Shown here piece after piece: positions 1 through 64,000 of a DNA stretch of 64,000 nt. Under the pieces are notes generated by a model. The model searched no databases and was not told where the DNA came from. It saw nothing but the letters and a program-made list of their open reading frames with translations. Each line of letters starts with the position of its first letter. The stretch's first letter is position 1. This stretch comes from Roseobacter sp. GAI101 (GTDB lineage: Bacteria; Pseudomonadota; Alphaproteobacteria; Rhodobacterales; Rhodobacteraceae): the NCBI RefSeq assembly GCF_000156335.1, contig NZ_DS999214.1, positions 148,883-212,882 on the forward strand, in the 5' to 3' direction. A program made the position numbers and the translations under genes.

Positions 1-1335
1 CCCGTCTTTCGAGATGACACTGCCGTCTGCATCGACTTTAAGTCCGCCGTAGGTGAATGTAATGCCCCCTGTGACGGGATAGGCACGGTATGGCCCTAGG
101 TCGATTTTCTGTGCCCAGTTCGATTTGGGGGGCATCAGACCAACGGTTGCCTTGTGGTCCAGAACCGTCGGATCAAACGCAACATCCACATCAACGGCGT
201 CATTATAGGCTGCCAGCGTCGCTGTTGCTGCCGACTGATCAACACCCGTCATCTGAGGCACGAGTTCCTCCAATGTGTCCGCTTCGACGAAATGGGCGTC
301 GTGAAAGCGGTATTCGGCATAGAGCAGATCGAACACCTTGCTGTCGAACACCTGCCACGCGAACTGACCGGGCTGCTCGAGGATCGCGGCCCCGTATTGG
401 GCATAGGTGTAGTTGCGGAAATTTGCCCCCTCATCGACAAAGCGATGCCCCTCGGCATTCAGCATCACACCAAGGAAATAGGAAATCTTGCGATAGTTCT
501 TGCGCTCGCCGGGGGGCAGATCAAGGCCGCCGAAATCCGCCATATGCAGGTCCATCGGGGTGGCATGGCAACCCGCATAAAGGCCGTATTCCTGGGCACC
601 GGCGGCAATCGCCATGGTCAGTCCGTCGCCAGTGTTATGCGGGGTGCCACGCACTTTGGCGGCTTTCCAGTTGGGGCCCATGTGTTTGATGCGCAACTCT
701 TCGTTCGCCTCAAATCCGCCGGAGGCAAGGATGACCGCATCGGCCCGCAGCTCCTCATCGCCCACGCGGACGCCGGCGACACGGTCGCCCTCCATGATCA
801 GGCCGGTCACGGCGCTGTTGTAGCGCACGGTTCCGCCCAAGCGCTCCACCGCGGCAAGTTCCATGTCAAAAAGGCCGACCCCTTCATTCTCGGCGGCCAG
901 CGTCAGCCCGCCCCAAAAGACGTGCCGCCCGTCTTTCTCAAAGCTTTGACGGCTGTAGATCGGTTCAAATTTCACGTCATGCGAGGCCAGCCAGCGCATC
1001 GTCTCGCCCGATGTCGTAATCAGTGCATCCTGTTCATCCGACAGCGGACGCCCGTCGTTGAAACCCAAAAGGTCGCTGCCGAACTTGGCGACATCGTAGC
1101 TGCCGAAATCGGTATTTTCCAAGCGTGGATCATCGGGGTTGCGCAGAAGCGGCATCAGATCTTCGGCACCGTCGTAGGCAAAGCGCATGGCCCCAGCGGT
1201 GTATTTCGTATTGCCCCCTGCCAAAGCTTCGTCTGCCTTTTCCAGCAACGTCACCTGCGCACCCTTTTCCAGCGCTGCGATCGCAGCACAAAGGGCTGCG
1301 TTGCCTGTTCCGACGACTAAAACTGATTTTGACAT
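1..1335 (-). CDS. FAD-dependent tricarballylate dehydrogenase-like flavoprotein (TcuA-like), 3' end cut by window edge
   Basis: The minus strand is open from an ATG at 1335 to the window edge with no stop, so the C-terminus is missing. The protein begins MSKSVLVVGTGNAALCAA, a dinucleotide-binding Rossmann motif for FAD, followed by LLEKA and a GGNT segment typical of the fumarate reductase/succinate dehydrogenase flavoprotein superfamily; an ASGGFEAN segment lies further in. TcuA of Salmonella oxidises tricarballylate to cis-aconitate and belongs to this family. Neighbouring genes for a tricarboxylate transporter and a PrpF-like isomerase support a role in tricarboxylate catabolism. No tcuB-like partner is visible; it could lie beyond the left edge. 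The flavoprotein class is clear, the substrate is inferred. It is divergent from the GntR gene across a palindromic operator. Confidence 0.8.
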   Translation of the reverse strand, partial: MSKSVLVVGTGNAALCAAIAALEKGAQVTLLEKADEALAGGNTKYTAGAMRFAYDGAEDLMPLLRNPDDPRLENTDFGSYDVAKFGSDLLGFNDGRPLSDEQDALITTSGETMRWLASHDVKFEPIYSRQSFEKDGRHVFWGGLTLAAENEGVGLFDMELAAVERLGGTVRYNSAVTGLIMEGDRVAGVRVGDEELRADAVILASGGFEANEELRIKHMGPNWKAAKVRGTPHNTGDGLTMAIAAGAQEYGLYAGCHATPMDLHMADFGGLDLPPGERKNYRKISYFLGVMLNAEGHRFVDEGANFRNYTYAQYGAAILEQPGQFAWQVFDSKVFDLLYAEYRFHDAHFVEADTLEELVPQMTGVDQSAATATLAAYNDAVDVDVAFDPTVLDHKATVGLMPPKSNWAQKIDLGPYRAYPVTGGITFTYGGLKVDADGSVISKDG

Positions 1336-1358
1336 TGGCTTTTCCTTTGAATGGTGAC

Positions 1359-1380
1359 ATTGTATCCAAGCGGATACAAT
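1359..1380. promoter_or_regulatory. Perfect inverted repeat, probable GntR operator
   Basis: ATTGTATCC (1359-1367), spacer AAGC, then GGATACAAT (1372-1380): a perfect 9-bp inverted repeat lying between the divergent flavoprotein (start 1335) and GntR gene (start 1396). FCD-type GntR repressors bind short palindromes of this class, often with TTGTA/TACAA ends. Binding here could repress both divergent genes. The palindrome is seen; the regulator assignment is inference. Confidence 0.65.
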
Positions 1381-1395
1381 TTGGACCTCCCTAAA

Positions 1396-2043
1396 ATGCC
1401 CGACCACGAATTGCAAGACATGTCTCAGGGTGAAGTCGCCTATCACCGCCTGCACGAAGCCATCAGAACCGGGCAATTCCGTCCCGGCGACCGCCTGCGC
1501 GAAGTCGATGTGGCAAGCAAACTGTCCTTGTCCCGCACGCCGGTCCGCGAAGCGCTGCGCAAGCTTGAGAGCGACGGCATCGTCGAGCATCGCGCCCGTC
1601 TGGGGGCGGTGATCCGCACGTTATCGACGCCCGAAGTGGTCGAACTGTACGAGATGCGTCTGGTGCTGGAACGCACGGCTGCCGAAATGGCCGCAAAACA
1701 CGCCAGCACCGCTGAAATCGATGTGATGGAAGACCTCAATGCCCAGATTGAAGCTGCTGGTCATGACTCACTGCGCGCTGCAGCGCTTAATCAGGATTTT
1801 CACCGCTGCATCTATCTGGCGACCCGCAACCGTTTCCTGGTGGATTCGGCCCGGGCGCTGAACAACGCCTTGATGTTGCTTGGCCCAACCACGCTGGATG
1901 ACGAGGTGCGGATCAAGACCGTCAGCAGCCAGCATGCGCAGATCATCGCGGCGATACGTGCCGGCGACCAGAAAGCCGCAGGCGAAGCTGCCGATGCGCA
2001 TTTGCAGACATCCCTGCGCCACAGGCTCAAGGTGATGCGCTGA
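1396..2043 (+). CDS. GntR family transcriptional regulator, FCD domain
   Basis: A 215-residue regulator. An N-terminal winged helix (about residues 10-75) contains the GntR signature LREVDVASKLSLSRTPVREA, followed by a mostly helical FCD ligand-binding domain (about 85-210) with VELYEMRLVLERTAAEMA. FCD regulators usually sense small carboxylates bound at a metal centre. The ATG at 1396 is preferred because an upstream in-frame ATG at 1351 would place the coding sequence across the operator palindrome. Its stop overlaps the next start (TGATG), so it is translationally coupled to the AbrB-family gene. It probably represses this carboxylate locus and itself. Confidence 0.88.
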   Translation: MPDHELQDMSQGEVAYHRLHEAIRTGQFRPGDRLREVDVASKLSLSRTPVREALRKLESDGIVEHRARLGAVIRTLSTPEVVELYEMRLVLERTAAEMAAKHASTAEIDVMEDLNAQIEAAGHDSLRAAALNQDFHRCIYLATRNRFLVDSARALNNALMLLGPTTLDDEVRIKTVSSQHAQIIAAIRAGDQKAAGEAADAHLQTSLRHRLKVMR

Positions 2044-3080
2044 TGAAAGCCCAGATTTATGCCTTTGCCGTGGCAGGGTTCGGTGTTCTTGCCTTCAAAC
2101 TTCTGCACCTGCCCCTGCCCTGGCTGCTGGGGCCCATCTTTGCCTGCCTGATTGCGGCGCTTGCGGGGCTGCCCATGCGCGGGATCAAGCTGGTCAACGA
2201 AGCGATGCGTACCATTCTTGGCGTCGCCGTGGGTGCGACATTTACAACGACCTTGCTTGTTTCAATGGGGGGGATGTGGCCGACCCTGCTGATGATCCCC
2301 GTCATGACCAGCTGTATCGGCCTGTTGGGCGTTGTCTATTTTCAGCGGCTTTGGGGGTTCGATTTTGCCACCAGTTACTATGCCTCTATGCCCGGCGGCC
2401 TGCAGGACATGCTGGTGTTCGGAGAGGAAGCGGGCGGCGATGTCCGGACCTTGTCGCTCATCCATGCGACGCGGGTCATGGTGATCGTCGTCGCCCTGCC
2501 CTTCTTGCTCTCGTGGATATGGAATGCCGATCTGACCAACCCACCGGGCGCACCGGCAGCGACGATCGGGGCCTCGCAGCTAGGTCTGATGGTATTTTGC
2601 GGGCTTGCCGGATGGCAGATCGCCAAACGCGCGGGCATGTTCGGCGCAACCATCCTTGGGCCGCTCCTGCTGGCTGCGGCGCTGGCGTTGGCAGGTATCT
2701 TGCAACACCGCCCCCCTGCGGAGGCAATATGGGCCGCGCAGTTCTTCATCGGCATGAGCGTGGGTTGCAAATACGCCGGGGTCACCATGGCCGAAGTACG
2801 CAAGACCGTCACGGCAGGGCTGGGCTTTTGCGTCATCCTGCTGATGCTCACCGTGGTCTTTGCAGAGACGATCCACCTTGCCGGGTTCGCCCCGCCAATG
2901 GAGACCATCCTTGCCTTTGCGCCGGGCGGCCAGGCCGAACTGACCGTTCTGGCCTTGATCGTGGGGGCGGATATGGCTTTCGTGGTGGCACATCACGTGC
3001 TGCGCATATTTGTGGTAATCTTGGGCGCACCGCTTTTTGCGCGCCTCCTTACGGCCAAAGTGCCAAATACAGGGGACTGA
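2043..3080 (+). CDS. AbrB family (PF05145-type) integral membrane protein
   Basis: A 345-residue polytopic membrane protein made of two similar halves, each with several hydrophobic segments and a glycine-rich loop (HLPLPWLLGPIFACLIAALA in the first half; FGATILGPLLLAAALALAG in the second). This matches the family often misnamed AbrB transcriptional regulator or ammonia monooxygenase, whose real function is unknown but is thought to be transport. It starts within the stop codon of the GntR gene (TGATG) and precedes a solute-binding-like gene by 2 bp, so the three form one transcript. A role in carboxylate movement is suggested only by context. Confidence 0.78.
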   Translation: MKAQIYAFAVAGFGVLAFKLLHLPLPWLLGPIFACLIAALAGLPMRGIKLVNEAMRTILGVAVGATFTTTLLVSMGGMWPTLLMIPVMTSCIGLLGVVYFQRLWGFDFATSYYASMPGGLQDMLVFGEEAGGDVRTLSLIHATRVMVIVVALPFLLSWIWNADLTNPPGAPAATIGASQLGLMVFCGLAGWQIAKRAGMFGATILGPLLLAAALALAGILQHRPPAEAIWAAQFFIGMSVGCKYAGVTMAEVRKTVTAGLGFCVILLMLTVVFAETIHLAGFAPPMETILAFAPGGQAELTVLALIVGADMAFVVAHHVLRIFVVILGAPLFARLLTAKVPNTGD

Positions 3081-3082
3081 AC

Positions 3083-3769
3083 ATGCTGGAAGACTTGAAA
3101 TCCTTGGCGCGCGATGGCGTCTTGCGGGTGGCCATCAACACCGGCAATCGTGCGTTGGTACAGCAAAGCGCCAATGGCCTTACGGGCGTCAGCCCCGCCC
3201 TCGCCCAACGGCTGGCAGATGAAATTGGTGCCCGGATGGAGCCGATCGTTTACAGCGGTGCAGGCAAGGTTTTTGACGATGCAGACCACGACAGATGGGA
3301 TATCGGCTTTCTCGCGATTGACCCCATGCGCGCCCAAAAGATCGCGTTCACCCAGCCCTATATCGTGATTGAGGCGACCTACGCAGTCCGCGCCGCAGCG
3401 AAATTCGAAAGCGTGGAAGACGTAGACAAGACCGGCGTGCGGGTTCTGACCTCTACCGGTTCGGCCTATGACATGCATCTGACCAAGACACTGCGCCACG
3501 CCACGCTGGAACGTTGCGGCACGCCGCCCGAAAGCTTTGCCGAATTTCAGGCCGGCCGTTGTGACGTGGTGGCAGGGGTGCGTGCCTCGCTTGAAGGGGC
3601 CTTCGCACAGTCGCCTGACATACGCATTTTACCCGATGTCCTGACGTCGGTCCGGCAAGCAATGGTCTTGCCCCGGCACGACGACCCCAGAATCACCGCG
3701 CTGGATGATTTCGTGGCGCGCGCGATAAACGAAGGCTTCGTCGCGGCAGCGCAGCAGGACTATGGATAG
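3083..3769 (+). CDS. Solute-binding-protein-like domain (SBP_bac_3 type) without signal peptide
   Basis: A 228-residue protein with the fold pattern of family 3 periplasmic binding proteins: GVLRVAINTGN near the start, DIGFLAIDPMRAQKIAFTQPY in the middle with one residue of variation in family usage, and a second lobe with GRCDVVAGVRASL. The N-terminus (MLEDLKSLARDG) is polar and shows no signal peptide or lipobox, so it should stay in the cytoplasm unless the start is misassigned. AGGGG lies about 8 bases before the ATG. It follows the AbrB-family gene in the same operon and overlaps the convergent dehydrogenase gene by 10 bp. It could be a cytoplasmic ligand sensor. Confidence 0.75.
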   Translation: MLEDLKSLARDGVLRVAINTGNRALVQQSANGLTGVSPALAQRLADEIGARMEPIVYSGAGKVFDDADHDRWDIGFLAIDPMRAQKIAFTQPYIVIEATYAVRAAAKFESVEDVDKTGVRVLTSTGSAYDMHLTKTLRHATLERCGTPPESFAEFQAGRCDVVAGVRASLEGAFAQSPDIRILPDVLTSVRQAMVLPRHDDPRITALDDFVARAINEGFVAAAQQDYG

Positions 3770-4728
3770 ACCTCGGGATTGATCATATGGATCGGTGCGC
3801 CTGAGGCATATGCGTTGATCTGATCGAAGATATCCGAGAATTGGAGGTCAAATTCGTCTTCCGTGACAAAGCCGATATGCGGGGTCGCCAGCACATTGGG
3901 GTGGGTCAGCAGGATGTGCGAAGTGTCCGTCAAAGGCTCGTGGTCAAACACATCGACCGCCGCATGCAGGCTCCCGCGCGCGACTTCGGCCTCAAGCGCG
4001 TCTGTCTCAACCAAGCCCGAGCGTGACGTATTCACGAACAACGCCCCAGGCTGCATCTGCGCCAGATCTGCCGCGGTGATCAGCCCGCGCGTCTCCGGCT
4101 TCATCCGGACATGCACGCTGACGATATCCGAACCCGCGAAAAACGCCTCGCGCGATGGGGCAACCGTTTCACCTGCCGCCTGCGCACGGGCGCGCCCCGC
4201 CTCGGACCCCCACCATTGCACCTTCAGCCCCAGAGCCTTGGCATATTCGGCAACAGCGCCTGCAATGCGCCCATAGCCATAAAGCCCAAGCGTTCTGCCG
4301 CGCAGCGTGCGGCCGACGCCCGCCTGCCACTGGCCCGCCTTGATCGACGCCACCTGCTGCGGGATCTGGCGAAAGCTGGCCAATATCAACGCCAGTGTAT
4401 GTTCGGCCGCTGCATAGGACGGAGTATCCGACTGCATGTTCGAGCTGAGCAGCACATTATGCGCGGTACAGGCCGCAACATCGACATGAGGATAAACGCT
4501 GCGTTGTGAAATCAGCTTGAGGTTCGGCAAACGCGACAGCAGGTCCTCTCCGACCATCGTGCGTTCACGAAACAGCACCAACGCCTCTGCCTTTTGCACG
4601 CGCGCGGCCAGCTTTGCCGGATCGGGTTCGTGGTCCGTCCAGACGGTGACATCGTGACCGGCCAGTTTGTCAAAACACGGCAAGGCCCGAAGGGTATCGA
4701 ACCAATCGTCGAGAATATGAACTTTCAT
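3760..4728 (-). CDS. D-isomer-specific 2-hydroxyacid dehydrogenase
   Basis: A 322-residue NAD(P)-dependent oxidoreductase. The nucleotide-binding loop GLYGYGRIAG lies at about 148-157. The catalytic triad of the family is present: R236 in NTSRSG, E264 in DHEPL and H284 in TPHIG. The start at 4728 gives MKVHILDDW, the usual first beta strand; an upstream in-frame extension is compositionally unlike the family and overlaps the preceding gene. It lies 31 bp downstream of the PrpF-like gene on the same strand, so it is probably co-transcribed. The substrate is unknown; a 2-keto/2-hydroxy acid intermediate of the locus is likely. Confidence 0.88.
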   Translation of the reverse strand: MKVHILDDWFDTLRALPCFDKLAGHDVTVWTDHEPDPAKLAARVQKAEALVLFRERTMVGEDLLSRLPNLKLISQRSVYPHVDVAACTAHNVLLSSNMQSDTPSYAAAEHTLALILASFRQIPQQVASIKAGQWQAGVGRTLRGRTLGLYGYGRIAGAVAEYAKALGLKVQWWGSEAGRARAQAAGETVAPSREAFFAGSDIVSVHVRMKPETRGLITAADLAQMQPGALFVNTSRSGLVETDALEAEVARGSLHAAVDVFDHEPLTDTSHILLTHPNVLATPHIGFVTEDEFDLQFSDIFDQINAYASGAPIHMINPEVYP

Positions 4729-4759
4729 AGGCGGTCGTAACGTCCCTTTATCAATCGGA

Positions 4760-5851
4760 TCAAAACCCGGACCAAACCGATGCAGGGATAAACACCTCTC
4801 CTGCGGCAAGCTTTCGTGCAGTGCGCACCAGACCAGCTGATTTGATCTGAAAACCGTCTTCAGTTTGCGCGTAATCCACCAGCACGTCGATGGTACCGGA
4901 GGCATGTTCCAACGTGACATTCGCCGGCACTGCGGCCGGTTTCGCCGCCAGACCATCAGCCACGGTTCCCGGCGTCAGCACACAGGATGCAAGGCACTGT
5001 GCGCCTGTGACGGCCATGGTGGGATGGGTCTGCCATGGCATGAAATAGCGCGTGGCGATTGTGCCGCCTTGGGTCGCGGGGGCCAGCAGGCCGAATTTCG
5101 GCGTCACGGACTTGGACACATCGCCCATCCCCATCAGCGCCCCAGCCTTGAGGCGCAGCGCTTCCATGCGGGCAAAGAAATCGCGGTTTTCATCCAGTTC
5201 GGCGGCTGTTTCATAACCCGTCAGGCCAAAGCTGCTGGCCTTTGCGATGACCATCGGCATGGCCACGTCCATGCAGGTGACCTCGATCCCGTCGATGACA
5301 TCAACCAGATTTCCGGTCGGCAGGAACGCACCGGTGACGCCCCCCACAGTTTCCATGAATTGCAGGGCCACGGGGGCGGAAGTGCCGGGCACTCCGTCGA
5401 TCTGCGCGTCACCTTCATAGCTCACGACGCGTTCTGGCGTCTGCACGATGGCCGTGACGCGGGCTTCGGTATTGACCGCACGGATGTTCACCTGCGTTTC
5501 GCCGTCCTGGGCCGGGACCAGACCCATTTCGATGGCAGCAGGGCCGACGCCCGATAGGATGTTGCCACAGGTGGGTTTGAAATCGACCAGGCGGTCCTCG
5601 ACGCTGACCTGGGCAAAGAAGTAGTCCACATCGGCCCAATCATCCTCTGATCTGGACAGCATCGCGACCTTGGTCGTCACCGCTGCACCGCCGCCGATGC
5701 CGTCGATGTTTAGCGGATGACCGGAGCCAACCATGGCGATCAGCACTTTTGCCAAGACGTCTAGGTCCCCGGGCAGGTCGGCGCGGTTAAGGTAAGGACC
5801 GCGAGACGTCCCGCCGCGCATGAAGAGATATGGAATTGCTGTCTGGGTCAT
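4760..5851 (-). CDS. PrpF/GalD-like isomerase (aconitate isomerase or 4-oxalomesaconate tautomerase family)
   Basis: A 363-residue protein of the PrpF fold (two diaminopimelate-epimerase-like halves). Diagnostic segments are LFMRGGTSRG near residue 10, GSGHPLNIDGIGGGAAVTTK near 42-61 and KPTCGNILSG near 92. Family members shift double bonds in tricarboxylates: PrpF isomerises 2-methylaconitate, GalD acts on 4-oxalomesaconate, and others act on aconitate. The start at 5851 overlaps the stop of the transporter gene (ATGA), which favours it over an ATG at 5863. Adjacency to a tricarboxylate transporter and a TcuA-like flavoprotein makes aconitate isomerisation the most attractive reading, but sequence alone cannot fix the substrate. 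Confidence 0.85.
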   Translation of the reverse strand: MTQTAIPYLFMRGGTSRGPYLNRADLPGDLDVLAKVLIAMVGSGHPLNIDGIGGGAAVTTKVAMLSRSEDDWADVDYFFAQVSVEDRLVDFKPTCGNILSGVGPAAIEMGLVPAQDGETQVNIRAVNTEARVTAIVQTPERVVSYEGDAQIDGVPGTSAPVALQFMETVGGVTGAFLPTGNLVDVIDGIEVTCMDVAMPMVIAKASSFGLTGYETAAELDENRDFFARMEALRLKAGALMGMGDVSKSVTPKFGLLAPATQGGTIATRYFMPWQTHPTMAVTGAQCLASCVLTPGTVADGLAAKPAAVPANVTLEHASGTIDVLVDYAQTEDGFQIKSAGLVRTARKLAAGEVFIPASVWSGF

Positions 5852-7875
5852 GTGAAAGGCCATGGTAAAGTGAAAAATTCTTGCAAAAGCCCTGGCGGGA
5901 AATCGCGGTTAAGCATCCATGCCATGCCGCAGATGAAAGCGATACCAGCGGCGGTGTACCCTGCCGCGAATATCAGGCTCATCCGTGCGCGGATGACCAT
6001 GAAGCTGAACAGGAAGATCGCCAGCGCAAGGATGAAGCCCAGCAAGGATGTCAACAACAGCAAGGCTGCAAACCAGCCCAGTGTCGACCAAAGTCCATGA
6101 GTTGCACTGGCATCTTCTCCGTCCATTTCACGGTCGGCAAAGATCGTATCGTTTTCGGGCTTTAGCATCATCTGCAAGATCAGGAAAGCACATCCCACCA
6201 GACAAACGCTTGAAACGAAGATCGGGAAGGTCCGGTCGCGGCTGTAGCTGGGGATAGCACTTGCATCAAGCAGGGCGTAAACGATGAAAGCGGTGACCAG
6301 CAGCATGAATACGAGTGGCGCGCGCTTTGATCCGGCCTGCACGTCGCCTTCGGCCATCATGTGTTTCGCCTGCCGCAACCCCAGCACGACTGAAATCACT
6401 GTGATGATCAGCAAGATGATGACAATCGGCGAAAAGATGTAATCGATCCCGTCGCCAAAGCTTTTGCGGAACTGCGATTGCGCAATCTGGACCGCCTGGT
6501 TGGCATAGGTTTCTGCCGGAGTCGACAGCACGAAACCGATCAGGAAAGCCGGACGCGACCAGTCAAAGCGGCGCATCAGGATGCCCAGAAATCCGATCGC
6601 GAACAGGGCCACCAGATCCATCAGGTTCTGACCCGACTGGAAGGCGGCAAAGCTGATGATCATGAACAGGAACGGTGCCAGAAGCACGAAGCGGATCGTT
6701 GTCAGTTTGGCGATCCCGCCGGAGGCGGCAATGCAGATGACCGTACCCACCACATTGGCCAGGGCCAGCAACCACACGATCGCATAGGTGATATCAAGGT
6801 TGTTCTTCAACATAGCCGGTCCGACTTCGATCTGGCCCGAGCCAAGCAACGCAATCGCCCCGATGAAGATCGCCATCGACCCCGATCCGGGAATGCCGAA
6901 CAGCAGCGTCGGCACCAGTCCGCCGCCCTCCTTGGCGTTGTTCGAGCTTTCCGGCCCGATTACGCCGCGCACTTCACCTTTGCCAAAGTTTGATTTGTCT
7001 TTCGTGGTTTGCACCGCATGGCCATAGGCGATCCAGTCGACGACAGACCCGCCAAGGCCCGGAATAACACCGACGATCACCCCGATGATGGAACAGCGCA
7101 CCGACAGCCAGATGTTGGCGAACCAGTCGCGCACGCCGTCGATCCAGCCGCCCCCGATCTGGGGTTCCTGACTGATGGCGCGGTCCTGGCGCAGCAGGGA
7201 AATGATTTCGGGGATGGCAAAGATGCCAAGGCCCACGATGACCAGTTTCAGACCATCGGTCAGATAGGGGTAGTCATACGACGACATGCGCAAATCGCCT
7301 GACGATGCCCCCTCTCCGATGGTGCCGATTAGCATGCCAAGGCCTGCCGCAACGATCCCCTTGATTGCGACGCGACCCGCGAGAATACCGACCATGGACA
7401 AGCCGAAAATGGTGATCATCAACAATTCCGGCGTGCGGAATTCCAGCACGATCGGTCGCGCGATCAGGATGAAGATGGTCAGAAAGCTGGCACCGACCAA
7501 CCCGCCGAACAAGGACGAGGCGAAGGCGGCAGAAAGCGCGCGCGCGGCCATTCCGTTCTTGGCCATCGGAAAGCCGTCGAGCACCGTAGCCTGGCTGGCC
7601 GATGAGCCCGGTATCCCCATCAGGACCGACGCAAAAGTGTCAGACGTTGGCACCACCGCGACCATACCGATCATCAAGGCCAGCCCCAGGATCGGGTCCA
7701 TCCCGAACATGAACGGCAGCAGCAACGACAGTCCTGCGATGCCGCCCAGACCGGGGAACACGCCGATGCAAAGGCCCATAAGGACACCCATCACCAGATA
7801 TCCCAAAACGACAGGTTGCAGTATCAGCGCCCACGCGTCGCCGAATGCAGGCAGCGCCTCCATGATGACTTCCAT
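5848..7875 (-). CDS. Tripartite tricarboxylate transporter membrane protein, TctA-TctB fusion
   Basis: A 675-residue membrane protein. Residues 1 to about 500 match TctA (large permease), with GVFPGLGGIAGLSLLLPFMF near the N-terminus and PGLGGSVVDWIAYGHAVQT as the second conserved glycine-rich motif. After about residue 520 a short domain with four hydrophobic segments resembles TctB, which is normally a separate gene. It drives uptake of a tricarboxylate using an ion gradient, with the periplasmic TctC-type protein encoded upstream. GGGAGG lies about 9 bases before the ATG. A hairpin separates it from tctC, and its stop overlaps the prpF-like start. Confidence 0.9.
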   Translation of the reverse strand: MEVIMEALPAFGDAWALILQPVVLGYLVMGVLMGLCIGVFPGLGGIAGLSLLLPFMFGMDPILGLALMIGMVAVVPTSDTFASVLMGIPGSSASQATVLDGFPMAKNGMAARALSAAFASSLFGGLVGASFLTIFILIARPIVLEFRTPELLMITIFGLSMVGILAGRVAIKGIVAAGLGMLIGTIGEGASSGDLRMSSYDYPYLTDGLKLVIVGLGIFAIPEIISLLRQDRAISQEPQIGGGWIDGVRDWFANIWLSVRCSIIGVIVGVIPGLGGSVVDWIAYGHAVQTTKDKSNFGKGEVRGVIGPESSNNAKEGGGLVPTLLFGIPGSGSMAIFIGAIALLGSGQIEVGPAMLKNNLDITYAIVWLLALANVVGTVICIAASGGIAKLTTIRFVLLAPFLFMIISFAAFQSGQNLMDLVALFAIGFLGILMRRFDWSRPAFLIGFVLSTPAETYANQAVQIAQSQFRKSFGDGIDYIFSPIVIILLIITVISVVLGLRQAKHMMAEGDVQAGSKRAPLVFMLLVTAFIVYALLDASAIPSYSRDRTFPIFVSSVCLVGCAFLILQMMLKPENDTIFADREMDGEDASATHGLWSTLGWFAALLLLTSLLGFILALAIFLFSFMVIRARMSLIFAAGYTAAGIAFICGMAWMLNRDFPPGLLQEFFTLPWPFT

Positions 7876-7905
7876 GAAATGATCCTCCCACTTTCCTTGG
7901 GAAAA

Positions 7906-7929
7906 CGCCCCGCCACGGCTGGCGGGGCG
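7906..7929 (-). terminator. Hairpin between tctC and tctA-tctB, probable attenuator
   Basis: Perfect 10-bp stem: CGCCCCGCCA (7906-7915), 4-base loop, TGGCGGGGCG (7920-7929), followed on the minus-strand transcript by only four T residues. Between a binding-protein gene and its permease gene such hairpins usually cause partial termination or protect the upstream mRNA, giving more binding protein than permease. The structure is seen, its function inferred. Confidence 0.6.
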
Positions 7930-7944
7930 TTCAAAAAGGAAAGC

Positions 7945-9051
7945 TTAGTTCAGCGAAACGCCGTATTTTTCCTGCAGCCAGTTCACGATGAACGCCTTGG
8001 CTTCGGGGCTGACCTTGGTACCGCTGTCCATGGTCGTCTTGGCCGCTTTGCCGGTCATCTGCGGATATTTACCCAGACGCTTGCCCGAGATTTCGGCAAA
8101 ATCGGCACGTGCCTTTACGGCTTCGAATGCCGCCGTATAGGTCGCGATGGCATCGGCCGGCGCACCTTGTGGCAGAAATACCATCTTTTGGGCGGGGAAA
8201 CCGGCGATAAAGAAGGCTTTCCATGCATCCCATTTCTCGCCCGAGGTTTCGCAACCTTCCGTGGCTTCGCAGACTTCCTTGAACGTCGGAATGTCAGGGA
8301 AGGTCGGATCACGCACGATATCACCCGCGTCGTTCAAGGACCCCCAGGTCATCATCGGCACGGCCGTGCCTGCCTCGACCAGCGGCGTTACACCGGACAG
8401 GTAGGAGGACGAGGTTTGGTAATCAATGTTCGCTTCGCCGCGTTCAAACATCAGACGGCCGTCACCGCGCCCCTTGATGCCCATCACGCTTTCGACGTTC
8501 AGGCCCAGCATTTCCCATGCCAAAGTCGGGACCAGATCAAGACGGGTCGCACCTTGGTTGCCATAGATGAAATCCGTGTCCCGCAGGCCGGCGGCATTCA
8601 TGCCATCCATCTTTGCAGCAAGCTCTGGCGGCAGATAGGCAACGCCACCTGTGCCCGAGGCCAGCACGACATTCCAGTCGGAGTATTCGAATTTCACGCG
8701 CGGATCACCCAGAAGGTACGGGAATTGCGTGGACCCGGACGACCCGAAGATCAGCGTGCCGTCTTCGTATGTCTGCTCCTGAAAATAGTTGGCCCCTTTG
8801 GTCGATCCGGCACCTGGCATGAATTTCACGACGACTGTGGGCTGGCCCGGCAGGGCCTCGGACAGCAGGGGTGCGTAGAAATTGGCCCATTTTGCCGATC
8901 CGCCTGTTTCGGAGAAGGGGATGATCCATTCGACGGTCTTTCCCGCCAGATCGATCCCGTGGCTCTCGGCATTTGCCTGAAGCCCGAATGTTGCAGCGGC
9001 CGCGGCCACAAGGCCCATGGCCACGCGGCGCGTGGTTTTGATAGTAGACAT
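7945..9051 (-). CDS. Tripartite tricarboxylate transporter substrate-binding protein (TctC/Bug family)
   Basis: A 368-residue periplasmic binding protein. A signal peptide occupies about residues 1-28 (KTTRRVAMGLVAAAAATFG, cleavage near ANA-ES). The mature part begins with VEWIIPFSETGGSAKWANF and contains KFMPGAGSTKGANYF, the Bug-family pattern in which backbone groups hold the ligand carboxylates. GGGAGGA precedes the ATG at good spacing. It is the first gene of the transporter operon, separated from the permease by a hairpin, and is divergent from a TctD/TctE-like two-component pair whose response regulator probably activates it. Confidence 0.92.
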   Translation of the reverse strand: MSTIKTTRRVAMGLVAAAAATFGLQANAESHGIDLAGKTVEWIIPFSETGGSAKWANFYAPLLSEALPGQPTVVVKFMPGAGSTKGANYFQEQTYEDGTLIFGSSGSTQFPYLLGDPRVKFEYSDWNVVLASGTGGVAYLPPELAAKMDGMNAAGLRDTDFIYGNQGATRLDLVPTLAWEMLGLNVESVMGIKGRGDGRLMFERGEANIDYQTSSSYLSGVTPLVEAGTAVPMMTWGSLNDAGDIVRDPTFPDIPTFKEVCEATEGCETSGEKWDAWKAFFIAGFPAQKMVFLPQGAPADAIATYTAAFEAVKARADFAEISGKRLGKYPQMTGKAAKTTMDSGTKVSPEAKAFIVNWLQEKYGVSLN

Positions 9052-9153
9052 ATAGTCCTCCCGGTTTTTACAACCCCCTCTCCCAAAGGGGCCAAAATAG
9101 AATCATGCAGGGGCGTCCGACCCCAGTTGATCTCCCCCATCTGACCTGCGAAC

Positions 9154-9171
9154 CTTGCATCAGACTTGCAT
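9154..9171. promoter_or_regulatory. Direct repeat CTTGCAT x2, candidate response-regulator site
   Basis: CTTGCAT occurs at 9154-9160 and 9165-9171, an 11-bp period in the divergent region between tctC (start 9051) and the response regulator (start 9189). OmpR/PhoB-type regulators such as the one encoded next door bind tandem half-sites one helical turn apart. The location fits activation of tctC from upstream and autoregulation. Only two repeats were found, so chance is possible. Confidence 0.45.
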
Positions 9172-9188
9172 GGACGGAATAAACTTGA

Positions 9189-9863
9189 ATGCGGATCACT
9201 TTGGTCGAAGATAATCAGAGCCTAGCCAAAGGCATCACCTACCGGCTTGAGGACGCAGGCCATGCTGTCGATACGCTGCATAACGGCGACGCGGCACAGG
9301 ATTACCTGAAAGATGACGGTGCCGACCTCGTGATCCTCGACATCAACTTGCCGGGGACGGACGGGCTTACGCTTCTGGCACAGATGCGCAAACGCAATGA
9401 TGCGCGCCCGGTCATTCTGCTGACGGCACGGGCGGATACCGATGACTGTGTTGCGGGTCTGGATGCGGGGGCGGATGACTACCTGATCAAACCCTTCGAG
9501 ATGGCCGAGCTCGAGGCGCGGGTGCGCGCGTTGCTGCGCAGGCGGGCCATTCCGCAGCAGCAATTGCGCGCCGTCGGTGCCTTGCACTTCGATCCGGTTG
9601 CGCGACAATTGTTCGACCAGCAGACCGAGCTTGATCTGCCGCGGCGTGAAATGTCCGTATTTGAATGTCTCTTGGCCGCAGACGGGCGCCTTGTGTCGAA
9701 AAGTGCCGTGCTGGACCATGTCTACGGGATCGGGGCCGATATCGAGGAAACCGTGGTCGAGGTCTATATTTCGCGCCTGCGCGGCAGGCTGAAGCCGCAT
9801 GGGATCGTGATCCAGACACGCCGCGGCCTTGGCTATCAGATGTCTGCCAAGGCAGACCCATGA
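9189..9863 (+). CDS. Response regulator, OmpR/TctD family
   Basis: A 224-residue protein with an N-terminal receiver domain and a C-terminal winged helix. The acidic pair E7/D8, phosphoacceptor D51 in LDINLPG, T79 and K101 in YLIKPFE are all present. The C-terminal domain ends with VVEVYISRLRGRL and IQTRRGLGYQM, standard for OmpR-type DNA-binding domains. TctD regulators control tricarboxylate transport. It is divergent from tctC and its stop overlaps the kinase start (ATGA), so the pair is co-translated. Confidence 0.92.
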   Translation: MRITLVEDNQSLAKGITYRLEDAGHAVDTLHNGDAAQDYLKDDGADLVILDINLPGTDGLTLLAQMRKRNDARPVILLTARADTDDCVAGLDAGADDYLIKPFEMAELEARVRALLRRRAIPQQQLRAVGALHFDPVARQLFDQQTELDLPRREMSVFECLLAADGRLVSKSAVLDHVYGIGADIEETVVEVYISRLRGRLKPHGIVIQTRRGLGYQMSAKADP

Positions 9864-11236
9864 AACCGAATTCGCTGCGGGCGCGATTGATCCTGATCAT
9901 TTTGCCGCCGCTTCTGGTAATCTCCCTCGTGGCTGCAATCTGGCAATTCCACAATACCACCATCCGCGCCGAAAGCATCTTTGATCGCGGGTTGCTGTCG
10001 GCTGCGCTTGCCATATCGCGGGACGTGGCGGTGTCCGATGGCGACGCGATCAGCCCGTCGACCCGACGGCTTTTGAACGATACCTCGGGCGGGGCCATAT
10101 TCTATCACGTCTATGCCCCTGACGGCGTATTCGTCACTGGCTATTCCACACCACCGATGATGCCGCCGTCAGCGCCCAAGGAAATTACCGATCCCTACTA
10201 TTACAATGGCAGCTATCAGGGGGAAAACGTCCGCGTCCTGCGCTTTCAGGACGGTACAGTCGTCAGCGGTGTGGCGGGCGTGTTCAACATCACCGTCTGG
10301 CAGAATGCGGATGTGCGCAACAGCTTCGTGCGCGATGTGCTGTCGCGCTCCTTCGCCGTGATCGCTCTTTTGGTGACAAGCGTCGCGGTGGTGGTCTGGT
10401 TTGGCGTCGGGCTGGGCCTGCGCCCGCTGCTTGACCTTGAACAAGCCATCGCCAAGCGCACGCCCAGCGAACTTGAACCGATCCGCCGCCCCGTCCCCGC
10501 CGAAGCGCAAGGTCTGGTCACGACCCTGAACGCACTGCTCCACCGCGTCTCGCGCCGGATCAGCTCAAAGGACGAATTCATTTCAAACGCCGCCCATCAG
10601 CTTAGGAACCCCGTCGCCGGTGTTCTGGCCCTTGCCGAGGCGGTTCAGAACGCGCCGAACGCCAAAGCCGTGAAAGAACGCAGTGCAGAACTGGTTCAAG
10701 CCGCAAGAGACGCCAGTGATCTTACGAACAAGCTGCTGTCGTTCGAGCGGGCAAGCGGAACGGATATCCTGCGCGCCGGTTTGCCTGTCGATCTCAAGGC
10801 GTTCATCCGCAATGTCGGGACGGCGTTCAATCAGCAATTCCCCGATCACGAGGTGCGACTGACTTATGTCCTGCCCTCTGCCGATGTCACCGTTCAGGGC
10901 GACGAAGTGATGCTGCACGAAGCTGTCCTTAACCTGCTGACCAATTCCATCATCCATGGCGGCGCGCAGGTGTCGTGCATCACACTGGACCTGTCAGTGG
11001 ATCAATCCAACGCGATTATTCTGGTCACCGATGACGGCGTAGGTATTCCCGCGGACAAGCACATCCAGGCCCTGAGCCGGTTCAGCCAGGCCGGAGGGGG
11101 ACCCGGCAGCGGGCTGGGACTGCCCATTGCGGCACGCGTGCTTGGCAACCACGATGGCAGCCTCGAGATACTGGACAACCCATCGGGCATGTCGATCAAA
11201 CTGACCTTGCCGCTGGCAGAAGATAGCGCGATTTAA
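9860..11236 (+). CDS. Sensor histidine kinase, TctE-like
   Basis: A 458-residue membrane kinase. A first membrane segment lies at about 8-28, a periplasmic sensor region at about 30-165 and a second membrane segment at about 166-188, followed by a HAMP-like linker. The phosphoacceptor histidine is H246 in NAAHQLRNP. The ATPase domain shows the N box (LLTNSIIHGG), G1 (DDGVGIP) and G2 (GSGLGLPI). The start at 9860 overlaps the response-regulator stop (ATGA). It most likely senses an external tricarboxylate and activates the neighbouring transporter operon. Confidence 0.9.
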   Translation: MKPNSLRARLILIILPPLLVISLVAAIWQFHNTTIRAESIFDRGLLSAALAISRDVAVSDGDAISPSTRRLLNDTSGGAIFYHVYAPDGVFVTGYSTPPMMPPSAPKEITDPYYYNGSYQGENVRVLRFQDGTVVSGVAGVFNITVWQNADVRNSFVRDVLSRSFAVIALLVTSVAVVVWFGVGLGLRPLLDLEQAIAKRTPSELEPIRRPVPAEAQGLVTTLNALLHRVSRRISSKDEFISNAAHQLRNPVAGVLALAEAVQNAPNAKAVKERSAELVQAARDASDLTNKLLSFERASGTDILRAGLPVDLKAFIRNVGTAFNQQFPDHEVRLTYVLPSADVTVQGDEVMLHEAVLNLLTNSIIHGGAQVSCITLDLSVDQSNAIILVTDDGVGIPADKHIQALSRFSQAGGGPGSGLGLPIAARVLGNHDGSLEILDNPSGMSIKLTLPLAEDSAI

Positions 11237-11266
11237 CGGCTGTTGTCGCTTGTGGAGAGTGCTGAT

Positions 11267-12364
11267 TTGCGCGATCCTGACGGCATGCCAGTGACCCTTT
11301 CAGATTTCGAAATCGACGCCGCCGGTCGGTTGTCCGCAGATCTTCTTGCCTACCTTGAGGGCGGTGCGGAGGCCGGGCAGAGCGTGACCGAAAACCGCGC
11401 TGCGTTTGGTCGGATCGGGTTGTTGCCAAAACTTCTGTCGCCGTGTGCCGGCGGACATACCCGGACAACCATATTGGGAAAACAGGCCCCGCATCCCATC
11501 ATGGTCGCACCCATGGCGTTCCAGAATCTTTTCCACCCGCAGGGCGAAAGTGCAACGGCGATGGCCGCTGCGGCCCAGGACGCGACGATGGTGCTAAGCT
11601 GTCAAACCAGCACCCCGCCAGAGGACATTGCCACCATCCCGGGCCGTCGCTGGTTTCAGCTTTATATGCAAGCCGATCACGAGGCGACGATGGCGCTGGT
11701 GACCCGTGCCGTTGACTGTGGTGCCGACGCTCTGGTCGTCACGCTTGATGCGCCGATCAATGGGTTGCGCGACCGCGAGGTTGCTGCCGGGTTCACCCTG
11801 CCCGATGATGTCCGTCCCGTGATGCTGGATGTTCTGCCGCAACCGCCGCGCCCGCACCTGCGCGACGGGCAAAGCGTGGTTTTCGACGGGATGATGGTGT
11901 TTGCCCCGACCGCCGATGATCTGGCACGGCTGATTGCCGACAGCCCGGTTCCGGTGATCGTAAAGGGATGCCTGCGCCCTGCGGATGCAACGCGCCTGAT
12001 CGACCTGGGCGCGCAGGGCATCATCGTCTCGAACCACGGGGGCCGCGTGCTGGATACCGTGCCTGCGCCAATCACCCAACTGGCGGCAGTGGTGGATGCC
12101 GTGGCAGGTGCTGTGCCGGTCTATGTCGATGGCGGCATCCGGCGGGGCAGCGATGTGTTCAAAGCGCTCGCCCTGGGGGCCCAAGCGGTTCTGGTCGGAC
12201 GCCCCGTCATGCACGGGTTGATCGTCGATGGGCCGCGCGGGGCCAGCCAGGTGCTTCGCCGCCTGCGCGACGAGCTTGAGGTGACGATGGCCCTGTGCGG
12301 CTGTGCGACCGTTGCCGATATCACGCCGGATCTTCTGACGGGATTCAGCGGAACCGGTAGCTGA
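11267..12364 (+). CDS. FMN-dependent alpha-hydroxy-acid oxidase/dehydrogenase
   Basis: This protein (about 365 residues) belongs to the lactate/glycolate oxidase TIM-barrel family. Key segments are PIMVAPMAFQNL (FMN site), RRWFQLYMQ, PVIVKGCLRP with the FMN-binding lysine, SNHGGRVLDTVPA with the catalytic histidine, and VYVDGGIRRGSDVFKALALG with the phosphate-binding GGIRRG. Three starts are possible: TTG 11243, TTG 11267 (GGAGAG seven bases upstream, chosen here) and ATG 11285. It follows the kinase gene closely and overlaps the convergent tonB gene by 20 bp. It would oxidise a 2-hydroxy acid to the 2-oxo acid; the substrate is not evident. Confidence 0.85.
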   Translation: MRDPDGMPVTLSDFEIDAAGRLSADLLAYLEGGAEAGQSVTENRAAFGRIGLLPKLLSPCAGGHTRTTILGKQAPHPIMVAPMAFQNLFHPQGESATAMAAAAQDATMVLSCQTSTPPEDIATIPGRRWFQLYMQADHEATMALVTRAVDCGADALVVTLDAPINGLRDREVAAGFTLPDDVRPVMLDVLPQPPRPHLRDGQSVVFDGMMVFAPTADDLARLIADSPVPVIVKGCLRPADATRLIDLGAQGIIVSNHGGRVLDTVPAPITQLAAVVDAVAGAVPVYVDGGIRRGSDVFKALALGAQAVLVGRPVMHGLIVDGPRGASQVLRRLRDELEVTMALCGCATVADITPDLLTGFSGTGS

Positions 12365-13160
12365 TCGGGATGGCGAGGTTGAAAGGTCCCGCCCCCATTG
12401 CAGCCGGGGGCGCTGGCAGCGTTTTCTGCCGGTCGAAAATATCAAGCGCGGCTTTGTCGAGAACCGGCCAGCCGGAGGATTTCGACACCTCGCGCGCTTT
12501 GATCTGACCATAGTGATCCACGGTAAAAGCAACCGTCGTGGTGCCTTCGGCGCGGGCTTCGCGCGCGCGGCGCGGATAATCCTTGCCAGCGTTCAGGGCC
12601 AGAACCAATGACTTTTGCCAATCGGTAATCTCAGCCCGTTCTGCATCGGTCAGCCCCTGTTTCTTGGCCGCAGTCTGGGATTTCTCATCCTGACCTGCGC
12701 TGGCCTCGGGCGCGGCGGCAGTGCTTTGCGGGGCGTTTTCGGTTTGGGTCTCTTCCTGGATTTCGCTCGGAACTTCGGTGGCGTCCTTTTCGGTTTCGAC
12801 CTCTTGGTCGGGGTTGGCGATTTTGAATTGCAACTCGGGATCATCCGGCGCGCGCGGCACCTGCGCCAAAATCGGATCGTTCGACGCCTTCGCCTCTTCG
12901 CGCTCGGCGGGGCTGTCCAATGTGGCCTTGCTGTCCTCGGCGGGGGCCCCGTCGGGCAGGTTGGTTTCCGGTGCGGCGATGATCATTTCGACTTCGGCCA
13001 GATCAATCAGTTCGCGCCCTTGAATGCCGGTCTCCTTTGGCGGCTCAAGCGCGGCAGCCTGGGTCAGCCACAAGGCGACCAAGGCTCCATGCACGCCGAT
13101 GCTGAGGCCAGCACCAAGGTACAGACCCATGCCGGAAGAAGGCGCGTAGGCAAAGCTCAT
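12345..13160 (-). CDS. tonB: Energy transducer TonB
   Basis: A 271-residue inner-membrane-anchored protein. One N-terminal membrane segment (about 12-34), a long periplasmic spacer and a C-terminal TonB domain (about 190-271, with AREARAEGTTTVAFTVDHYG and a carboxy-terminal PISYRFR). The spacer is unusual in being rich in Glu, Asp and Ala rather than in the Glu-Pro/Lys-Pro repeats of classical TonB. TonB carries proton-motive energy from ExbB/ExbD to outer-membrane receptors. Its ATG overlaps the exbD stop (ATGA). It is the last gene of the iron operon. Confidence 0.88.
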   Translation of the reverse strand: MSFAYAPSSGMGLYLGAGLSIGVHGALVALWLTQAAALEPPKETGIQGRELIDLAEVEMIIAAPETNLPDGAPAEDSKATLDSPAEREEAKASNDPILAQVPRAPDDPELQFKIANPDQEVETEKDATEVPSEIQEETQTENAPQSTAAAPEASAGQDEKSQTAAKKQGLTDAERAEITDWQKSLVLALNAGKDYPRRAREARAEGTTTVAFTVDHYGQIKAREVSKSSGWPVLDKAALDIFDRQKTLPAPPAAMGAGPFNLAIPISYRFR

Positions 13161-13630
13161 TCAGAGGCACCCTTGGCAGGCGTTTCAGCCAGAGGTGCCG
13201 CAGGTGACGGGCTGCCCTCATCCTCGAGGCCGACCAATCCAATCTTGAGATAGCCTTCACTGCGCATCCTGTTCATCACGGCCATCACTTCGCCATAAGG
13301 AACCGAGCGGTCGGCGTTGATGTAGATACGCGTATCTAAATTCAACTTGGTCAACATACCCAACTGCATGTTCAGGTCCTCCAGCGACACGTCCCCTTCT
13401 CCCACGCTCAGGCTAAGGTCCTGATGTATCGTCACGAATACGGGCTCCTCGGGGCGCGGTGCGGGGGTGCCCGTAGCGACGGGAAGTTCTACGTTCACAT
13501 CGACCGTGGACAGCGGGGCTGCGACCATGAAGATGATCAGCAGCACCAGCATCACGTCGATGAACGGGGTGATGTTGATATCGGCATTGGGGGCAAGGTC
13601 GTCGCCACCGTCTGAAAGTCGTACAGCCAT
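13157..13630 (-). CDS. exbD: Biopolymer transport protein ExbD
   Basis: A 157-residue protein with a short cytoplasmic start, one membrane segment and a periplasmic domain. The motif NADINITPFIDVMLVLLIIF contains the conserved aspartate (D in PFIDVMLVLL) that carries protons in ExbD/TolR proteins. The start at 13630 is 4 bases after the exbB stop; an upstream in-frame extension is a shadow of exbB. The C-terminus has an added Pro/Ala-rich tail. Together with ExbB it powers TonB for the adjacent siderophore receptor. Confidence 0.9.
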   Translation of the reverse strand: MAVRLSDGGDDLAPNADINITPFIDVMLVLLIIFMVAAPLSTVDVNVELPVATGTPAPRPEEPVFVTIHQDLSLSVGEGDVSLEDLNMQLGMLTKLNLDTRIYINADRSVPYGEVMAVMNRMRSEGYLKIGLVGLEDEGSPSPAAPLAETPAKGASE

Positions 13631-13634
13631 CAGA

Positions 13635-14486
13635 TCACTCCGCCGCAAGACGCGAAAGGCTGGCCGGAACAGGTACCGCAGTATCCGCACGATCCAGATC
13701 GCGCGACAGACAGCGTTCGACCAATGCCGCGACATCACCGATCCGGGCGCGGTAGCCGGACACGATGCGGGTGACGTGGTTGTACAGCAGCACTGCCGGA
13801 ATCGCGGCGACCAGACCGATGGCCGTGGCCAGCAGCGCCTCGGCGATACCGGGGGCCACAACGGACAGGCTGGTACTGCCACTTTCCGCGATGCCGATAA
13901 AGCTGTTCATGATGCCCCAGACCGTGCCGAACAATCCGATAAACGGTGCCGTGGATCCGATGGACCCAAGCACCATCGCACCCGATTGCATGGACCGCGC
14001 AGCTCCTGTTTCGATCCGCGAAAGCTCTGACGCGACCCGTTCCTTGATGCCAGCCTTGTTCATTCCGCCGGATCGCGCGACTTCGGCCTGCGCTGCCTGC
14101 ACCATGACGCGCACCGGTCCCGCATAGATCGCCGCATCTGTGCCTTCCAGCGCGCCCTGTTTCGCCAACCGTTTGTAAGAGCGGCGCAGCCGGCCGTTCG
14201 CCCATTTGACCTGCAACAGCTTGCCCGCCCAGACAGTCCAGCCCAGGACCGATGCGATCGCCAGACCGAACATCACGGCTTTGACCACGATATCGGCCCC
14301 CATGAACATGGCCAGCGGCGAATGGCCACCACTTTGCGCCGCGACGCGCATCGGCTCTGCCAGCGCGGGCCCGAACCACTGTTCAGCCGCATTGATCAGG
14401 GCGACATTGACCGACGCCGTGTCCGCTGATGCAATTTCCGGGGCCGCGACAAGGGCCGCTGTGACAAGGATGGTTTGGTATTTCAT
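13635..14486 (-). CDS. exbB: TonB-system proton channel ExbB
   Basis: A 283-residue MotA/TolQ/ExbB protein. It has a signal-like hydrophobic N-terminus (AALVAAPEIASA), a membrane segment at about 67-90, a cytoplasmic helical domain, and two closely spaced C-terminal membrane segments with GSIGSTAPFIGLFGTVWGIM and VAPGIAEALLATAIGLVAAI, the signature of the family. The N-terminal extension with a signal sequence is typical of alphaproteobacterial ExbB. It is 1 bp from the PiuC-like gene upstream and 4 bp from exbD downstream. Confidence 0.92.
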   Translation of the reverse strand: MKYQTILVTAALVAAPEIASADTASVNVALINAAEQWFGPALAEPMRVAAQSGGHSPLAMFMGADIVVKAVMFGLAIASVLGWTVWAGKLLQVKWANGRLRRSYKRLAKQGALEGTDAAIYAGPVRVMVQAAQAEVARSGGMNKAGIKERVASELSRIETGAARSMQSGAMVLGSIGSTAPFIGLFGTVWGIMNSFIGIAESGSTSLSVVAPGIAEALLATAIGLVAAIPAVLLYNHVTRIVSGYRARIGDVAALVERCLSRDLDRADTAVPVPASLSRLAAE

Positions 14487-14487
14487 T

Positions 14488-15171
14488 TTACGTCTCTGCC
14501 CATTGCCGGATGAGGTTGTGATAGATGCCCGTCAATCGAACGGCCGTGGGGGCGTTGAGCCCCTCGGCCGCGGACAAGTCCTGAATGGATTGATCAAGGT
14601 CGAACAGGATCTCGCGCTGGCCCCCGTCGCGGATCATTGACTGGACCCAGAAAAACGACGCCACCCGCGCGCCACGTGTCACCGGCGTGACCTGATGCAA
14701 CGACGTAGAGGGATAGAGCACACAGTGCCCCGCAGGCAGCTTGACCGATTGGGTGCCGTAATTATCCTCGATCACCAACTCGCCGCCGTCATAGTCTTCG
14801 GGGTCGTTCAGAAACAGCGTGCAGGACAGATCGGTGCGCAGCCGCTGGCCTGTCTGCGGATTGACGCGGATCGCATTGTCGACATGCACGCCGAAAGTTT
14901 CGGTGGTCTCGTAACGGTTGAACATCGGTGGCAGCACATGCAGCGGCAGTGCGGCAGACACCCAGGTCGGGTTGGACATCAACCGCTGCAACACCAGCGT
15001 TTGCAGATCGGGCAGGACGGGGCTGTCCAGGGGGATCTGCTGGTTCCGCTTGGTTTGCGCGGATTGGGTGCCCGCGGTCGCGCGACCGTCAGCCCACGCA
15101 GCATCGCCAAGCACAGCCATGATCCTGGAGACCTCGTCAGGGGACAGTATATTTTCGACGCAGACCAACAT
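14488..15171 (-). CDS. PKHD-type 2-oxoglutarate/Fe(II) dioxygenase (PiuC/YbiX family)
   Basis: A 227-residue enzyme. The iron ligands are H96 and D98 in FGVHVDNAI and H159 in SLHQVTPV, with R169 placed to bind 2-oxoglutarate. PiuC/YbiX proteins are genetically paired with catecholate siderophore receptors of the Fiu/PiuA type, as here. Their exact substrate is not firmly known. The start at 15171 has AAGGA upstream; a longer in-frame start would run through the upstream hairpin. It is the second gene of the iron operon. Confidence 0.88.
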
Positions 15172-15195
15172 GGCTGTATCCTTTCGGGAGAAGGT

Positions 15196-15222
15196 GTCAG
15201 GCGGCACCATCGGCCGCCTGAC
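15196..15222 (-). promoter_or_regulatory. Hairpin between the siderophore receptor and piuC-like genes
   Basis: A perfect 10-bp stem (GTCAGGCGGC at 15196-15205, GCCGCCTGAC at 15213-15222) with a 7-base loop sits between the receptor stop and the piuC-like start. No T-run follows on the minus strand, so it is more likely an attenuator or mRNA-stabilising element than a full terminator. Confidence 0.5.
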
Positions 15223-15230
15223 CTGGAGGT

Positions 15231-17654
15231 TTAGAACTTCATGCTGACAGAGATCGACGCAGACCGGCCCGGCGCGACATACACAAAGGGCGTGCCCGAC
15301 CGGTACAGCGCATCATAGTAGGTTTCGTCCAGCACGTTATCGATGCGCAAGCTGACCGAGGCGTCATCCGTGATGTGGTAATCGGCCATCAGATCAAAGC
15401 GCCAGTAGCTTGGCAATTCGTTGCTGTTGGTCGCGGCGAATGTCCCGCCCCTGACTTTGCCACGCCACGTCGCCTGCCCGCCAAAGCTCCACTTGTCGTT
15501 ATAGTCGTATCGGGCAAGCAGGTTGAACTGCTCGTGGGCGATGTTGGCAAATTCGGCACCGACATTGCTGGCGACGCTGCTTTTCAAAATCTCGCTGTCC
15601 ATCCACGTGGCCCCCCCGAACACGCTCAGCTTGTCCGTCACGTTACCACCAAAGCCCAGTTCGATCCCCCGGACGCGGTATTCGCCCGTATCCGTGGTCA
15701 CGACCGGCTGGCCGCGCCCGCCCGAACTTTCGCGGGCCTTGTCTTTCTGGGTCTGGAAGACGGCGGCCGTCGCCATCAGGTCGCCGAACTGCCACTTGGT
15801 GCCAAGTTCGATCGCGGTGTTCTCTTCGGGTGACAGGATGGCATTCGCGGTATCCAGCCCGTTGTAGCTGCCGCCACCGGCGTCCAGTTCATCCCCGACA
15901 GGGTTGCTGGATGTGGCATAGGACAGATAGACCGTGCCGTTGTCGCGCGGCTTCCAGACGATGCCCGCATTCCAGTTGAACATCACATCATCACGGGTCA
16001 GCGTGGTCGACCCTGCGGCTGTGCCGGTGCGGCTGATGCTATAATCATCCACCCGCGCCCCAAGGTTCAGCTGCCATTGCGGATTGAAGGTGATCGTGTC
16101 ATTCAAGTACAGCGATTTGGTCGTGACCTTGGTCAGGGTGGCGTCCGGATTCAGAACCGGTACCGCCGTCGAACAGCCGCTGGTGTCAGGATTGTAGATC
16201 GAGATCGAACACCCCTCAAGACGATCCGTTGCCGTGCCCCCGCCCACTTCCGAAGACAGACCGACATAGCCTTGCTGGCTGATCTCTTCGCGGGACAGGG
16301 CAAAACCGGCCACGACTTCATGGCGCGCAGTGCCCGTGTCAAAGCCGAAGGACAGCTCGCTTGTGTTGGCGATGACATCATTCACCTGATAGCGGCTTTT
16401 GGGCGACGCTGTCAGCGTCCAGTTCTTCGGGTCGGGATCGGTTGTGTCGGGGCGTTCAGGGGCGGACACGATATAGTCATTCTCGGTTTTGCTGATCCGC
16501 GTCCTGTTGGTAAAGGTCATGCCGGGCGCAATTCCATAGGTCGCCCCGACGGTGGCGACGCTTTGGGTGGCGTCCTGAAAATCGCGATCGGTATCGCCAT
16601 AGAATGTCGACCGATCCAGCGTGAGACGGCCTGCACCCGGTTCAGTGAACGGCACGTTGTTGGTGCCGTCCCATGGCACACCCCAATCGGGCATCTGCTT
16701 CATCCGCAGCTGATAGGCTTCGATGTCAAAGGTCAGCTTGTCTGTCGCCTTGTATTCGGCGGCAAGGGACAGGCCCAGACGGTCGTCCTTGCTGTCGTCG
16801 CGCCCCGCCACACCGCTGACCTGGGCAACAGAACCGATGCGCGTCTTGAAGCGGTCATTCCAGACCTTGTTCCAGTCCAGCTCCTGACGGGCCAGATCGG
16901 CAGTGCCAAAGGTCGTCGTGCTTTTGACGAAATCGGTATCTTGCGCCTGTTTCGTCACCAGATTGACCGCGCCGCCCGCGGTAGAGCGCCCGCCGATCGA
17001 CCCGGACGGGCCTTTGGTAATCTCCACCTGCTCGGCCATGAAGGTTTCGCGTACGGCCACGCCAGAGTCGCGCATGCCATCAATGAAAACGTCGTTCGAT
17101 GACCGGAAACCGCGGATGAAAAGCACGTCGCCGAATGCGTTGCCGCCTTCGCCGGTGCCCAACGTGATACCGGGGGTGGTGCGGGCCAGTTCGCGCACGG
17201 ACGTCGCGTTCTTGTCGCGCAGCACGTCTTGCGTCACGGCGGTCACGGTGCGCGGCGTATCGACCAAGGGTTGCGTCAAAAGCGAATTGCCTGACCGAAC
17301 CGCCTGATAGCCCGCATCGGGGTTGGCGAAGGGGGAGAGACCGTTTTCACCCGCAACCGGCCCTGCAGGGGCGCTTGGCGTAACGGGGGCTGGCGCGGCG
17401 ACGGGCGTTGGGGCCGGCGCTGTGCGCACCGCTGGCTTGGCAGCGGTACGTTTCTTGGACGGTGTTGGCTTGGGCTGCACGGCGGCGGGTTCGGATGTTT
17501 CCACCTCGATCCCCGGCAGCAAAAGCGGTTCGGTCGTGGACTGCGGATAAAGTGCTACAGGCGACGTCGCACCAAGTGCGGCGGCCGTGATCAGGTTGAT
17601 CTTGCGACTTGTGGAATGGCTCCGCAGAGACTGTGGGAATTTCGTTTGTGTCAT
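15231..17654 (-). CDS. TonB-dependent siderophore receptor (Fiu/catecholate type)
   Basis: An 807-residue outer-membrane receptor. An N-terminal export signal is followed by a TonB-box-like GIEVETSE (about 48-55), an unusual Pro/Ala/Lys-rich linker (about 56-103), a plug domain (about 115-240, [55 protein letters not shown]) and a 22-strand-type barrel ending in SISVSMKF with terminal Phe. The start at 17654 has GAGGG five bases upstream. Pairing with a PiuC-like enzyme and its own ExbB-ExbD-TonB supports ferric catecholate uptake. A TGA-N9-TCA element about 90 bases upstream suggests iron regulation. Confidence 0.92.
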
Positions 17655-17743
17655 TTGGCCCTCGTAAATGCCCATTTCGGGCTGTTGTTCGGGGGCTGGT
17701 CGCAAAGCGGTTGGCTACCTTGTTTGAGAGTGAGCTACCAAAG

Positions 17744-17760
17744 TTGACTAAAAGGATCAA
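17744..17760. promoter_or_regulatory. TTGA-N9-TCAA element, candidate iron-responsive box
   Basis: TGA (17745-17747), nine bases, TCA (17757-17759), extended to TTGA/TCAA, lies about 90 bases upstream of the receptor start. TGA-N9-TCA is the RirA-type box of iron-responsive Rrf2 regulators in Alphaproteobacteria. Short motifs like this arise by chance, but the location in front of an iron operon is apt. Confidence 0.45.
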
Positions 17761-17877
17761 GTATAGAAAAACCCTTGATTAGCGAAAGGTTGCAGGGGTG
17801 CCACGCAGCCCCGAAGGCCACTTAAGCGTCGGTCAAAGGGAGAATCATACGGGGTCGGCATCTTCGGCGCGAGGCCG

Positions 17878-18573
17878 TCAGGCGACCTGCCGGATCGAAT
17901 AGTCCGGCGTTCCCGCCCAGACCAAATCCCAAGAAGCGCCCGGTCGGACATTCTGAACCGCCTGCGGTTCGAAACACACAAGGCAGTTGCCTTCGGGCGC
18001 GCGGACGGACGGATAGATCAGACCACGCGATCCCGTCCGGCGCAGACTTTGGGCAAGGGCTTGCCCCTCGGGATAGCCGACAGCAGGATCCGGATGCAGC
18101 GCCGCGTGCCCTTTATCATCGGTGATATCGTTGAAGCTACCGATGAAATCCGCATGCAGTTCAACGTAGCGGGCATGGTCCTGAAACAGCCCGGTGTATT
18201 CCAACTCTCGTGTGCGATGAAACGCGACCTCAGCGACAGACACCATGGCGTCCCAGGCGCAATACCACGCGCCGCGATCCGCCCCATTGAACCGGTTCCC
18301 GCCAGCACGCGTATAGGTAAAGGCGGCGTTCACATGGGTTTCGCCATACACGCGCAGATCGGCCATGCGGCGATGCCAGGCAAGCTCACGTGGGTCAAGA
18401 TGCAGGCTTTTGCCGCGCTCTGCGTTCAAGCGCGCGCTTGTCATGCCTTCGATTTCGGCAAGAAGCTGCGCTTCCTCGTCCGTCTCGACCAATCCGCGCA
18501 GGACGGGTGATTTATGGTAGGTCGCAGGCACAAGTCGAACAAGACTTCTGTCCGAAATCTCGGTCGTCTTCAC
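17878..18573 (-). CDS. RES domain toxin
   Basis: A 231-residue protein with the RES-domain pattern: GNRFNGADRGAWYCAWD, then VAEVAFHRTREL, and near the end GSRGLIYPSVRAPEGNCLVC. RES toxins are ADP-ribosyltransferase-like enzymes that degrade NAD+ or modify targets, and are neutralised by an Xre/ParS-type antitoxin. Here the start overlaps the antitoxin stop (ATGA at 18570-18573), the usual antitoxin-first order. Conserved Arg, Tyr, Glu and Ser positions appear intact, so it is probably functional. Confidence 0.88.
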   Translation of the reverse strand: MKTTEISDRSLVRLVPATYHKSPVLRGLVETDEEAQLLAEIEGMTSARLNAERGKSLHLDPRELAWHRRMADLRVYGETHVNAAFTYTRAGGNRFNGADRGAWYCAWDAMVSVAEVAFHRTRELEYTGLFQDHARYVELHADFIGSFNDITDDKGHAALHPDPAVGYPEGQALAQSLRRTGSRGLIYPSVRAPEGNCLVCFEPQAVQNVRPGASWDLVWAGTPDYSIRQVA

Positions 18574-18959
18574 GCGCCGCCTCGCAATGCATCCAGATAG
18601 GTCCGAATGTTCAGGATCTGCGGCAGGCCACCATCAATCGCGGAGTCAACGGGACGTCCCCCGCCAAAAAGCGGCCCAGTGTTCGCGCGGGTCGGCCATG
18701 TTCTCGCAAGAGGCTCTGAGAAATAGAGTTCGAGTGATTTGTAAATGCCGACAAGTGCCGAGAGGCGCAGAAGCTGGTCCTTGGTCAAGTCGCCGGTAAA
18801 GCCTGGCTTTCTTGCGCGCTTCCAGGTGCTGGCCGACATATCTGCAAGGCTGGCAGCCTCGTTCAAGGACAACCCCCAAGTCTCGGCGATCCGGGCATAG
18901 GCTTTCAGCGCGACCGCATTGATGTCAGCGGGTTTACGGGTGTTAGCGACAATTTGCAT
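18570..18959 (-). CDS. Xre/MbcA/ParS-type antitoxin of RES-Xre module
   Basis: A 129-residue protein. The N-terminal half is an Xre-like helix-turn-helix (AETWGLSLNEAASLADMSAS) and the C-terminal half a toxin-binding domain ending in PQILNIRTYLDALRGG. It binds and blocks the RES toxin and represses the operon. AGGAGA precedes the ATG at good spacing. Immediately upstream lies a 12-bp perfect palindrome, the likely operator. It is coupled to the toxin gene by a 4-bp overlap. Confidence 0.85.
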   Translation of the reverse strand: MQIVANTRKPADINAVALKAYARIAETWGLSLNEAASLADMSASTWKRARKPGFTGDLTKDQLLRLSALVGIYKSLELYFSEPLARTWPTRANTGPLFGGGRPVDSAIDGGLPQILNIRTYLDALRGGA

Positions 18960-18981
18960 AGGGCTTCTCCTGATCTACTAA

Positions 18982-18999
18982 TTAGTCCATATGGACCAA
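18982..18999. promoter_or_regulatory. Palindrome GTCCATATGGAC, probable RES-Xre operator
   Basis: A perfect 12-bp palindrome at 18985-18996, flanked by TTA and CAA that extend the symmetry, starts 26 bases before the antitoxin ATG. Xre antitoxins autorepress by binding palindromes over their promoter. Seen directly; binding is inferred. Confidence 0.6.
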
Positions 19000-19155
19000 A
19001 AGTAAAGATCAAATGAGCGCCCAAACCACAAGGATGCTCTCATCCCCGGTTTCGCTATACTGTGCCGGTCATGGTTCGCTTCGACCTGAAACCGCGACCG
19101 ATTAAAGGCACCATCCCGAACATTCGTCCCATCAGCCTTGTCTAATCCGCTGATG

Positions 19156-19575
19156 TCAGCTGTTGAGCAGATCAATCACGGCGTCTGCACCGGCAGGGCT
19201 TGAAATTGCCAATGCCATTGGCGCTGTCCCTCCAAAGTCCTGATGCGGCTTTTCAAGAAATCGCATCACCAGTGCGCCGTTGCCATTGTGAACCCTGTCT
19301 GCAACCACATAAGCGCGGGCAAAATCATAAAGTATCTGACTGTTGACGACGCTGATGGCACGCTTTTCACTTTTCGCGCGGCGATAGGCTCTGTCCGGAA
19401 TGATATTCATGGCAGGTGTCGAAGCCAGAACATCCAAAATCTTTTCTACGGATTTCACCGGAAGACCCTTTGCCACTTCGGAATTCAAAGAATCTATATC
19501 GTTGATTTCTTCAGGAAGCCCCAAGAGTTCCGAAACCCGGTCGATCTCTGTCGCGCGTGTGAGTTTGCCATTCAT
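19156..19575 (-). CDS. MbcA/ParS-type antitoxin-like protein, apparently unpaired
   Basis: A 139-residue protein. The C-terminal part (ARAYVVADRVHNGNGALVMR, then FLEKPHQDFGGTAPMALAI and a terminal ADAVIDLLNS) matches the Xre/MbcA/ParS toxin-binding domain, in which a short partner-sized motif recruits a RES-type toxin. The N-terminal half (VKSVEKILDVLASTP) replaces the usual Xre domain. GGGAGA supports the ATG at 19575; a TTG at 19581 is also open. No RES gene adjoins it: the 580 bases downstream hold only the operator and start of the RES-Xre pair. It may be a solitary antitoxin or relic. Confidence 0.7.
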   Translation of the reverse strand: MNGKLTRATEIDRVSELLGLPEEINDIDSLNSEVAKGLPVKSVEKILDVLASTPAMNIIPDRAYRRAKSEKRAISVVNSQILYDFARAYVVADRVHNGNGALVMRFLEKPHQDFGGTAPMALAISSPAGADAVIDLLNS

Positions 19576-19719
19576 CGTCAATCTCCCTTTGCGAGAACAA
19601 CTGACAGCTATGTCGCTGGATCACAACCGGATGACTGTGTTTAGATGCGCCCGCCCCGCCTTGTTGCGCGCTGTGGACATGTGCGCACAAAATCAAGGCG
19701 GTAAAGCGCGTTGAGACGG

Positions 19720-20118
19720 CTATTCTGCGGACTTGGTCGCTGCGGCACTGCGGACCCGGCGGGACCCTTCGCGCGGCTGAAGCGCGTCAAGAGCATCGGC
19801 GTTGTCCCGTCCCCAATCATAGACCAAATCCACGAGCCCGACGAACCGCAGACCCAGCGGCGTGAGTGCATAGGTCACCGCCGGCGGGACAGTGCTGTCG
19901 ACCCGACGGTCGATCAAGCCGCCGGTTTCCATGTCACGCAAGGTCTGGACGAACATCTTTTTCGACAGCCCCGGCAGGCTGCGATGCAACGCACCGCTGC
20001 GCGCAGCACCCGCATGACGGGCCTGCAGGGTATGCAGGATCATGCTGGTCCACTTCGTCGCAAAAATCTCCATCACGCGGCGCGGCGCGCAATCTTCGCG
20101 CCAGTCATCGTCTTGCAA
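19720..20118 (-). CDS. HxlR family transcriptional regulator
   Basis: A 132-residue winged-helix protein: DCAPRRVMEIFATKWTSMIL is the HxlR signature, followed by LPGLSKKMFVQTLRDMETGG and the wing YALTPLGLRF. The best start is TTG at 20118, with AAGGAG about six bases upstream; upstream in-frame sequence is atypical. HxlR regulators usually control the divergent gene, here the PRISE-type reductase at 20223. They often respond to oxidants or reactive aldehydes. Confidence 0.85.
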   Translation of the reverse strand: MQDDDWREDCAPRRVMEIFATKWTSMILHTLQARHAGAARSGALHRSLPGLSKKMFVQTLRDMETGGLIDRRVDSTVPPAVTYALTPLGLRFVGLVDLVYDWGRDNADALDALQPREGSRRVRSAAATKSAE

Positions 20119-20222
20119 GATGGTCTCCTTTAGGTGACTACGTTCCGTTTTGGTGCCGTCTAGCAAACGCAGACATCGGTGGCTAGGTGCCTTCCACACC
20201 GTGTAACCACAGGAGAAAACAT

Positions 20223-21290
20223 ATGACCAAGGCAGCACTCGTCGTCGGCGCGACCGGCATCCAGGGCAGCGCGATCGCGGACAAACTGGTCTCGCACGGC
20301 TGCACCGTTCTCGGCCTGGCACGCACACCACAGGACCACGACGGCGTCACACCCGTCGCTGCCGATCTGCTGGACCCGAAGGCACTGGCACAGGCCCTAA
20401 AGGGGCACGCGCCGACCCACGTCTTTCTCACGACGTGGCTGCGTCAGGATACTGAGGCCGAAAATATCCGCGTGAACGATACCATGGTCCGCAATCTGCT
20501 GGACGCCGTCCGCGAGGCGGGCAGCGTGGAACACGTGGCCCTCGTGACGGGGCTCAAACACTACCTCGGGCCATTCGAGGCCTATGGCAAAGGGACCCTG
20601 CCAAAGACGCCGTTCCGCGAGGACCAAGGGCGGCTGGACGTTGCGAACTTTTATTATGCGCAAGAGGACGAGGTATTTGCAGCCGCTGAGCGCGACGGTT
20701 TCGGCTACAGCATCCATCGCCCGCATACCGTGATCGGCAAGGCCGTCGGGAACGCGATGAACATGGGCACGACGCTGGCCGTCTATGCCGAACTGTGCAA
20801 GGCGACCGGGCGGCCCTTCCGGTTTCCGGGCTCACAGGTGCAGTGGGAGTCGCTGACCGACATGACCGATGCGCGCCAACTGGCGGATCAGGTGATCTGG
20901 GCGTCCACAACGCCAGCCGCGCGCAACGAAGATTTCAACATCGTCAATGGCGATGTCTTCCGCTGGAACTGGATGTGGCACCGGATCGGTGACTACTTTG
21001 GCGTCGAGGTAGAGGATTTTGATGGTGTGGAGCGTCCCTTGGTAGAGCAGATGCAGGACGATGCCCCCGTCTGGGCCGAGATCGCGAAACAACACGGGCT
21101 GGCGAAAAGCGATCTGTCGCGGCTTGCCTCTGCCTGGCACACGGACGCCGATCTGGGCCGCCCGATCGAGGTCGTGACCGACATGAGCAAAAGCCGCGCA
21201 TTGGGGTTCACCGGATATGTTGCCACGGACAGCGCGTTCTTTGATCTGTTCGACCGCTTGCGCGCCGACAACATCATTCCCAAACCGTGA
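20223..21290 (+). CDS. SDR family NAD(P)-dependent oxidoreductase (PRISE-like)
   Basis: A 355-residue short-chain dehydrogenase. The N-terminal MTKAALVVGATGIQGSAIAD holds the GxxGxxG nucleotide motif; the middle has ALVTGLKHYLGPFEAYGKG and NFYYAQEDEVF, matching the progesterone 5-beta-reductase/iridoid synthase-like (PRISE) group that reduces activated enones. AGGAG lies eight bases before the ATG at 20223. It is divergent from an HxlR regulator, which fits a role in removing reactive carbonyls. The native substrate cannot be read from sequence. Confidence 0.87.
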   Translation: MTKAALVVGATGIQGSAIADKLVSHGCTVLGLARTPQDHDGVTPVAADLLDPKALAQALKGHAPTHVFLTTWLRQDTEAENIRVNDTMVRNLLDAVREAGSVEHVALVTGLKHYLGPFEAYGKGTLPKTPFREDQGRLDVANFYYAQEDEVFAAAERDGFGYSIHRPHTVIGKAVGNAMNMGTTLAVYAELCKATGRPFRFPGSQVQWESLTDMTDARQLADQVIWASTTPAARNEDFNIVNGDVFRWNWMWHRIGDYFGVEVEDFDGVERPLVEQMQDDAPVWAEIAKQHGLAKSDLSRLASAWHTDADLGRPIEVVTDMSKSRALGFTGYVATDSAFFDLFDRLRADNIIPKP

Positions 21291-21405
21291 TCTTCTGGCC
21301 GCGGCGCTTGTGAAAGAGCCGATGCTTGCGCACTTTAAAAATGCTGGGGAAGTTTGGAAAAAATTTTGGTCACACGATCCGACCAGCGCCCACCCTAAGC
21401 CCACC

Positions 21406-22809
21406 CTAAGCCCACCGCGTGTGCAGAATCGCGACCCCGATCACAAGCCCGTAGGCCATCATCGCAATCCCGATTGCCGCGAACACCCCGTTCACCCCCA
21501 TCGAAGTCGTAGAAGTGAGGATCAACCCGCCGCCAACGGCCAGACCAATGCGAAACAGACTACCAATCAGGGGCCAAAGCATCTTTGCGGCCCCTTGGGA
21601 TGCGAAATACAGCGCAAGGCCAAGGCCGAAGAAGGCATAAAAAGGTGCAACGATCCGGAAATAAGCCCGTCCCGCTTCCAATGTCGCTGTGTCGGAGGGG
21701 TTTAGGAACATGCCCAGCCACAGGTCGGGAAACACCGACAGGATCAATCCGATACAGCCGATGATCGCGGCACCCGTCAATGATCCCGTCCACGCGATCC
21801 GAAGTGCACGATCTTTCTGGCCTGCACCGACATTCACACCGACCATGGCAGTCATGGCGGCACCAATCCCGAAGATGACCGGGATCATCAGGAATTCGAG
21901 CCGCGCGCCAAGGCCATACCCTGCCAGCGCTGCTTCGCCGTATTGCCCGACCATGCCGACCATCATCACGATCGTCAGAACCGTCAGCAGCGTGTTGACC
22001 GACGCGATGGCTCCGACGTGCATGATGTCGCGGAACATGCCAAGATCAACCCGGGCAAACGCGCCTTTGAAGGCAAGCCCGGTCCTGCCAGTTGCGATGT
22101 AGCTGACAGCGATCAGGGCACCAAGGCCGTAAGCAAGGATCAGCCCCAAGGGCAAGCCCGCGATCCCGAGCGCCGGAAGCGGCCCCCACCCCAGGGCAAA
22201 GCCACCCGACAGCGGGATCGAGACGATAGAAACCAGCAAAAGCAGGAGCGACGGCATCCGCATATCACCTGTCCCGCGAATGACGCTTAACGAGGAATGG
22301 CATAGCCAGATGGTGAAACACCCGGGAAAGAAGACGATTGAATAGGTCACAGCGGCGTCTACCGCAGCCTCTCCGCCACCCAGCGTACTAAAAATTGCCC
22401 GTCCGAAAAGCGCCATCGTGACAGCCATTAAAAGCGCGAAACATGCCACGATGATCCACGCCGTAAAGGTGAGCGTGGCGGCCCGTGCGGGGTTCGATGC
22501 ACCAAGCGCCCGCGCGACGGCAGCTGAAATCGCGCCACCCATCGCGCCTGCCGCCAGCATCTGGGTCAGCATCATGAGCGGAAAGACCAGCGCCAGACCC
22601 GCCAGCACCGTGACACCCAAAAGGCTGGCGAAATAGGCTTCGGCAATGCTTTGGGCCGCCTGCACCAGCATGGCCAAAACGTTGGGCGCAGCCAGCTTTG
22701 CCAGCGTCGGCCCGATCGGGGCTGTCAGCAGAACCTTGGTGCGTGTGGCGCGGGCAGAGGATGCGGCGTCAACGGGAGCAGCGATATTCAGGGGGGGCGC
22801 AACAGTCAT
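21406..22809 (-). CDS. MATE family efflux transporter
   Basis: A 467-residue membrane protein with about 12 hydrophobic segments and two MatE halves (first about 30-220, second about 240-460). Typical glycine/proline-rich segments include KLAAPNVLAMLVQAAQSIAE near the start and the repeated IAGLPLGLILAYGLG. MATE proteins export cationic drugs or metabolites in exchange for sodium or protons. It begins 4 bp after the stop of the thioesterase gene, so they form one operon, probably controlled by the HxlR regulator encoded divergently. Confidence 0.9.
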   Translation of the reverse strand: MTVAPPLNIAAPVDAASSARATRTKVLLTAPIGPTLAKLAAPNVLAMLVQAAQSIAEAYFASLLGVTVLAGLALVFPLMMLTQMLAAGAMGGAISAAVARALGASNPARAATLTFTAWIIVACFALLMAVTMALFGRAIFSTLGGGEAAVDAAVTYSIVFFPGCFTIWLCHSSLSVIRGTGDMRMPSLLLLLVSIVSIPLSGGFALGWGPLPALGIAGLPLGLILAYGLGALIAVSYIATGRTGLAFKGAFARVDLGMFRDIMHVGAIASVNTLLTVLTIVMMVGMVGQYGEAALAGYGLGARLEFLMIPVIFGIGAAMTAMVGVNVGAGQKDRALRIAWTGSLTGAAIIGCIGLILSVFPDLWLGMFLNPSDTATLEAGRAYFRIVAPFYAFFGLGLALYFASQGAAKMLWPLIGSLFRIGLAVGGGLILTSTTSMGVNGVFAAIGIAMMAYGLVIGVAILHTRWA

Positions 22810-22813
22810 TTTC

Positions 22814-23338
22814 TTACGCCTTCTTCTGTTTCAGCGGGAATATCAGACAGGTGGTGGACCCGTGCGCGTAAAGCTTGCCATCCTCCAGCCCGACAACCCG
22901 CGCTTCGGACGTCGCCATCTGCCGCCCGCGATGAACGATCGTTGCCTCTGCCCGCAAACGACCCGTCGTCGGCAGGATCGCACGGGTGTAATTCACCTTC
23001 AGCTCTGCCGTCGTGAAACCAATACCAGCGTCAAGTGTTGTATGGACGCAGACACCCAGCACAGTGTCCAGAAGCGTCGCTGCAAATCCCCCATGCAGCG
23101 TGCCCATCGGATTTAGCAAGAAATCGGCAGGATCCGCCTCGAACGCTGCTTTGCCGTAATCAAGATCCATCGGGTCGGAGATGCCCATTGTCACGATCAT
23201 TGACGGCTGGGCCGTTACCGCCCCCGAGTTTAGCGCACGCATGTAATCAAGCCCAGACAGGCGCATCGCCGCCTCTGCATCCAGGGGTTCGGTCACATAG
23301 GCATAGCTGCGGGTTTTCCGCGTGTTAATCGTGGTCAC
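22814..23338 (-). CDS. PaaI-type hotdog-fold thioesterase
   Basis: A 174-residue hotdog protein. NPMGTLHGGFAATLLDTVLG at about 76-95 is the catalytic PaaI-family motif (HGG with downstream acidic residue), followed by TTAELKVNYTRAILPTTG. Such enzymes hydrolyse acyl-CoA thioesters. It begins with GTG at 23338; no strong ribosome site is visible. It is the first gene of an operon with the MATE transporter and is divergent from an HxlR gene with two operator-like palindromes between. Confidence 0.87.
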   Translation of the reverse strand: MTTINTRKTRSYAYVTEPLDAEAAMRLSGLDYMRALNSGAVTAQPSMIVTMGISDPMDLDYGKAAFEADPADFLLNPMGTLHGGFAATLLDTVLGVCVHTTLDAGIGFTTAELKVNYTRAILPTTGRLRAEATIVHRGRQMATSEARVVGLEDGKLYAHGSTTCLIFPLKQKKA

Positions 23339-23391
23339 GTCATCTTGTCCCTGCTTGATTGGACGGTCGCACTGCCCCTCAGGTGCAGTAG

Positions 23392-23434
23392 GTTCTTTTT
23401 AGGAACTCTTTATGGGTAAGTTCCCTTTTCGAAC
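23392..23434. promoter_or_regulatory. Two GTTC-N7-GAAC palindromes, probable HxlR operators
   Basis: GTTC-N7-GAAC occurs at 23392-23406 and again at 23420-23434, centres 28 bp apart, between the divergent thioesterase (start 23338) and HxlR gene (start 23461). The outer bases also match when the second site is read on the other strand. Paired sites in such a gap are typical of autoregulating HxlR dimers. Confidence 0.6.
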
Positions 23435-23460
23435 CTGTCAATCGCTGATATAAGACCGAT

Positions 23461-23904
23461 ATGAAATGGAATGATCTGAACACCGAATCCTGCCCCGTCG
23501 CACGCGGCCTGTCCGTGATTGGAGATCGTTGGACCATGCTTGTGATCCGCGAATGCTTTCTGGGCATCCGGCGATTTGATCAGATGCAGGAACGTCTGGG
23601 CATCACCCGCCATGTCCTTGCTGACCGGCTGCGCAAGCTGGAAGCGGATGGCGTGCTGAAACGTGTGGCCTATCAGGAACGTCCTCTGCGCCACGAGTAC
23701 CTGCTGACCGACAGTGGCAAGGCGCTTTATCCCATATTGGTCACGATGATCGAGTGGGCCAATGCCCATGTCCCGGCCGAGAACGGGTCGTCGGTGACGT
23801 TGATATCCCGGGAAACGAACGACCCCATTGAACCAAAGCTGGTTGATGCGCGGACGGGCAATGAGATCACGCACAGAACTGTCATTGCCAAGACGGCTGG
23901 TTGA
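23461..23904 (+). CDS. HxlR family transcriptional regulator
   Basis: A 147-residue winged-helix regulator with SCPVARGLSVIGDRWTMLVI (HxlR signature with an N-terminal cysteine), FDQMQERLGITRHVLADRLR (recognition helix) and the wing HEYLLTDSGKALYPIL. Divergent from the thioesterase-MATE operon across two operator-like palindromes, it most likely represses that operon and itself in response to a toxic compound or oxidant. Confidence 0.9.
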   Translation: MKWNDLNTESCPVARGLSVIGDRWTMLVIRECFLGIRRFDQMQERLGITRHVLADRLRKLEADGVLKRVAYQERPLRHEYLLTDSGKALYPILVTMIEWANAHVPAENGSSVTLISRETNDPIEPKLVDARTGNEITHRTVIAKTAG

Positions 23905-24029
23905 TTGGTTTCAATGCCAGGTGTGCGGGCAGGTGCCTGAGCTTACCCTATGATTTGGGCACCTCAGACAAACCACGAGGCATGCTAAAAGGCGCGACAG
24001 CCCTACGGCCGCCGCGCGGTGGAAATGCA

Positions 24030-24329
24030 TTACTCTAGATATTTGCCAATGTCCGGGGCGCGGAGCGGACGCGCAATGCTGTTCACGCGCGCCTCGGGCA
24101 ATCCGACGTATCTGGCAATCTCTCCATCTGACAGGCCAAGGGCGATAAAGCACTGCAAGACCGTGACGGGGTCGGGGCCAAACGCATCATGGATTTCGAC
24201 ATCAAAGCTGCGTGCCGGCAGGCGGCTGACGGATGCACAGTCATAACCCGAATGCTTCGGCGTTATCCGGTGCCTGTAGCCTACGTTACCTGTTGATTGC
24301 GTCTCCATGTCTGTGTTGAATTTATGCAT
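24030..24329 (-). CDS. Small hypothetical protein with helix-turn-helix-like C-terminus
   Basis: A 99-residue protein not assigned to a named family. The N-terminal half is polar. The C-terminal half (VLQCFIALGLSDGEIARYVG, then LPEARVNSIARPLRA) reads as a helix-turn-helix with a possible recognition helix. The start at 24329 is supported by GGGAGGATC upstream; a longer in-frame start at 24572 would add an atypical extension. An FNR-like element lies about 80 bases upstream. It may be a small oxygen-responsive regulator; this is inference. Confidence 0.6.
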   Translation of the reverse strand: MHKFNTDMETQSTGNVGYRHRITPKHSGYDCASVSRLPARSFDVEIHDAFGPDPVTVLQCFIALGLSDGEIARYVGLPEARVNSIARPLRAPDIGKYLE

Positions 24330-24401
24330 GCTTTTGATCCTCCCCCAGAGTTTGAAAATGCTGAATTCGCAATCAGAATTCAGGAAAAATTCGAGACCTC
24401 C

Positions 24402-24415
24402 TTGCGCTAGATCAA
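24402..24415. promoter_or_regulatory. FNR-like half-conserved box upstream of the small HTH gene
   Basis: TTGCG-CTAG-ATCAA fits the FNR/FnrL pattern TTGAT-N4-ATCAA with two mismatches, all in one half. It is centred about 80 bases before the minus-strand start at 24329, allowing activation of a leadered transcript. Weak on its own; a better site lies 170 bases away serving the other direction. Confidence 0.35.
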
Positions 24416-24571
24416 TCGGGTTACGAAACTCTGTCCAACCAAGGGAAAACAGCGGAAAAATGCCGAATGGGCCACCGCCCTGGACGCATGATACCCCAAC
24501 CACGCAAACTCCGAAGTCGTGCAGAGAATAAAATCTCCGACATAACAGCCTGCAACCTACCCAAGGCCACA

Positions 24572-24585
24572 TTGACTTTGATCAA
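24572..24585. promoter_or_regulatory. FNR/FnrL-type box upstream of the cyclopropane synthase gene
   Basis: TTGAC-TTTG-ATCAA matches the FNR-family consensus TTGAT-N4-ATCAA with one mismatch. Its centre is about 47 bases before the GTG start at 24626. At that distance it could act as activator or repressor site depending on the transcription start. Confidence 0.5.
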
Positions 24586-24625
24586 TTGGCATCCCGATTG
24601 CTTGCGTTAGCAAAAAGGGACCCCG

Positions 24626-25873
24626 GTGAAGGATAATGCTGTGCTTCAACACCTACTTGTCAGAAACCTGAGGATCCTTCTTCGCGAAGGGAACATCACG
24701 CTGCATTTGCCGGACCGGAAAACCGTTCGCATTGGCGATGGCAGTGGCCGCCCCGTTACCGTCCGGCTGACGCATCCTGGCATCATTTCGCATTTGGTCT
24801 GGAACCCCGAACTTGCCCTTGGCGAAGGCTATATGAACGGCGATATCAAGATTGACGGCGATGATCTGCATGGTCTCCTCGAAATTGCGGTCCGCAATTT
24901 TGACGCGCAGGCATCCTCATCTTGGATCCGCGTTGTCAGAGCCATTCGAATGCTGCGACGGCGATTTGACCAGAACAATTTCGCATCGGTCTCCAAACGG
25001 AATGTCGCGCATCATTATGATCTGTCCAGCGCGCTTTACGATCTTTTTCTGGATCAGGACCGGCAATATTCCTGCGCCTATTTCAAACACCCCGATGACT
25101 CGCTGGATCAGGCGCAAGCACAAAAGAAGGCACATATCGCGGGCAAGCTGCTTTTGGAGCCAGGAATGCGGGTTCTCGATATCGGCTGCGGCTGGGGGGG
25201 CATGGCGCTTGGCCTCGCGCGTGACTACGGGGTCAATGTTCTGGGCGTGACACTGTCAAAGGAACAGCACCGCATCGCGACAGAGCGCGCCCATGCGGAG
25301 GGGCTTGCGGATCGCGTCATCTTTCAGTTGCGCGACTACCGTCATGTCAGCGGCCCGTTCGACCGGATTGTGTCAGTCGGCATGTTCGAACATGTCGGCC
25401 TTCCGCATTATGGCACCTACTTTGAAACTGTGCGGAACCTGCTGTCGCCTGATGGGGTCGCGCTGATCCACACCATCGGGCGAAGTGCCCCGCCCGACGC
25501 GACAAACCCCTGGATTTCTCGGTACATCTTTCCGGGCGGATATATTCCGGCCATGTCCGAAGTGTTGGCCCCCATCGAGAACGCAAACCTTTGGCTGGAT
25601 GATGTCGAATGCTGGCGACAGCATTATGCGACAACGCTTCGCCATTGGTACGACAGATTTCAGGCGAACAGCAAAAAGGCAGCCAGCATTTATGATGAAA
25701 GGTTTGTTCGCATGTGGCGGTTCTATCTTGCCGCTTCCGAACAGACTTTCCGGTACGGACGCCAAACCGTCTTTCAGTTCCAGCTATCGCGCCGTCAGGA
25801 TGCCGTCCCCCTGACCCGCGATTATCTGTATCCTTCGACGCAACCGCCCCAACTTGCTCAGGCCGCCGAATAG
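24626..25873 (+). CDS. Cyclopropane-fatty-acyl-phospholipid synthase
   Basis: A 415-residue SAM-dependent methyltransferase. The SAM motif VLDIGCGWGGMALGLA lies at about 183-198, preceded by HHYDLSSALYDLFLD (129-143) and followed by FDRIVSVGMFEHVG, all hallmarks of Cfa enzymes. It adds a methylene to unsaturated acyl chains in membrane lipids, usually in late growth or stress. The GTG start at 24626 has AAGGGA upstream. An FNR-like box just upstream suggests control by oxygen. Confidence 0.9.
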   Translation: MKDNAVLQHLLVRNLRILLREGNITLHLPDRKTVRIGDGSGRPVTVRLTHPGIISHLVWNPELALGEGYMNGDIKIDGDDLHGLLEIAVRNFDAQASSSWIRVVRAIRMLRRRFDQNNFASVSKRNVAHHYDLSSALYDLFLDQDRQYSCAYFKHPDDSLDQAQAQKKAHIAGKLLLEPGMRVLDIGCGWGGMALGLARDYGVNVLGVTLSKEQHRIATERAHAEGLADRVIFQLRDYRHVSGPFDRIVSVGMFEHVGLPHYGTYFETVRNLLSPDGVALIHTIGRSAPPDATNPWISRYIFPGGYIPAMSEVLAPIENANLWLDDVECWRQHYATTLRHWYDRFQANSKKAASIYDERFVRMWRFYLAASEQTFRYGRQTVFQFQLSRRQDAVPLTRDYLYPSTQPPQLAQAAE

Positions 25874-26001
25874 CTTGGCCGGATCGGGCACTGTTCTTTT
25901 GCGGCCAACGCACTTCTAAGGGCAAACGCTATCCCCCTGCCGCGCAATAACCGGCCATTGCCCATTTTTCAAAGCGGCAGTTCGCATGGAAAACCGATAT
26001 G

Positions 26002-26877
26002 CTACAGCTTGCCTTCGGCAACCCATTTCTCGACAAGATTGCGGCTTACCTCGAAATGCATGCTGTCTTCGCGGGAAAAACCTGCGCCCCAATACCAGCC
26101 TTCCGTGCGGAAGAAATCGGCCAGAATGGTCAGGCCCAACTGTGTTCGGCCATCCCCCAGCTGGTCAAGCTTTCCGTCAATATTCAGATCAAGCGACAAA
26201 CCGAATGCGTGGGTCGACGTACGGCCGGGGGCACCCCGAATATGCCTGACACAAAGCGCGCCGGCCGTGTTGATCCGGGCGTAAAGATCGGGGTCGGTTG
26301 CTTCGATCTTGGCAAAGACGGTGCGAAGGGATTCAATTGCTGGTGTCAGCATACGCACCCGCACGGGACCCACCTGTTCCGTCTGAAGCTTGGACGCCAG
26401 CCGCTTGTTCGTCATCCCCTGGCAGTCCGACGTCAGCACATCACGAGGCTTGCCAAAGACCCCCTCGAGATAGGAAGGAGACGCGATCTGCAAACCGGCG
26501 TTCAATTCCCGGCGGCCAGCGATCAAAACCACTTGGGCATAGGCGTCAATGATGTCATTGCCACCGTCGTTCTGAAATTCGCCCCGTTCCTGAGACATAG
26601 GTTCAGTGCTGATCGGCGCACGGGAAGAGGATGCGACCCGCCCAAGTTCCTTTTCAAGGTTCTGAACGGCTTCTGTCAACGCGTCGATCTGTGACCGCAG
26701 AACTTCGATTTCGATCCGGGCACCGCTGTCGATGGCGGACGCGGAAAATTCCGCATCACCGTCCGCTTCGTATCTGATTTCCTGCGGCGGGCGCAGCTGG
26801 AAATAAATCAGCACGCCCAATCCGATAAAGATCAGCGCCATAGCACCAAGGATGATTGGGATAATGCGTTTTTCCAT
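26002..26877 (-). CDS. Membrane-anchored M15-family peptidoglycan peptidase, TagX-like
   Basis: A 291-residue protein with one N-terminal membrane segment (about 5-28), a coiled-coil stalk (about 55-82) and a C-terminal peptidase domain. Zinc-binding residues are visible: H223 and D230 in STHAFGLSLDLNIDG, and H274 in DSMHFE, the M15 VanY/endolysin pattern. TagX of Acinetobacter is a T6SS-encoded VanY-type L,D-endopeptidase that opens the cell wall for assembly. Location directly after pppA at the end of the T6SS gene string supports the same job. No immunity gene adjoins, arguing against an effector. Confidence 0.8.
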   Translation of the reverse strand: MEKRIIPIILGAMALIFIGLGVLIYFQLRPPQEIRYEADGDAEFSASAIDSGARIEIEVLRSQIDALTEAVQNLEKELGRVASSSRAPISTEPMSQERGEFQNDGGNDIIDAYAQVVLIAGRRELNAGLQIASPSYLEGVFGKPRDVLTSDCQGMTNKRLASKLQTEQVGPVRVRMLTPAIESLRTVFAKIEATDPDLYARINTAGALCVRHIRGAPGRTSTHAFGLSLDLNIDGKLDQLGDGRTQLGLTILADFFRTEGWYWGAGFSREDSMHFEVSRNLVEKWVAEGKL

Positions 26878-26967
26878 AAATGCCGGCCTATGAAATCTTG
26901 ATGTGAAACCGAGGGGGACCACCAAAGCCCGTCACGCCCTGCGACCCGTGGAGTTAAAACTGTGGTC

Positions 26968-27681
26968 TTAAATAATGTCGATTACGATGATCGAGATGTT
27001 ATCGGCCCCTCCCCCATCCAGTGCCAATTGCTGCAACCGCTCTGCTATCGTCTCGATCGGCTCCTGAGACAAATACCGTGTCAGAATATCAAATGTAGCA
27101 TATTTCGTCAGCCCGTCCGAACATAATAAAAAGCGGTCACCGGAAAAAACCTGACCGCGTATTTTTTCAAGTTCCAGTTTATCCCCGACACCGACGGCAT
27201 GGGTAATCGCATTGGATTGCGGATGGTGTTCGGCTTCGTCCCACGTCATCTGGCCTGCCAGAACAAAGTCGGCCACCACCGAATGATCGGTCGTCAGCAT
27301 GTCCAGCACGCCGTTCTGAAGACGGTACAAACGGCTATCGCCCGCCCAGAATGTAGCAAAATGCCCCTCGGCGATGGCGAATGTGACAACTGTCGACCCC
27401 ATCGTAACCCCGCCACGCGACGCGGCCTCGCTCAGGATCAATTCGTGGGATCGGGCCAGCGTATCCCGCAGGGCATTCAGCAAGCCAACAGGCGGCAACG
27501 TTGGATCGATCATGGCGACACTGTCCACGACCGCCTGAGAGGCAAAATCGCCCCCGGCGTGCCCCCCCATGCCGTCAGCCACCACCCAGATCTGCTGATC
27601 AGGCAAGGCGAGGATGCTGTCTTCGTTTACCTTACGCTTCAAACCCAAATGGGTCGTCGCGGAATATCGGACTTGGGTCAT
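26968..27681 (-). CDS. pppA: T6SS-associated PP2C serine/threonine phosphatase PppA
   Basis: A 237-residue PP2C phosphatase. Metal-binding and catalytic motifs are present: VVADGMGGHAGG, FWAGDSRLYRL, LLCSDGLTKY and GGGADNIS. PppA removes phosphate from T6SS targets and opposes the kinase PpkA. The start at 27681 overlaps the tagF stop (ATGA). No PpkA-type kinase is present in the window, so the opposing kinase must be encoded elsewhere or missing. Confidence 0.92.
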   Translation of the reverse strand: MTQVRYSATTHLGLKRKVNEDSILALPDQQIWVVADGMGGHAGGDFASQAVVDSVAMIDPTLPPVGLLNALRDTLARSHELILSEAASRGGVTMGSTVVTFAIAEGHFATFWAGDSRLYRLQNGVLDMLTTDHSVVADFVLAGQMTWDEAEHHPQSNAITHAVGVGDKLELEKIRGQVFSGDRFLLCSDGLTKYATFDILTRYLSQEPIETIAERLQQLALDGGGADNISIIVIDII

Positions 27682-28346
27682 ATGAGTGCGGCCATATCTT
27701 CGTTGCCCCAAACGGGGGAGTGCAAATCGAACAGAGCGCGCATCTCGCGCCCCTCGGGCAGCCCACGCGTGAGCATCAGGCGATTGTCTTGATCCATGGC
27801 GGTCGACCAGATGACGTCAGTGCCACCGACCCTTGCTGCCAACGCCTGCCCTGCCAGGACATGTTCGATCGGGAACAATCCGGCATAGGGCAGGCCCGCC
27901 GGTTCCGAAGAGATTGCCGGCATCGGATTAACAAGCGCAAGCGCGCTTGTCAGCATGTCCCGTGTGCTGTGGTCATCAAGCATGTCGAGCGCAATTTGTT
28001 CCAACTGCTCGAACACCGCCGTGTTCGCGAAATGGCACAGGGCAATATTCGCAACCTCGACCGGCGCGGCTATCGTCAAGGGATATTGCCGCCCGACCCG
28101 GTCTACCGACGCCATTACAATCCCGATCATGCCGGATGATCCAGAAACACCGCGGGGCAAAGTGAACCGCCATATCGGCGCAGATAGATATGCGTCGTCC
28201 CAGCTCTCCTGCAGGGCTTCGCGCGACCCAAGCATGCCCGCCTGCATCCATTCATCCCAAGGCTGCACAAATCCTGCAGTGACATTAAGCCGAAGAAAAT
28301 CCCCCAATGCAGGGATTTTACCGAAGGCACCGAACTGGCCGGCCAT
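27678..28346 (-). CDS. tagF: T6SS-associated protein TagF
   Basis: A 222-residue protein of the TagF (DUF2094) family, starting MAGQFGAFGKIPALGDFLRL with the family's GKIPALGDF motif. TagF is a post-translational repressor of T6SS that acts with the FHA protein. The ATG at 28346 sits in the stop of tssM (TGATG); the TTG one codon upstream is less likely. It is followed by pppA with a 4-bp overlap. Confidence 0.92.
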   Translation of the reverse strand: MAGQFGAFGKIPALGDFLRLNVTAGFVQPWDEWMQAGMLGSREALQESWDDAYLSAPIWRFTLPRGVSGSSGMIGIVMASVDRVGRQYPLTIAAPVEVANIALCHFANTAVFEQLEQIALDMLDDHSTRDMLTSALALVNPMPAISSEPAGLPYAGLFPIEHVLAGQALAARVGGTDVIWSTAMDQDNRLMLTRGLPEGREMRALFDLHSPVWGNEDMAALI

Positions 28347-31300
28347 CAAAACGACTTGGGGCAGCTGAACTTGCTCAGCGCGGTCAGGGCAAACGGGTTC
28401 AAGACGGAACCTGACTGCAATTGAAAGATTGCGATCCGCCCGCCCACGTTAAAGATGACGCGGTTGCGATCGGACACGTTCGTCCGGCGCACCTCTGCGG
28501 CGCTGAGCAGCCGGAACCATGCCCACGGACCATCCCGCGTGATCGCGTTTGACGTGCTGTTGATGACAGGCTGCAAGATGATGCGCGCGGACCCGACTGC
28601 ACCGGGCCATGTGATGGCCGACGGTTTGGGCGCTACAGAATGGGCAAACTCCACCTCTTGACCGTCAATGTCCAAGACCAGTTGCTGGGCTTTGGGATCA
28701 AGCGCCTCTGGCGTGATCTGGAATTTCACGGCTGGCGTTTCCCCACCCGAAAAGAACGCGTCACGGATTTCGGCGGCATATTGCAGCTGTTGCAGAACCG
28801 CAGGGCTGATGCCAAGATCGGTGTCATTGACCCGCTTCCATGCCCAGGGGCGTGCCCGCGTATCAACATAGTCCCGCAGGTTTTCGTTGAAAAAGCCGTC
28901 AATCATGCCGTTCGGCGCAAACAGGCGGGCAAAGTCGCCCATTGCCACATCTGCCTTGGCCCCCCCAGAAAACGGATACCGGTTATCCAGCGCCTGCGTA
29001 CAAAACGGCAGCACTTGTGACTGCCATTTGGCATTTATCGATGCGCGCGTCCCGTCAGCCGTGATGCCGGACGATCCAGATGAAATCTGTGTCGACCACC
29101 GCTGGATCGGCCCCGGAAGGCGGTTTGCCAGTTCCTGGAACCGCACGATCGCGGTCGTGTCACCGGACCCTGCCCCGACCCCGCCAGCAAAGCTGAGTTT
29201 GTTCAGCTCCTGATAGACCTGGGTCAGGCGGCTCATCAACTCTGCAAGCTGCGAGGGCTGGTTGTCGATTTCCGCGACAAGCTCGTGCAGCCAGGCAAAA
29301 CGCTCTTCGACAAAGGAACCCGGCTCTTTCGGCGCGGGGCCCTGGTCGGTCGTGACACCACTGCTGAGCGCACTGATGAACAGCTGGCTCCGGCTCGACA
29401 ACGAGGACTGAAGTTCAAGCGCGCCGACACTTGCAGCCCCTTCGGCAAGGCCCGAACCGTCCAATCCGCCACGGTCTTCCGTCAGCTTCGTCTCATCCGA
29501 GACCGCGTTCAGAATATTCACCAAGGGGGACGTTGGGCCAGAGAGTACATTCGTCACTTCGACCGCGTGGCTCAGGCTTTCCATGGGGATGATGTCGATG
29601 TCGCCAAGGATTTGATCATAGCGCGAGATATAGTCGGTGTAATAAAGGTCCAGCACATCCCGGCTCATCGCGACCAATGCAGTTTCAGATTGCTCTGCTT
29701 CACCGCGTTCGCCCAAAACCCAGCTTTCGCGTTGAATACGCGTTGCGACGCCAAGCGCCTCGTCCAGGAACACGGTGTTGAAGCCGTCATAGGTGAAAAT
29801 GCCTTCGACGCCTTCGTTCAGCGGCTTGCCCGAGGACCGTACAATCACGCGCCCGATTGCAGGGCCGCCAATGTCCGTCAAACGCCATTGCGGCAAATCC
29901 TTGGCGCGGGGCGAGTTGATGATCCCGTTGTAGACCCGTTGGGCCAGAGGCATTTCGGACAGCAAACCCTGGATCTGTTCGACCAGCGGACCATTCAGAG
30001 CGATTTCGTCAATCGGCGCATCCAGCAATGCATCCAAATGGCGCGTCAGGTCCGCGCGCAATTCATCACGACCACTGCCCTGAAAGGCGACAGACCAATC
30101 AAGCGCCATCCATTCCTTGATCAGGTCCTGGTTCATCGGTCCCTGCTGACCCAGAATAAGATAGATCTTGAGGCTCTCATACAGGAAGTCGGGGTTGTTC
30201 ATGTTGGCCTGCATCTGCTCTTCAAGGCGCAAGAGCATGCGGGGCAGGAAATGTTCGTTCAGCGCCGCACGGTAGGATTGGCTGGCCTGGTTTCCAAGCA
30301 CCTTGCCTTGATACAGGCCCCACGTCAGCGCGCCCTTCGGACGGGGATCACCTGCCGCGGGATTACCGGGCATGGCACGCAAGATGTTCAAGGCAGGCAC
30401 GATACCGGGCAGATCGCTATCGGCAATCGGGCTACCGGGAATTTGGGCGGCCGCGGTGCGGTACTGGTCAATGCTTTCGGACGCCTGCTGCAACAGCTCG
30501 GCATTCCCCAGATAGCTGCGGGCCCACAGCCCCGTCATGGCGATACCGGCCACAAGGGCGGCTGCAATGGCGACGCGTTTTGTCCAACGATAGCGGCGTT
30601 CGACCTTGTCATCGGCGCTGACAAGGCCCGCTTCGGGGAACATGACCTTTTCGAACAGGCGCGTCAGAAAGAACGATCTGCCGGTCCCGCGCCCGGAACC
30701 GATGGCCTGACGGCCGATTCCGAAGGTACGTGCCATGCCCATCATCAGACGGTCGATCGGCGTGCCTTCCTGGGTGCCGGACGTGAAATAAACGCCCCTC
30801 AGCAGGTGGCGTTTTTCAAACCGGTTGTCCTGGAACACCTCGGTCAGAAACGTATTTGCGGTGGTGCGGACGGATGCCACCTGCGACGGAAAGCTCGCGA
30901 TCAGTGAACGGCGCTGGTGATCGGTTTCCTGCTGCATCCGTTCAAGAGATTGCGCGTTGATCTGCCCCAGCAAGAGGTTGAATTCTTCGTCAAAGGCAGC
31001 AATCGGAGACACTTCGGCCTTGGTCTTTTTCAACAGCGGAAGAGTAAAGCCCCAAACCTGTTCGCGTTCTTCCTTGCCCAGATGGTCGAAAAATTCGGAA
31101 AAGCCCGCTATCAGATCGGACTTGGTGAACAGCACATAAACCGGAAAGCGCACGCCCAGCTTTTCGCGCAATTCATGCAGCCGGCGGCGGATCGCAGCGG
31201 CGTGCCCCTTTTGCGTGGCTTCATCCTGCAACGACAGGTCCGACAGGGATACAGCAAGGATGGCCCCGTTGATCGGCTGCCGCTTGCGGTGCTTTTTCAG

Positions 31301-31930
31301 AAGCCGCAGGAACCCCTGCCACCCTGCATTGTCCTCCGCCTCTGCGCTGTCCTGGGTGGTATAACGTCCGGCGGTGTCGATCAAAACCGCGTCGTTGGTA
31401 AACCACCAGTCGCAATTTCGGGTCCCACCGACGCCGCCGATGCTGGCCTTGCCGACGCTATCGGCAAGGGGAAAGTTCAGCCCGGAATTGACAATCGCCG
31501 TCGTCTTGCCGGCACCGGGGGGTCCGATCATCACGTACCAGGGCAGTTCATAAAGCGATTTTTTACCCAGCTTTGATTTCCGCAAGGCCCCAAGCGCCTC
31601 TTTCAGCTTGCCCTTCAGCTCCAGCAACTCGGCTTTGACCAGTTCGTCCTCTTCACTGTCGGCATCATCATCATCCAGCGACTCGACGATGTCCTCTTCC
31701 ATCTGCTTTTCGCGTTTCGTCCGGCGCATGATGATCAGCAAGATTGCCGTCAGGGCCAGCAACACGATAATGCCGATCGTGATCAGACGTGCGACGGGGC
31801 TGTCCCACGGGTGGAGGTCGCCAAAACCAAGAAGCGGTCCCAGAAACCAGATCATCAGCGAGAACGCGAAGGCGACCAGGATCGTTATGACAATGCCGGA
31901 ACGGATTTTGCGAAGGGTGTGCAGAATCAT
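28346..31930 (-). CDS. tssM: T6SS membrane complex protein TssM (IcmF)
   Basis: A 1194-residue inner-membrane protein. Two N-terminal membrane segments (about 10-35 and 47-68), a cytoplasmic GTPase-like domain with an intact Walker A motif GPPGAGKT at 136-143, a third membrane segment near 450 and a long periplasmic domain. TssM with TssL forms the envelope-spanning complex that docks the contractile tail. It overlaps tssL upstream (ATGA) and tagF downstream. The usual outer-membrane partner TssJ was not found in this window. Confidence 0.96.
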   Translation of the reverse strand: MILHTLRKIRSGIVITILVAFAFSLMIWFLGPLLGFGDLHPWDSPVARLITIGIIVLLALTAILLIIMRRTKREKQMEEDIVESLDDDDADSEEDELVKAELLELKGKLKEALGALRKSKLGKKSLYELPWYVMIGPPGAGKTTAIVNSGLNFPLADSVGKASIGGVGGTRNCDWWFTNDAVLIDTAGRYTTQDSAEAEDNAGWQGFLRLLKKHRKRQPINGAILAVSLSDLSLQDEATQKGHAAAIRRRLHELREKLGVRFPVYVLFTKSDLIAGFSEFFDHLGKEEREQVWGFTLPLLKKTKAEVSPIAAFDEEFNLLLGQINAQSLERMQQETDHQRRSLIASFPSQVASVRTTANTFLTEVFQDNRFEKRHLLRGVYFTSGTQEGTPIDRLMMGMARTFGIGRQAIGSGRGTGRSFFLTRLFEKVMFPEAGLVSADDKVERRYRWTKRVAIAAALVAGIAMTGLWARSYLGNAELLQQASESIDQYRTAAAQIPGSPIADSDLPGIVPALNILRAMPGNPAAGDPRPKGALTWGLYQGKVLGNQASQSYRAALNEHFLPRMLLRLEEQMQANMNNPDFLYESLKIYLILGQQGPMNQDLIKEWMALDWSVAFQGSGRDELRADLTRHLDALLDAPIDEIALNGPLVEQIQGLLSEMPLAQRVYNGIINSPRAKDLPQWRLTDIGGPAIGRVIVRSSGKPLNEGVEGIFTYDGFNTVFLDEALGVATRIQRESWVLGERGEAEQSETALVAMSRDVLDLYYTDYISRYDQILGDIDIIPMESLSHAVEVTNVLSGPTSPLVNILNAVSDETKLTEDRGGLDGSGLAEGAASVGALELQSSLSSRSQLFISALSSGVTTDQGPAPKEPGSFVEERFAWLHELVAEIDNQPSQLAELMSRLTQVYQELNKLSFAGGVGAGSGDTTAIVRFQELANRLPGPIQRWSTQISSGSSGITADGTRASINAKWQSQVLPFCTQALDNRYPFSGGAKADVAMGDFARLFAPNGMIDGFFNENLRDYVDTRARPWAWKRVNDTDLGISPAVLQQLQYAAEIRDAFFSGGETPAVKFQITPEALDPKAQQLVLDIDGQEVEFAHSVAPKPSAITWPGAVGSARIILQPVINSTSNAITRDGPWAWFRLLSAAEVRRTNVSDRNRVIFNVGGRIAIFQLQSGSVLNPFALTALSKFSCPKSF

Positions 31931-33336
31931 GTTGTATCTTTCCTCACCAGAACGATTTCGATTCGACGGTTTTTGGCGCGACCTTCGCGGGTGCTATTAT
32001 CAGCGATCGGCTGTTTCTCTGCGCGGCCCTCGGCCTCAAGGCGGTCAGACTTGGCAAGTTTGCCCTCGAGCGTGCGCATCACGGCTTCGGCCCGCGCAAG
32101 TGAGAGACGTTCATTCGATGGAAAGCGCGATGACTTTATCGGAATGTTGTCCGAATGACCGACCACGATGACGGGGCCCTCGGTTTCATCAAGCGCTTGC
32201 GCGACCTTGCGCAAGGGTTCTTCGAACGCCGGTTGCAGGCGGTCCGAACCAGAGCCGAACATATTCGAGCCTGCCAGTCGGACGGTGATCGTCTGTTGAT
32301 CCTGGAACACTTCGACGATTCCGTCCGAAATCTCTTTCTGTAGAAAACCCTTTACCCGGTTTAGCTGAACATCGGGCGGCGGAGGTGGGGGCGGCGGCGG
32401 GGGCGCACGACGCATCAATTCCGCGACCTGCCCTGAATCAAGGACTGACATCTGCCCCATGACACGATCCGTGGACCTGTTCAGCACCCAACTGAAAGTC
32501 AGGAAAATCGCGGTCAGTAAAATGGCGACGCTGGCAGTCGTGATCCAAAGTGGGCGCCAGATTGAAAGAACCTTATGCGGTTGCTCTACACCTTCCCAAT
32601 GCGGCGACATGTCCTTTTCAACAGGTCCACGTTGCGCGCGGATGATGCGCGATAGCCCCGCGCGGATTTGCAGATGCTTGTCCGAGCCGCCCTGTTCGAC
32701 CCGCAAGCGACCCTCAAAGCCGAGCGACAGGCACATGTAAAGGAATTCAAGCAGGTCAATATTGTTACTTGGTTCTTTTTCCAGCCGTGCAAGCAGGTCG
32801 AAAAACCGGTCACCCCCGACAGTTTCTTTGTGGAACGTGCCAACCATGGATTGCTGCGCCCAGATCGACTGCCCCCCCCACGGTGTGTTCAGCACCACAT
32901 CATCCAAGGTCGCACAGATGGCATAGCGGGCGATCTTGATGTCCTGTGCGTCAATTCCGATCTTGAGCGCACGATTTTCGAATTCCCGCACCTCTGCAAC
33001 AACGGACCGCCGCAGCTTTTCCGGATCCATGTGCTGTGCGCGATTACGGATACGCGACACCAGGGAAAACAACGTGGCCGCCGCCGCGTTGATCTTGTTC
33101 ATGCCGGTCATACCCTGTTCGACACTGGGTTCCGTGGCGCTTTCGCGTGACGCGCTGGAACCGGTCGGGATACCCATCGGTGCCGCAGCGTCAGGCTGAC
33201 GCTGCTGTTGCGGGGCCGCTTGGGGTTGGGAAAAGGGTTGCGGAGACGTAGGGACGGCCCGTCGCCCACCGGGATTTGGACGGATAATCGTCCGGTCAGC
33301 ATCGTCCGGTTCGGCGAATGGATCTTTATCAGACAT
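31927..33336 (-). CDS. tssL: T6SS protein TssL (DotU) with C-terminal OmpA domain
   Basis: A 469-residue protein. A disordered N-terminus carries T16 in DADRTIIRPNPGGRR, similar to the TssL region phosphorylated by PpkA and read by the FHA protein in Agrobacterium. A DotU domain (about 75-265), one membrane segment (about 275-297), a run of ten prolines, and a C-terminal OmpA-like peptidoglycan-binding domain (VVGHSDNIPIKSSRFPSNER, then NRRIEIVL) follow. The OmpA domain anchors the complex to the cell wall, possibly replacing other anchors. Its start is 39 bp after tssK. Confidence 0.95.
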   Translation of the reverse strand: MSDKDPFAEPDDADRTIIRPNPGGRRAVPTSPQPFSQPQAAPQQQRQPDAAAPMGIPTGSSASRESATEPSVEQGMTGMNKINAAAATLFSLVSRIRNRAQHMDPEKLRRSVVAEVREFENRALKIGIDAQDIKIARYAICATLDDVVLNTPWGGQSIWAQQSMVGTFHKETVGGDRFFDLLARLEKEPSNNIDLLEFLYMCLSLGFEGRLRVEQGGSDKHLQIRAGLSRIIRAQRGPVEKDMSPHWEGVEQPHKVLSIWRPLWITTASVAILLTAIFLTFSWVLNRSTDRVMGQMSVLDSGQVAELMRRAPPPPPPPPPPDVQLNRVKGFLQKEISDGIVEVFQDQQTITVRLAGSNMFGSGSDRLQPAFEEPLRKVAQALDETEGPVIVVGHSDNIPIKSSRFPSNERLSLARAEAVMRTLEGKLAKSDRLEAEGRAEKQPIADNSTREGRAKNRRIEIVLVRKDTT

Positions 33337-33375
33337 GCGTTTCGTCCTCTAATATCTAGGGCCTCAAGGAGGGCC

Positions 33376-34716
33376 CTAACCCTGTCGAATGGCCCAAAGC
33401 TCCATCTTCAGGCCCGGAAATTCGCCTGAAACGTGAACTGCGATGCCGCCGGATGTCGACATCTTACCCCAATGGGCACTGTCCCCGTCCAGTTCAAAAT
33501 ACACCACACCCGCGTGATAGGGAATTTGGCGCGGGGCAACCGGCAAAGGTCGCAGCGGGATGCCGGGCAAAGCAGAGTTGACCAACTGCCTGATCTCTTC
33601 GACCGGACCGATCTTGGCCTGGTTCTGGAAATGACGCCGCACGTTTTCCGCAGGAATGTCCGCCTGCACGGCAAGCACGAAACCAGCGGTCGACAACAGC
33701 TTGCGATCGGCGATGATGCCGACGCTGATGCCGTATTTGCGCGGATCCAGCGGGATCGATACCGCCGTCTGTTCCAGCACTGAAGACAAGTACTGGCGCA
33801 GCACCTTTATCACCGGGTTGAATGTGACGGTCAGATTGTCATGGGCATAGGGCGGAAATTCGGGCGCGGCTTTGTCAGCGGCCATGAACGTGGCCAATTC
33901 ACCCGCAAGGCACAGGCAGACGCGATAAAATTCCTGAGGATGCACATTTTCGATCTGCGAAAGATGCTTTACCAATGGCTGCATCCGGTTAACGCACATC
34001 AGCAACAGGAAATCCGAAATCTCGGCGACGCCCTTGGTGCTGCCCCCTTCGGACAGACGCCCGGAAAGCGCGGTTTTCCGGTGGCCCAGCAAGCCGTCCA
34101 GCTCGCGCATGAAATCCTTCAAGGGGCCGGCGGCATTGCAGTCCAGGCAAGACGCCATAAAGGACTTGTCTAGCAAGACCTCTTTGTCAGGTTTGACTTC
34201 GATAATTCTGGCGATCGGAATGCACAGGCGATCAGCAAGGTCATCAACCGCAAGCGCGAACTGCAAACGCAGTTTTCCGACACCCATGGTAACCGCTTTC
34301 TTGCCTGTGGAGGTGACATCGGTCACCTCAATCTCACCGGGGCGAAGCCGCGCGGCAGAAAGCTCTGCGCCGGTCATGTCGACCTCAAGCGCGCCTTGCC
34401 GGCGCTGAGGTACGGTCAGGTAGATGATGCAGTCCTTGACCCCTTCGGGCACGTCAAGCGCGGGGGGATGGTCTTCGGAACTGGGCACCCGGAAAACGGT
34501 ACCGTCATGGGTCAGCCCGGCGCAGGATTTGATCGCGAACTGGCCGAATTTCAGCACTTCTTCGTCGATCTCAAGCGCGTTTACCCCCCAGATGTAGGGG
34601 CCGATACGGCGTGCCAGACCGGCAACAAGGCTTTCGGTGTACCTGTCCGCCTGTTGAAAGTGATGGGGCTGAAGAAACAGTCCTTCATTCCAGAGAACCT
34701 TGCTATCCCAAGACAT
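33376..34716 (-). CDS. tssK: T6SS baseplate protein TssK
   Basis: A 446-residue TssK. The family opening KVLWNEGLFLQPHHFQQADR is present at residues 5-24, and the shoulder and neck domains follow. TssK trimers link the baseplate to the TssL-TssM membrane complex. It lies 24 bp after tagH and 39 bp before tssL on the same strand. Confidence 0.96.
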   Translation of the reverse strand: MSWDSKVLWNEGLFLQPHHFQQADRYTESLVAGLARRIGPYIWGVNALEIDEEVLKFGQFAIKSCAGLTHDGTVFRVPSSEDHPPALDVPEGVKDCIIYLTVPQRRQGALEVDMTGAELSAARLRPGEIEVTDVTSTGKKAVTMGVGKLRLQFALAVDDLADRLCIPIARIIEVKPDKEVLLDKSFMASCLDCNAAGPLKDFMRELDGLLGHRKTALSGRLSEGGSTKGVAEISDFLLLMCVNRMQPLVKHLSQIENVHPQEFYRVCLCLAGELATFMAADKAAPEFPPYAHDNLTVTFNPVIKVLRQYLSSVLEQTAVSIPLDPRKYGISVGIIADRKLLSTAGFVLAVQADIPAENVRRHFQNQAKIGPVEEIRQLVNSALPGIPLRPLPVAPRQIPYHAGVVYFELDGDSAHWGKMSTSGGIAVHVSGEFPGLKMELWAIRQG

Positions 34717-34740
34717 TATGTGCCCCCCATTCGTGGTTCA

Positions 34741-36186
34741 TCATTTCAATTTGTCCAATTGGTCCTGGTAAGCGCGTGCAAATTCCTTGGCAAACAACTC
34801 TTGGAAATCATTCTCGGCCTGGTCAGAAATTTCCGAATACATGGTTTCATAGATTTCCCAATACCGGGCTTTTCGGCTTTTCAGCATACCGCTTAGGTTG
34901 CTTTCATTGTTTATCTTGGTCTCTAGGACCGCCGGATCCAGTTTTTTCAGGATGCCCTTCAAGGCCGCTTCCATGCCGGTGATCACGGCCACCTCATGGG
35001 CTTTGATATCCTTCAAGGCTTCTGTGGTCGCATCGATCGCATCCAGATATCCTTGGGCCTTGGGGCGGACCATCGCTTCGATCGCCTGTTCAGGGCTGAT
35101 CGAGAATTTGAGCGGATTGTTCCCACCGATCTGGATCATCGTACGTTCGATCCGAAATTCGGATTTGAACGACGTGCGCGTCATCAGGATTTCACGCATG
35201 CCCTCGATCATGACACGCAACACCTTGCCCATCCGCACCATGGTGGCAGGCAATTCGGCGTCAGGCACCTCGACATCGTCGGCCCCCAGGGCTGCAAGGA
35301 AACCCCGCGCCGGCGCGACACCCACAACGCCGCTTGCCACTGCAACGGGCGCTTTGGCCTGAACCGCTGGCTGCACGGGTGCAGGGGCCGGCTGCAAGGT
35401 TGGTTCGTCCGGGATCCGCGTTGCAGGGGTGGGCGATGCAAACGGATTGCCGGTGCTGCCACCGGAATCCGCGCGCGGTTCCGGCGCGATGGGCGACAGG
35501 AAGTCATCATCCCAGTCGTCCGGAATAGCCGATCCGCCGGAAGACGGCCGCGCAGCACTGAAGTAGTCTTGGGATGCTGCGTTGTGCGCGCCCATGCTGG
35601 CCCCCTGCCCGGCATAGGGATCAGCCGCGGGCCCAAGCAAATCGTCATCGTCGCCGAGCGGCGGCAGCAGGCCATCGTCATCGGGTTCGTCCCTGTTCAC
35701 GACGGCCGGGCCTTTGGGGGCGACTTCACGCCCGCCCAGCAGGTCGTCAAGGAAATCACCCCCGTCACCCGGAGCGTTCATCAAATCAAAATCGCTCGGC
35801 GCGCCGGACGCCATTCCATGCGACACCTGCACATCTTCGACAGGGGCCGCGATCATGTCATCTTGGGAATTCGAGGCGATATTGACCAAAATTTCGTATG
35901 GCCCGACCGAAAGGATATCCCCGTCGTTCAAGGGGGTTGGCGTGCTTCCCAAGGCCAGCTTGCCATAGTTCAGAAACGTGCCGTTCGTCGAAAAGTCGAC
36001 GACGATGACATTGCCGTTATGGTCCTCGATGGCGCAGTGCCTTTTGGACAATTCTCGGTTGGGATCAGGCAGAACCAGATCATTTTCGTTGCCCCGCCCG
36101 ATCGTCAGGCTGGGACCTTGCATGTTGATTGGATCACCATTGCCGGGGATACTGCCCGTCGACTGAAACCTTAGTGTTACCGCCAT
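34741..36186 (-). CDS. tagH: T6SS FHA-domain protein TagH, copy 1
   Basis: A 481-residue protein. An N-terminal FHA domain (about 8-100) has IGRGNENDLVLPD, SKRH and STNGTF, the phosphothreonine-binding loops. A disordered acidic/Pro-rich middle contains FLDDLLGG (145-152), DDDDLLG (179-185) and DDDFLS (226-231), echoing the DD[IL]L repeats of the giant sheath protein. The C-terminus (about 290-481) is the conserved T6SS TagH domain. It probably reads phosphorylated TssL. A second TagH is encoded at 57777. Confidence 0.92.
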   Translation of the reverse strand: MAVTLRFQSTGSIPGNGDPINMQGPSLTIGRGNENDLVLPDPNRELSKRHCAIEDHNGNVIVVDFSTNGTFLNYGKLALGSTPTPLNDGDILSVGPYEILVNIASNSQDDMIAAPVEDVQVSHGMASGAPSDFDLMNAPGDGGDFLDDLLGGREVAPKGPAVVNRDEPDDDGLLPPLGDDDDLLGPAADPYAGQGASMGAHNAASQDYFSAARPSSGGSAIPDDWDDDFLSPIAPEPRADSGGSTGNPFASPTPATRIPDEPTLQPAPAPVQPAVQAKAPVAVASGVVGVAPARGFLAALGADDVEVPDAELPATMVRMGKVLRVMIEGMREILMTRTSFKSEFRIERTMIQIGGNNPLKFSISPEQAIEAMVRPKAQGYLDAIDATTEALKDIKAHEVAVITGMEAALKGILKKLDPAVLETKINNESNLSGMLKSRKARYWEIYETMYSEISDQAENDFQELFAKEFARAYQDQLDKLK

Positions 36187-36192
36187 CTGTAA

Positions 36193-36495
36193 TTAGCCAC
36201 CCGTCAATACCGTCGGTGCACCCGCAACGATTGCACCCCCCAACGAGCACATGTCACCAATGCGCGCCGCAGGCAACTTCTGGATCAACACCGTCGCCGA
36301 ACCTTTGGCGATGGGGTGTGGCGGAAAATTCGCAGCAGGCGGCGCAATCAGCCCAAGGCATAAATCTGTGACCCGGGCCGCCGGCATCTTGCAAACCAAT
36401 ACTGTAACGCAACAAGGCGGCATGATCGGCAAAGGGGATCCAAACGTGCAGGGTCCGGTGTGCATGTCCGCAACGCGTGCCTGAGGTGTTCCCAT
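36193..36495 (-). CDS. PAAR-domain spike tip protein
   Basis: A 100-residue PAAR protein made of repeated short segments (AARVTDLCLG, AARIGDMCSLGGAIVAGAPT) with cysteines and histidine suited to bind the metal at the spike tip. It caps VgrG and sharpens the T6SS needle. It has no effector extension. The ATG overlaps the TAA of the upstream DUF6931-like gene (TAATG). Confidence 0.9.
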   Translation of the reverse strand: MGTPQARVADMHTGPCTFGSPLPIMPPCCVTVLVCKMPAARVTDLCLGLIAPPAANFPPHPIAKGSATVLIQKLPAARIGDMCSLGGAIVAGAPTVLTGG

Positions 36496-37100
36496 TATGC
36501 ATCTCCTTTTTCGGGGGCCGTGCTGCGCAACTCTACCTTGCCATTGCCGCCGCGCGCAATATCGAGAGCCCGGTCAATGATAAGATTGAAACGCGTTTCA
36601 GGGTCGGGCCCCAGTTTCAATGTCTTGAGGTTGATGCCGAATGCACATGCGGCGACCACGCCGATCGGGGCGGGATGGTCTTTCATCTCGCCCGGTCCCA
36701 TGTTGCCCGGCGCATAAAACGCGGCCGTTGCACAAGGGGCGGCTTTGTCCCCTGACGATTCCGTTTCAAGCACCGTCTGCAAGCGCATGCGGATGTCGTC
36801 GGTTGGCTCAAACACCCATGCCTCGGCGGTGGTCAGACAGGGGCTTTTCCCGTCTGGCCCGACCAGTTCGCGACCGGCAATGCAGGCCCACCAGACGCAT
36901 TCACGCGGGGGCAATGACACGGACAACAGGCGGATCATGTCCACATGCTCCCCCATCTTTTCCAACTCGGCCAAAACCACCGGCACGGATGCGCTGGCAG
37001 GGGTCGAAAGCTCTGCTGTCAGCTTTGCATTCGCAGCCGCCAACAGCCGTGCCGCAGGCTGTTCCGGTATTTTCTTAAGATTGGAAAATCGTTCTGACAT
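36495..37100 (-). CDS. DUF6931-like T6SS-associated protein, copy 1
   Basis: A 201-residue protein of unknown function. The central segment LLSVSLPPRECVWWACIAGR and later GVVAACAFGINLK match the pattern of the DUF6931 family found in T6SS clusters, as far as I can recognise it. It lies between vgrG and PAAR, which suggests a role as adaptor or chaperone for the spike or its cargo; this is inference from position. ATG at 37100 is used; a TTG at 37112 would overlap the vgrG stop. A second copy is at 57146. Confidence 0.7.
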   Translation of the reverse strand: MSERFSNLKKIPEQPAARLLAAANAKLTAELSTPASASVPVVLAELEKMGEHVDMIRLLSVSLPPRECVWWACIAGRELVGPDGKSPCLTTAEAWVFEPTDDIRMRLQTVLETESSGDKAAPCATAAFYAPGNMGPGEMKDHPAPIGVVAACAFGINLKTLKLGPDPETRFNLIIDRALDIARGGNGKVELRSTAPEKGDA

Positions 37101-37108
37101 GTGCCCGC

Positions 37109-39226
37109 TCAATTGATCATGACCACGCCACCTTCCAGAGTCAGCATCCCGCTCCCTGAAACAGTGGTCGCAGGAGAAGACATTTCGGCGGTTGCCTTAC
37201 CTTCGACGGTGACCATGGTCCCGGAAATCTCGATCCCTGATTGGCTGATGGTAATGGAATTGCCCCCGACCGTAAGAGATATCTTTGTCGCGGCTGTGAT
37301 AATGACGGAACCTGCTGAAGTATCAAGGGTATAGTCCCCCATGGACACCGTTACGTCCTCGTTGCCCTTCGATACTTCCCGGGTAACATTCCCGGTGCTG
37401 ATCGTCTGGGTATAGTTTCCCGTCTTGATCGTCGTGGCAGTGTCGCCGGTGATCGTCTCGGTCGACTTGCCTTCGATCGTTTCCGTGTGATCGGTCTTGA
37501 TAAAGATGCTCTGATTGCCCGTCTCGACCTTAAAGATATGATCGCCGGTCTTTATGGTCTCGGTCTTGGTGTGATAAATCGTCTGCGTCAGATCACCAGG
37601 ATCCATCTTATCAAGGCCGATTTTAATTTCGGCATTGTTTTCGATCGTTTGAAAGTAATCTTTCTCCGAATGAAGCCGGATGAATTCAGCGTCCTTTTTG
37701 TCTTCGAAAACCAGCTCGTTATAGTTCTGCTCCCCGCCCGTCTTGGAGGAACGCGTCTTGATCCCCGTTTGGGTCATGTTCGCAGGCAGACCATAGGGTG
37801 GCATTGTATCGCCATTGTACAACATGCCGGTGCAGATCGGCCGGTCAGGGTCACCTTCTTCGAACTGGATGGCGACTTCCTGGCCGATACGCGGAATTGA
37901 AATCATACCCCAGGCTTTGCCGGTCCAGGGCATGACACACCGCACCCAACATGTGCTAAGTTCATTTTTCTTGCCGACGCGGTCCCAATAGAACTGCACT
38001 TTGATGCGCCCGTATTTATCGGTGTGGATCTCTTCGCCCGACGGACCGGTGACGATAGCAGTTTGCAGCCCCAAAAGTTTCGGCCATGGCGTCACTTGCG
38101 GTGCGCGAAACGGTTCGGTCTTGGGGATGACATCAAACACAACACGATAGGTGTCCTTGTTGTCCTCATCCACCGGGATCGTGCTGTCGAAAAGCGGCTT
38201 CTTGCTTTCCTGATCTTCGTAATCCGTTTCAATCTGCAAATGATGCACGGCGCGCGTAAGCAGATATTCCATGTTGTTATGTTTGCGCGGATGTTCTTTC
38301 AGCTTGAATGTCTGGCCGACGCCAATCGTACGGACGTTGCCGGCACCGCGTGACACCCTATGCTTTACCGCCTCCGCTTCCATTCTAACCTTGGTCAGAT
38401 GGTCCCCGGTCCCTGCGATCCGGCTGTGACCGGGATACCGGTAGTGTTCATATGATTTGTGGCTATGATCCCCTTTGGCGATGGCCTTGGCAGTCTTCTG
38501 ATCGGCCTTGGGGTTTTCAAAGTCATAGTCGTTCAGCGTTATCTTACCGGTTGTCACACCGGTGGCTTCGCTCCAGTCAAAGATATGATCGTCTCTGCGA
38601 CGGTATTTCGCTTCCTTGAAATGAAAGTCGATTTCCGATTTCCCGGGGGTCGCCTTGTGCGCGCTGATACTGTCGGCCAAAACCATCTTGAGCGTTTTGC
38701 CGTCCTGCACGAAATAGTAATAAATGCCTTCTTCTTCCATCAACCGGCAAATGAAGTCAAAGTCGGTTTCAGCGTATTGCACGCAATAGACACGTTTCTC
38801 GTATTTGGCGGTCGTCTTCTTTTCCACCATCGTCCAAAAGCCGTAGTCTCCCAGAACTTGCTGAATGATATCCAGGACCGTCTTGTCCTGAAAAATCCGG
38901 TTTTCCTGACGCCGTGTCAGAAACCAAAGCCAAGGGCGTGTTTCAGCAACGAAATGGGACAGCCCCTGATAAAGACCGACATATTCAACCGACGTGCACG
39001 TTCCCGTGAAAAAACGGTCTTTCTCGTCGGCGTCCTTGATACCAACGCAGATCGTCTTTCCAAGAATATCCTGAAGATCAAGCGCATCGTTGGAGGACAA
39101 GAACTCGATTGTTGTTTCCGTCAGAAAGCTAAGCCCCTCAACGACCCGAGCATTCTTTAGGTTCACCGGCTTGGAGGCGTAATCGCCCTCCATCCACACG
39201 GCCCTGTTCAATAGATCAATCGACAT
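37109..39226 (-). CDS. vgrG: T6SS spike protein VgrG (TssI)
   Basis: A 705-residue VgrG with gp27-like domain (about 1-370), gp5 OB fold (TDKYGRIKVQFYWDRVGKKN near 405) and a C-terminal beta-helix of short repeats with alternating Thr/Val, ending in TLEGGVVMIN. There is no extra effector domain after the needle. It forms the spike on the Hcp tube and carries the PAAR tip encoded downstream. It is preceded by a 97-residue unknown gene. Confidence 0.96.
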   Translation of the reverse strand: MSIDLLNRAVWMEGDYASKPVNLKNARVVEGLSFLTETTIEFLSSNDALDLQDILGKTICVGIKDADEKDRFFTGTCTSVEYVGLYQGLSHFVAETRPWLWFLTRRQENRIFQDKTVLDIIQQVLGDYGFWTMVEKKTTAKYEKRVYCVQYAETDFDFICRLMEEEGIYYYFVQDGKTLKMVLADSISAHKATPGKSEIDFHFKEAKYRRRDDHIFDWSEATGVTTGKITLNDYDFENPKADQKTAKAIAKGDHSHKSYEHYRYPGHSRIAGTGDHLTKVRMEAEAVKHRVSRGAGNVRTIGVGQTFKLKEHPRKHNNMEYLLTRAVHHLQIETDYEDQESKKPLFDSTIPVDEDNKDTYRVVFDVIPKTEPFRAPQVTPWPKLLGLQTAIVTGPSGEEIHTDKYGRIKVQFYWDRVGKKNELSTCWVRCVMPWTGKAWGMISIPRIGQEVAIQFEEGDPDRPICTGMLYNGDTMPPYGLPANMTQTGIKTRSSKTGGEQNYNELVFEDKKDAEFIRLHSEKDYFQTIENNAEIKIGLDKMDPGDLTQTIYHTKTETIKTGDHIFKVETGNQSIFIKTDHTETIEGKSTETITGDTATTIKTGNYTQTISTGNVTREVSKGNEDVTVSMGDYTLDTSAGSVIITAATKISLTVGGNSITISQSGIEISGTMVTVEGKATAEMSSPATTVSGSGMLTLEGGVVMIN

Positions 39227-39255
39227 GTCGGCACTCCTTGCCTAGCACTTCGCAG

Positions 39256-39549
39256 CTACGCGTCCGTCTCAAGCAGACACTTTTCGTTGCGAAGGCGTTC
39301 AATGATTTCGGGGTGTATCGCCCAGCAACTTGAAACTGAAAAACCGTCGCCAATAATACGTCTGGCATCAAATAATGAATCAAAACTGACACACAGAACG
39401 GGTTTTGGAAAAACCCCGTCTGCGAGAAGCAGTTGGTTTAAATGGTCGTCACCTTTATACATGTAATATTTCTTTTTTTCGATAGCCAGCAAGATAATCT
39501 CCGGCTCGTCGTCGCGCTCCGGTTCTGGCGTATTGATTGTCCCGTCCAT
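39256..39549 (-). CDS. Hypothetical protein next to vgrG
   Basis: A 97-residue protein of no recognised family. It is mixed alpha/beta in appearance, with an acidic start, a central IILLAIEKKKYYMYKGDD segment and an FGVSS-like run around FSVSSCWAIHPEIIERL. Its ATG directly follows the TAG of the giant sheath-protein gene (TAGATG), so it is translated with it, and it ends 29 bp before vgrG. An adaptor or chaperone role for the spike or the fusion is possible but unproven. Confidence 0.65.
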   Translation of the reverse strand: MDGTINTPEPERDDEPEIILLAIEKKKYYMYKGDDHLNQLLLADGVFPKPVLCVSFDSLFDARRIIGDGFSVSSCWAIHPEIIERLRNEKCLLETDA

Positions 39550-42500
39550 CTATAATCCCTCCAGCAATGCAGCAAGATCGGCGTCCATGTCACCGCCGTC
39601 GTCATCGGTATCGTCGGCATCGAACCCGGCCAACAGATCATCAAGCGATGTATCGTCGTCGCCATCATCTGCTTGAACGCCGTCAGTTTCAGTGTCGGAA
39701 AGCAAATCGTCAAGAGATGTGTCATCCGCACCCGAGCCATCCTTGTCTTGTGCGACGGGGATATTCGCCTCGAGTTTGATGGTGCCCGCGCCTGGACGCG
39801 GCGATTGTGCCGGAACTTCGGCCTCCCAGGGGCCGGCGATGATGTCTCCGGCCAGCGACCGGAACGACCCGAGCCTGATCTCGTTTCGGCCTTTGACCCA
39901 AACCACCGGCATATACCCCCGGCCCAATGTCATCTGAGCAGCGTCGCTTGTCAGGTTGCGTTCGGTACAGGGCAGCGCGACCTGATCGCCATCCCGGTCC
40001 GTGACATAGTGGAACGGCAAATCGCCAAGCGACATCAACGAGCCGAGGTTCATCGCCTTGCCGTCTTTCTTGTGGGTTCCAGCCAACAGGATCGCGACAA
40101 GAACGACAGGGTTGGCCCAAAGCATGCCTTTCAGGCCTTCCTTCGACGTAAACTCTTCAAAGGAAAAAGGATAAATCGGTTCGGACTTTGCCCCATAGGG
40201 CAGGCGCAACAGGAAACGTGGCGACGAAAGCGCGATATATGCGGCTTCCGGCAGCCCCCGCAACGTATCCCAGGCTTCTGCAACCAACGGGTGCCGGTCC
40301 TCTTTTGCAGTCTCAAGATAGGTCGGTGTGATGGCTGAAAAGAACGGCGCATCGACATGCGCACCGATCTGACCGATCCGCGCCAGCAGTTCTGCGTGGG
40401 GTGGCGTTTCCTCGAATGTGTACAGGCCAAACAGCGCGGAAAATCCGCCTGCGCCTTCTTCGGGGTCCACCACGTCCGTGACCAGTTTGAACAGCCCGGA
40501 TTTGGAAAGATCTTCCTGCGCGGCCAAGTCAGCCGCCAGTTCTTCCGCAGAGACATCGTAGAGGACGATCTCCAGCGTGCTGTCGGTCTCGATGCGGCGT
40601 GCAAGCATGTCCAACGACCGCCATTGCGCCTCGATCGCTTGAAAGTCCGGATGGTGCAGCACCAATCGCATGGCCGAACTCAATGCCTCGTCGACGGCCT
40701 TTGTCATCTCGGCAGCGCCCGCATCCGGGGCCTTGACGATGTGAGGCCCCACAACCTGCGCAATCAGATCATCGGCAGGGCCTGACGGCGTGAGTGATCC
40801 CCCCGTGTCCCCGATCAAAGCCTGGAAATCGCTTAGCTTGAGGTTCACAGGGACAGACGTACTTGCCGACCGTTTCGGCAGCTTGATCGGTGTGGCGTGG
40901 TTTTCAGACCACGTTTTCAGTTGCGAGATCGTGCGATCGGCCATGGACCCCACGCCAAGTTGCTTGCGCAGTCCTGAAATCTCATCGAAGATGCCGACGT
41001 TGTCGTAAATCTCGTCCGGGTGCAGATCGTCAAGCTCTTTCAACTTGACCGCCACCCCGCTGCCGTCCTTGCCGATCTTGAGGTCAAGGGTCGTGCCGAA
41101 GCCTTCGATAATCTCGTCAATTGTATCGATATCCAGCGCAATGGGCGGACGGGCAGCCAACGCGTCCCCCGTCTCCATCAGTCCTTTTGCCGCACGACCG
41201 GTGAAATCACCGAAAACGGCCATGCGGAATTTCTTGCGGTTCAGGTCTGCCCGCTCAGGCCGCGGAGCCGTGATCACGCCGAAAGGCGATTGCTTTGCTA
41301 CGCGTGGTGCCGCATTTTTTCCGGCAGTATCATCGGCAACGGCCGCGGAAGGCGCGCCAAGATCGGTCAGCATATCATCCAGGTCATCGCCACCTGCATC
41401 TGCCGGTTCATCCAGCCCGCCCAAAAGAGCATCCAGATCGTCGGTTTCTTCGGTTGGCGTTTCATCGCCAATCCCTGCCAGAAGGTCATCCAGATCGTCA
41501 GCCCCTTCGGGTTCTTCCGGGGTGTCGATATCCCCCAATAGATCATCAAGGGACGTATCCTCGCTAGCGTCCTCGCTGGTGTCGATCCCACCAAGGATAT
41601 CGTCAAGATCGTCGGTTGCTTCCGCTTCCTCAGCCACATCCAAATCACCTAGGATATCATCAAGGGACGTATCCTCACTGGCGTCCTCTGTCGTGTCGAG
41701 GTCGCCAAGGATATCGTCAAGATCATCGGTGGCTCCCGCTTCCTCGGCCACGTCCAGATCGCCGAGGATATCATCGAGGGATGTATCCTCACTGGCGTCC
41801 TCGGTCGCGTCTAGGCCGCCAAGGATGTCGTCAAGATCGTCGGTTGCACCCGTTTCCTCGGCCAAATCCAGATCACCGAGGATATCATCAAGGGATGTAT
41901 CTTCGCTGGCGTCCTCGGTCGCGTCGAGACCGCCAAGGATGTCGTCAAGATCATCGCTATGCGTGTCTTCTGACGGGGGCGCATCAAGTCCGGACAGGAC
42001 GTCATCCAGATCGGTCTCCTGCTTGGGCTCCGGAGTTGGAGTTTCCAGACCGCCGAGGATATCGGACAAGCCATCATCCTCCGCTGCCGTTTCTACTTCT
42101 GCGATATCACCAAGAATATCATCCGTGTTTTCTTCAGCGGCTGGCGCTGGCGTGGGTGCATCCAGATTGGCAAGGATATCATCCGCAGTCTCACCCTCGA
42201 TCACGGCATCAATATGGGCGTCGGCCATGCCACCCAGAACGTCGTCAAAATCATTCGTCGATTCCGCGGTCGGCTCGGGTGCATCCAACCCGGCAAGAAT
42301 ATCATCGGCTGACGTGTCTGGGGGCGCATCCGCACTGTCGGGTGCCGAGATGTCACCTAGAATATCGTCCAGAGCCTCGGCATTCTCGTCTTCGTCTGAG
42401 GCTGCGGTATCAATGCCCGCAAGGATGTCATCGGTGAGGCCACCACCAGCGCTTTCATCGATTGCGACCGCTTCGATCCCTGCCAGGACGTCGGCCACAT

Positions 42501-43701
42501 CATCTGCCTCCTGTTCCTCGGGGGCATCCAGGCTGGCCAAAATATCATCGGTGTCGTTAGCAGCGACGGTATCTTCCTGACGGTCAAGACTGGCAAGAAT
42601 ATCCGACGTGCGATCCTGAGGTGCGACGTCAGGCATGGGCGTATCAGCCAACCCGGCCAGAACATCCCCTGTCGTATCCGTCTCTTGCAGGGGGGTGACG
42701 GGGGCGATGCCACTCAGGACGTCGTCAGCGGTATCTTCCGGTGCGGTGTCCTCGGGTGCCTCGTTCAGGGACCCCAGAATATCTGCGACGTCGTCTTGCG
42801 CGGGGGCATCTTCGACCTGGTGGATACCGGCAAGAATGTCACCGGAGGTGTCTTCCGGTGCCACGTCCTGGATACGTTCCAATCCGGACAAGACGGCTTC
42901 GGCTTCGTTCGGCGCGGGGGTATCGGTAGCCTCAGTCCGGGAAATTCCCGACAGGACAGTGTCAGCCGTATCTGTTTCAACTTGCTCGACGACATGTACC
43001 GCCCGCAAGGCTTCAAGAGCCGACGCCTGATCATCAACTGCGTGGGTTTCGGGTGGCGGCTGCAAGCTGCCCAAAACGTCGGACACGGATGTATCTTCGG
43101 CCCGTTCAACAGGTGCTTGCGCAGCCAAAGATGCGAGCGTGGCATCGGTCGTGTCTTCTTTTGGCGTTTCCGCTGGCAGCGCTGCGCGCAAGCTATCCAA
43201 GGCGGCGTCGACATCCGCCGACGCTTCCTTTGATCCGGTGACCGCAGCCAGCAGTGCAGGCTCGGAGAGCAGTTTTTCAATCAGCGTCTCGGCACCGGAT
43301 TTCCCGTCCATATAGGTGGTCAGATCAGACAACCTCCGCCTCGCCTCCAGAAGGGGGCGCAAGGCGTCAACCTTTTCGGCAATGGCTTCGGGCGTAAAAT
43401 CCTCCATCTTGGTAAAGGTCAGGTCGACGGCAAGGTTGCCTTCGCCCGTCAGCGTATTCGCAACGGAAAACTGCGCTTTGGGTGCAATGGCAGCCATCCG
43501 GTCGTTGAAATTATCGACATCAATTTCCAGAAACTTCCGGTCCGCCACGGGTGGCGTCGCGGACTTGCCCGACAGATCGGACACGACCCCCATGACGAAC
43601 GGCAATTGCACCTTCTTTTCAGCACCGTAAAGTTCAACATCATATTCGATCTGAACCCGCGGCGCGCGATTTCTGGCGATGAATTTTTGACTGCTACTCA
43701 C
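39550..43701 (-). CDS. Giant sheath-like protein: TssB domain, acidic repeats, TssB/TssC-like module
   Basis: A 1383-residue protein. Residues 1-155 are a TssB domain nearly identical in sequence to the separate TssB at 55112-55627. Residues about 185-790 are an acidic low-complexity region with about 30 DD[ILV]L-type motifs. Residues about 820-920 form a second TssB-like domain (KKFRMAVFGDFTGRAAKG), about 990-1290 a TssC-like sheath domain (PRFLLRLPYGAKSEPIYPF), and 1320-1383 an acidic tail with the same motifs. Canonical tssB and tssC also exist, so this is an extra sheath-related protein. Its start overlaps the ion-channel stop (ATGA). It could cap, tether or modify the sheath. Confidence 0.9.
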   Translation of the reverse strand: MSSSQKFIARNRAPRVQIEYDVELYGAEKKVQLPFVMGVVSDLSGKSATPPVADRKFLEIDVDNFNDRMAAIAPKAQFSVANTLTGEGNLAVDLTFTKMEDFTPEAIAEKVDALRPLLEARRRLSDLTTYMDGKSGAETLIEKLLSEPALLAAVTGSKEASADVDAALDSLRAALPAETPKEDTTDATLASLAAQAPVERAEDTSVSDVLGSLQPPPETHAVDDQASALEALRAVHVVEQVETDTADTVLSGISRTEATDTPAPNEAEAVLSGLERIQDVAPEDTSGDILAGIHQVEDAPAQDDVADILGSLNEAPEDTAPEDTADDVLSGIAPVTPLQETDTTGDVLAGLADTPMPDVAPQDRTSDILASLDRQEDTVAANDTDDILASLDAPEEQEADDVADVLAGIEAVAIDESAGGGLTDDILAGIDTAASDEDENAEALDDILGDISAPDSADAPPDTSADDILAGLDAPEPTAESTNDFDDVLGGMADAHIDAVIEGETADDILANLDAPTPAPAAEENTDDILGDIAEVETAAEDDGLSDILGGLETPTPEPKQETDLDDVLSGLDAPPSEDTHSDDLDDILGGLDATEDASEDTSLDDILGDLDLAEETGATDDLDDILGGLDATEDASEDTSLDDILGDLDVAEEAGATDDLDDILGDLDTTEDASEDTSLDDILGDLDVAEEAEATDDLDDILGGIDTSEDASEDTSLDDLLGDIDTPEEPEGADDLDDLLAGIGDETPTEETDDLDALLGGLDEPADAGGDDLDDMLTDLGAPSAAVADDTAGKNAAPRVAKQSPFGVITAPRPERADLNRKKFRMAVFGDFTGRAAKGLMETGDALAARPPIALDIDTIDEIIEGFGTTLDLKIGKDGSGVAVKLKELDDLHPDEIYDNVGIFDEISGLRKQLGVGSMADRTISQLKTWSENHATPIKLPKRSASTSVPVNLKLSDFQALIGDTGGSLTPSGPADDLIAQVVGPHIVKAPDAGAAEMTKAVDEALSSAMRLVLHHPDFQAIEAQWRSLDMLARRIETDSTLEIVLYDVSAEELAADLAAQEDLSKSGLFKLVTDVVDPEEGAGGFSALFGLYTFEETPPHAELLARIGQIGAHVDAPFFSAITPTYLETAKEDRHPLVAEAWDTLRGLPEAAYIALSSPRFLLRLPYGAKSEPIYPFSFEEFTSKEGLKGMLWANPVVLVAILLAGTHKKDGKAMNLGSLMSLGDLPFHYVTDRDGDQVALPCTERNLTSDAAQMTLGRGYMPVVWVKGRNEIRLGSFRSLAGDIIAGPWEAEVPAQSPRPGAGTIKLEANIPVAQDKDGSGADDTSLDDLLSDTETDGVQADDGDDDTSLDDLLAGFDADDTDDDGGDMDADLAALLEGL
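41500..41955 (-). repeat. Four tandem 114-bp units inside the acidic linker
   Basis: Residues 583-734 of the giant sheath protein are four tandem 38-residue units beginning DDLDDILGG and containing EDASEDTSLDD. At DNA level this is a 114-bp period. The units differ at scattered bases, so this is an older expansion. Copy number may vary between strains. Confidence 0.85.
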
Positions 43702-44567
43702 GATTTACCCTCACGTTCGGCACGCAACTCGTCGCGAAGGGCGCGGATCTCTTCGTGAAGGGAAAGCACCTGAGTTGAAACCTCATCTGTTTCTTCGCGC
43801 ACCAACTCGCGCAACTTTTCGAACTCGGCTTCCGTTTCGTCCTCCACGGCGGATTGCATCGTGTTAACCAGCAAACCGATGAAAAGGTTGAGCACCGAAA
43901 ACGAGGTGATGACAATGAACGGTACAAAAAAGACCCATGCCGTCGGATAGACTTCCATGACGGGTCGCACGATCCCCATGGACCAGGATTCAAGGGTCAT
44001 GATCTGGAACAGCGAATAGAGTGACCGCCCAAGCGTGCCGAACCATTCGTCGAACATCACGCCGTACATGATTGTCGCCATCACGCCAAAGACGTAAAAC
44101 ACGATCGAGATCATGACGATGACGGCACCCATACCCGGCAATGCGTCCAATAGCGCCTGAACGACGGCACGCATCTGCGGGATAACGGACAGCAGGCGCA
44201 GCGCGCGGATCACGCGCAGGCCACGCAGCGCCGACAGCCCCGCCGTCTGCGGCAGCAAGCCGACACCGACAACAAGCAGGTCGAATATATTCCACGAATT
44301 GCGGAAGAAGCTTAGCCGATAGGCGTATAGCTTTAGGACCAGTTCGATGACAAAAATGCTCAAGACGACCTTGTCGATCGAGACAAGAAGATCGCCGATA
44401 TGGGCCTGCGCCCATTTTGACGTGCCCACGCCAAGCGTGATGGCGTTGAAAATGATCAGCGCCAGAATGCCCAGATGAACGCGCGGCTGTTCCAGGAACT
44501 GGCGCAGCCGTTCCCGATGCCCTGTCGCTTCATCAGATGCACTTAAGTCTTTCGTGGTGTCCGTCAT
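43698..44567 (-). CDS. Bacterial voltage-gated sodium channel (NaChBac/BacNav type)
   Basis: A 289-residue six-segment ion channel. S4 (about 111-127) has arginines every third residue (R115, R118, R121, R124), the voltage sensor. The pore loop has the selectivity filter TLESWS (191-196), almost identical to the TLESWAS of NaChBac and diagnostic for sodium selectivity. S6 (about 213-238) and a C-terminal coiled coil (about 240-285) for tetramer assembly follow. Its stop overlaps the start of the giant sheath gene by 4 bp (ATGA), and it lies 27 bp after the lysine-rich protein gene. The link to T6SS is contextual but close. Confidence 0.93.
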   Translation of the reverse strand: MTDTTKDLSASDEATGHRERLRQFLEQPRVHLGILALIIFNAITLGVGTSKWAQAHIGDLLVSIDKVVLSIFVIELVLKLYAYRLSFFRNSWNIFDLLVVGVGLLPQTAGLSALRGLRVIRALRLLSVIPQMRAVVQALLDALPGMGAVIVMISIVFYVFGVMATIMYGVMFDEWFGTLGRSLYSLFQIMTLESWSMGIVRPVMEVYPTAWVFFVPFIVITSFSVLNLFIGLLVNTMQSAVEDETEAEFEKLRELVREETDEVSTQVLSLHEEIRALRDELRAEREGKS

Positions 44568-44594
44568 ATATTCTCCGTCAAGTGTGCCGGGGGC

Positions 44595-45539
44595 CTACTT
44601 GAGATCTTTTTCGACTTTCTTGAATTCAACCTGGAGGCTTTTCATTGCCTTGACGGCACTGTCGGCCGTGCCCTGAAGGGTGCTCATCGCTCCAAACTTC
44701 TTGGCGTAGGCCTTTGCGTCGCCGACTTCCATCTGACCCTTTTTCAGGTCCTTGGCATATGCATCCAACTCTTTTTCCAGGGTATCCATATCATTGGACA
44801 GCTTTTCCAAGGGGCCGTGCACTTTCTTGTCCCGGATCTTGCCACTGAATGCGTCCAATGACCCGATGTCGTTGCCTTTAAGCTTCTTGCCGGAATTCAA
44901 CAAAAACTTGGCCACAGAGTCAGCTTTCTTGCCCTCTCTCTCAAGGTTCTTGATTGCCTTTTCGATCTCAGCTTGCGCGGCAGAAAATTGTTTCCCGATC
45001 TTGGTCTTGTCCCCTTTTTCCAAGGCCTTCACGCAGCCATCGGCAGTACCCATGGCAATCGCTATGAAATCCTTGAACACCGACCCGATGTCGAGAGAGT
45101 TGATTTCCGACATCGCCTTCTTGCCGACTGCCAGACCAGCCTTGGCTTCGCCTTTACCCGAACTCAGTTCCTCCAAGGCGTCCGAACATTTTTCCGAAAT
45201 TTCGGAGTTCGCATTCTTCAGCGCTTGTTCCAGCGCCGTGATGATCTTGTTGTGTTCCTTCGGCGACTTGGCTTTTTCACTGTCCTTCATGATGGCCCCG
45301 GCACGCACCGCCAGCAGCTTCAGTTCCGGTCGCACCAGCCCGGCCATCGCAGATTTCAACTTGGGCTCGGTCCACTTTTTGGGGTTAAGCTCCAGGCTTT
45401 CCTCGTAGACGATCTTCTTGCCGAATATCTTCTTGGCCTTTGGTTCGGACTCCAGCCATTTTATGACGTCTTTCTTCATCTCTACATAAGGGCTGATTTC
45501 CAACTTGGCCTTCATCTTCTTATTTCCGTCGGCAACCAT
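44595..45539 (-). CDS. Lysine-rich helical protein of unknown function in T6SS locus
   Basis: A 314-residue soluble protein with no signal peptide or membrane segment and no family I recognise. It is strongly basic in many segments and predicted by eye to be mostly helical with coiled-coil stretches (AAQAEIEKAIKNLEREGKKA; LSNDMDTLEKELDAYAKDLK). GGAGGA precedes the ATG. It is the first gene after a 457-bp gap that holds a sigma70-like promoter, and it precedes the sodium channel and the acidic giant sheath protein. It might be a structural partner of that acidic protein or a T6SS substrate. Confidence 0.75.
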   Translation of the reverse strand: MVADGNKKMKAKLEISPYVEMKKDVIKWLESEPKAKKIFGKKIVYEESLELNPKKWTEPKLKSAMAGLVRPELKLLAVRAGAIMKDSEKAKSPKEHNKIITALEQALKNANSEISEKCSDALEELSSGKGEAKAGLAVGKKAMSEINSLDIGSVFKDFIAIAMGTADGCVKALEKGDKTKIGKQFSAAQAEIEKAIKNLEREGKKADSVAKFLLNSGKKLKGNDIGSLDAFSGKIRDKKVHGPLEKLSNDMDTLEKELDAYAKDLKKGQMEVGDAKAYAKKFGAMSTLQGTADSAVKAMKSLQVEFKKVEKDLK

Positions 45540-45758
45540 ATTCGTCCTCCAATCTTATTTTTCAAAAGCTGTTCCAGGACAGATTCACGTCTGCATCCCA
45601 AGCCTAGAGTTCAATCAGTCCCTGCGGCAAAACAAACTTTGCAGGCACCCCCTGTGTCGTCATCTCTGGGTGACACGACCGGGCACTGGGGTTTCGTAAA
45701 TTTTCAACACAAATTTCTTGTCTTCGTTCTGCATATTCCCAACGGGTCTATGGTTTCG

Positions 45759-45788
45759 ATAGTAGGTTTCGCGGTCTGCATCTGTCAA
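45759..45788 (-). promoter_or_regulatory. Sigma70-like promoter for the Lys-rich protein/channel/sheath operon
   Basis: On the minus strand TTGACA (45788-45783), an 18-base spacer and TACTAT (45764-45759). The -35 is perfect and the -10 matches four of six. Initiation near 45752 would give a leader of about 210 bases before the ATG at 45539. Confidence 0.5.
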
Positions 45789-45900
45789 TAAATGCTACGC
45801 CAGTCTTAACAATGCTTCCTAATTTCATACTGCTTTGTGCGTCATCGTCAGCGTTCCAATCCGGCATTAATGTGCCTCACGCTGTTATTCCTTTAGCAGC

Positions 45901-45929
45901 GGCGCACAGGCAAAATGAACCTGTGCGCC
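45901..45929 (-). terminator. Hairpin downstream of clpV
   Basis: A perfect 10-bp stem, GGCGCACAGG (45901-45910) with CCTGTGCGCC (45920-45929), and a 9-base loop, beginning 68 bases after the clpV stop. No T-run follows on either strand, so termination may be inefficient or need Rho. Confidence 0.5.
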
Positions 45930-45996
45930 CTTCGTCGAAACGCGCTCCTTTCAGCACGCCGCAGTCCTGCGTTTATTCATACCGCAGCCTTCGACT

Positions 45997-48732
45997 TCAT
46001 TCGAAACGATAGGTGAATTCGTGATCCGTGGCATCGATGGCGACTTTCTCGATCGTGCCGCCTTCCATCATTCGGCGCAGGAACTCGGCCGAGATGTCGG
46101 GAAGCATCGTGTTGGTCACGATCGCGTCGATCATGCGGCCACCGCTTTCCAGTTCCTGGCAGCGGTTCACGATCTCTTCCACGACAGCATCCGAGTATTC
46201 GAACGGGACGCCATGGGCCGCTTCCACCCGCTTTTTGATGCGGTTAAGTTGCAGCACCGTGATCTTGCCGATCATATCAGGGCTAAGAGGGTAATAGGGG
46301 ATCGCAACCAGACGCCCCAGCAACGCGGGCGGGAACACCTTGAGCAAGGGATCGCGCAGCGCCTTGGCCATGCCTTCGGGGTCGGGCAACAGTTCCGGGT
46401 CCGCGCACATGTCCATGATCAGATCAGTACCCGCGTTCGACGTCAGCAGGATCAAGGTGTTCTTGAAGTCGATGACGCGGCCCTCGCCGTCCTCCATCAC
46501 GCCCTTGTCGAAGACCTGAAAAAAGATCTCGTGCACATCGGGGTGGGCTTTTTCGACCTCGTCCAACAGAACGACAGAATAGGGTTTGCGCCGCACTGCT
46601 TCGGTCAGAACACCCCCTTCGCCGTAGCCGACATAGCCCGGAGGCGCGCCTTTCAACGAGGATACGGTATGGGCCTCTTGATACTCGGACATGTTGATCG
46701 TGATGACGTTCTGTTCGCCCCCGTACAGCACTTCGGCCAAGGCTAGCGCCGTTTCGGTCTTACCGACGCCGGACGTCCCCGCCAGCATGAACACACCGAT
46801 AGGTTTGGACGGATTGTCCAGACCGGCGCGGCTGGTCTGGATGCGTTTGGCGATCATCTTCATCGCGTGGTCCTGACCGATGACGCGCTTGGCCAGATGC
46901 TCCTCAAGGTTCAGAACAGTCTCAAGCTCATCTTTCAACATCCGGCCAACGGGAATGCCCGTCCAATCACCAACGACGGACGCAACGGCCTGATGGTCAA
47001 CAATGGGCATGATCAACGGGCTATCACCCTGCTGTGCTTCCAACGCGGCGTTCTTGGCCTTTAGTTCGGCCATGACAGTTTCCCGCTCTTCATCGCTCAA
47101 CCCTGCTTCGATGCCTTCTTGCTGCGCGACTTCATTCGCTGCGGCACCTTCGGGCGTATGGGTCTGCTCTAGCGGCTGCCCACCGGCACGCAGCTTGGCG
47201 CGCAGGTCGATGATTTCGCCAACGAGGGTCTTTTCAATCTCCCAATTGGCTTTCAAACCGACAAGGCGTTCCTTCTCGGCGGCCATCGCTTCCTGGACAT
47301 TGGCACGGCGTTCCCCCACGTCATAGCCTGCGGTTTCGTCCCGCCCGATAATCTCAAGCTCGGTTGCGAGCGATTCAATGCGGCGTTGGCTGTCGTCCAC
47401 CTGCGCTGGCACTGCGTGCTGGCTGACGGCAACGCGGGCACAGGCGGTATCAAGCAGGCTGACTGACTTGTCCGGCAACTGCCGCGCAGGGATGTAACGC
47501 GCCGACAGCGTGACCGCCGCTTCGATACCTTCATCAAGAACTTGCACCTTATGGTGTTTTTCCAGCATCGACGCGATGCCGCGCATCATCAGGACAGCCT
47601 TGGGAATATCAGGCTCTTCGACATGAACCACTTGGAAACGCCGGGTCAAGGCGGGGTCCTTTTCGATGTATTTCTTGTATTCGGCCCAAGTGGTGGCCCC
47701 GATCGTACGCAGCGTCCCGCGTGCAAGGGCGGGTTTGAGCAGGTTTGCCGCGTCACCCGTGCCTGCGGCCCCCCCTGCCCCGACAAGCGTATGGGTTTCG
47801 TCCACGAACATGACGATGGGCGTGGTCGATCCCTGAACCTCGTCAATGACCTGACGCAGGCGGTTTTCAAATTCGCCTTTCATCGACGCGCCCGCCTGCA
47901 ACAATCCGACATCCAGCACCAGCAGGCGCACATCGCGCAGCGCAGGCGGCACGTCGCCGCGCGCGATGCGCAGGGCGAAACCTTCGACCACGGCGGTCTT
48001 GCCGACACCTGCCTCTCCGGTCAGGATGGGGTTGTTTTGGCGACGTCGCATCAGAACATCCACGATCTGGCGGATTTCTTCGTCACGGCCAACAATCGGG
48101 TCAATCTCTCCGTTGCGGGCCTGTTCGGTCAGGTCGGTGCAGAACTGATCCAACGCCTCTTGTTTGCCCATCTGCGACGGCGACATGGCACCGCTCGCCT
48201 CGCCTGGCTCGGCACCGCCACCGGTGACAGACCCGTCCTGCGGGCGCATCGCATCTTCGGGCGATCCATCCGTGATGGCATGGAAATCATCTGCAAGCGC
48301 GTCCGCCTTGATCCCTGCCAAGGTCGGCGAGATCGTCATCAGAATGTTCTTGAGGTTCGGGGTCTCCAACATGCCCAGGATCAAATGGCCCGTGCGCACC
48401 TGGTTTGACGAATACAACAGCGACCCCCAGACCCAAGCCCGCTCCATCACATCCTCAAGATGGCTGGAAAGGTCACTGACCGACGACGCCCCGCGCGGCA
48501 GCTTGTCCAGCGCCGAGGTCATCTCGGTCGCGATCTTGCCCGCGTCCAGATTGAAATGTTGGACGATGCGGTGGATATCGCTGTCTTGATTATTAAGGAT
48601 TTGATGCATCCAGTGGACAACTTCGACATAGGGGTTACCGCGCATCTTGCAGAACACGGTGGCCCCTTCGATTGCTTTGAACCCAAGGCTGTTGAGTTTC
48701 CCGAACAGTGCGACACGGCTAATTTCTGTCAT
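45997..48732 (-). CDS. clpV: T6SS sheath-disassembly ATPase ClpV (TssH)
   Basis: A 911-residue AAA+ protein. An N-terminal Clp-N domain (about 1-155), two ATPase modules with Walker A motifs GEAGVGKT (239-246) and GTSGVGKT (about 620), Walker B elements, and a middle coiled coil are all present. ClpV unfolds contracted TssB/TssC sheath for reuse by binding a TssC N-terminal helix. It follows tssG by 13 bp and ends the first T6SS block. Confidence 0.96.
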
Positions 48733-48745
48733 TGTATATGTCCCT

Positions 48746-49783
48746 TCAAATTATTGGTGCGGCATGGCTCTGAAAATTGGGTTCCAGAAAGAGATCATCC
48801 GCGTCTTTTGTTATTTTTTTGTCGCCGATCCAGCCGGTTTGCCCCAGCCTTACGGTTTCTCCCAGTTTCGCTTTCGGTATGTCTTGGGCGCGCAGCACCA
48901 GATTGACGTCCCAATCCAGCGCATCCCCGACATAGTTGCGCACAATCGCCCGCAGCCGTCCAAGCGAACTGCCCCCCGGCAAGAGCCGCTGGTAATCCTC
49001 ATAACTCAGGGGTCCGATGCGCAACCGGAATTTGGCGGACCGCGTCCACACGCGATCCCCGATCGACGCGGTGCGCCCCAACTGTGCAGGGGCTCCCATC
49101 TGCCAGCGGTCCCCTTTTTCAAGCTCTAGCCAACAGCCCACGAATTCCTGCACCTCGACACGAGCCCCGAAGAACGCTTGCAGGATAGATTGCAGACCGC
49201 TGGCGTTTTTCGGGCCTTGGGCAAGCAAACCGGCAAAGTGACGTTTTGCCAGATCGGGCAATTCGTCTTTGTTGCGCAGATGCGCACCGTGATAGCCGGC
49301 AATCGCGGCGACCTTGTTCTGGAGTTCGTCGTTGTCGGAACGATCGAAACTTGCCACCGGCTGACCAGACCGCCAGGCACGGTAGAACAAGGTGGTCATC
49401 CGGTGCGTCAACATATCTGCAAAGCGCACCAATGTCGGGTCGCGGTGGTTGCGCATCCGCTCGCGGGCGTATTCCGTCAAGTGCAGCGGCAAAGGCCCAT
49501 TCGGGCCGAACAGACCGAAAAAGCGATTGGTCAAGCGCCCGGGTTTGCCATTCTTTGGCGACGTAAATTCAGCCAATGTCGAGGGCGGGAATTTCAGCTC
49601 GGCTTCCTGGCCGTGACGGATGGCATCTTCGCGGGGGCGACGTGCATCACCGATACGCGGTGCATCGGGAAACGCAGCTTCGAGCACGCGGAAAGCGTGA
49701 AAGATATGATATTGCTCCGGAGCGTCCGCCAACCTCTCAAGGGGGGTTAGAGGATCCTCCCCAGACCGGTTTCCGGACGCCAT
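48746..49783 (-). CDS. tssG: T6SS baseplate protein TssG
   Basis: A 345-residue TssG with the family segments YHIFHAFRVLEAAFPD, RFFGLFGPNGPLPLHLTEYA and a C-terminal LGRTASIGDRVWTRSAKFRL. It forms the baseplate wedge with TssE, TssF and TssK. It overlaps the end of tssF by 37 bp, a common arrangement. Confidence 0.94.
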   Translation of the reverse strand: MASGNRSGEDPLTPLERLADAPEQYHIFHAFRVLEAAFPDAPRIGDARRPREDAIRHGQEAELKFPPSTLAEFTSPKNGKPGRLTNRFFGLFGPNGPLPLHLTEYARERMRNHRDPTLVRFADMLTHRMTTLFYRAWRSGQPVASFDRSDNDELQNKVAAIAGYHGAHLRNKDELPDLAKRHFAGLLAQGPKNASGLQSILQAFFGARVEVQEFVGCWLELEKGDRWQMGAPAQLGRTASIGDRVWTRSAKFRLRIGPLSYEDYQRLLPGGSSLGRLRAIVRNYVGDALDWDVNLVLRAQDIPKAKLGETVRLGQTGWIGDKKITKDADDLFLEPNFQSHAAPII

Positions 49784-51624
49784 CGGGTAATTTCTCCGCG
49801 TTGTTGGGTGGCAAGCACCGTTTCAGTAAAACTGTTGATGGAAACATATTTTCGAAAAAATCGTTCTAATACGGCACCAAGCGCATAGGCGCTGGTCCCT
49901 TCAAAAAAGCTTTCGTCAAAGGTAATCGAAATCTCGAGCCCACGCACCGCGGTCGACAACACCTCGTCTGCCATGCGCCGGACGATGGGCCGCGTGTGTA
50001 CAGTGTTAAGCCCCTCAAGCTGCTTCGCGAGGACCTTGTTTCCCGAAGGCGTATAGATACCGATAAGTTCGCGCAAAGCAGCGGCGCTGTCTTTCGCGTT
50101 ATTGTCCGCAATACTCAGGTAATTCAGGCTGAGATGGGAAATCAGCCGCCAGGCCGTGTCGCCTTGGGCCAAAGTCTGACGCGGGCGTGTCGGACCAACG
50201 GGCGTCTTGATATGGGCCACCGGACCCCCGACAGGCAGGTGAAAGACGTCGTTGCCACCGGTGGGCAGCAAAAGGGGAAGGTCGCGATTTGTGACCATCG
50301 CCTGTATCGCCAACTGGTCAAGGTTGGGATCATAGGGGGCCTGATTTGAATCGACCAGCGACAGATGAATTTCCGACCCCAGATAGGACGTGCGAACCCC
50401 CTTGAGCCGCTCTTTCTCGGACCGCTGACGCATCTTGCGGGTTTGCGTATAGTAGGCGGCATGCGTGTCCCCCGCAGCGGTCAGATCCGTCGCAGAATAA
50501 AACGGTCTGAATGGCACATCCTTTTCGCCATCCGCAGAAACCCCAGTGACGCTCTCCAACGCATAGATTTCATAGTCGAGCGGTGCGGTGCGGTCCGCGA
50601 CGACATGGTGGTCAACCTTCGAGTTGGTCACATGAACCCGGTCGCAGCGTTTGTGGAACAGGTTGATTGCAGGCACCGCGTTCAACGTAAAGGCCTGTGG
50701 CGTCACGCCGGGTGCCACATCAGGATCCCCGCCGCTGAGCAGGATGTAGATATCGACATCAGACCCCTTGCAGCGCGACAGCGCCATCGACAGCCCCTTG
50801 AGCTCCACAAAGTGGAACCTTTCGGGCATCGCAAAGTATTCCTGAAGCAACCTGTAGCCATCAAAGCTGCGCTGTGGCGTCGGCAAAAGCGCCTCTTCAG
50901 GCTCGTAGCCCCTTGGGATGACACCGCTGTTGGGCAGTTCTGATATCCAGTCGGCCCGCCGGTCCGTCGACCGCCCCACAAGGCCGGTGACCTGGGTGCT
51001 CAACAATTCATGCAAGGCCCAGTTCTTGCCCTCCTGACCGTTCAGGAACAACACGAGACTGTCCATGGACAGTTCGGAAATCGGCAACCCGCCGTGCCGG
51101 TTCAACCGCAACCGGATGCCGGCGCGTGCCTCGGTGTCACGCGATACACCAGCAGCGACCAGCTCTCCTCGACCATCGATATATTCGGCTTCGGTGATCG
51201 TGATCGGCCACAGGTTTACGTCAGCCGCAGTCCGGAAAACGCAGGCCGTGTTATCGTCTTCGCCCAAGGCGCTGCGCAATTCGGAATGACGCGGGATGGT
51301 ATATCCGTCCGCAAGCGCCGCGTTCTGCATGTCAGGTTCAAAGCTCGCGATCATCATGGACGGCGACGGGCACAGATAGTGGGGATAGACAATTTCCAGC
51401 AGATGCGACGTTAGGGCCGGATACTGCAATTCCAGCTCAAGCTGGACACGGGCAGACAGAAAAGCGACGCCTTCAAGCAATCGCTCAACATAGGGGTCGA
51501 CGACTTCGACGCCGTCCATGCCCAATCGCGCGGCGATCTTGGGGTAGGCCTGCGCAAACTCGGCCCCCATGTCGCGCATGTATGCCAATTCGCCTTCGTA
51601 GTGTTTTAAGATCCGGGTATCCAT
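49747..51624 (-). CDS. tssF: T6SS baseplate protein TssF
   Basis: A 625-residue TssF starting with the family motif MDTRILKHYEGELAYMRDMG and QAYPKIAARLGMDGVEVVDP. It makes up the core of the baseplate wedge with TssG. It begins 6 bases after the tssE stop and overlaps tssG at the 3' end. Confidence 0.95.
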   Translation of the reverse strand: MDTRILKHYEGELAYMRDMGAEFAQAYPKIAARLGMDGVEVVDPYVERLLEGVAFLSARVQLELELQYPALTSHLLEIVYPHYLCPSPSMMIASFEPDMQNAALADGYTIPRHSELRSALGEDDNTACVFRTAADVNLWPITITEAEYIDGRGELVAAGVSRDTEARAGIRLRLNRHGGLPISELSMDSLVLFLNGQEGKNWALHELLSTQVTGLVGRSTDRRADWISELPNSGVIPRGYEPEEALLPTPQRSFDGYRLLQEYFAMPERFHFVELKGLSMALSRCKGSDVDIYILLSGGDPDVAPGVTPQAFTLNAVPAINLFHKRCDRVHVTNSKVDHHVVADRTAPLDYEIYALESVTGVSADGEKDVPFRPFYSATDLTAAGDTHAAYYTQTRKMRQRSEKERLKGVRTSYLGSEIHLSLVDSNQAPYDPNLDQLAIQAMVTNRDLPLLLPTGGNDVFHLPVGGPVAHIKTPVGPTRPRQTLAQGDTAWRLISHLSLNYLSIADNNAKDSAAALRELIGIYTPSGNKVLAKQLEGLNTVHTRPIVRRMADEVLSTAVRGLEISITFDESFFEGTSAYALGAVLERFFRKYVSINSFTETVLATQQRGEITRWRPETGLGRIL

Positions 51625-51630
51625 GAATGT

Positions 51631-52128
51631 CTAGGAAACTCTTTCCAGCTGAAGCTCGCCCGTGGTCACATCCACCTGGGTCCGCAAGTATAATTCAATC
51701 GGCATCGGCTGCGCCCACATATCCGCCCGAATATCAAAGGAAACGACCGATCGCCGTTCGTCCTGGCCCGTGCGCAATTCCACATCTAATGATCCGGGGT
51801 GAATGCGCGGCTCGAAAACCTGAACGGCACTGCGTATCGACTTCCGGATCATTTCCGCCCTTTCGGCTGTCGAATAATCGCCTGAAACGCTTTGAACGCC
51901 ATAGTTCAACGTCGATGCCGCAATATTTGGATAAAGGTCGGCATCGATCTGTGAATTGCCATTTTCAGTGTTCAACAGCCACGACAGATCGCGCTGGATG
52001 ATGTCGCGCAACTGGCGCAGGTCAATCACGCGGGTCTCGCGACGTTCCTTCAAATCTGATGGCTCATGATCCGTCAGCCTGTCCAGAAGAGAGGGCTGCA
52101 AGCGCTCGGCAATCATCTTATCGGACAT
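51631..52128 (-). CDS. tssE: T6SS baseplate protein TssE (gp25-like)
   Basis: A 165-residue gp25-like protein: LQPSLLDRLTDHEP near the start and RRETRVIDLRQLRDIIQRDL then STLNYGVQSVSGDYST in the core. TssE starts sheath polymerisation at the baseplate. The ATG at 52128 is 2 bases after the tagJ stop; an upstream in-frame extension is a shadow of tagJ. Confidence 0.94.
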   Translation of the reverse strand: MSDKMIAERLQPSLLDRLTDHEPSDLKERRETRVIDLRQLRDIIQRDLSWLLNTENGNSQIDADLYPNIAASTLNYGVQSVSGDYSTAERAEMIRKSIRSAVQVFEPRIHPGSLDVELRTGQDERRSVVSFDIRADMWAQPMPIELYLRTQVDVTTGELQLERVS

Positions 52129-52130
52129 GA

Positions 52131-52952
52131 TCAGGCCCCGTCGGCATCGGACGCTCGGGTATCGGCGGTGTCGAACTCGAGCAGACGGACATCCATCAAA
52201 GCGGTATCGCCCAGATCGGTCGTGAACAAACGTTGGCCGATCCCGGCAAATGTATCGGCCCCCAGATCTTCCCACTGGGTGGCACGGGCCAGTTTTTCGG
52301 CATTCCCACCGCGCTCAAGCGTCCCGGCATAGCGTGTGGGGATCAACCCGACGACCTCGCCGCCATTCGCTGTCGTCAAGGTACACGGCGTCCAGACGGC
52401 ATCCCGAAGATCGGCGGGCGCGTCAAATTCAATCCGGGCGATCGCAGTAAACGGCATCCAGTAGTATTTGCCATTCACAACGATTTCCAAAAGTGGGCCA
52501 AGCCGCATGTCGGCATCGGCAATCCATTCGAAGGCTGCGCCGTCGATCTTGCCTGACGTTGCAGGTGCAGCCTCAAAGGCAAGATCCCGCGTCTTTGCAG
52601 CCTCGTCATGACGTCCTGCGGCATTCGATTTGAGGGCTTCCAGGATCAACGCAATCCACTCTTGCGGTTCGCCAAAAATCAGAGGGTCTTTTTCGCCGGC
52701 GAATACTTTCTCGCGGTAGACTTCGCAGATAATCCCTTCGCGATAGGTCTGCGCCATCGGTGTCGCCAGCGCATCCAGTTCAGCGGATAATTTCAGCTGT
52801 GCAATCGCACGTTTCCAATCGCCGCGGACGCATAGCAACTGGAACAGAAAAATGCGCAGCGCAGGGTTCGCAGAGGATTTGCGCACGTCGTCCTGAAGAG
52901 CGGCCAATGCCCCATCCAGATCACCGGCTTTCAAAAGGTCATCAGCTTGCAC
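52131..52952 (-). CDS. tagJ: T6SS accessory protein TagJ (ImpE)
   Basis: A 273-residue ImpE/TagJ protein with the N-terminal helical repeat DDLLKAGDLDGALAALQDDV and PALRIFLFQLLCVRGDWKRA, and a C-terminal domain with YYWMPFTAIARIEF and LIPTRYAGT. TagJ binds the TssB N-terminal helix and often pairs with ClpV. The best start is GTG at 52952 with AGGAG upstream; the longer start at 52991 would run into the hcp hairpin. Confidence 0.9.
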   Translation of the reverse strand: MQADDLLKAGDLDGALAALQDDVRKSSANPALRIFLFQLLCVRGDWKRAIAQLKLSAELDALATPMAQTYREGIICEVYREKVFAGEKDPLIFGEPQEWIALILEALKSNAAGRHDEAAKTRDLAFEAAPATSGKIDGAAFEWIADADMRLGPLLEIVVNGKYYWMPFTAIARIEFDAPADLRDAVWTPCTLTTANGGEVVGLIPTRYAGTLERGGNAEKLARATQWEDLGADTFAGIGQRLFTTDLGDTALMDVRLLEFDTADTRASDADGA

Positions 52953-52983
52953 GGTCAATCTCCTGTTTGGGCATAGGGCAAGC

Positions 52984-53013
52984 CTGAACAAGCCCCTTAA
53001 GAGGCTTGTTCAG
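52984..53013 (-). terminator. Hairpin after hcp
   Basis: A perfect 11-bp stem, CTGAACAAGCC (52984-52994) with GGCTTGTTCAG (53003-53013), and an 8-base loop between the hcp stop and tagJ. No T-run follows, so it probably attenuates or protects the hcp message, letting Hcp be made in excess. Confidence 0.6.
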
Positions 53014-53039
53014 ATTTCATGGCATCAAAGATGACAGTA

Positions 53040-53558
53040 TCAGACAGCCAGGTTGGCTTTGTTGAGAACGCGGCTCCATTCGCCGGTCTTTGGCGTACCG
53101 TCTTTGCCCTGCTTGTCCTGCGGTGTGTAGGTGACTTTCATCGCACCATACTGAAGAACAACTGTTTCTTCGCAGATGTCATCGCCGTCAGAACCCGACC
53201 AGCTGATGTCCTGGATCATCACCAGCTTGAATTCCCATTTCAGGAATGTCTTACCGGACACACCGGCAGCACCACCCGAGCGGCGCAGTTCGACGACCAT
53301 ATCATCAAAGTGTGCACCCTCGCACAACTTGGAGAACATCGCGCAAGAAGCCGTGTCTGTCTTCTTGGTGATGGTGAATTCCTTGAACGTTGCCTTACCG
53401 GCACCACCGCCAGAGGTCATGGACCCGATATTGATGTTGTTTTCAGCACCAATTTCGAAGCTGATGATTTCGAAGGCTTTTTCCTTCTTCATCGCGTCGT
53501 CCTGGGTTTCCCCTACAACGTCTGAACCTTTAAAGTATGCAAATGCGTCAAATGCCAT
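53040..53558 (-). CDS. hcp: T6SS tube protein Hcp (TssD)
   Basis: A 172-residue Hcp-family protein with DAFAYFKGSDVVGETQDDAM near the start, FEIISFEIGAENNINIG and a glycine-rich loop SGGGAGKATFKEFTITKKTD. Hexamers stack to form the inner tube. It lies between tssC and tagJ and is followed by a strong hairpin, in keeping with high expression. Confidence 0.96.
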   Translation of the reverse strand: MAFDAFAYFKGSDVVGETQDDAMKKEKAFEIISFEIGAENNINIGSMTSGGGAGKATFKEFTITKKTDTASCAMFSKLCEGAHFDDMVVELRRSGGAAGVSGKTFLKWEFKLVMIQDISWSGSDGDDICEETVVLQYGAMKVTYTPQDKQGKDGTPKTGEWSRVLNKANLAV

Positions 53559-53614
53559 GGTAAATTCCTTTCATGGAGTTAAGTGACTGGATTTTCGTCT
53601 AAAATTCGGGGGTT

Positions 53615-55108
53615 CTACCCCTTCTCGCTAGGCAACTTGGAAGTGAGCCGCAAGGATACGGACAGACCTTCCAACTGGTAATGTGGTTTCAGGAAAAACT
53701 TTGAACTATAATAACCTGGGTTGCCTTCGACCTCTTCGACCACCACTTCGGCAGCAGCGAGAGGCTGTCGCGCCTTCACTTCTTCCGGTGAGGTTGCAGA
53801 GTTGAAGTCAACATATTGATTGACCCATTCCTGTAGCCACGACTGCATGTCATCGCGCGACTTGTAAGAACCGACCTTGTCGCGAACGATACATTTCAGA
53901 TAATGCGCAAAGCGGCAGGTGGCGAACAGATACGGCAGACGTGCCGCAAGGTTCGCGTTTGCTGTCGCATCCGGATCATCGTATTCCGCAGGCTTGTGCA
54001 GCGATTGCGCCCCGATAAATGCCGCAATGTCCGAGTTCTTGCGGTGAATCAACGGCATCATGCCGTTCTTGGCCAGCTCGGATTCACGGCGATCCGAAAT
54101 CGCGATTTCGGTCGGGCATTTCTGATCCACGCCCCCGTCGTCACTGGGGAACGTGTGTGTCGGCAGGCCTTCGACCGCACCACCACTTTCGATCCCGCGG
54201 ATACGCGAACACCAGCCATATTCCTTGAACGAACGGTTGATGTTAACGGCCATGCCGTAGGCGGCGTTGACCCAGCCATACTTGCTGTGATCCGTCCCGT
54301 CGGTATCCTCTTCAAAGGCGAAACCTTCGACCGGATCGGTCTTTGACCCATAGGGCAAACGGCCCAGGAAGCGGGGCATCGCCAGACCGACATATTTGGA
54401 ATCCTCGCTTTCACGCAGCGACCGCCACGATGCATATTCCGGGGTCTGGAAAATCTTCGTCAGGTCACGCGGGTTGGCAAGCTCAGACCAGCTGTCCATC
54501 TGGAACAGCGTCGGATTTGCACCTGTGATCAAAGGCGCGTGGGCGGCGGCGGCAATCTTGGCCATCTCGCCCAAAAGCTCGACATCGGGCGGGCTGTGGT
54601 CAAAGTGATAATCCGCGACCAAGGTGCCATAAGGCTCCCCGCCGAACTGGCCGAATTCCTCTTCGTAGACCTTCTTGAAGATCGGCGATTGATCCCAGGC
54701 AGTTCCCTTATACTTGCGCAGCGTCTTGTGCATGTCCTTTTTGGAGATGTTCATGACGCGGATCTTGAGCATCTCGTCCGTCTCGGAGTTGTTCACGAGA
54801 TAGTGGAGACCGCGCCACGCCGATTCCAGTTGCTGGAATTCTTCGTGGTGCAGGATCAAATTCACCTGCTCCGTCAGCTTCTTATCAATCGCAGCAACGA
54901 TGCTTTCGATGGTCCGCAATGCATCGTCACTGACCAGCGCGGTGTTTGCCAAGGCCTGCTCGGCAAGGGTCTTTACCGCCTGTTCGACTGCAGTCTTTGC
55001 CTGGTCCGACTTGGGGCGGAATTCCTTCTTGAGCAGGTTCTCAAAATCTGAGGAACCGAACGCCGTTGCTCCTGCGCCAGAGGCGACTTCTGTTTCTGAT
55101 TCGGCCAT
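53615..55108 (-). CDS. tssC: T6SS sheath large subunit TssC (VipB)
   Basis: A 497-residue TssC with the family segments QLESAWRGLHYLVNNSETDE, SWRSLRESEDSKYVGLAMPR and RFLGRLPYGSKTDPVEGFAF. It forms the contractile sheath with TssB. The start is 3 bp from the tssB stop. It is clearly separate from the TssC-like module in the giant protein at 39550. Confidence 0.97.
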   Translation of the reverse strand: MAESETEVASGAGATAFGSSDFENLLKKEFRPKSDQAKTAVEQAVKTLAEQALANTALVSDDALRTIESIVAAIDKKLTEQVNLILHHEEFQQLESAWRGLHYLVNNSETDEMLKIRVMNISKKDMHKTLRKYKGTAWDQSPIFKKVYEEEFGQFGGEPYGTLVADYHFDHSPPDVELLGEMAKIAAAAHAPLITGANPTLFQMDSWSELANPRDLTKIFQTPEYASWRSLRESEDSKYVGLAMPRFLGRLPYGSKTDPVEGFAFEEDTDGTDHSKYGWVNAAYGMAVNINRSFKEYGWCSRIRGIESGGAVEGLPTHTFPSDDGGVDQKCPTEIAISDRRESELAKNGMMPLIHRKNSDIAAFIGAQSLHKPAEYDDPDATANANLAARLPYLFATCRFAHYLKCIVRDKVGSYKSRDDMQSWLQEWVNQYVDFNSATSPEEVKARQPLAAAEVVVEEVEGNPGYYSSKFFLKPHYQLEGLSVSLRLTSKLPSEKG

Positions 55109-55111
55109 CTC

Positions 55112-55627
55112 TTACTCCTGGTTTTCGCTGTCAGCTTTTGGTGCCGGCTGGGCAGCGAGCGTCTTTAGTAGGGTCGGGTCCTGCGTGATCTTCGCAATCA
55201 GCTCTTCTGCGCCGGTCTTGCCGTCCATATAGGTCATCAGGTTGCTCAGCTGCGTGCGCGCATCCAGCAGTTCCTTCAACGGTTCGACCTTGTTCGCAAT
55301 CGCCGCCGGGCTGAAATCATCCATCGACTGGAACGTGATATCGACCGCCATGTTGCCTTCGCCGGTCAGTGTGTTCGGCACGGTGAACGCCGTCCGCGGT
55401 GCCATAGACTTCATCCGGTCGCTAAAGTTATCGACGTCGATTTCGAGAAATTTTCGATCCGCAACGGCAGGCTGTGCGACTTCGGATTTTCCGGCCAGGT
55501 CGGACATGACACCCATGACAAACGGCAGCTGAACCTTCTTTTCCGCACCGTACAATTCTACATCATATTCGATTTGGACACGTGGCGCGCGGTTACGCGC
55601 AATGAATTTCTGTGAACTCCCGGCCAT
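55112..55627 (-). CDS. tssB: T6SS sheath small subunit TssB (VipA)
   Basis: A 171-residue TssB. The first 36 or so residues after the start (QKFIARNRAPRVQIEYDVEL onward) are almost the same as those of the giant sheath-like protein, while the DNA differs at many third positions. The C-terminus is short and ends after the family's ALAPKADSE-like tail. TssB pairs with TssC in the sheath and binds TagJ and ClpV. Confidence 0.96.
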   Translation of the reverse strand: MAGSSQKFIARNRAPRVQIEYDVELYGAEKKVQLPFVMGVMSDLAGKSEVAQPAVADRKFLEIDVDNFSDRMKSMAPRTAFTVPNTLTGEGNMAVDITFQSMDDFSPAAIANKVEPLKELLDARTQLSNLMTYMDGKTGAEELIAKITQDPTLLKTLAAQPAPKADSENQE

Positions 55628-55691
55628 CAGTCTGGTCTCCTGTTAAATTAATATATTTTCCAATGATCTCGAAATGCGAGTCAAAGCTAAA

Positions 55692-56723
55692 TCAGTCGTC
55701 GTCGTCTTCCAAACCACCAATGAGGTTTACGTTTTCTATGCCACTCGGGGCCATGTTCCTCACGATGGTCAAAAAATCTGCGTTTACAAGCTTTTTCGCC
55801 CGCAAAAGCAACAAAGGTAAGGGGCTAGAGGGCTCACATCGTTCATAATATCCGATGATCCGGTCCAGCGCATTTTGCACGTCAGTCGGAGAGTTGATCC
55901 CCCCGCCACCGCCAGCCACAGGCCCACCGCCGACACGCGCACCGGCCCCTTGATTGCTGTCGGCTTCTGCTTCCTCGGCCACTTCGACTTCACCGCCTAA
56001 TGCTGCGGAAAGCTTGCTGTTCGCCTGCCTGAGGAATTTCAAAAGCGGGTCCAGATCGGGCCCTGAACCGGGCGTCTTTTCGGCGAACACCGCGTCGATC
56101 GCCGTTATATCGGCCAGGGCCTGCGCCGCTGCAGCCGCGATTTCGCGCAGCTCGTCCTCGTTGGTGTCTTGAAATGCCGCTGAAACCTGGCCCGCATCCG
56201 GCACGACATCCATGTCGGACGTGGGCGTTATCTCACCCTCGGCAACCGCAATGTCGCGCAGGGAAAGTGCGCCGAACGTTCTGCTTTTTGTCAGCGGCGC
56301 ACGCCGCACGCCGCGCAGGATCCGGTTGTCGTCGGTCAGCGCAAGAACCGCGTTGATCCGCATCGTGGGGTCATCGTCGTCATCGGCATCAAGCTGCGGA
56401 TGGCAAGTGTCCCAATACCGCTCCAGACAGCCCGCGATATACGAGGTCGCCTTGGCGAAACCGACATACCCGTTAAGGCGCAACTGCGCCTCAGCCAGGA
56501 AAACTCCGGCGCGCAAATCATGGCTCCGTTCCAGAATGTTCAAGGCTTTTACGGACACGTCCTTGTAGTCCGGGTCCTCGGCCGCGAGAATTTCATCGCC
56601 AACCTGGCGTTCCTCTCCCGGCTGGGCAACAATCTCAAGCTCCGTAAACTCGGGATCATACTCCAGATCTTCACCGCTGGGCTCATCTTCCCCGCGACTC
56701 TGAAGGAGCATTTCGATGTCCAT
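55692..56723 (-). CDS. tssA: T6SS assembly protein TssA
   Basis: A 343-residue TssA with an N-terminal ImpA domain (PSGEDLEYDPEFTELEIVAQ; YKDVSVKALNILERSHDLRA) and a short C-terminal domain ending with DFLTIVRNMAPSGIEN. TssA caps the growing sheath or primes the baseplate. It is the first gene of the minus-strand T6SS block, 64 bp before tssB. Confidence 0.95.
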   Translation of the reverse strand: MDIEMLLQSRGEDEPSGEDLEYDPEFTELEIVAQPGEERQVGDEILAAEDPDYKDVSVKALNILERSHDLRAGVFLAEAQLRLNGYVGFAKATSYIAGCLERYWDTCHPQLDADDDDDPTMRINAVLALTDDNRILRGVRRAPLTKSRTFGALSLRDIAVAEGEITPTSDMDVVPDAGQVSAAFQDTNEDELREIAAAAAQALADITAIDAVFAEKTPGSGPDLDPLLKFLRQANSKLSAALGGEVEVAEEAEADSNQGAGARVGGGPVAGGGGGINSPTDVQNALDRIIGYYERCEPSSPLPLLLLRAKKLVNADFLTIVRNMAPSGIENVNLIGGLEDDDD

Positions 56724-57145
56724 AATTTTCCCCCGACGCGCAATCTTCTGAAAGTGGCAACCACTTTACGTTGCGTGATCTTATCACAAGAATTGCGTTT
56801 GGCTATAGAAAGAAGGTAAACGAATTGATCGGATTTTAAGTGAAAGTGTGGAGGCACAAGGACTTGAGCTCGAGTTCGGCCTTGGATCCAGACGAACGCG
56901 CCAGCCGATGCGATCATAAAACCAAACTGACCCGCATTACATGCGAAGGTTGAGCACTGCATCAACAGGCTGATCGCGACCAAACGGCCACCAAGCACGG
57001 TCGCAGACGCCGCGCCAGATGCTGCCATGCAGCGTAAAAACCCAGTTAAATCAGCCTGTCGAAGCAACAGTAATAGATTGACCTGTGGCAGCACTCATCG
57101 CACTATATTTCACAAGATTATGGTGCAACTCATATGACGGCCTAA
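56724..57145. other. Divergent promoter region between tssA and the DUF6931/tagH2 genes
   Basis: No convincing gene. A GTGAT-CTT-ATCAC inverted repeat (56775-56787) lies about 52 bases before tssA. On the plus strand TTGACC (57078) and TATATT (57104) make only a loosely spaced promoter. Confidence 0.5.
56775..56787. promoter_or_regulatory. Inverted repeat upstream of tssA
   Basis: GTGAT-CTT-ATCAC, a perfect 5-bp inverted repeat with partly symmetric flanks (TTGC/CAAG), about 52 bases before the tssA start. Candidate operator of the main T6SS operon; the regulator is unknown. Confidence 0.35.
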
Positions 57146-57727
57146 ATGGACGATCTGAATTCTGAAAAAACATTGCCTCCGGCGCGCGCGATACGCTTTG
57201 ACCGTTTGACCGATTTGTTCGGCCAAGTCCCTCAATGCGGTGAACTTCTGCATCGCAGCCCGGACGATGAAGACGGCTACCGCAGCTTTCTTGAACTGCT
57301 GCGCGCGTCGCAAACCCCCGAAGATGCAGTGACCTTTACCGCGTTTGCGCTACAACCCAAAGCTGCGGTTCAATGGGGGCTGGATTCAGTCCTCTCTGTC
57401 CAGGGCGAACTGTCCGCAGAAGATACGGAGATCGTTAATCTGGTCGAGGAGTGGCTGAGGACACAAAGCACCGACGCCCGTTGGAAAGCGTTTGAGAGGG
57501 CCCTGTTCGCGCCCCGGAAAACAGCCATCGTTTACTTGGGTCTTGCGGTTGGATGGTCGGGCGGGCCGTTGGCACCCAATGACCTTGTGACGGTGCCGGC
57601 ATGGCGGACACCACGGGCAATCAGCGCCGGGGTCTTACGTGCGATCGGGCTGGTCGGTACAGAGAACCGGCAAGACAGTCTTGATCAGGTTCTGGACAAG
57701 GCCGCTGGACTTTTCCGGGTCCATTGA
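57146..57727 (+). CDS. DUF6931-like T6SS-associated protein, copy 2
   Basis: A 193-residue protein. FTAFALQPKAAVQWGLDSVL corresponds in position and pattern to LLSVSLPPRECVWWACIAGR of the copy at 36495, and AIVYLGLAVGWSGGPLAP to its later hydrophobic segment, so the two look like distant paralogues. It heads a two-gene plus-strand unit with tagH copy 2, 49 bp away, divergent from tssA. Function unknown. Confidence 0.6.
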   Translation: MDDLNSEKTLPPARAIRFDRLTDLFGQVPQCGELLHRSPDDEDGYRSFLELLRASQTPEDAVTFTAFALQPKAAVQWGLDSVLSVQGELSAEDTEIVNLVEEWLRTQSTDARWKAFERALFAPRKTAIVYLGLAVGWSGGPLAPNDLVTVPAWRTPRAISAGVLRAIGLVGTENRQDSLDQVLDKAAGLFRVH

Positions 57728-57776
57728 TTTAGCGGAGCGACCAACCCACTTAACCGGCAAAGGGCAGTCGTTTGAT

Positions 57777-59411
57777 ATGGACTCACTGACACTTACGATC
57801 GAAAGTCACGCGGATGAGGATCTGGAAACGGAAGCCACATTCAACAGCACTGGCACGTCCATAAAGGTTGGGCGGCGGGCGGAAAACGATTGGATCCTGC
57901 CGGATCAGACGCGGCATATTTCCGGCACGCATTTCGACGTTCTTTGGGAGGACGGCAGGTATATTCTGCATGACCTGTCGACCAACGGCACGTTCCTCAA
58001 CGGCTCCAAGCAGCGGATCGAGGGGCCGCACCCCTTAACCGATGGCGACCGGATTCACGTGGGTCTTTACGTGATCCACGCCCGTCTGCGGCCGATCGTT
58101 GACCCTGTCACGCAAGCGGAAGAGTCCGTTGACGAGGCCACACAGCCCCCCCGGTCTCGACCTCAAAGCGCATCGAACGCGGCCCAAGGCAGTCGCGCCG
58201 TCCAAGCCCCACCCGGCGCGGCCTTTTTGACCAAGGACGCAAAATCACACGTCCAGTCTCCCGGCCATGGTCATTTCACGGCAGGTCAGGCGGCCCAAAC
58301 GCCCGATTTTGCGCGGTTCCAATCGGGCGTTCCAGATCAAACGGGTGTGTCTGCCCCACCGGCCGCTGTAGCCAAGGCCCCCGACGATGCACTGTCTGAC
58401 CCCTTTGCGGACATCCTTGGTGCCGCGATTTCAGATGAAATTGATCCGCTTGAAAATCAGTCCGCAACGCCCCCTTCAAAGGTCATGCCCGAGGACCCCG
58501 AAAAGCCGCAGCAGGATGCCGCGGAATTCTTGATACCGGATGATGATTTCACACGCGATCTGCCAAAACCAAGCTTTGATCTGGAATCAAAGCCCCCTGC
58601 CTTCTCTGATCGGGCAGAATTTTCATCCGAATTGTCCCAAGCCCCCCGCGGGATGGGTGAAACATTCGGGGCAGCGGATGACGCGTCCCCCTTCTCGGAG
58701 GGTGATCTGCCCCCGAAGCAACCGCGCATTGATCCTGTAGACGTACCTGCGTCTCCTCCTCCGGCACCGAGGGAAATTGATGCTGCACCGGCCGTTGACC
58801 AGACTGCCGCGCAGCGCCCGGTACCCGCGTCAGCCGGCGATGACTTCCTAAGGGGGTTTCTTGAAGGTGCAGGCATCGAGGGCACCGAAAATCTTGAGAT
58901 TCCGCTGCATGAACTGGGCCGCATCCTTGGGGCATGCGCCCGCCTCGGGACCCGCGAAATGATGCAGATGCTGCAAGACCGGTCTGCGGTAAAACTGTTT
59001 GTCGCCCAAGAAGACCGAACCATGCGGATTTCAAACGGCAATAACCCGATGAAATTCATGCTTGATCCCGAAGAGGCGTTCGAGGCGCTTTTTGTTGTAC
59101 CCCGCAGCGGGTATCAGACAGGTGCGGACGGATTTGAAAATGCCCTCACCGATATCCGCAAACATCAGGCTGCGATGATGGCCGCGGTTCAACCCGCGAT
59201 GGCTGATATCCTGACCGGACTGGCCCCGACCGACATCGAAAGCGCGACAGGAAGTTCGGGTGGTGGCGTGCTTGGCAGCGGGGCGCGCAAATGCTGGGAA
59301 GAATATAACAAGCGGTGGAAAACCCGCGCCAATCAAGGCGAGAACGGCATGCTGGACGCGTTCATCGATGCCTTCGCAAAACGCTATTCCGAGGCGCTTG
59401 AGAACCTCTAG
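57777..59411 (+). CDS. T6SS FHA-domain protein TagH, copy 2
   Basis: A 544-residue protein with an N-terminal FHA domain (about 15-105; VGRRAENDWILPD, SGTHFD, STNGTF), a long disordered middle (about 120-350) and the conserved C-terminal TagH domain (about 355-544; SNGNNPMKFMLDPEEAFEAL, ending KRYSEALENL). In the FHA phosphate-binding loop SGTHF replaces the usual SRxH of copy 1 (SKRH), which may change peptide choice. The ATG at 57777 is preferred; an upstream in-frame extension overlaps the DUF6931-like gene. Confidence 0.88.
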   Translation: MDSLTLTIESHADEDLETEATFNSTGTSIKVGRRAENDWILPDQTRHISGTHFDVLWEDGRYILHDLSTNGTFLNGSKQRIEGPHPLTDGDRIHVGLYVIHARLRPIVDPVTQAEESVDEATQPPRSRPQSASNAAQGSRAVQAPPGAAFLTKDAKSHVQSPGHGHFTAGQAAQTPDFARFQSGVPDQTGVSAPPAAVAKAPDDALSDPFADILGAAISDEIDPLENQSATPPSKVMPEDPEKPQQDAAEFLIPDDDFTRDLPKPSFDLESKPPAFSDRAEFSSELSQAPRGMGETFGAADDASPFSEGDLPPKQPRIDPVDVPASPPPAPREIDAAPAVDQTAAQRPVPASAGDDFLRGFLEGAGIEGTENLEIPLHELGRILGACARLGTREMMQMLQDRSAVKLFVAQEDRTMRISNGNNPMKFMLDPEEAFEALFVVPRSGYQTGADGFENALTDIRKHQAAMMAAVQPAMADILTGLAPTDIESATGSSGGGVLGSGARKCWEEYNKRWKTRANQGENGMLDAFIDAFAKRYSEALENL

Positions 59412-59417
59412 ACAAAG

Positions 59418-59447
59418 GAACGGGCGCAGCTTTCGCCACGCCCGTTC
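59418..59447. terminator. Terminator between tagH2 and autotransporter
   Basis: A 9-bp stem, GAACGGGCG (59418-59426) with CGCCCGTTC (59439-59447), followed on the plus strand by a T/C-rich run (GTTTCTCTCTTT). It sits between convergent genes and can end the tagH2 transcript. Confidence 0.65.
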
Positions 59448-59471
59448 GTTTCTCTCTTTCAGCAGACCGCT

Positions 59472-62400
59472 TTAGAACTGAAGCCTAAGCTGACCGGTCA
59501 ATGCATAGCTGTCGATATCTTTGCCCACACGGGCATCGACCCGAATGGCAGCGTTCAACTGGCGTGCCCCTCCTGCGTCATTGGGGCTCAGCAACCGGAC
59601 ATAGTTGAGACCGGCACTCACCTCACCATAGGACCCCACATTCGAGATTTTGAGGTCCCGCGTCGTGCCTGTCGGTGAGGTAAAGACAGCTTCGCGATCG
59701 GACCCGAAGTCGTTGTACAGAGTCGCTGTCCCGAAATAGCTCAGGATACTGACTTCATCATCAAGCAATTTGGACTTGGCCAGTGTGCCACTGATGAAAC
59801 CGATGCGGCTCTTGCTATTTTTCAGCGTCAATGTGCCGTCGGTGCCAAGGTCGATCGTATCAGTCTCGTTGTTGGTAAAGGCAAAGCCCGCCGACGAGAC
59901 AAAGCTTAGCCCCGGGACATCCCCGACCGGCCAGGAATATCCGACCGCGCCCGAAAGCGTCTGACCGCGGTTGTCATATTTCTCGTCCGTCAGGTCAAAA
60001 CCACGGTTCGCGACCACTTCGAAGTTGGTCGAACTGAACCTGGTCGCCTCGTAGCGATATTGCAGGTCACCAAAGAACCGTCCGCGCGCGGCGGTCATGT
60101 AGACACCTGCGTACCGCTGCAGAATGTCGGTTTCCGTGAAGCTCAGCAATTGGGTCGTTGCGGCACCGGTGTTCGGATCGATAGCAAAAACATTGTTGCT
60201 TGTGCTGCCTTGGTTCACACCCAAAAGGCCACCGAACGCCAGATCCCATCCGTCATAATGACCGTCAAAGCAGGCGAAATCGCCCCCCAGCTGTAGACCG
60301 CTGTAGTTCAGGGACACCGGCGATGTACCGCTTTGGCCCGTGGTCTGATCCGAGAAGGACCCGTCCACATCGGCGCTACCGCCCGTCATCCGCGCCCAAG
60401 TCCCTGCCCCGCAAGGATCGACGGATTTATCGCCGGCAAAGTCGCTCACGAACGGGCTGGTAGGCCGGTTGATCACCGCGTCCACAAGCGTCTGGGTCAA
60501 CCCGACAGTCGCAGCAAGGTTCGTGATCCCGGTGTTGATCCGGCTTTGCAACAGCACCGATCCCGCCCCGTTGTCCTGAACGAAATATTCAAATGCCGCC
60601 GTATCGGGAAGGCCTGTGATGCTGCTGAAACTCAGCGTGTTGGTTGTTCCGTAGGTGAAGATGTCGATGTCCGAAATATCGCCTTCGGTGCCGACATTGG
60701 TAAAGGCCAATATGATGTTGCCGGAAAGCGCGCCACCAACCGCAATCGTATCAGACTGCGTCGATCCGTCACTCAGGTCCACATCCAGCTGAACCACCCC
60801 GTTCAGATCAGCATCGCCATTGATGGTAAGCAAACTGGTCGGGTCGCCGTTCTGCATGTTGAGGGTACCGGATGCCGCAGACAGATTACCGGTAATCACG
60901 CCCGTCGTGCCCGTGGCATTCAAGGTCCCCGTGTTGGTGAAGTTGCCAGTGACGGTTGACCCGATGTTGAAGGTCGCGTTGTTGGTCACATTCCCGATGG
61001 TCCCACCGCTCAGGCTGAAGGACCCGCCGTCAATCGTGGTCGGCCCAGTGATCGTCCCGCCGGTCATAAAGCTGTCACCGCTGTTTCCGGCAAAGCTGGT
61101 TGTCGTACCGCCGTTAAGGTTAACGGTCCCGCCGTCATTCGCGATCCCGCCGTTGGCCGCACCCGCCGTCTGCGTGAATGTCCCCGTTCCCGAGGTGCTG
61201 GTCTGTCCGGTCAGCGTCGCACCCGCGTTCGTCACCGTGCCGTCGGCCACCGTGGTGGTGCCCGCGACCGTGCCGCCATTCAGCAGCGTTTCACCGCTCG
61301 TGTTCGTCAGGCTGGCCACGTTGCCCGCAGTGACCGTGATCTCGGTCGCGCCGCCGGTGGTACCCTGGTTCACCAGCCCCGCCACGTCGCCCGCGGTCAG
61401 CGTCAGCGTCCCGTCGGTCAGCGTCGTTGTGCCCGCCAGTTCAACCGCCCCGCCCGTCGTGCCGTTTACCACGACCGACCCGCCCGCGATTGTCGTCGTG
61501 CCGGTCACCTGCCCGTCGGTCACCGTGCTGGTGCCCGCCGTCGCCGTGTTCTCAAGGCTCGCCGCCGTGCCACCGTCGAGGTTCACCGTCCCGCCGCTGT
61601 TCTGCACCGCGCCCGAGGTCCCCGCCGTCTGCGTGAATGTCCCCGTCCCCGAGGTGCTGGTCTGTCCGGTCAGCGTCGCACCCGCGTTCGTCACCGTGCC
61701 GTCGGCCACCGTGGTGGTGCCCGCGACCGTGCCGCCATTCAGCAGCGTTTCACCGCTCGTGTTCGTCAGGCTGGCCACGTTGCCCGCAGTGACCGTGATC
61801 TCGGTCGCGCCGCCGGTGGTACCCTGGTTCACCAGCCCCGCCACGTCGCCCGCGGTCAGCGTCAGCGTCCCGTCGGTCAGCGTCGTTGTGCCCGCCAGTT
61901 CAACCGCCCCGCCCGTCGTGCCGTTTACCACGACCGACCCGCCCGCGATTGTCGTCGTGCCGGTCACCTGCCCGTCGGTCACCGTGCTGGTGCCCGCCGT
62001 CGCCGTGTTCTCAAGGCTCGCCGCCGTGCCACCGTCGAGGTTCACCGTCCCGCCGCTGTTCTGCACCGCGCCCGAGGTCCCCGCCGTCTGCGTGAATGTC
62101 CCCGTCCCCGAGGTGCTGGTCTGTCCGGTCAGCGTCGCACCCGCGTTCGTCACCGTGCCGTCGGCCACCGTGGTGGTGCCTGTGATAGAACCCCCATTCA
62201 GATCAGCCGTGCCACCGTTATTCTCAAGGCTGCCCACGCTACCACCATCCAGATCGAAATCGGCGCTGTTGATCACCGCACCGTTGATGACGCCCGTGGT
62301 AAGCACGCCGGCATCATCGTTGACGATCAACTGCGCGCCATTCTGGTTGGTCACCGACGTGACCGTTAGCGTCCCGTCAACGGTTATGATGGCACCGGCA

Positions 62401-64000
62401 CCATCACTGACAATCGTATCCCCCGTCGCGTCCATCGTCGCGCCATTGTCAACGTTGATCGTGCCGCCTGCATTGTTCTGGATGGCACCGCCAGCCGAAT
62501 TCACCGTCGTTGTGCCGGCGTTGAAGTTCAAAGCGCCTTCATTGGTGATGACCCCGGTTTGAACGTCGAAAGTCTTGGCACCCGCATCGTTGAAGTTCAC
62601 GATACCTGTCGACAGGTTGTTGTAATTGCCGGTCGTTTCAACCAACGAGCCGCCGCCAAAAACGTTGACGATACCCGAGTTATTGGTGGTGTTCCCCGTC
62701 CCCGTCAGCGTCGAATTGGCGTTGACGTTGATCGTCGCACCATCTTGGTTGGTGATCGCAGAGGCGCTTAGGCTGGCACCCGCGCCCCCCGCACCGATCT
62801 CTGACAGACCATCGTTCGTGAAGGTCCCGATATTCGTCAAGGCATCGCCGTCATCGATATCGACTGTACCGGTGATATCGGCTCCATCAAGATCACCACT
62901 GCCTGCAACCGCGCCGTCGAACGTGACGTCGCCCGTGACCGTGTTACCGGCACCGATTGTGATGTTGTTCGCCTGAATGGTTACCGCACCAGTGCCGGCG
63001 TTGACCGCGCCGGTGTTTTCAAAGGTGTCCCCGAAACTAAGCGTGGACGTGCTATTACCGGTGTTCGTGATACCGTTGACGTTGGTATAAGACAGCGCAA
63101 TTGTCGTGGTATTGCCGTTGGCGTTGATGATGCCGTCAGCGGTCAGCCCGCCGCTCAATTGACCACCGCCCGCATTGACGGTGCCGGTGTTGGTCACAAG
63201 ACCGGAAATCGTGCCCCCCGAAATGTCGACCGTACCACCGTTCGACACGGTTGCGACAGAGCCGCTGTTCAGGTCAAGCACCCCGGTCGCATCGACGGTG
63301 GTATTCCCGCTCATCGTTCCGCCAGCGACAGTTACCGTGCCTGTCGTCACCGTGGTGGTGCCCGCGACCGTGCCGCCGTTCAGCAAAGTCTCGCCCGATG
63401 TGTTCGTCAGGCTGGCCACATTGCCAGCCGTCACCGTGATATCCGTGGTGCCGTCCGTTGCCGCGCTGTTGACGAGTGCATCGATATCGCCCTTGGTCAG
63501 CGTAAACGTGCCTGCGTTGACTGTCGTGGTACCCCCAAGTTCGCGGCTGCCATTCGTAGTGCCATTCACGATAAGCGCGCCACCGTCGACGGTCGTCGCG
63601 CCCGTTACCTGGCCGGCAGTGATGGTGGTACTGGACGCTGCATTGGTAGTGTTGGTCAAAGCGGCGATCAGGCCGCCATCTATTGTGACGATCCCACCGT
63701 CGTTGGTTAAAGAGCCGGATAAAGTGCCACCATTAATGTCGATCGTGCCGAAGGTGACGGAATCGTTCTTCGCCGTGATGGCACCCGAAAGGGCACCGCT
63801 GTCAATTGTCAGCGTTCCGTCCAAAACATCGACGTTCCCGCCTGCTCCGCCGTTCAACTTCAGCTCGCCCGCCCCGATCTTGCTTACGCTGGTGGCGACG
63901 TTTGCGGTTATCGTGCCGACCAGACCGCTATCGACGGAAACGTCGCCGGCAATCGTCAATTTTTCCGCACCGCCGGAATCTGCAACCGTTATGCCATCCG
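59472..64000 (-). CDS. Autotransporter adhesin with C-terminal beta-barrel, 5' end beyond window
   Basis: An open minus-strand frame of over 1500 residues whose start lies past the right edge. The C-terminal 270 or so residues form an autotransporter barrel ending in the outer-membrane signature LQF. The passenger is a long beta-helix of short Gly/Thr/Asn-rich repeats (SGGTVNLDGGTAASLENTAT; TTTVADGTVTNAGATLTGQT). A 153-residue block is repeated in near-perfect tandem. The passenger contains few charged or aromatic residues. It is likely a surface adhesin or biofilm protein. It is not part of the T6SS unit. Confidence 0.9.
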   Translation of the reverse strand, partial: DGITVADSGGAEKLTIAGDVSVDSGLVGTITANVATSVSKIGAGELKLNGGAGGNVDVLDGTLTIDSGALSGAITAKNDSVTFGTIDINGGTLSGSLTNDGGIVTIDGGLIAALTNTTNAASSTTITAGQVTGATTVDGGALIVNGTTNGSRELGGTTTVNAGTFTLTKGDIDALVNSAATDGTTDITVTAGNVASLTNTSGETLLNGGTVAGTTTVTTGTVTVAGGTMSGNTTVDATGVLDLNSGSVATVSNGGTVDISGGTISGLVTNTGTVNAGGGQLSGGLTADGIINANGNTTTIALSYTNVNGITNTGNSTSTLSFGDTFENTGAVNAGTGAVTIQANNITIGAGNTVTGDVTFDGAVAGSGDLDGADITGTVDIDDGDALTNIGTFTNDGLSEIGAGGAGASLSASAITNQDGATINVNANSTLTGTGNTTNNSGIVNVFGGGSLVETTGNYNNLSTGIVNFNDAGAKTFDVQTGVITNEGALNFNAGTTTVNSAGGAIQNNAGGTINVDNGATMDATGDTIVSDGAGAIITVDGTLTVTSVTNQNGAQLIVNDDAGVLTTGVINGAVINSADFDLDGGSVGSLENNGGTADLNGGSITGTTTVADGTVTNAGATLTGQTSTSGTGTFTQTAGTSGAVQNSGGTVNLDGGTAASLENTATAGTSTVTDGQVTGTTTIAGGSVVVNGTTGGAVELAGTTTLTDGTLTLTAGDVAGLVNQGTTGGATEITVTAGNVASLTNTSGETLLNGGTVAGTTTVADGTVTNAGATLTGQTSTSGTGTFTQTAGTSGAVQNSGGTVNLDGGTAASLENTATAGTSTVTDGQVTGTTTIAGGSVVVNGTTGGAVELAGTTTLTDGTLTLTAGDVAGLVNQGTTGGATEITVTAGNVASLTNTSGETLLNGGTVAGTTTVADGTVTNAGATLTGQTSTSGTGTFTQTAGAANGGIANDGGTVNLNGGTTTSFAGNSGDSFMTGGTITGPTTIDGGSFSLSGGTIGNVTNNATFNIGSTVTGNFTNTGTLNATGTTGVITGNLSAASGTLNMQNGDPTSLLTINGDADLNGVVQLDVDLSDGSTQSDTIAVGGALSGNIILAFTNVGTEGDISDIDIFTYGTTNTLSFSSITGLPDTAAFEYFVQDNGAGSVLLQSRINTGITNLAATVGLTQTLVDAVINRPTSPFVSDFAGDKSVDPCGAGTWARMTGGSADVDGSFSDQTTGQSGTSPVSLNYSGLQLGGDFACFDGHYDGWDLAFGGLLGVNQGSTSNNVFAIDPNTGAATTQLLSFTETDILQRYAGVYMTAARGRFFGDLQYRYEATRFSSTNFEVVANRGFDLTDEKYDNRGQTLSGAVGYSWPVGDVPGLSFVSSAGFAFTNNETDTIDLGTDGTLTLKNSKSRIGFISGTLAKSKLLDDEVSILSYFGTATLYNDFGSDREAVFTSPTGTTRDLKISNVGSYGEVSAGLNYVRLLSPNDAGGARQLNAAIRVDARVGKDIDSYALTGQLRLQF
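61164..62180 (-). repeat. Near-perfect 459-bp tandem repeat in the autotransporter passenger
   Basis: The sequence from 61164 recurs at 61623 and again at 62082 (459-bp period, 153 codons), about 2.2 copies, ending near 62180. Differences are few (for example near 61189). A partial, diverged copy is at about 63340-63600. The high identity implies recent duplication or gene conversion and risk of assembly collapse. Confidence 0.9.

What the first reader, a model, noticed from the sequence alone, without database searches (positions are those of the whole stretch)
43698..44567. Voltage-gated sodium channel gene embedded in a T6SS operon
The NaChBac-type channel (S4 arginines every third residue, filter TLESWS) lies between the Lys-rich protein gene and the giant sheath gene, with a 4-bp ATGA overlap to the latter. 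This suggests membrane potential or sodium entry is tied to T6SS assembly or firing, or that the channel protects the cell from ion flux during secretion.
Basis: partly seen in the sequence, partly recalled or inferred. Interest (0 to 1): 0.85.

Follow-up and report, generated by a model that had tools for sequence, protein, structure and literature searches.

The report
Sodium channel wired into injection machine
Marine bacteria of the roseobacter group carry a nerve-type voltage-gated sodium channel gene inside the operon for a spring-loaded protein injector (type VI secretion system), next to an odd giant sheath gene, and the two genes are usually inherited together, which suggests that this injector has its own electrical sensor or ion valve.

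Summary
Window 43698-44567 (minus strand) encodes a 289-aa bacterial Nav channel (filter TLESWSM, four S4 arginines) between ClpV plus a Lys-rich ORF and a 1383-aa sheath-like gene; the overlap is GTGA, not ATGA. It is no strain quirk. In 58 genus genomes, 20 have a T6SS sheath gene: 9 of 9 with the giant gene have the channel, 0 of 11 without it do. In 394 family genomes, 36 have this channel type, 40 the giant's core, 35 both (Fisher p 1.6e-43). In plasmids the same 22 records hold both. The 59 channels sampled form one clade (SH-aLRT 99), keep filter and S4, and show dN/dS 0.03-0.09 in nine pairs. The giant is the published TssCL; ten literature searches showed no report of the channel beside it. 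Exceptions: five family genomes have TssCL without channel, one (still in a T6SS operon) the reverse. So the channel is very probably a dedicated but dispensable accessory of TssCL-type T6SS. That it senses depolarisation to time assembly or firing is inference.

The parts
43698..44567 (-). voltage-gated Na+ channel gene, 289 aa (P0001)
43698..43701 (-). 4-bp stop/start overlap GTGA of channel and giant gene
39550..43701 (-). giant sheath-like gene, 1383 aa, = TssCL of PMC9515649: TssB-like domain, acidic repeats, B'C' core, acidic tail
39823..41286 (-). B'C' core of the giant: single-chain sheath-protomer fold without the last TssC domain
44595..45539 (-). Lys-rich helical ORF314 in a variable slot between ClpV and channel
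45997..48732 (-). ClpV/TssH
   Evidence: homologue annotated tssH
48746..49783 (-). TssG
49747..51624 (-). TssF
51631..52275 (-). TssE (ORF as listed; true start probably at an internal codon, since the homologous part is about 164 aa)
   Evidence: homologue annotated tssE
52131..52991 (-). ImpE/TagJ
53040..53558 (-). Hcp
53615..55108 (-). TssC (VipB), with its VipB_2 domain
55112..55627 (-). TssB (VipA)
55692..56723 (-). TssA-like (ImpA_N)
39256..39549 (-). orf97, follows the giant in a subset of loci
37109..39226 (-). VgrG
36495..37112 (-). DUF6931 protein
36193..36495 (-). PAAR protein
34741..36186 (-). FHA / TagH
33376..34716 (-). TssK
31927..33336 (-). TssL (DotU) with OmpA domain
28346..31930 (-). 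TssM (IcmF)
27678..28349 (-). TagF
26968..27711 (-). PP2C phosphatase (PppA-like)

Best explanation
The gene encodes an inner-membrane voltage-gated Na+ channel that is a dedicated accessory part of one T6SS subtype (H1-like, TssCL-bearing). Shown by sequence: it shares the operon with, and is directly coupled to, the giant sheath-like protein TssCL; it is mostly gained and lost with it; it is kept under purifying selection with filter and voltage sensor intact. Inferred: it is closed at the resting potential and opens on local depolarisation, for instance when an attacker breaches the inner membrane. The Na+ influx or a movement of the channel's cytoplasmic tail is then read by TssCL and/or the Fha-kinase-phosphatase switch of this T6SS, and so times sheath assembly, firing or recycling. 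TssCL would act at the sheath: its TssB-like domain could enter the ordinary sheath beside TssC, while its single-chain B'C' head, which lacks TssC's last domain, would cap or mark it. The dedicated-accessory part is about 0.85 likely; the depolarisation-sensing part about 0.4.
For: Genus: channel in 9 of 9 giant-bearing and 0 of 11 giant-less T6SS genomes. Family: 35 genomes with both, 1 channel-only, 5 giant-only, 353 neither, Fisher p 1.6e-43. Plasmids: the same 22 records hold both. Start/stop spacing from 14-bp overlap to 8-bp gap in 48 of 56 loci. One clade, SH-aLRT 99. Filter and four S4 Arg in 59 of 59 rows. dN/dS 0.027-0.092 in nine pairs. TagF, PP2C, FHA in the operon and a Ser/Thr kinase ORF on the same contig, about 19 kb from TssA; the P. 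aeruginosa H1-T6SS is switched on by membrane attack through such a pathway (introduction and discussion passages of PMC11323562).
Against: TssCL occurs without the channel (G515, G613, G626, G700, G754; L149, L154, L155, L156), and once the channel occurs in a T6SS operon without TssCL (G600), so neither strictly needs the other. Channel and B'C' distances correlate no better (0.82) than channel and TssK (0.88) or ClpV (0.82), so there is no sign of pair-specific co-evolution beyond common inheritance. The 52 stand-alone channels have the same filter, so nothing in the pore is special. No current, binding or phenotype was measured.
Confidence: 0.5

Rival explanations
1. Ion homeostasis: the channel lets Na+ in when firing or incoming attack disturbs potential or cytoplasmic pH and so feeds Na+/H+ antiporters, as proposed for Bacillus Nav channels. 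It supports T6SS-active cells but does not signal to the machine.
For: Abstract of PMC4225499: Na+ entry through Bacillus Nav serves pH homeostasis. The genome already keeps a stand-alone Nav, so such cells do use Na+ entry. Most hosts named are marine or saline.
Against: A general role would not require placement in the T6SS operon or absence from genus T6SS clusters without TssCL. Opening deepens depolarisation (inference).
Confidence: 0.2
2. Membrane tether: the channel's job is to anchor TssCL, or the T6SS tail, at the inner membrane; conduction is incidental.
For: Direct gene coupling to TssCL; T6SS-clade residues V241 and E242 lie just after S6, where the cytoplasmic tail begins (placement inferred from the alignment).
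Against: Filter and S4 are unchanged in 59 of 59 rows, which a pure tether would not need. TssCL also occurs without the channel.
Confidence: 0.13
3. Hitch-hiking: the channel entered an ancestral TssCL cluster and was carried along with horizontal transfer of whole clusters without a role in secretion.
For: Clusters move: 22 plasmid records, and the window's channel groups with Tateyamaria copies rather than with its genus. Channel distances follow the backbone.
Against: Purifying selection as strong as on T6SS structural genes and retention between the same neighbours in 56 of 63 loci, while the slot just upstream turns over.
Confidence: 0.1
4. Secreted effector or effector partner: the channel is delivered to prey, or guards against a neighbouring cargo toxin.
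For: Ion-pore T6SS effectors are reported: Ssp6 (PMC6889166) and Tse4 (PMC12169545), both seen only as listing and start of abstract. A variable Lys-rich cargo slot lies beside the channel.
Against: The channel is conserved while cargo is variable. 16 of 54 loci have a channel and no cargo; L149, L154, L156 and G613 have cargo and no channel. A voltage-gated channel would be closed in an energised prey (inference).
Confidence: 0.05

Closest known systems
Bacterial voltage-gated sodium channels (BacNav: NavMs, NavAb, NaChBac)
   Same: Ion_trans domain, S4 arginine ladder, TLESWSM filter; 52 stand-alone relatives from the genus and class share the filter.
   Different: A separate clade, so far seen only in T6SS operons, with near-private residues (Q131, A148, T236, V241, E242 and others). 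No T6SS-linked BacNav was found in print.
TssCL-type T6SS of roseobacters (PMC9515649; passages and section 12 read)
   Same: Same giant protein (two VipA, one VipB domain) beside ordinary TssB and TssC; same accessory genes; H1-like.
   Different: The words 'channel' and 'ion transport' do not occur in its main text; its figures were not seen, and genes of no known T6SS role are drawn there as grey 'other'.
P. aeruginosa H1-T6SS with threonine phosphorylation pathway
   Same: TagJ, FHA, PP2C and TagF in the operon and a kinase on the same contig; the paper puts these TssBC nearest to H1.
   Different: Adds channel and TssCL. No TagQRST-like gene is annotated in the about 37-41 kb read around two plasmid clusters (those gene tables are incomplete).

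Membership tests
BacNav voltage-gated sodium channels | single-domain Ion_trans protein | tested here: met
   PF00520 E 2.3e-38 over residues 31-243
BacNav voltage-gated sodium channels | S4 with Arg at every third position | tested here: met
   four Arg in 59 of 59 rows
BacNav voltage-gated sodium channels | LESW-type selectivity filter | tested here: met
   TLESWSM in 59 of 59 rows
BacNav voltage-gated sodium channels | voltage-gated Na+ current as a tetramer | not testable with these tools
   needs electrophysiology
T6SS, TssCL subtype | core genes TssA-C, E-G, K-M, Hcp, VgrG, ClpV in one cluster | tested here: met
   TssE by homology to an annotated gene
T6SS, TssCL subtype | giant protein with two VipA and one VipB domain beside normal TssB and TssC | tested here: met
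   two VipA stretches and VipB
T6SS, TssCL subtype | TssCL working as part of the sheath | not testable with these tools
   fold only
Antibacterial T6SS effector | secreted, variable, with a linked immunity gene | tested here: inconclusive
   the channel is conserved and occurs without a cargo ORF in 16 of 54 loci; secretion not testable

The most novel reading that the evidence does not exclude
A bacterial form of excitation-contraction coupling: a voltage-gated sodium channel is the electrical trigger of a contractile injection machine. Depolarisation of the attacked cell opens the channel, and the signal passes to the giant sheath protein TssCL to start or time the T6SS.
Probability: 0.2. 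Interest if true: 0.95.

Novelty: new variant of a known kind. Interest (0 to 1): 0.75.

Why it matters
Bacterial voltage-gated sodium channels are the structural models for nerve channels, yet their job in the cell is known in few cases (Bacillus pH homeostasis, abstract; motility and chemotaxis, a reference title). A channel clade tied to one secretion machine gives a concrete, testable job. As far as my searches reach it would be the first T6SS with its own ion channel; it offers a way in which a T6SS could sense injury, and it gives TssCL, so far without known function, a partner.

Tried and rejected
Strain-specific accident: rejected. BacNav linked to T6SS in general: not seen. In the class sample (385 genomes) the 14 genomes other than the window's that show both a channel hit at E <= 1e-60 and a sheath hit at E <= 1e-10 have them on different contigs (10) or, on one contig, over 500 kb apart (4: G123, G188, G418, G435) (lists compared by eye; drafts and weaker sheath genes limit this). 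Three lower-identity plasmid channels read as controls, of 17 such records, are not near T6SS genes. Recent copy of the genome's own stand-alone channel: not supported by the tree (quick method, which warns of long branches). Cargo-immunity pairing: not supported.

Cargo as alpha-pore-forming toxin: no reliable Pfam match; the ORF314 model (pLDDT 86.0, pTM 0.55) has no PDB match at E <= 0.001; XaxA, ClyA and AhlC appear only at E 0.33-1.2 among unrelated helical proteins. Undecided. ClpV-binding-like motif in the TssCL repeats: L[DE][DE][IL][LI] is enriched in the window copy (10 against 0.15 in shuffles) and G015 (6 against 0.25) but not in the five others tested; dropped. Acidic linker as the needed link to the channel: not supported, since L123 and L130 and six family genomes (G560, G656, G681, G682, G760, G765; B'C' 24-86 bp after the channel) have the channel before a giant without a long linker.

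Limits: the cut E <= 1e-104 was chosen after stand-alone channels reached 6e-102; weaker hits were not listed. The five giant-only genomes were checked by reading the DNA. For 31 of the 36 family channels the operon context rests on coordinates against B'C'; five were read. The survey sets overlap (species genomes, their contigs and plasmids), so counts are not independent samples; L134, L137, L140 and L141 are genus genomes again, and L140 and the G023 row of the tree are one sequence. ORF starts are mechanical, so in seven loci an apparent longer overlap (35-349 bp) is a start artefact or unresolved. An earlier count said that ClpV is followed by VgrG in four giant-less genomes; it was seen only in G067 and G022.

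Full report
OBSERVATION. The ORF at 43698-44567 lies on the minus strand, 289 aa, ATG start. It is an ion channel of the bacterial Nav kind: Ion_trans E 2.3e-38, nearest solved chains bacterial 'Ion transport protein' entries (5hvx 259 bits). S4 reads RGLRVIRALR and the filter TLESWSM. It sits in a T6SS operon that reads, on the minus strand, TssA, TssB, TssC, Hcp, ImpE/TagJ, TssE, TssF, TssG, ClpV, a Lys-rich ORF, the channel, a 1383-aa sheath-like gene, orf97, VgrG, DUF6931, PAAR, FHA, TssK, TssL-OmpA, TssM, TagF, PP2C (TssE by homology to an annotated gene). The overlap with the giant gene is GTGA, not ATGA. The genome has one more, stand-alone channel at 47% identity.

RECURRENT AND SPECIFIC. 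Of 58 genus genomes, 20 have a TssC-type sheath gene and 9 of these the giant. In all 9 the channel lies directly upstream of the giant, and no gene lies between them (the giants of G029 and G033 are cut by contig ends). In the 11 T6SS genomes without the giant only the stand-alone type of channel was found (seven, four); where the next gene could be read in a like backbone (G067, G022), ClpV is followed directly by VgrG.

In named genomes a scan with the giant's B'C' core gave 78 loci. Of 63 with readable upstream DNA, 56 have the channel immediately upstream; 48 of these lie between a 14-bp overlap and an 8-bp gap. Seven lack it: L149 and L156 (Rhizobium), L154 (Rhodobacter), L155 (Tateyamaria) and the distant L171-L173. 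In 394 family genomes from 393 genera the channel type was found in 36, the B'C' core in 40, both in 35 (Fisher p 1.6e-43). Of the 35, 31 have both on one contig and strand with B'C' 24-3464 bp downstream; in the other four the channel's contig ends within the giant, right after the channel. The one channel without a giant (G600) is still in a T6SS operon, between a 398-aa ORF and orf97-VgrG; five giants (G515, G613, G626, G700, G754) have no channel. Among 72,556 plasmid records 22 have a channel at 66.9% identity or more and the same 22 have B'C'; a 23rd (Eleftheria, 36%) has B'C' only, and 17 records with more distant channels have none. Two of the 22 were read with their annotation and show the same operon.

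OWN CLADE, LOOKS FUNCTIONAL. On a tree of 59 T6SS-linked and 52 other channels the T6SS rows form one group (SH-aLRT 99, one change of label). The genus's stand-alone channels are far from it, so this is no recent copy; the quick tree warns of long branches, so the sister group is unsure. All 59 rows keep TLESWSM and four S4 arginines; the 52 others have TLESWSM too. Pairwise dN/dS is 0.027-0.092 in nine chosen close pairs (ClpV 0.009-0.113, VgrG 0.042-0.119; own Nei-Gojobori script). Over 52 loci channel distances correlate with TssK (0.88), ClpV (0.82), B'C' (0.82) and VgrG (0.67): common inheritance, not a tighter link to B'C'. Near-private residues of the T6SS clade include Q131, A148, T236, V241 and E242.

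THE PARTNER. The giant is TssCL of PMC9515649 (passages and section 12 read), described there as a TssB-TssC fusion of roseobacters and a few other Alphaproteobacteria. Here B'C' also appears in two Rhizobium genomes and, as about 500-aa proteins at 28-34% identity, in records of Pseudomonadales, Planctomycetota and Bryobacterales. The N-terminal TssB-like domain is 69-81% identical to the same genome's TssB in five genomes, degenerate (33-39%) in two and absent in two. An acidic linker follows; in the window copy its repeats are mostly 19-21 aa. B'C' is predicted with good confidence (35 rows, pLDDT 86.2, pTM 0.88) as one chain that matches single-chain sheath proteins of phages and injection systems from residue 13-21 to 488 (Z 12.5-17.1) and TssC up to about its residue 397 (5n8n_B Z 29.1, rmsd 3.7, 301 residues). 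The VipB_2 domain of the ordinary TssC was not found in the giant. A protomer without it fits a cap or adaptor better than a repeating sheath unit (inference).

MECHANISM. Shown by sequence: linkage, common operon, mostly common gain and loss, purifying selection, intact sensor and filter. Inferred: the channel opens on depolarisation and informs the T6SS. The inference rests on the H1-like setting with TagF, PP2C and FHA, a kinase ORF on the same contig, and the known activation of the H1-T6SS by membrane attack (passages of PMC11323562). Homeostasis, tethering and hitch-hiking remain open.

PRIOR WORK. Ten searches of the held library listed no paper that, by title, abstract start or the passages I opened, reports a BacNav in a T6SS cluster; several returned far more papers than were listed. 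Word searches inside PMC9515649, PMC4337385, PMC9113992, PMC13098142, PMC3910543, PMC7989816 and PMC3910702 found no such channel; 'ion transport' occurs in four of them only as a gene category. Figures and supplements were not seen, and most subscription papers are not held.

VERDICT. A real, recurrent and apparently unreported pairing of a voltage-gated sodium channel with one T6SS subtype; the function is open but readily testable.

Noticed in passing
44595-45539; slot between ClpV and channel in L099-L174: A variable slot holds Lys-rich (13-19% K) helical ORFs of about 290-530 aa in 38 of 54 loci, in five sequence groups, some as pairs with an ORF314-like second gene; possible cargo or effectors. 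The ORF314 fold has no significant PDB match.
   Followed up: partly
41286-43701 (N-terminal part of the giant): The giant's TssB-like domain stays 69-81% identical to the genome's own TssB in five genomes but is degenerate in two and absent in two, as if co-assembly with TssC is kept in some and lost in others.
   Followed up: partly
39823-41286: B'C' resembles a single-chain sheath protomer without TssC's last domain, and relatives of about 500 aa occur in T6SS clusters of other phyla.
   Followed up: partly
57146-59411 (+): A second DUF6931 gene and a second FHA / T6SS_FHA_C gene lie divergently beside TssA.
   Followed up: no
59472-63959 (-): A 1495-aa repetitive protein with no Pfam match; its repeats look adhesin- or autotransporter-like by eye.
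   Followed up: no
39256-39549 (-): orf97 follows the giant in many loci and also the lone channel of G600, so it belongs to the module; no Pfam match.
   Followed up: no
G000:C8:224461-225219 (outside the window): A Ser/Thr kinase ORF (701-aa frame) lies on the same contig, about 19 kb from TssA: a PpkA candidate.
   Followed up: no
L177 3375-6373; L178 1311-4278: ExbB/ExbD/ExbD and DUF4384 genes lie divergently upstream of TssA in the Leisingera and Phaeobacter plasmid clusters.
   Followed up: no
Parasedimentitalea marina plasmid NZ_CP033223.1 (H50, H86): The channel match covers only 61% of the query, with a second place in the record, and the giant match spans two annotated features; this cluster may be decaying.
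   Followed up: no
43698-44567, residues 131, 148, 236, 241, 242: Positions near-invariant in the T6SS channels but different in stand-alone ones; 241-242 follow S6, where the cytoplasmic tail begins.
   Followed up: no
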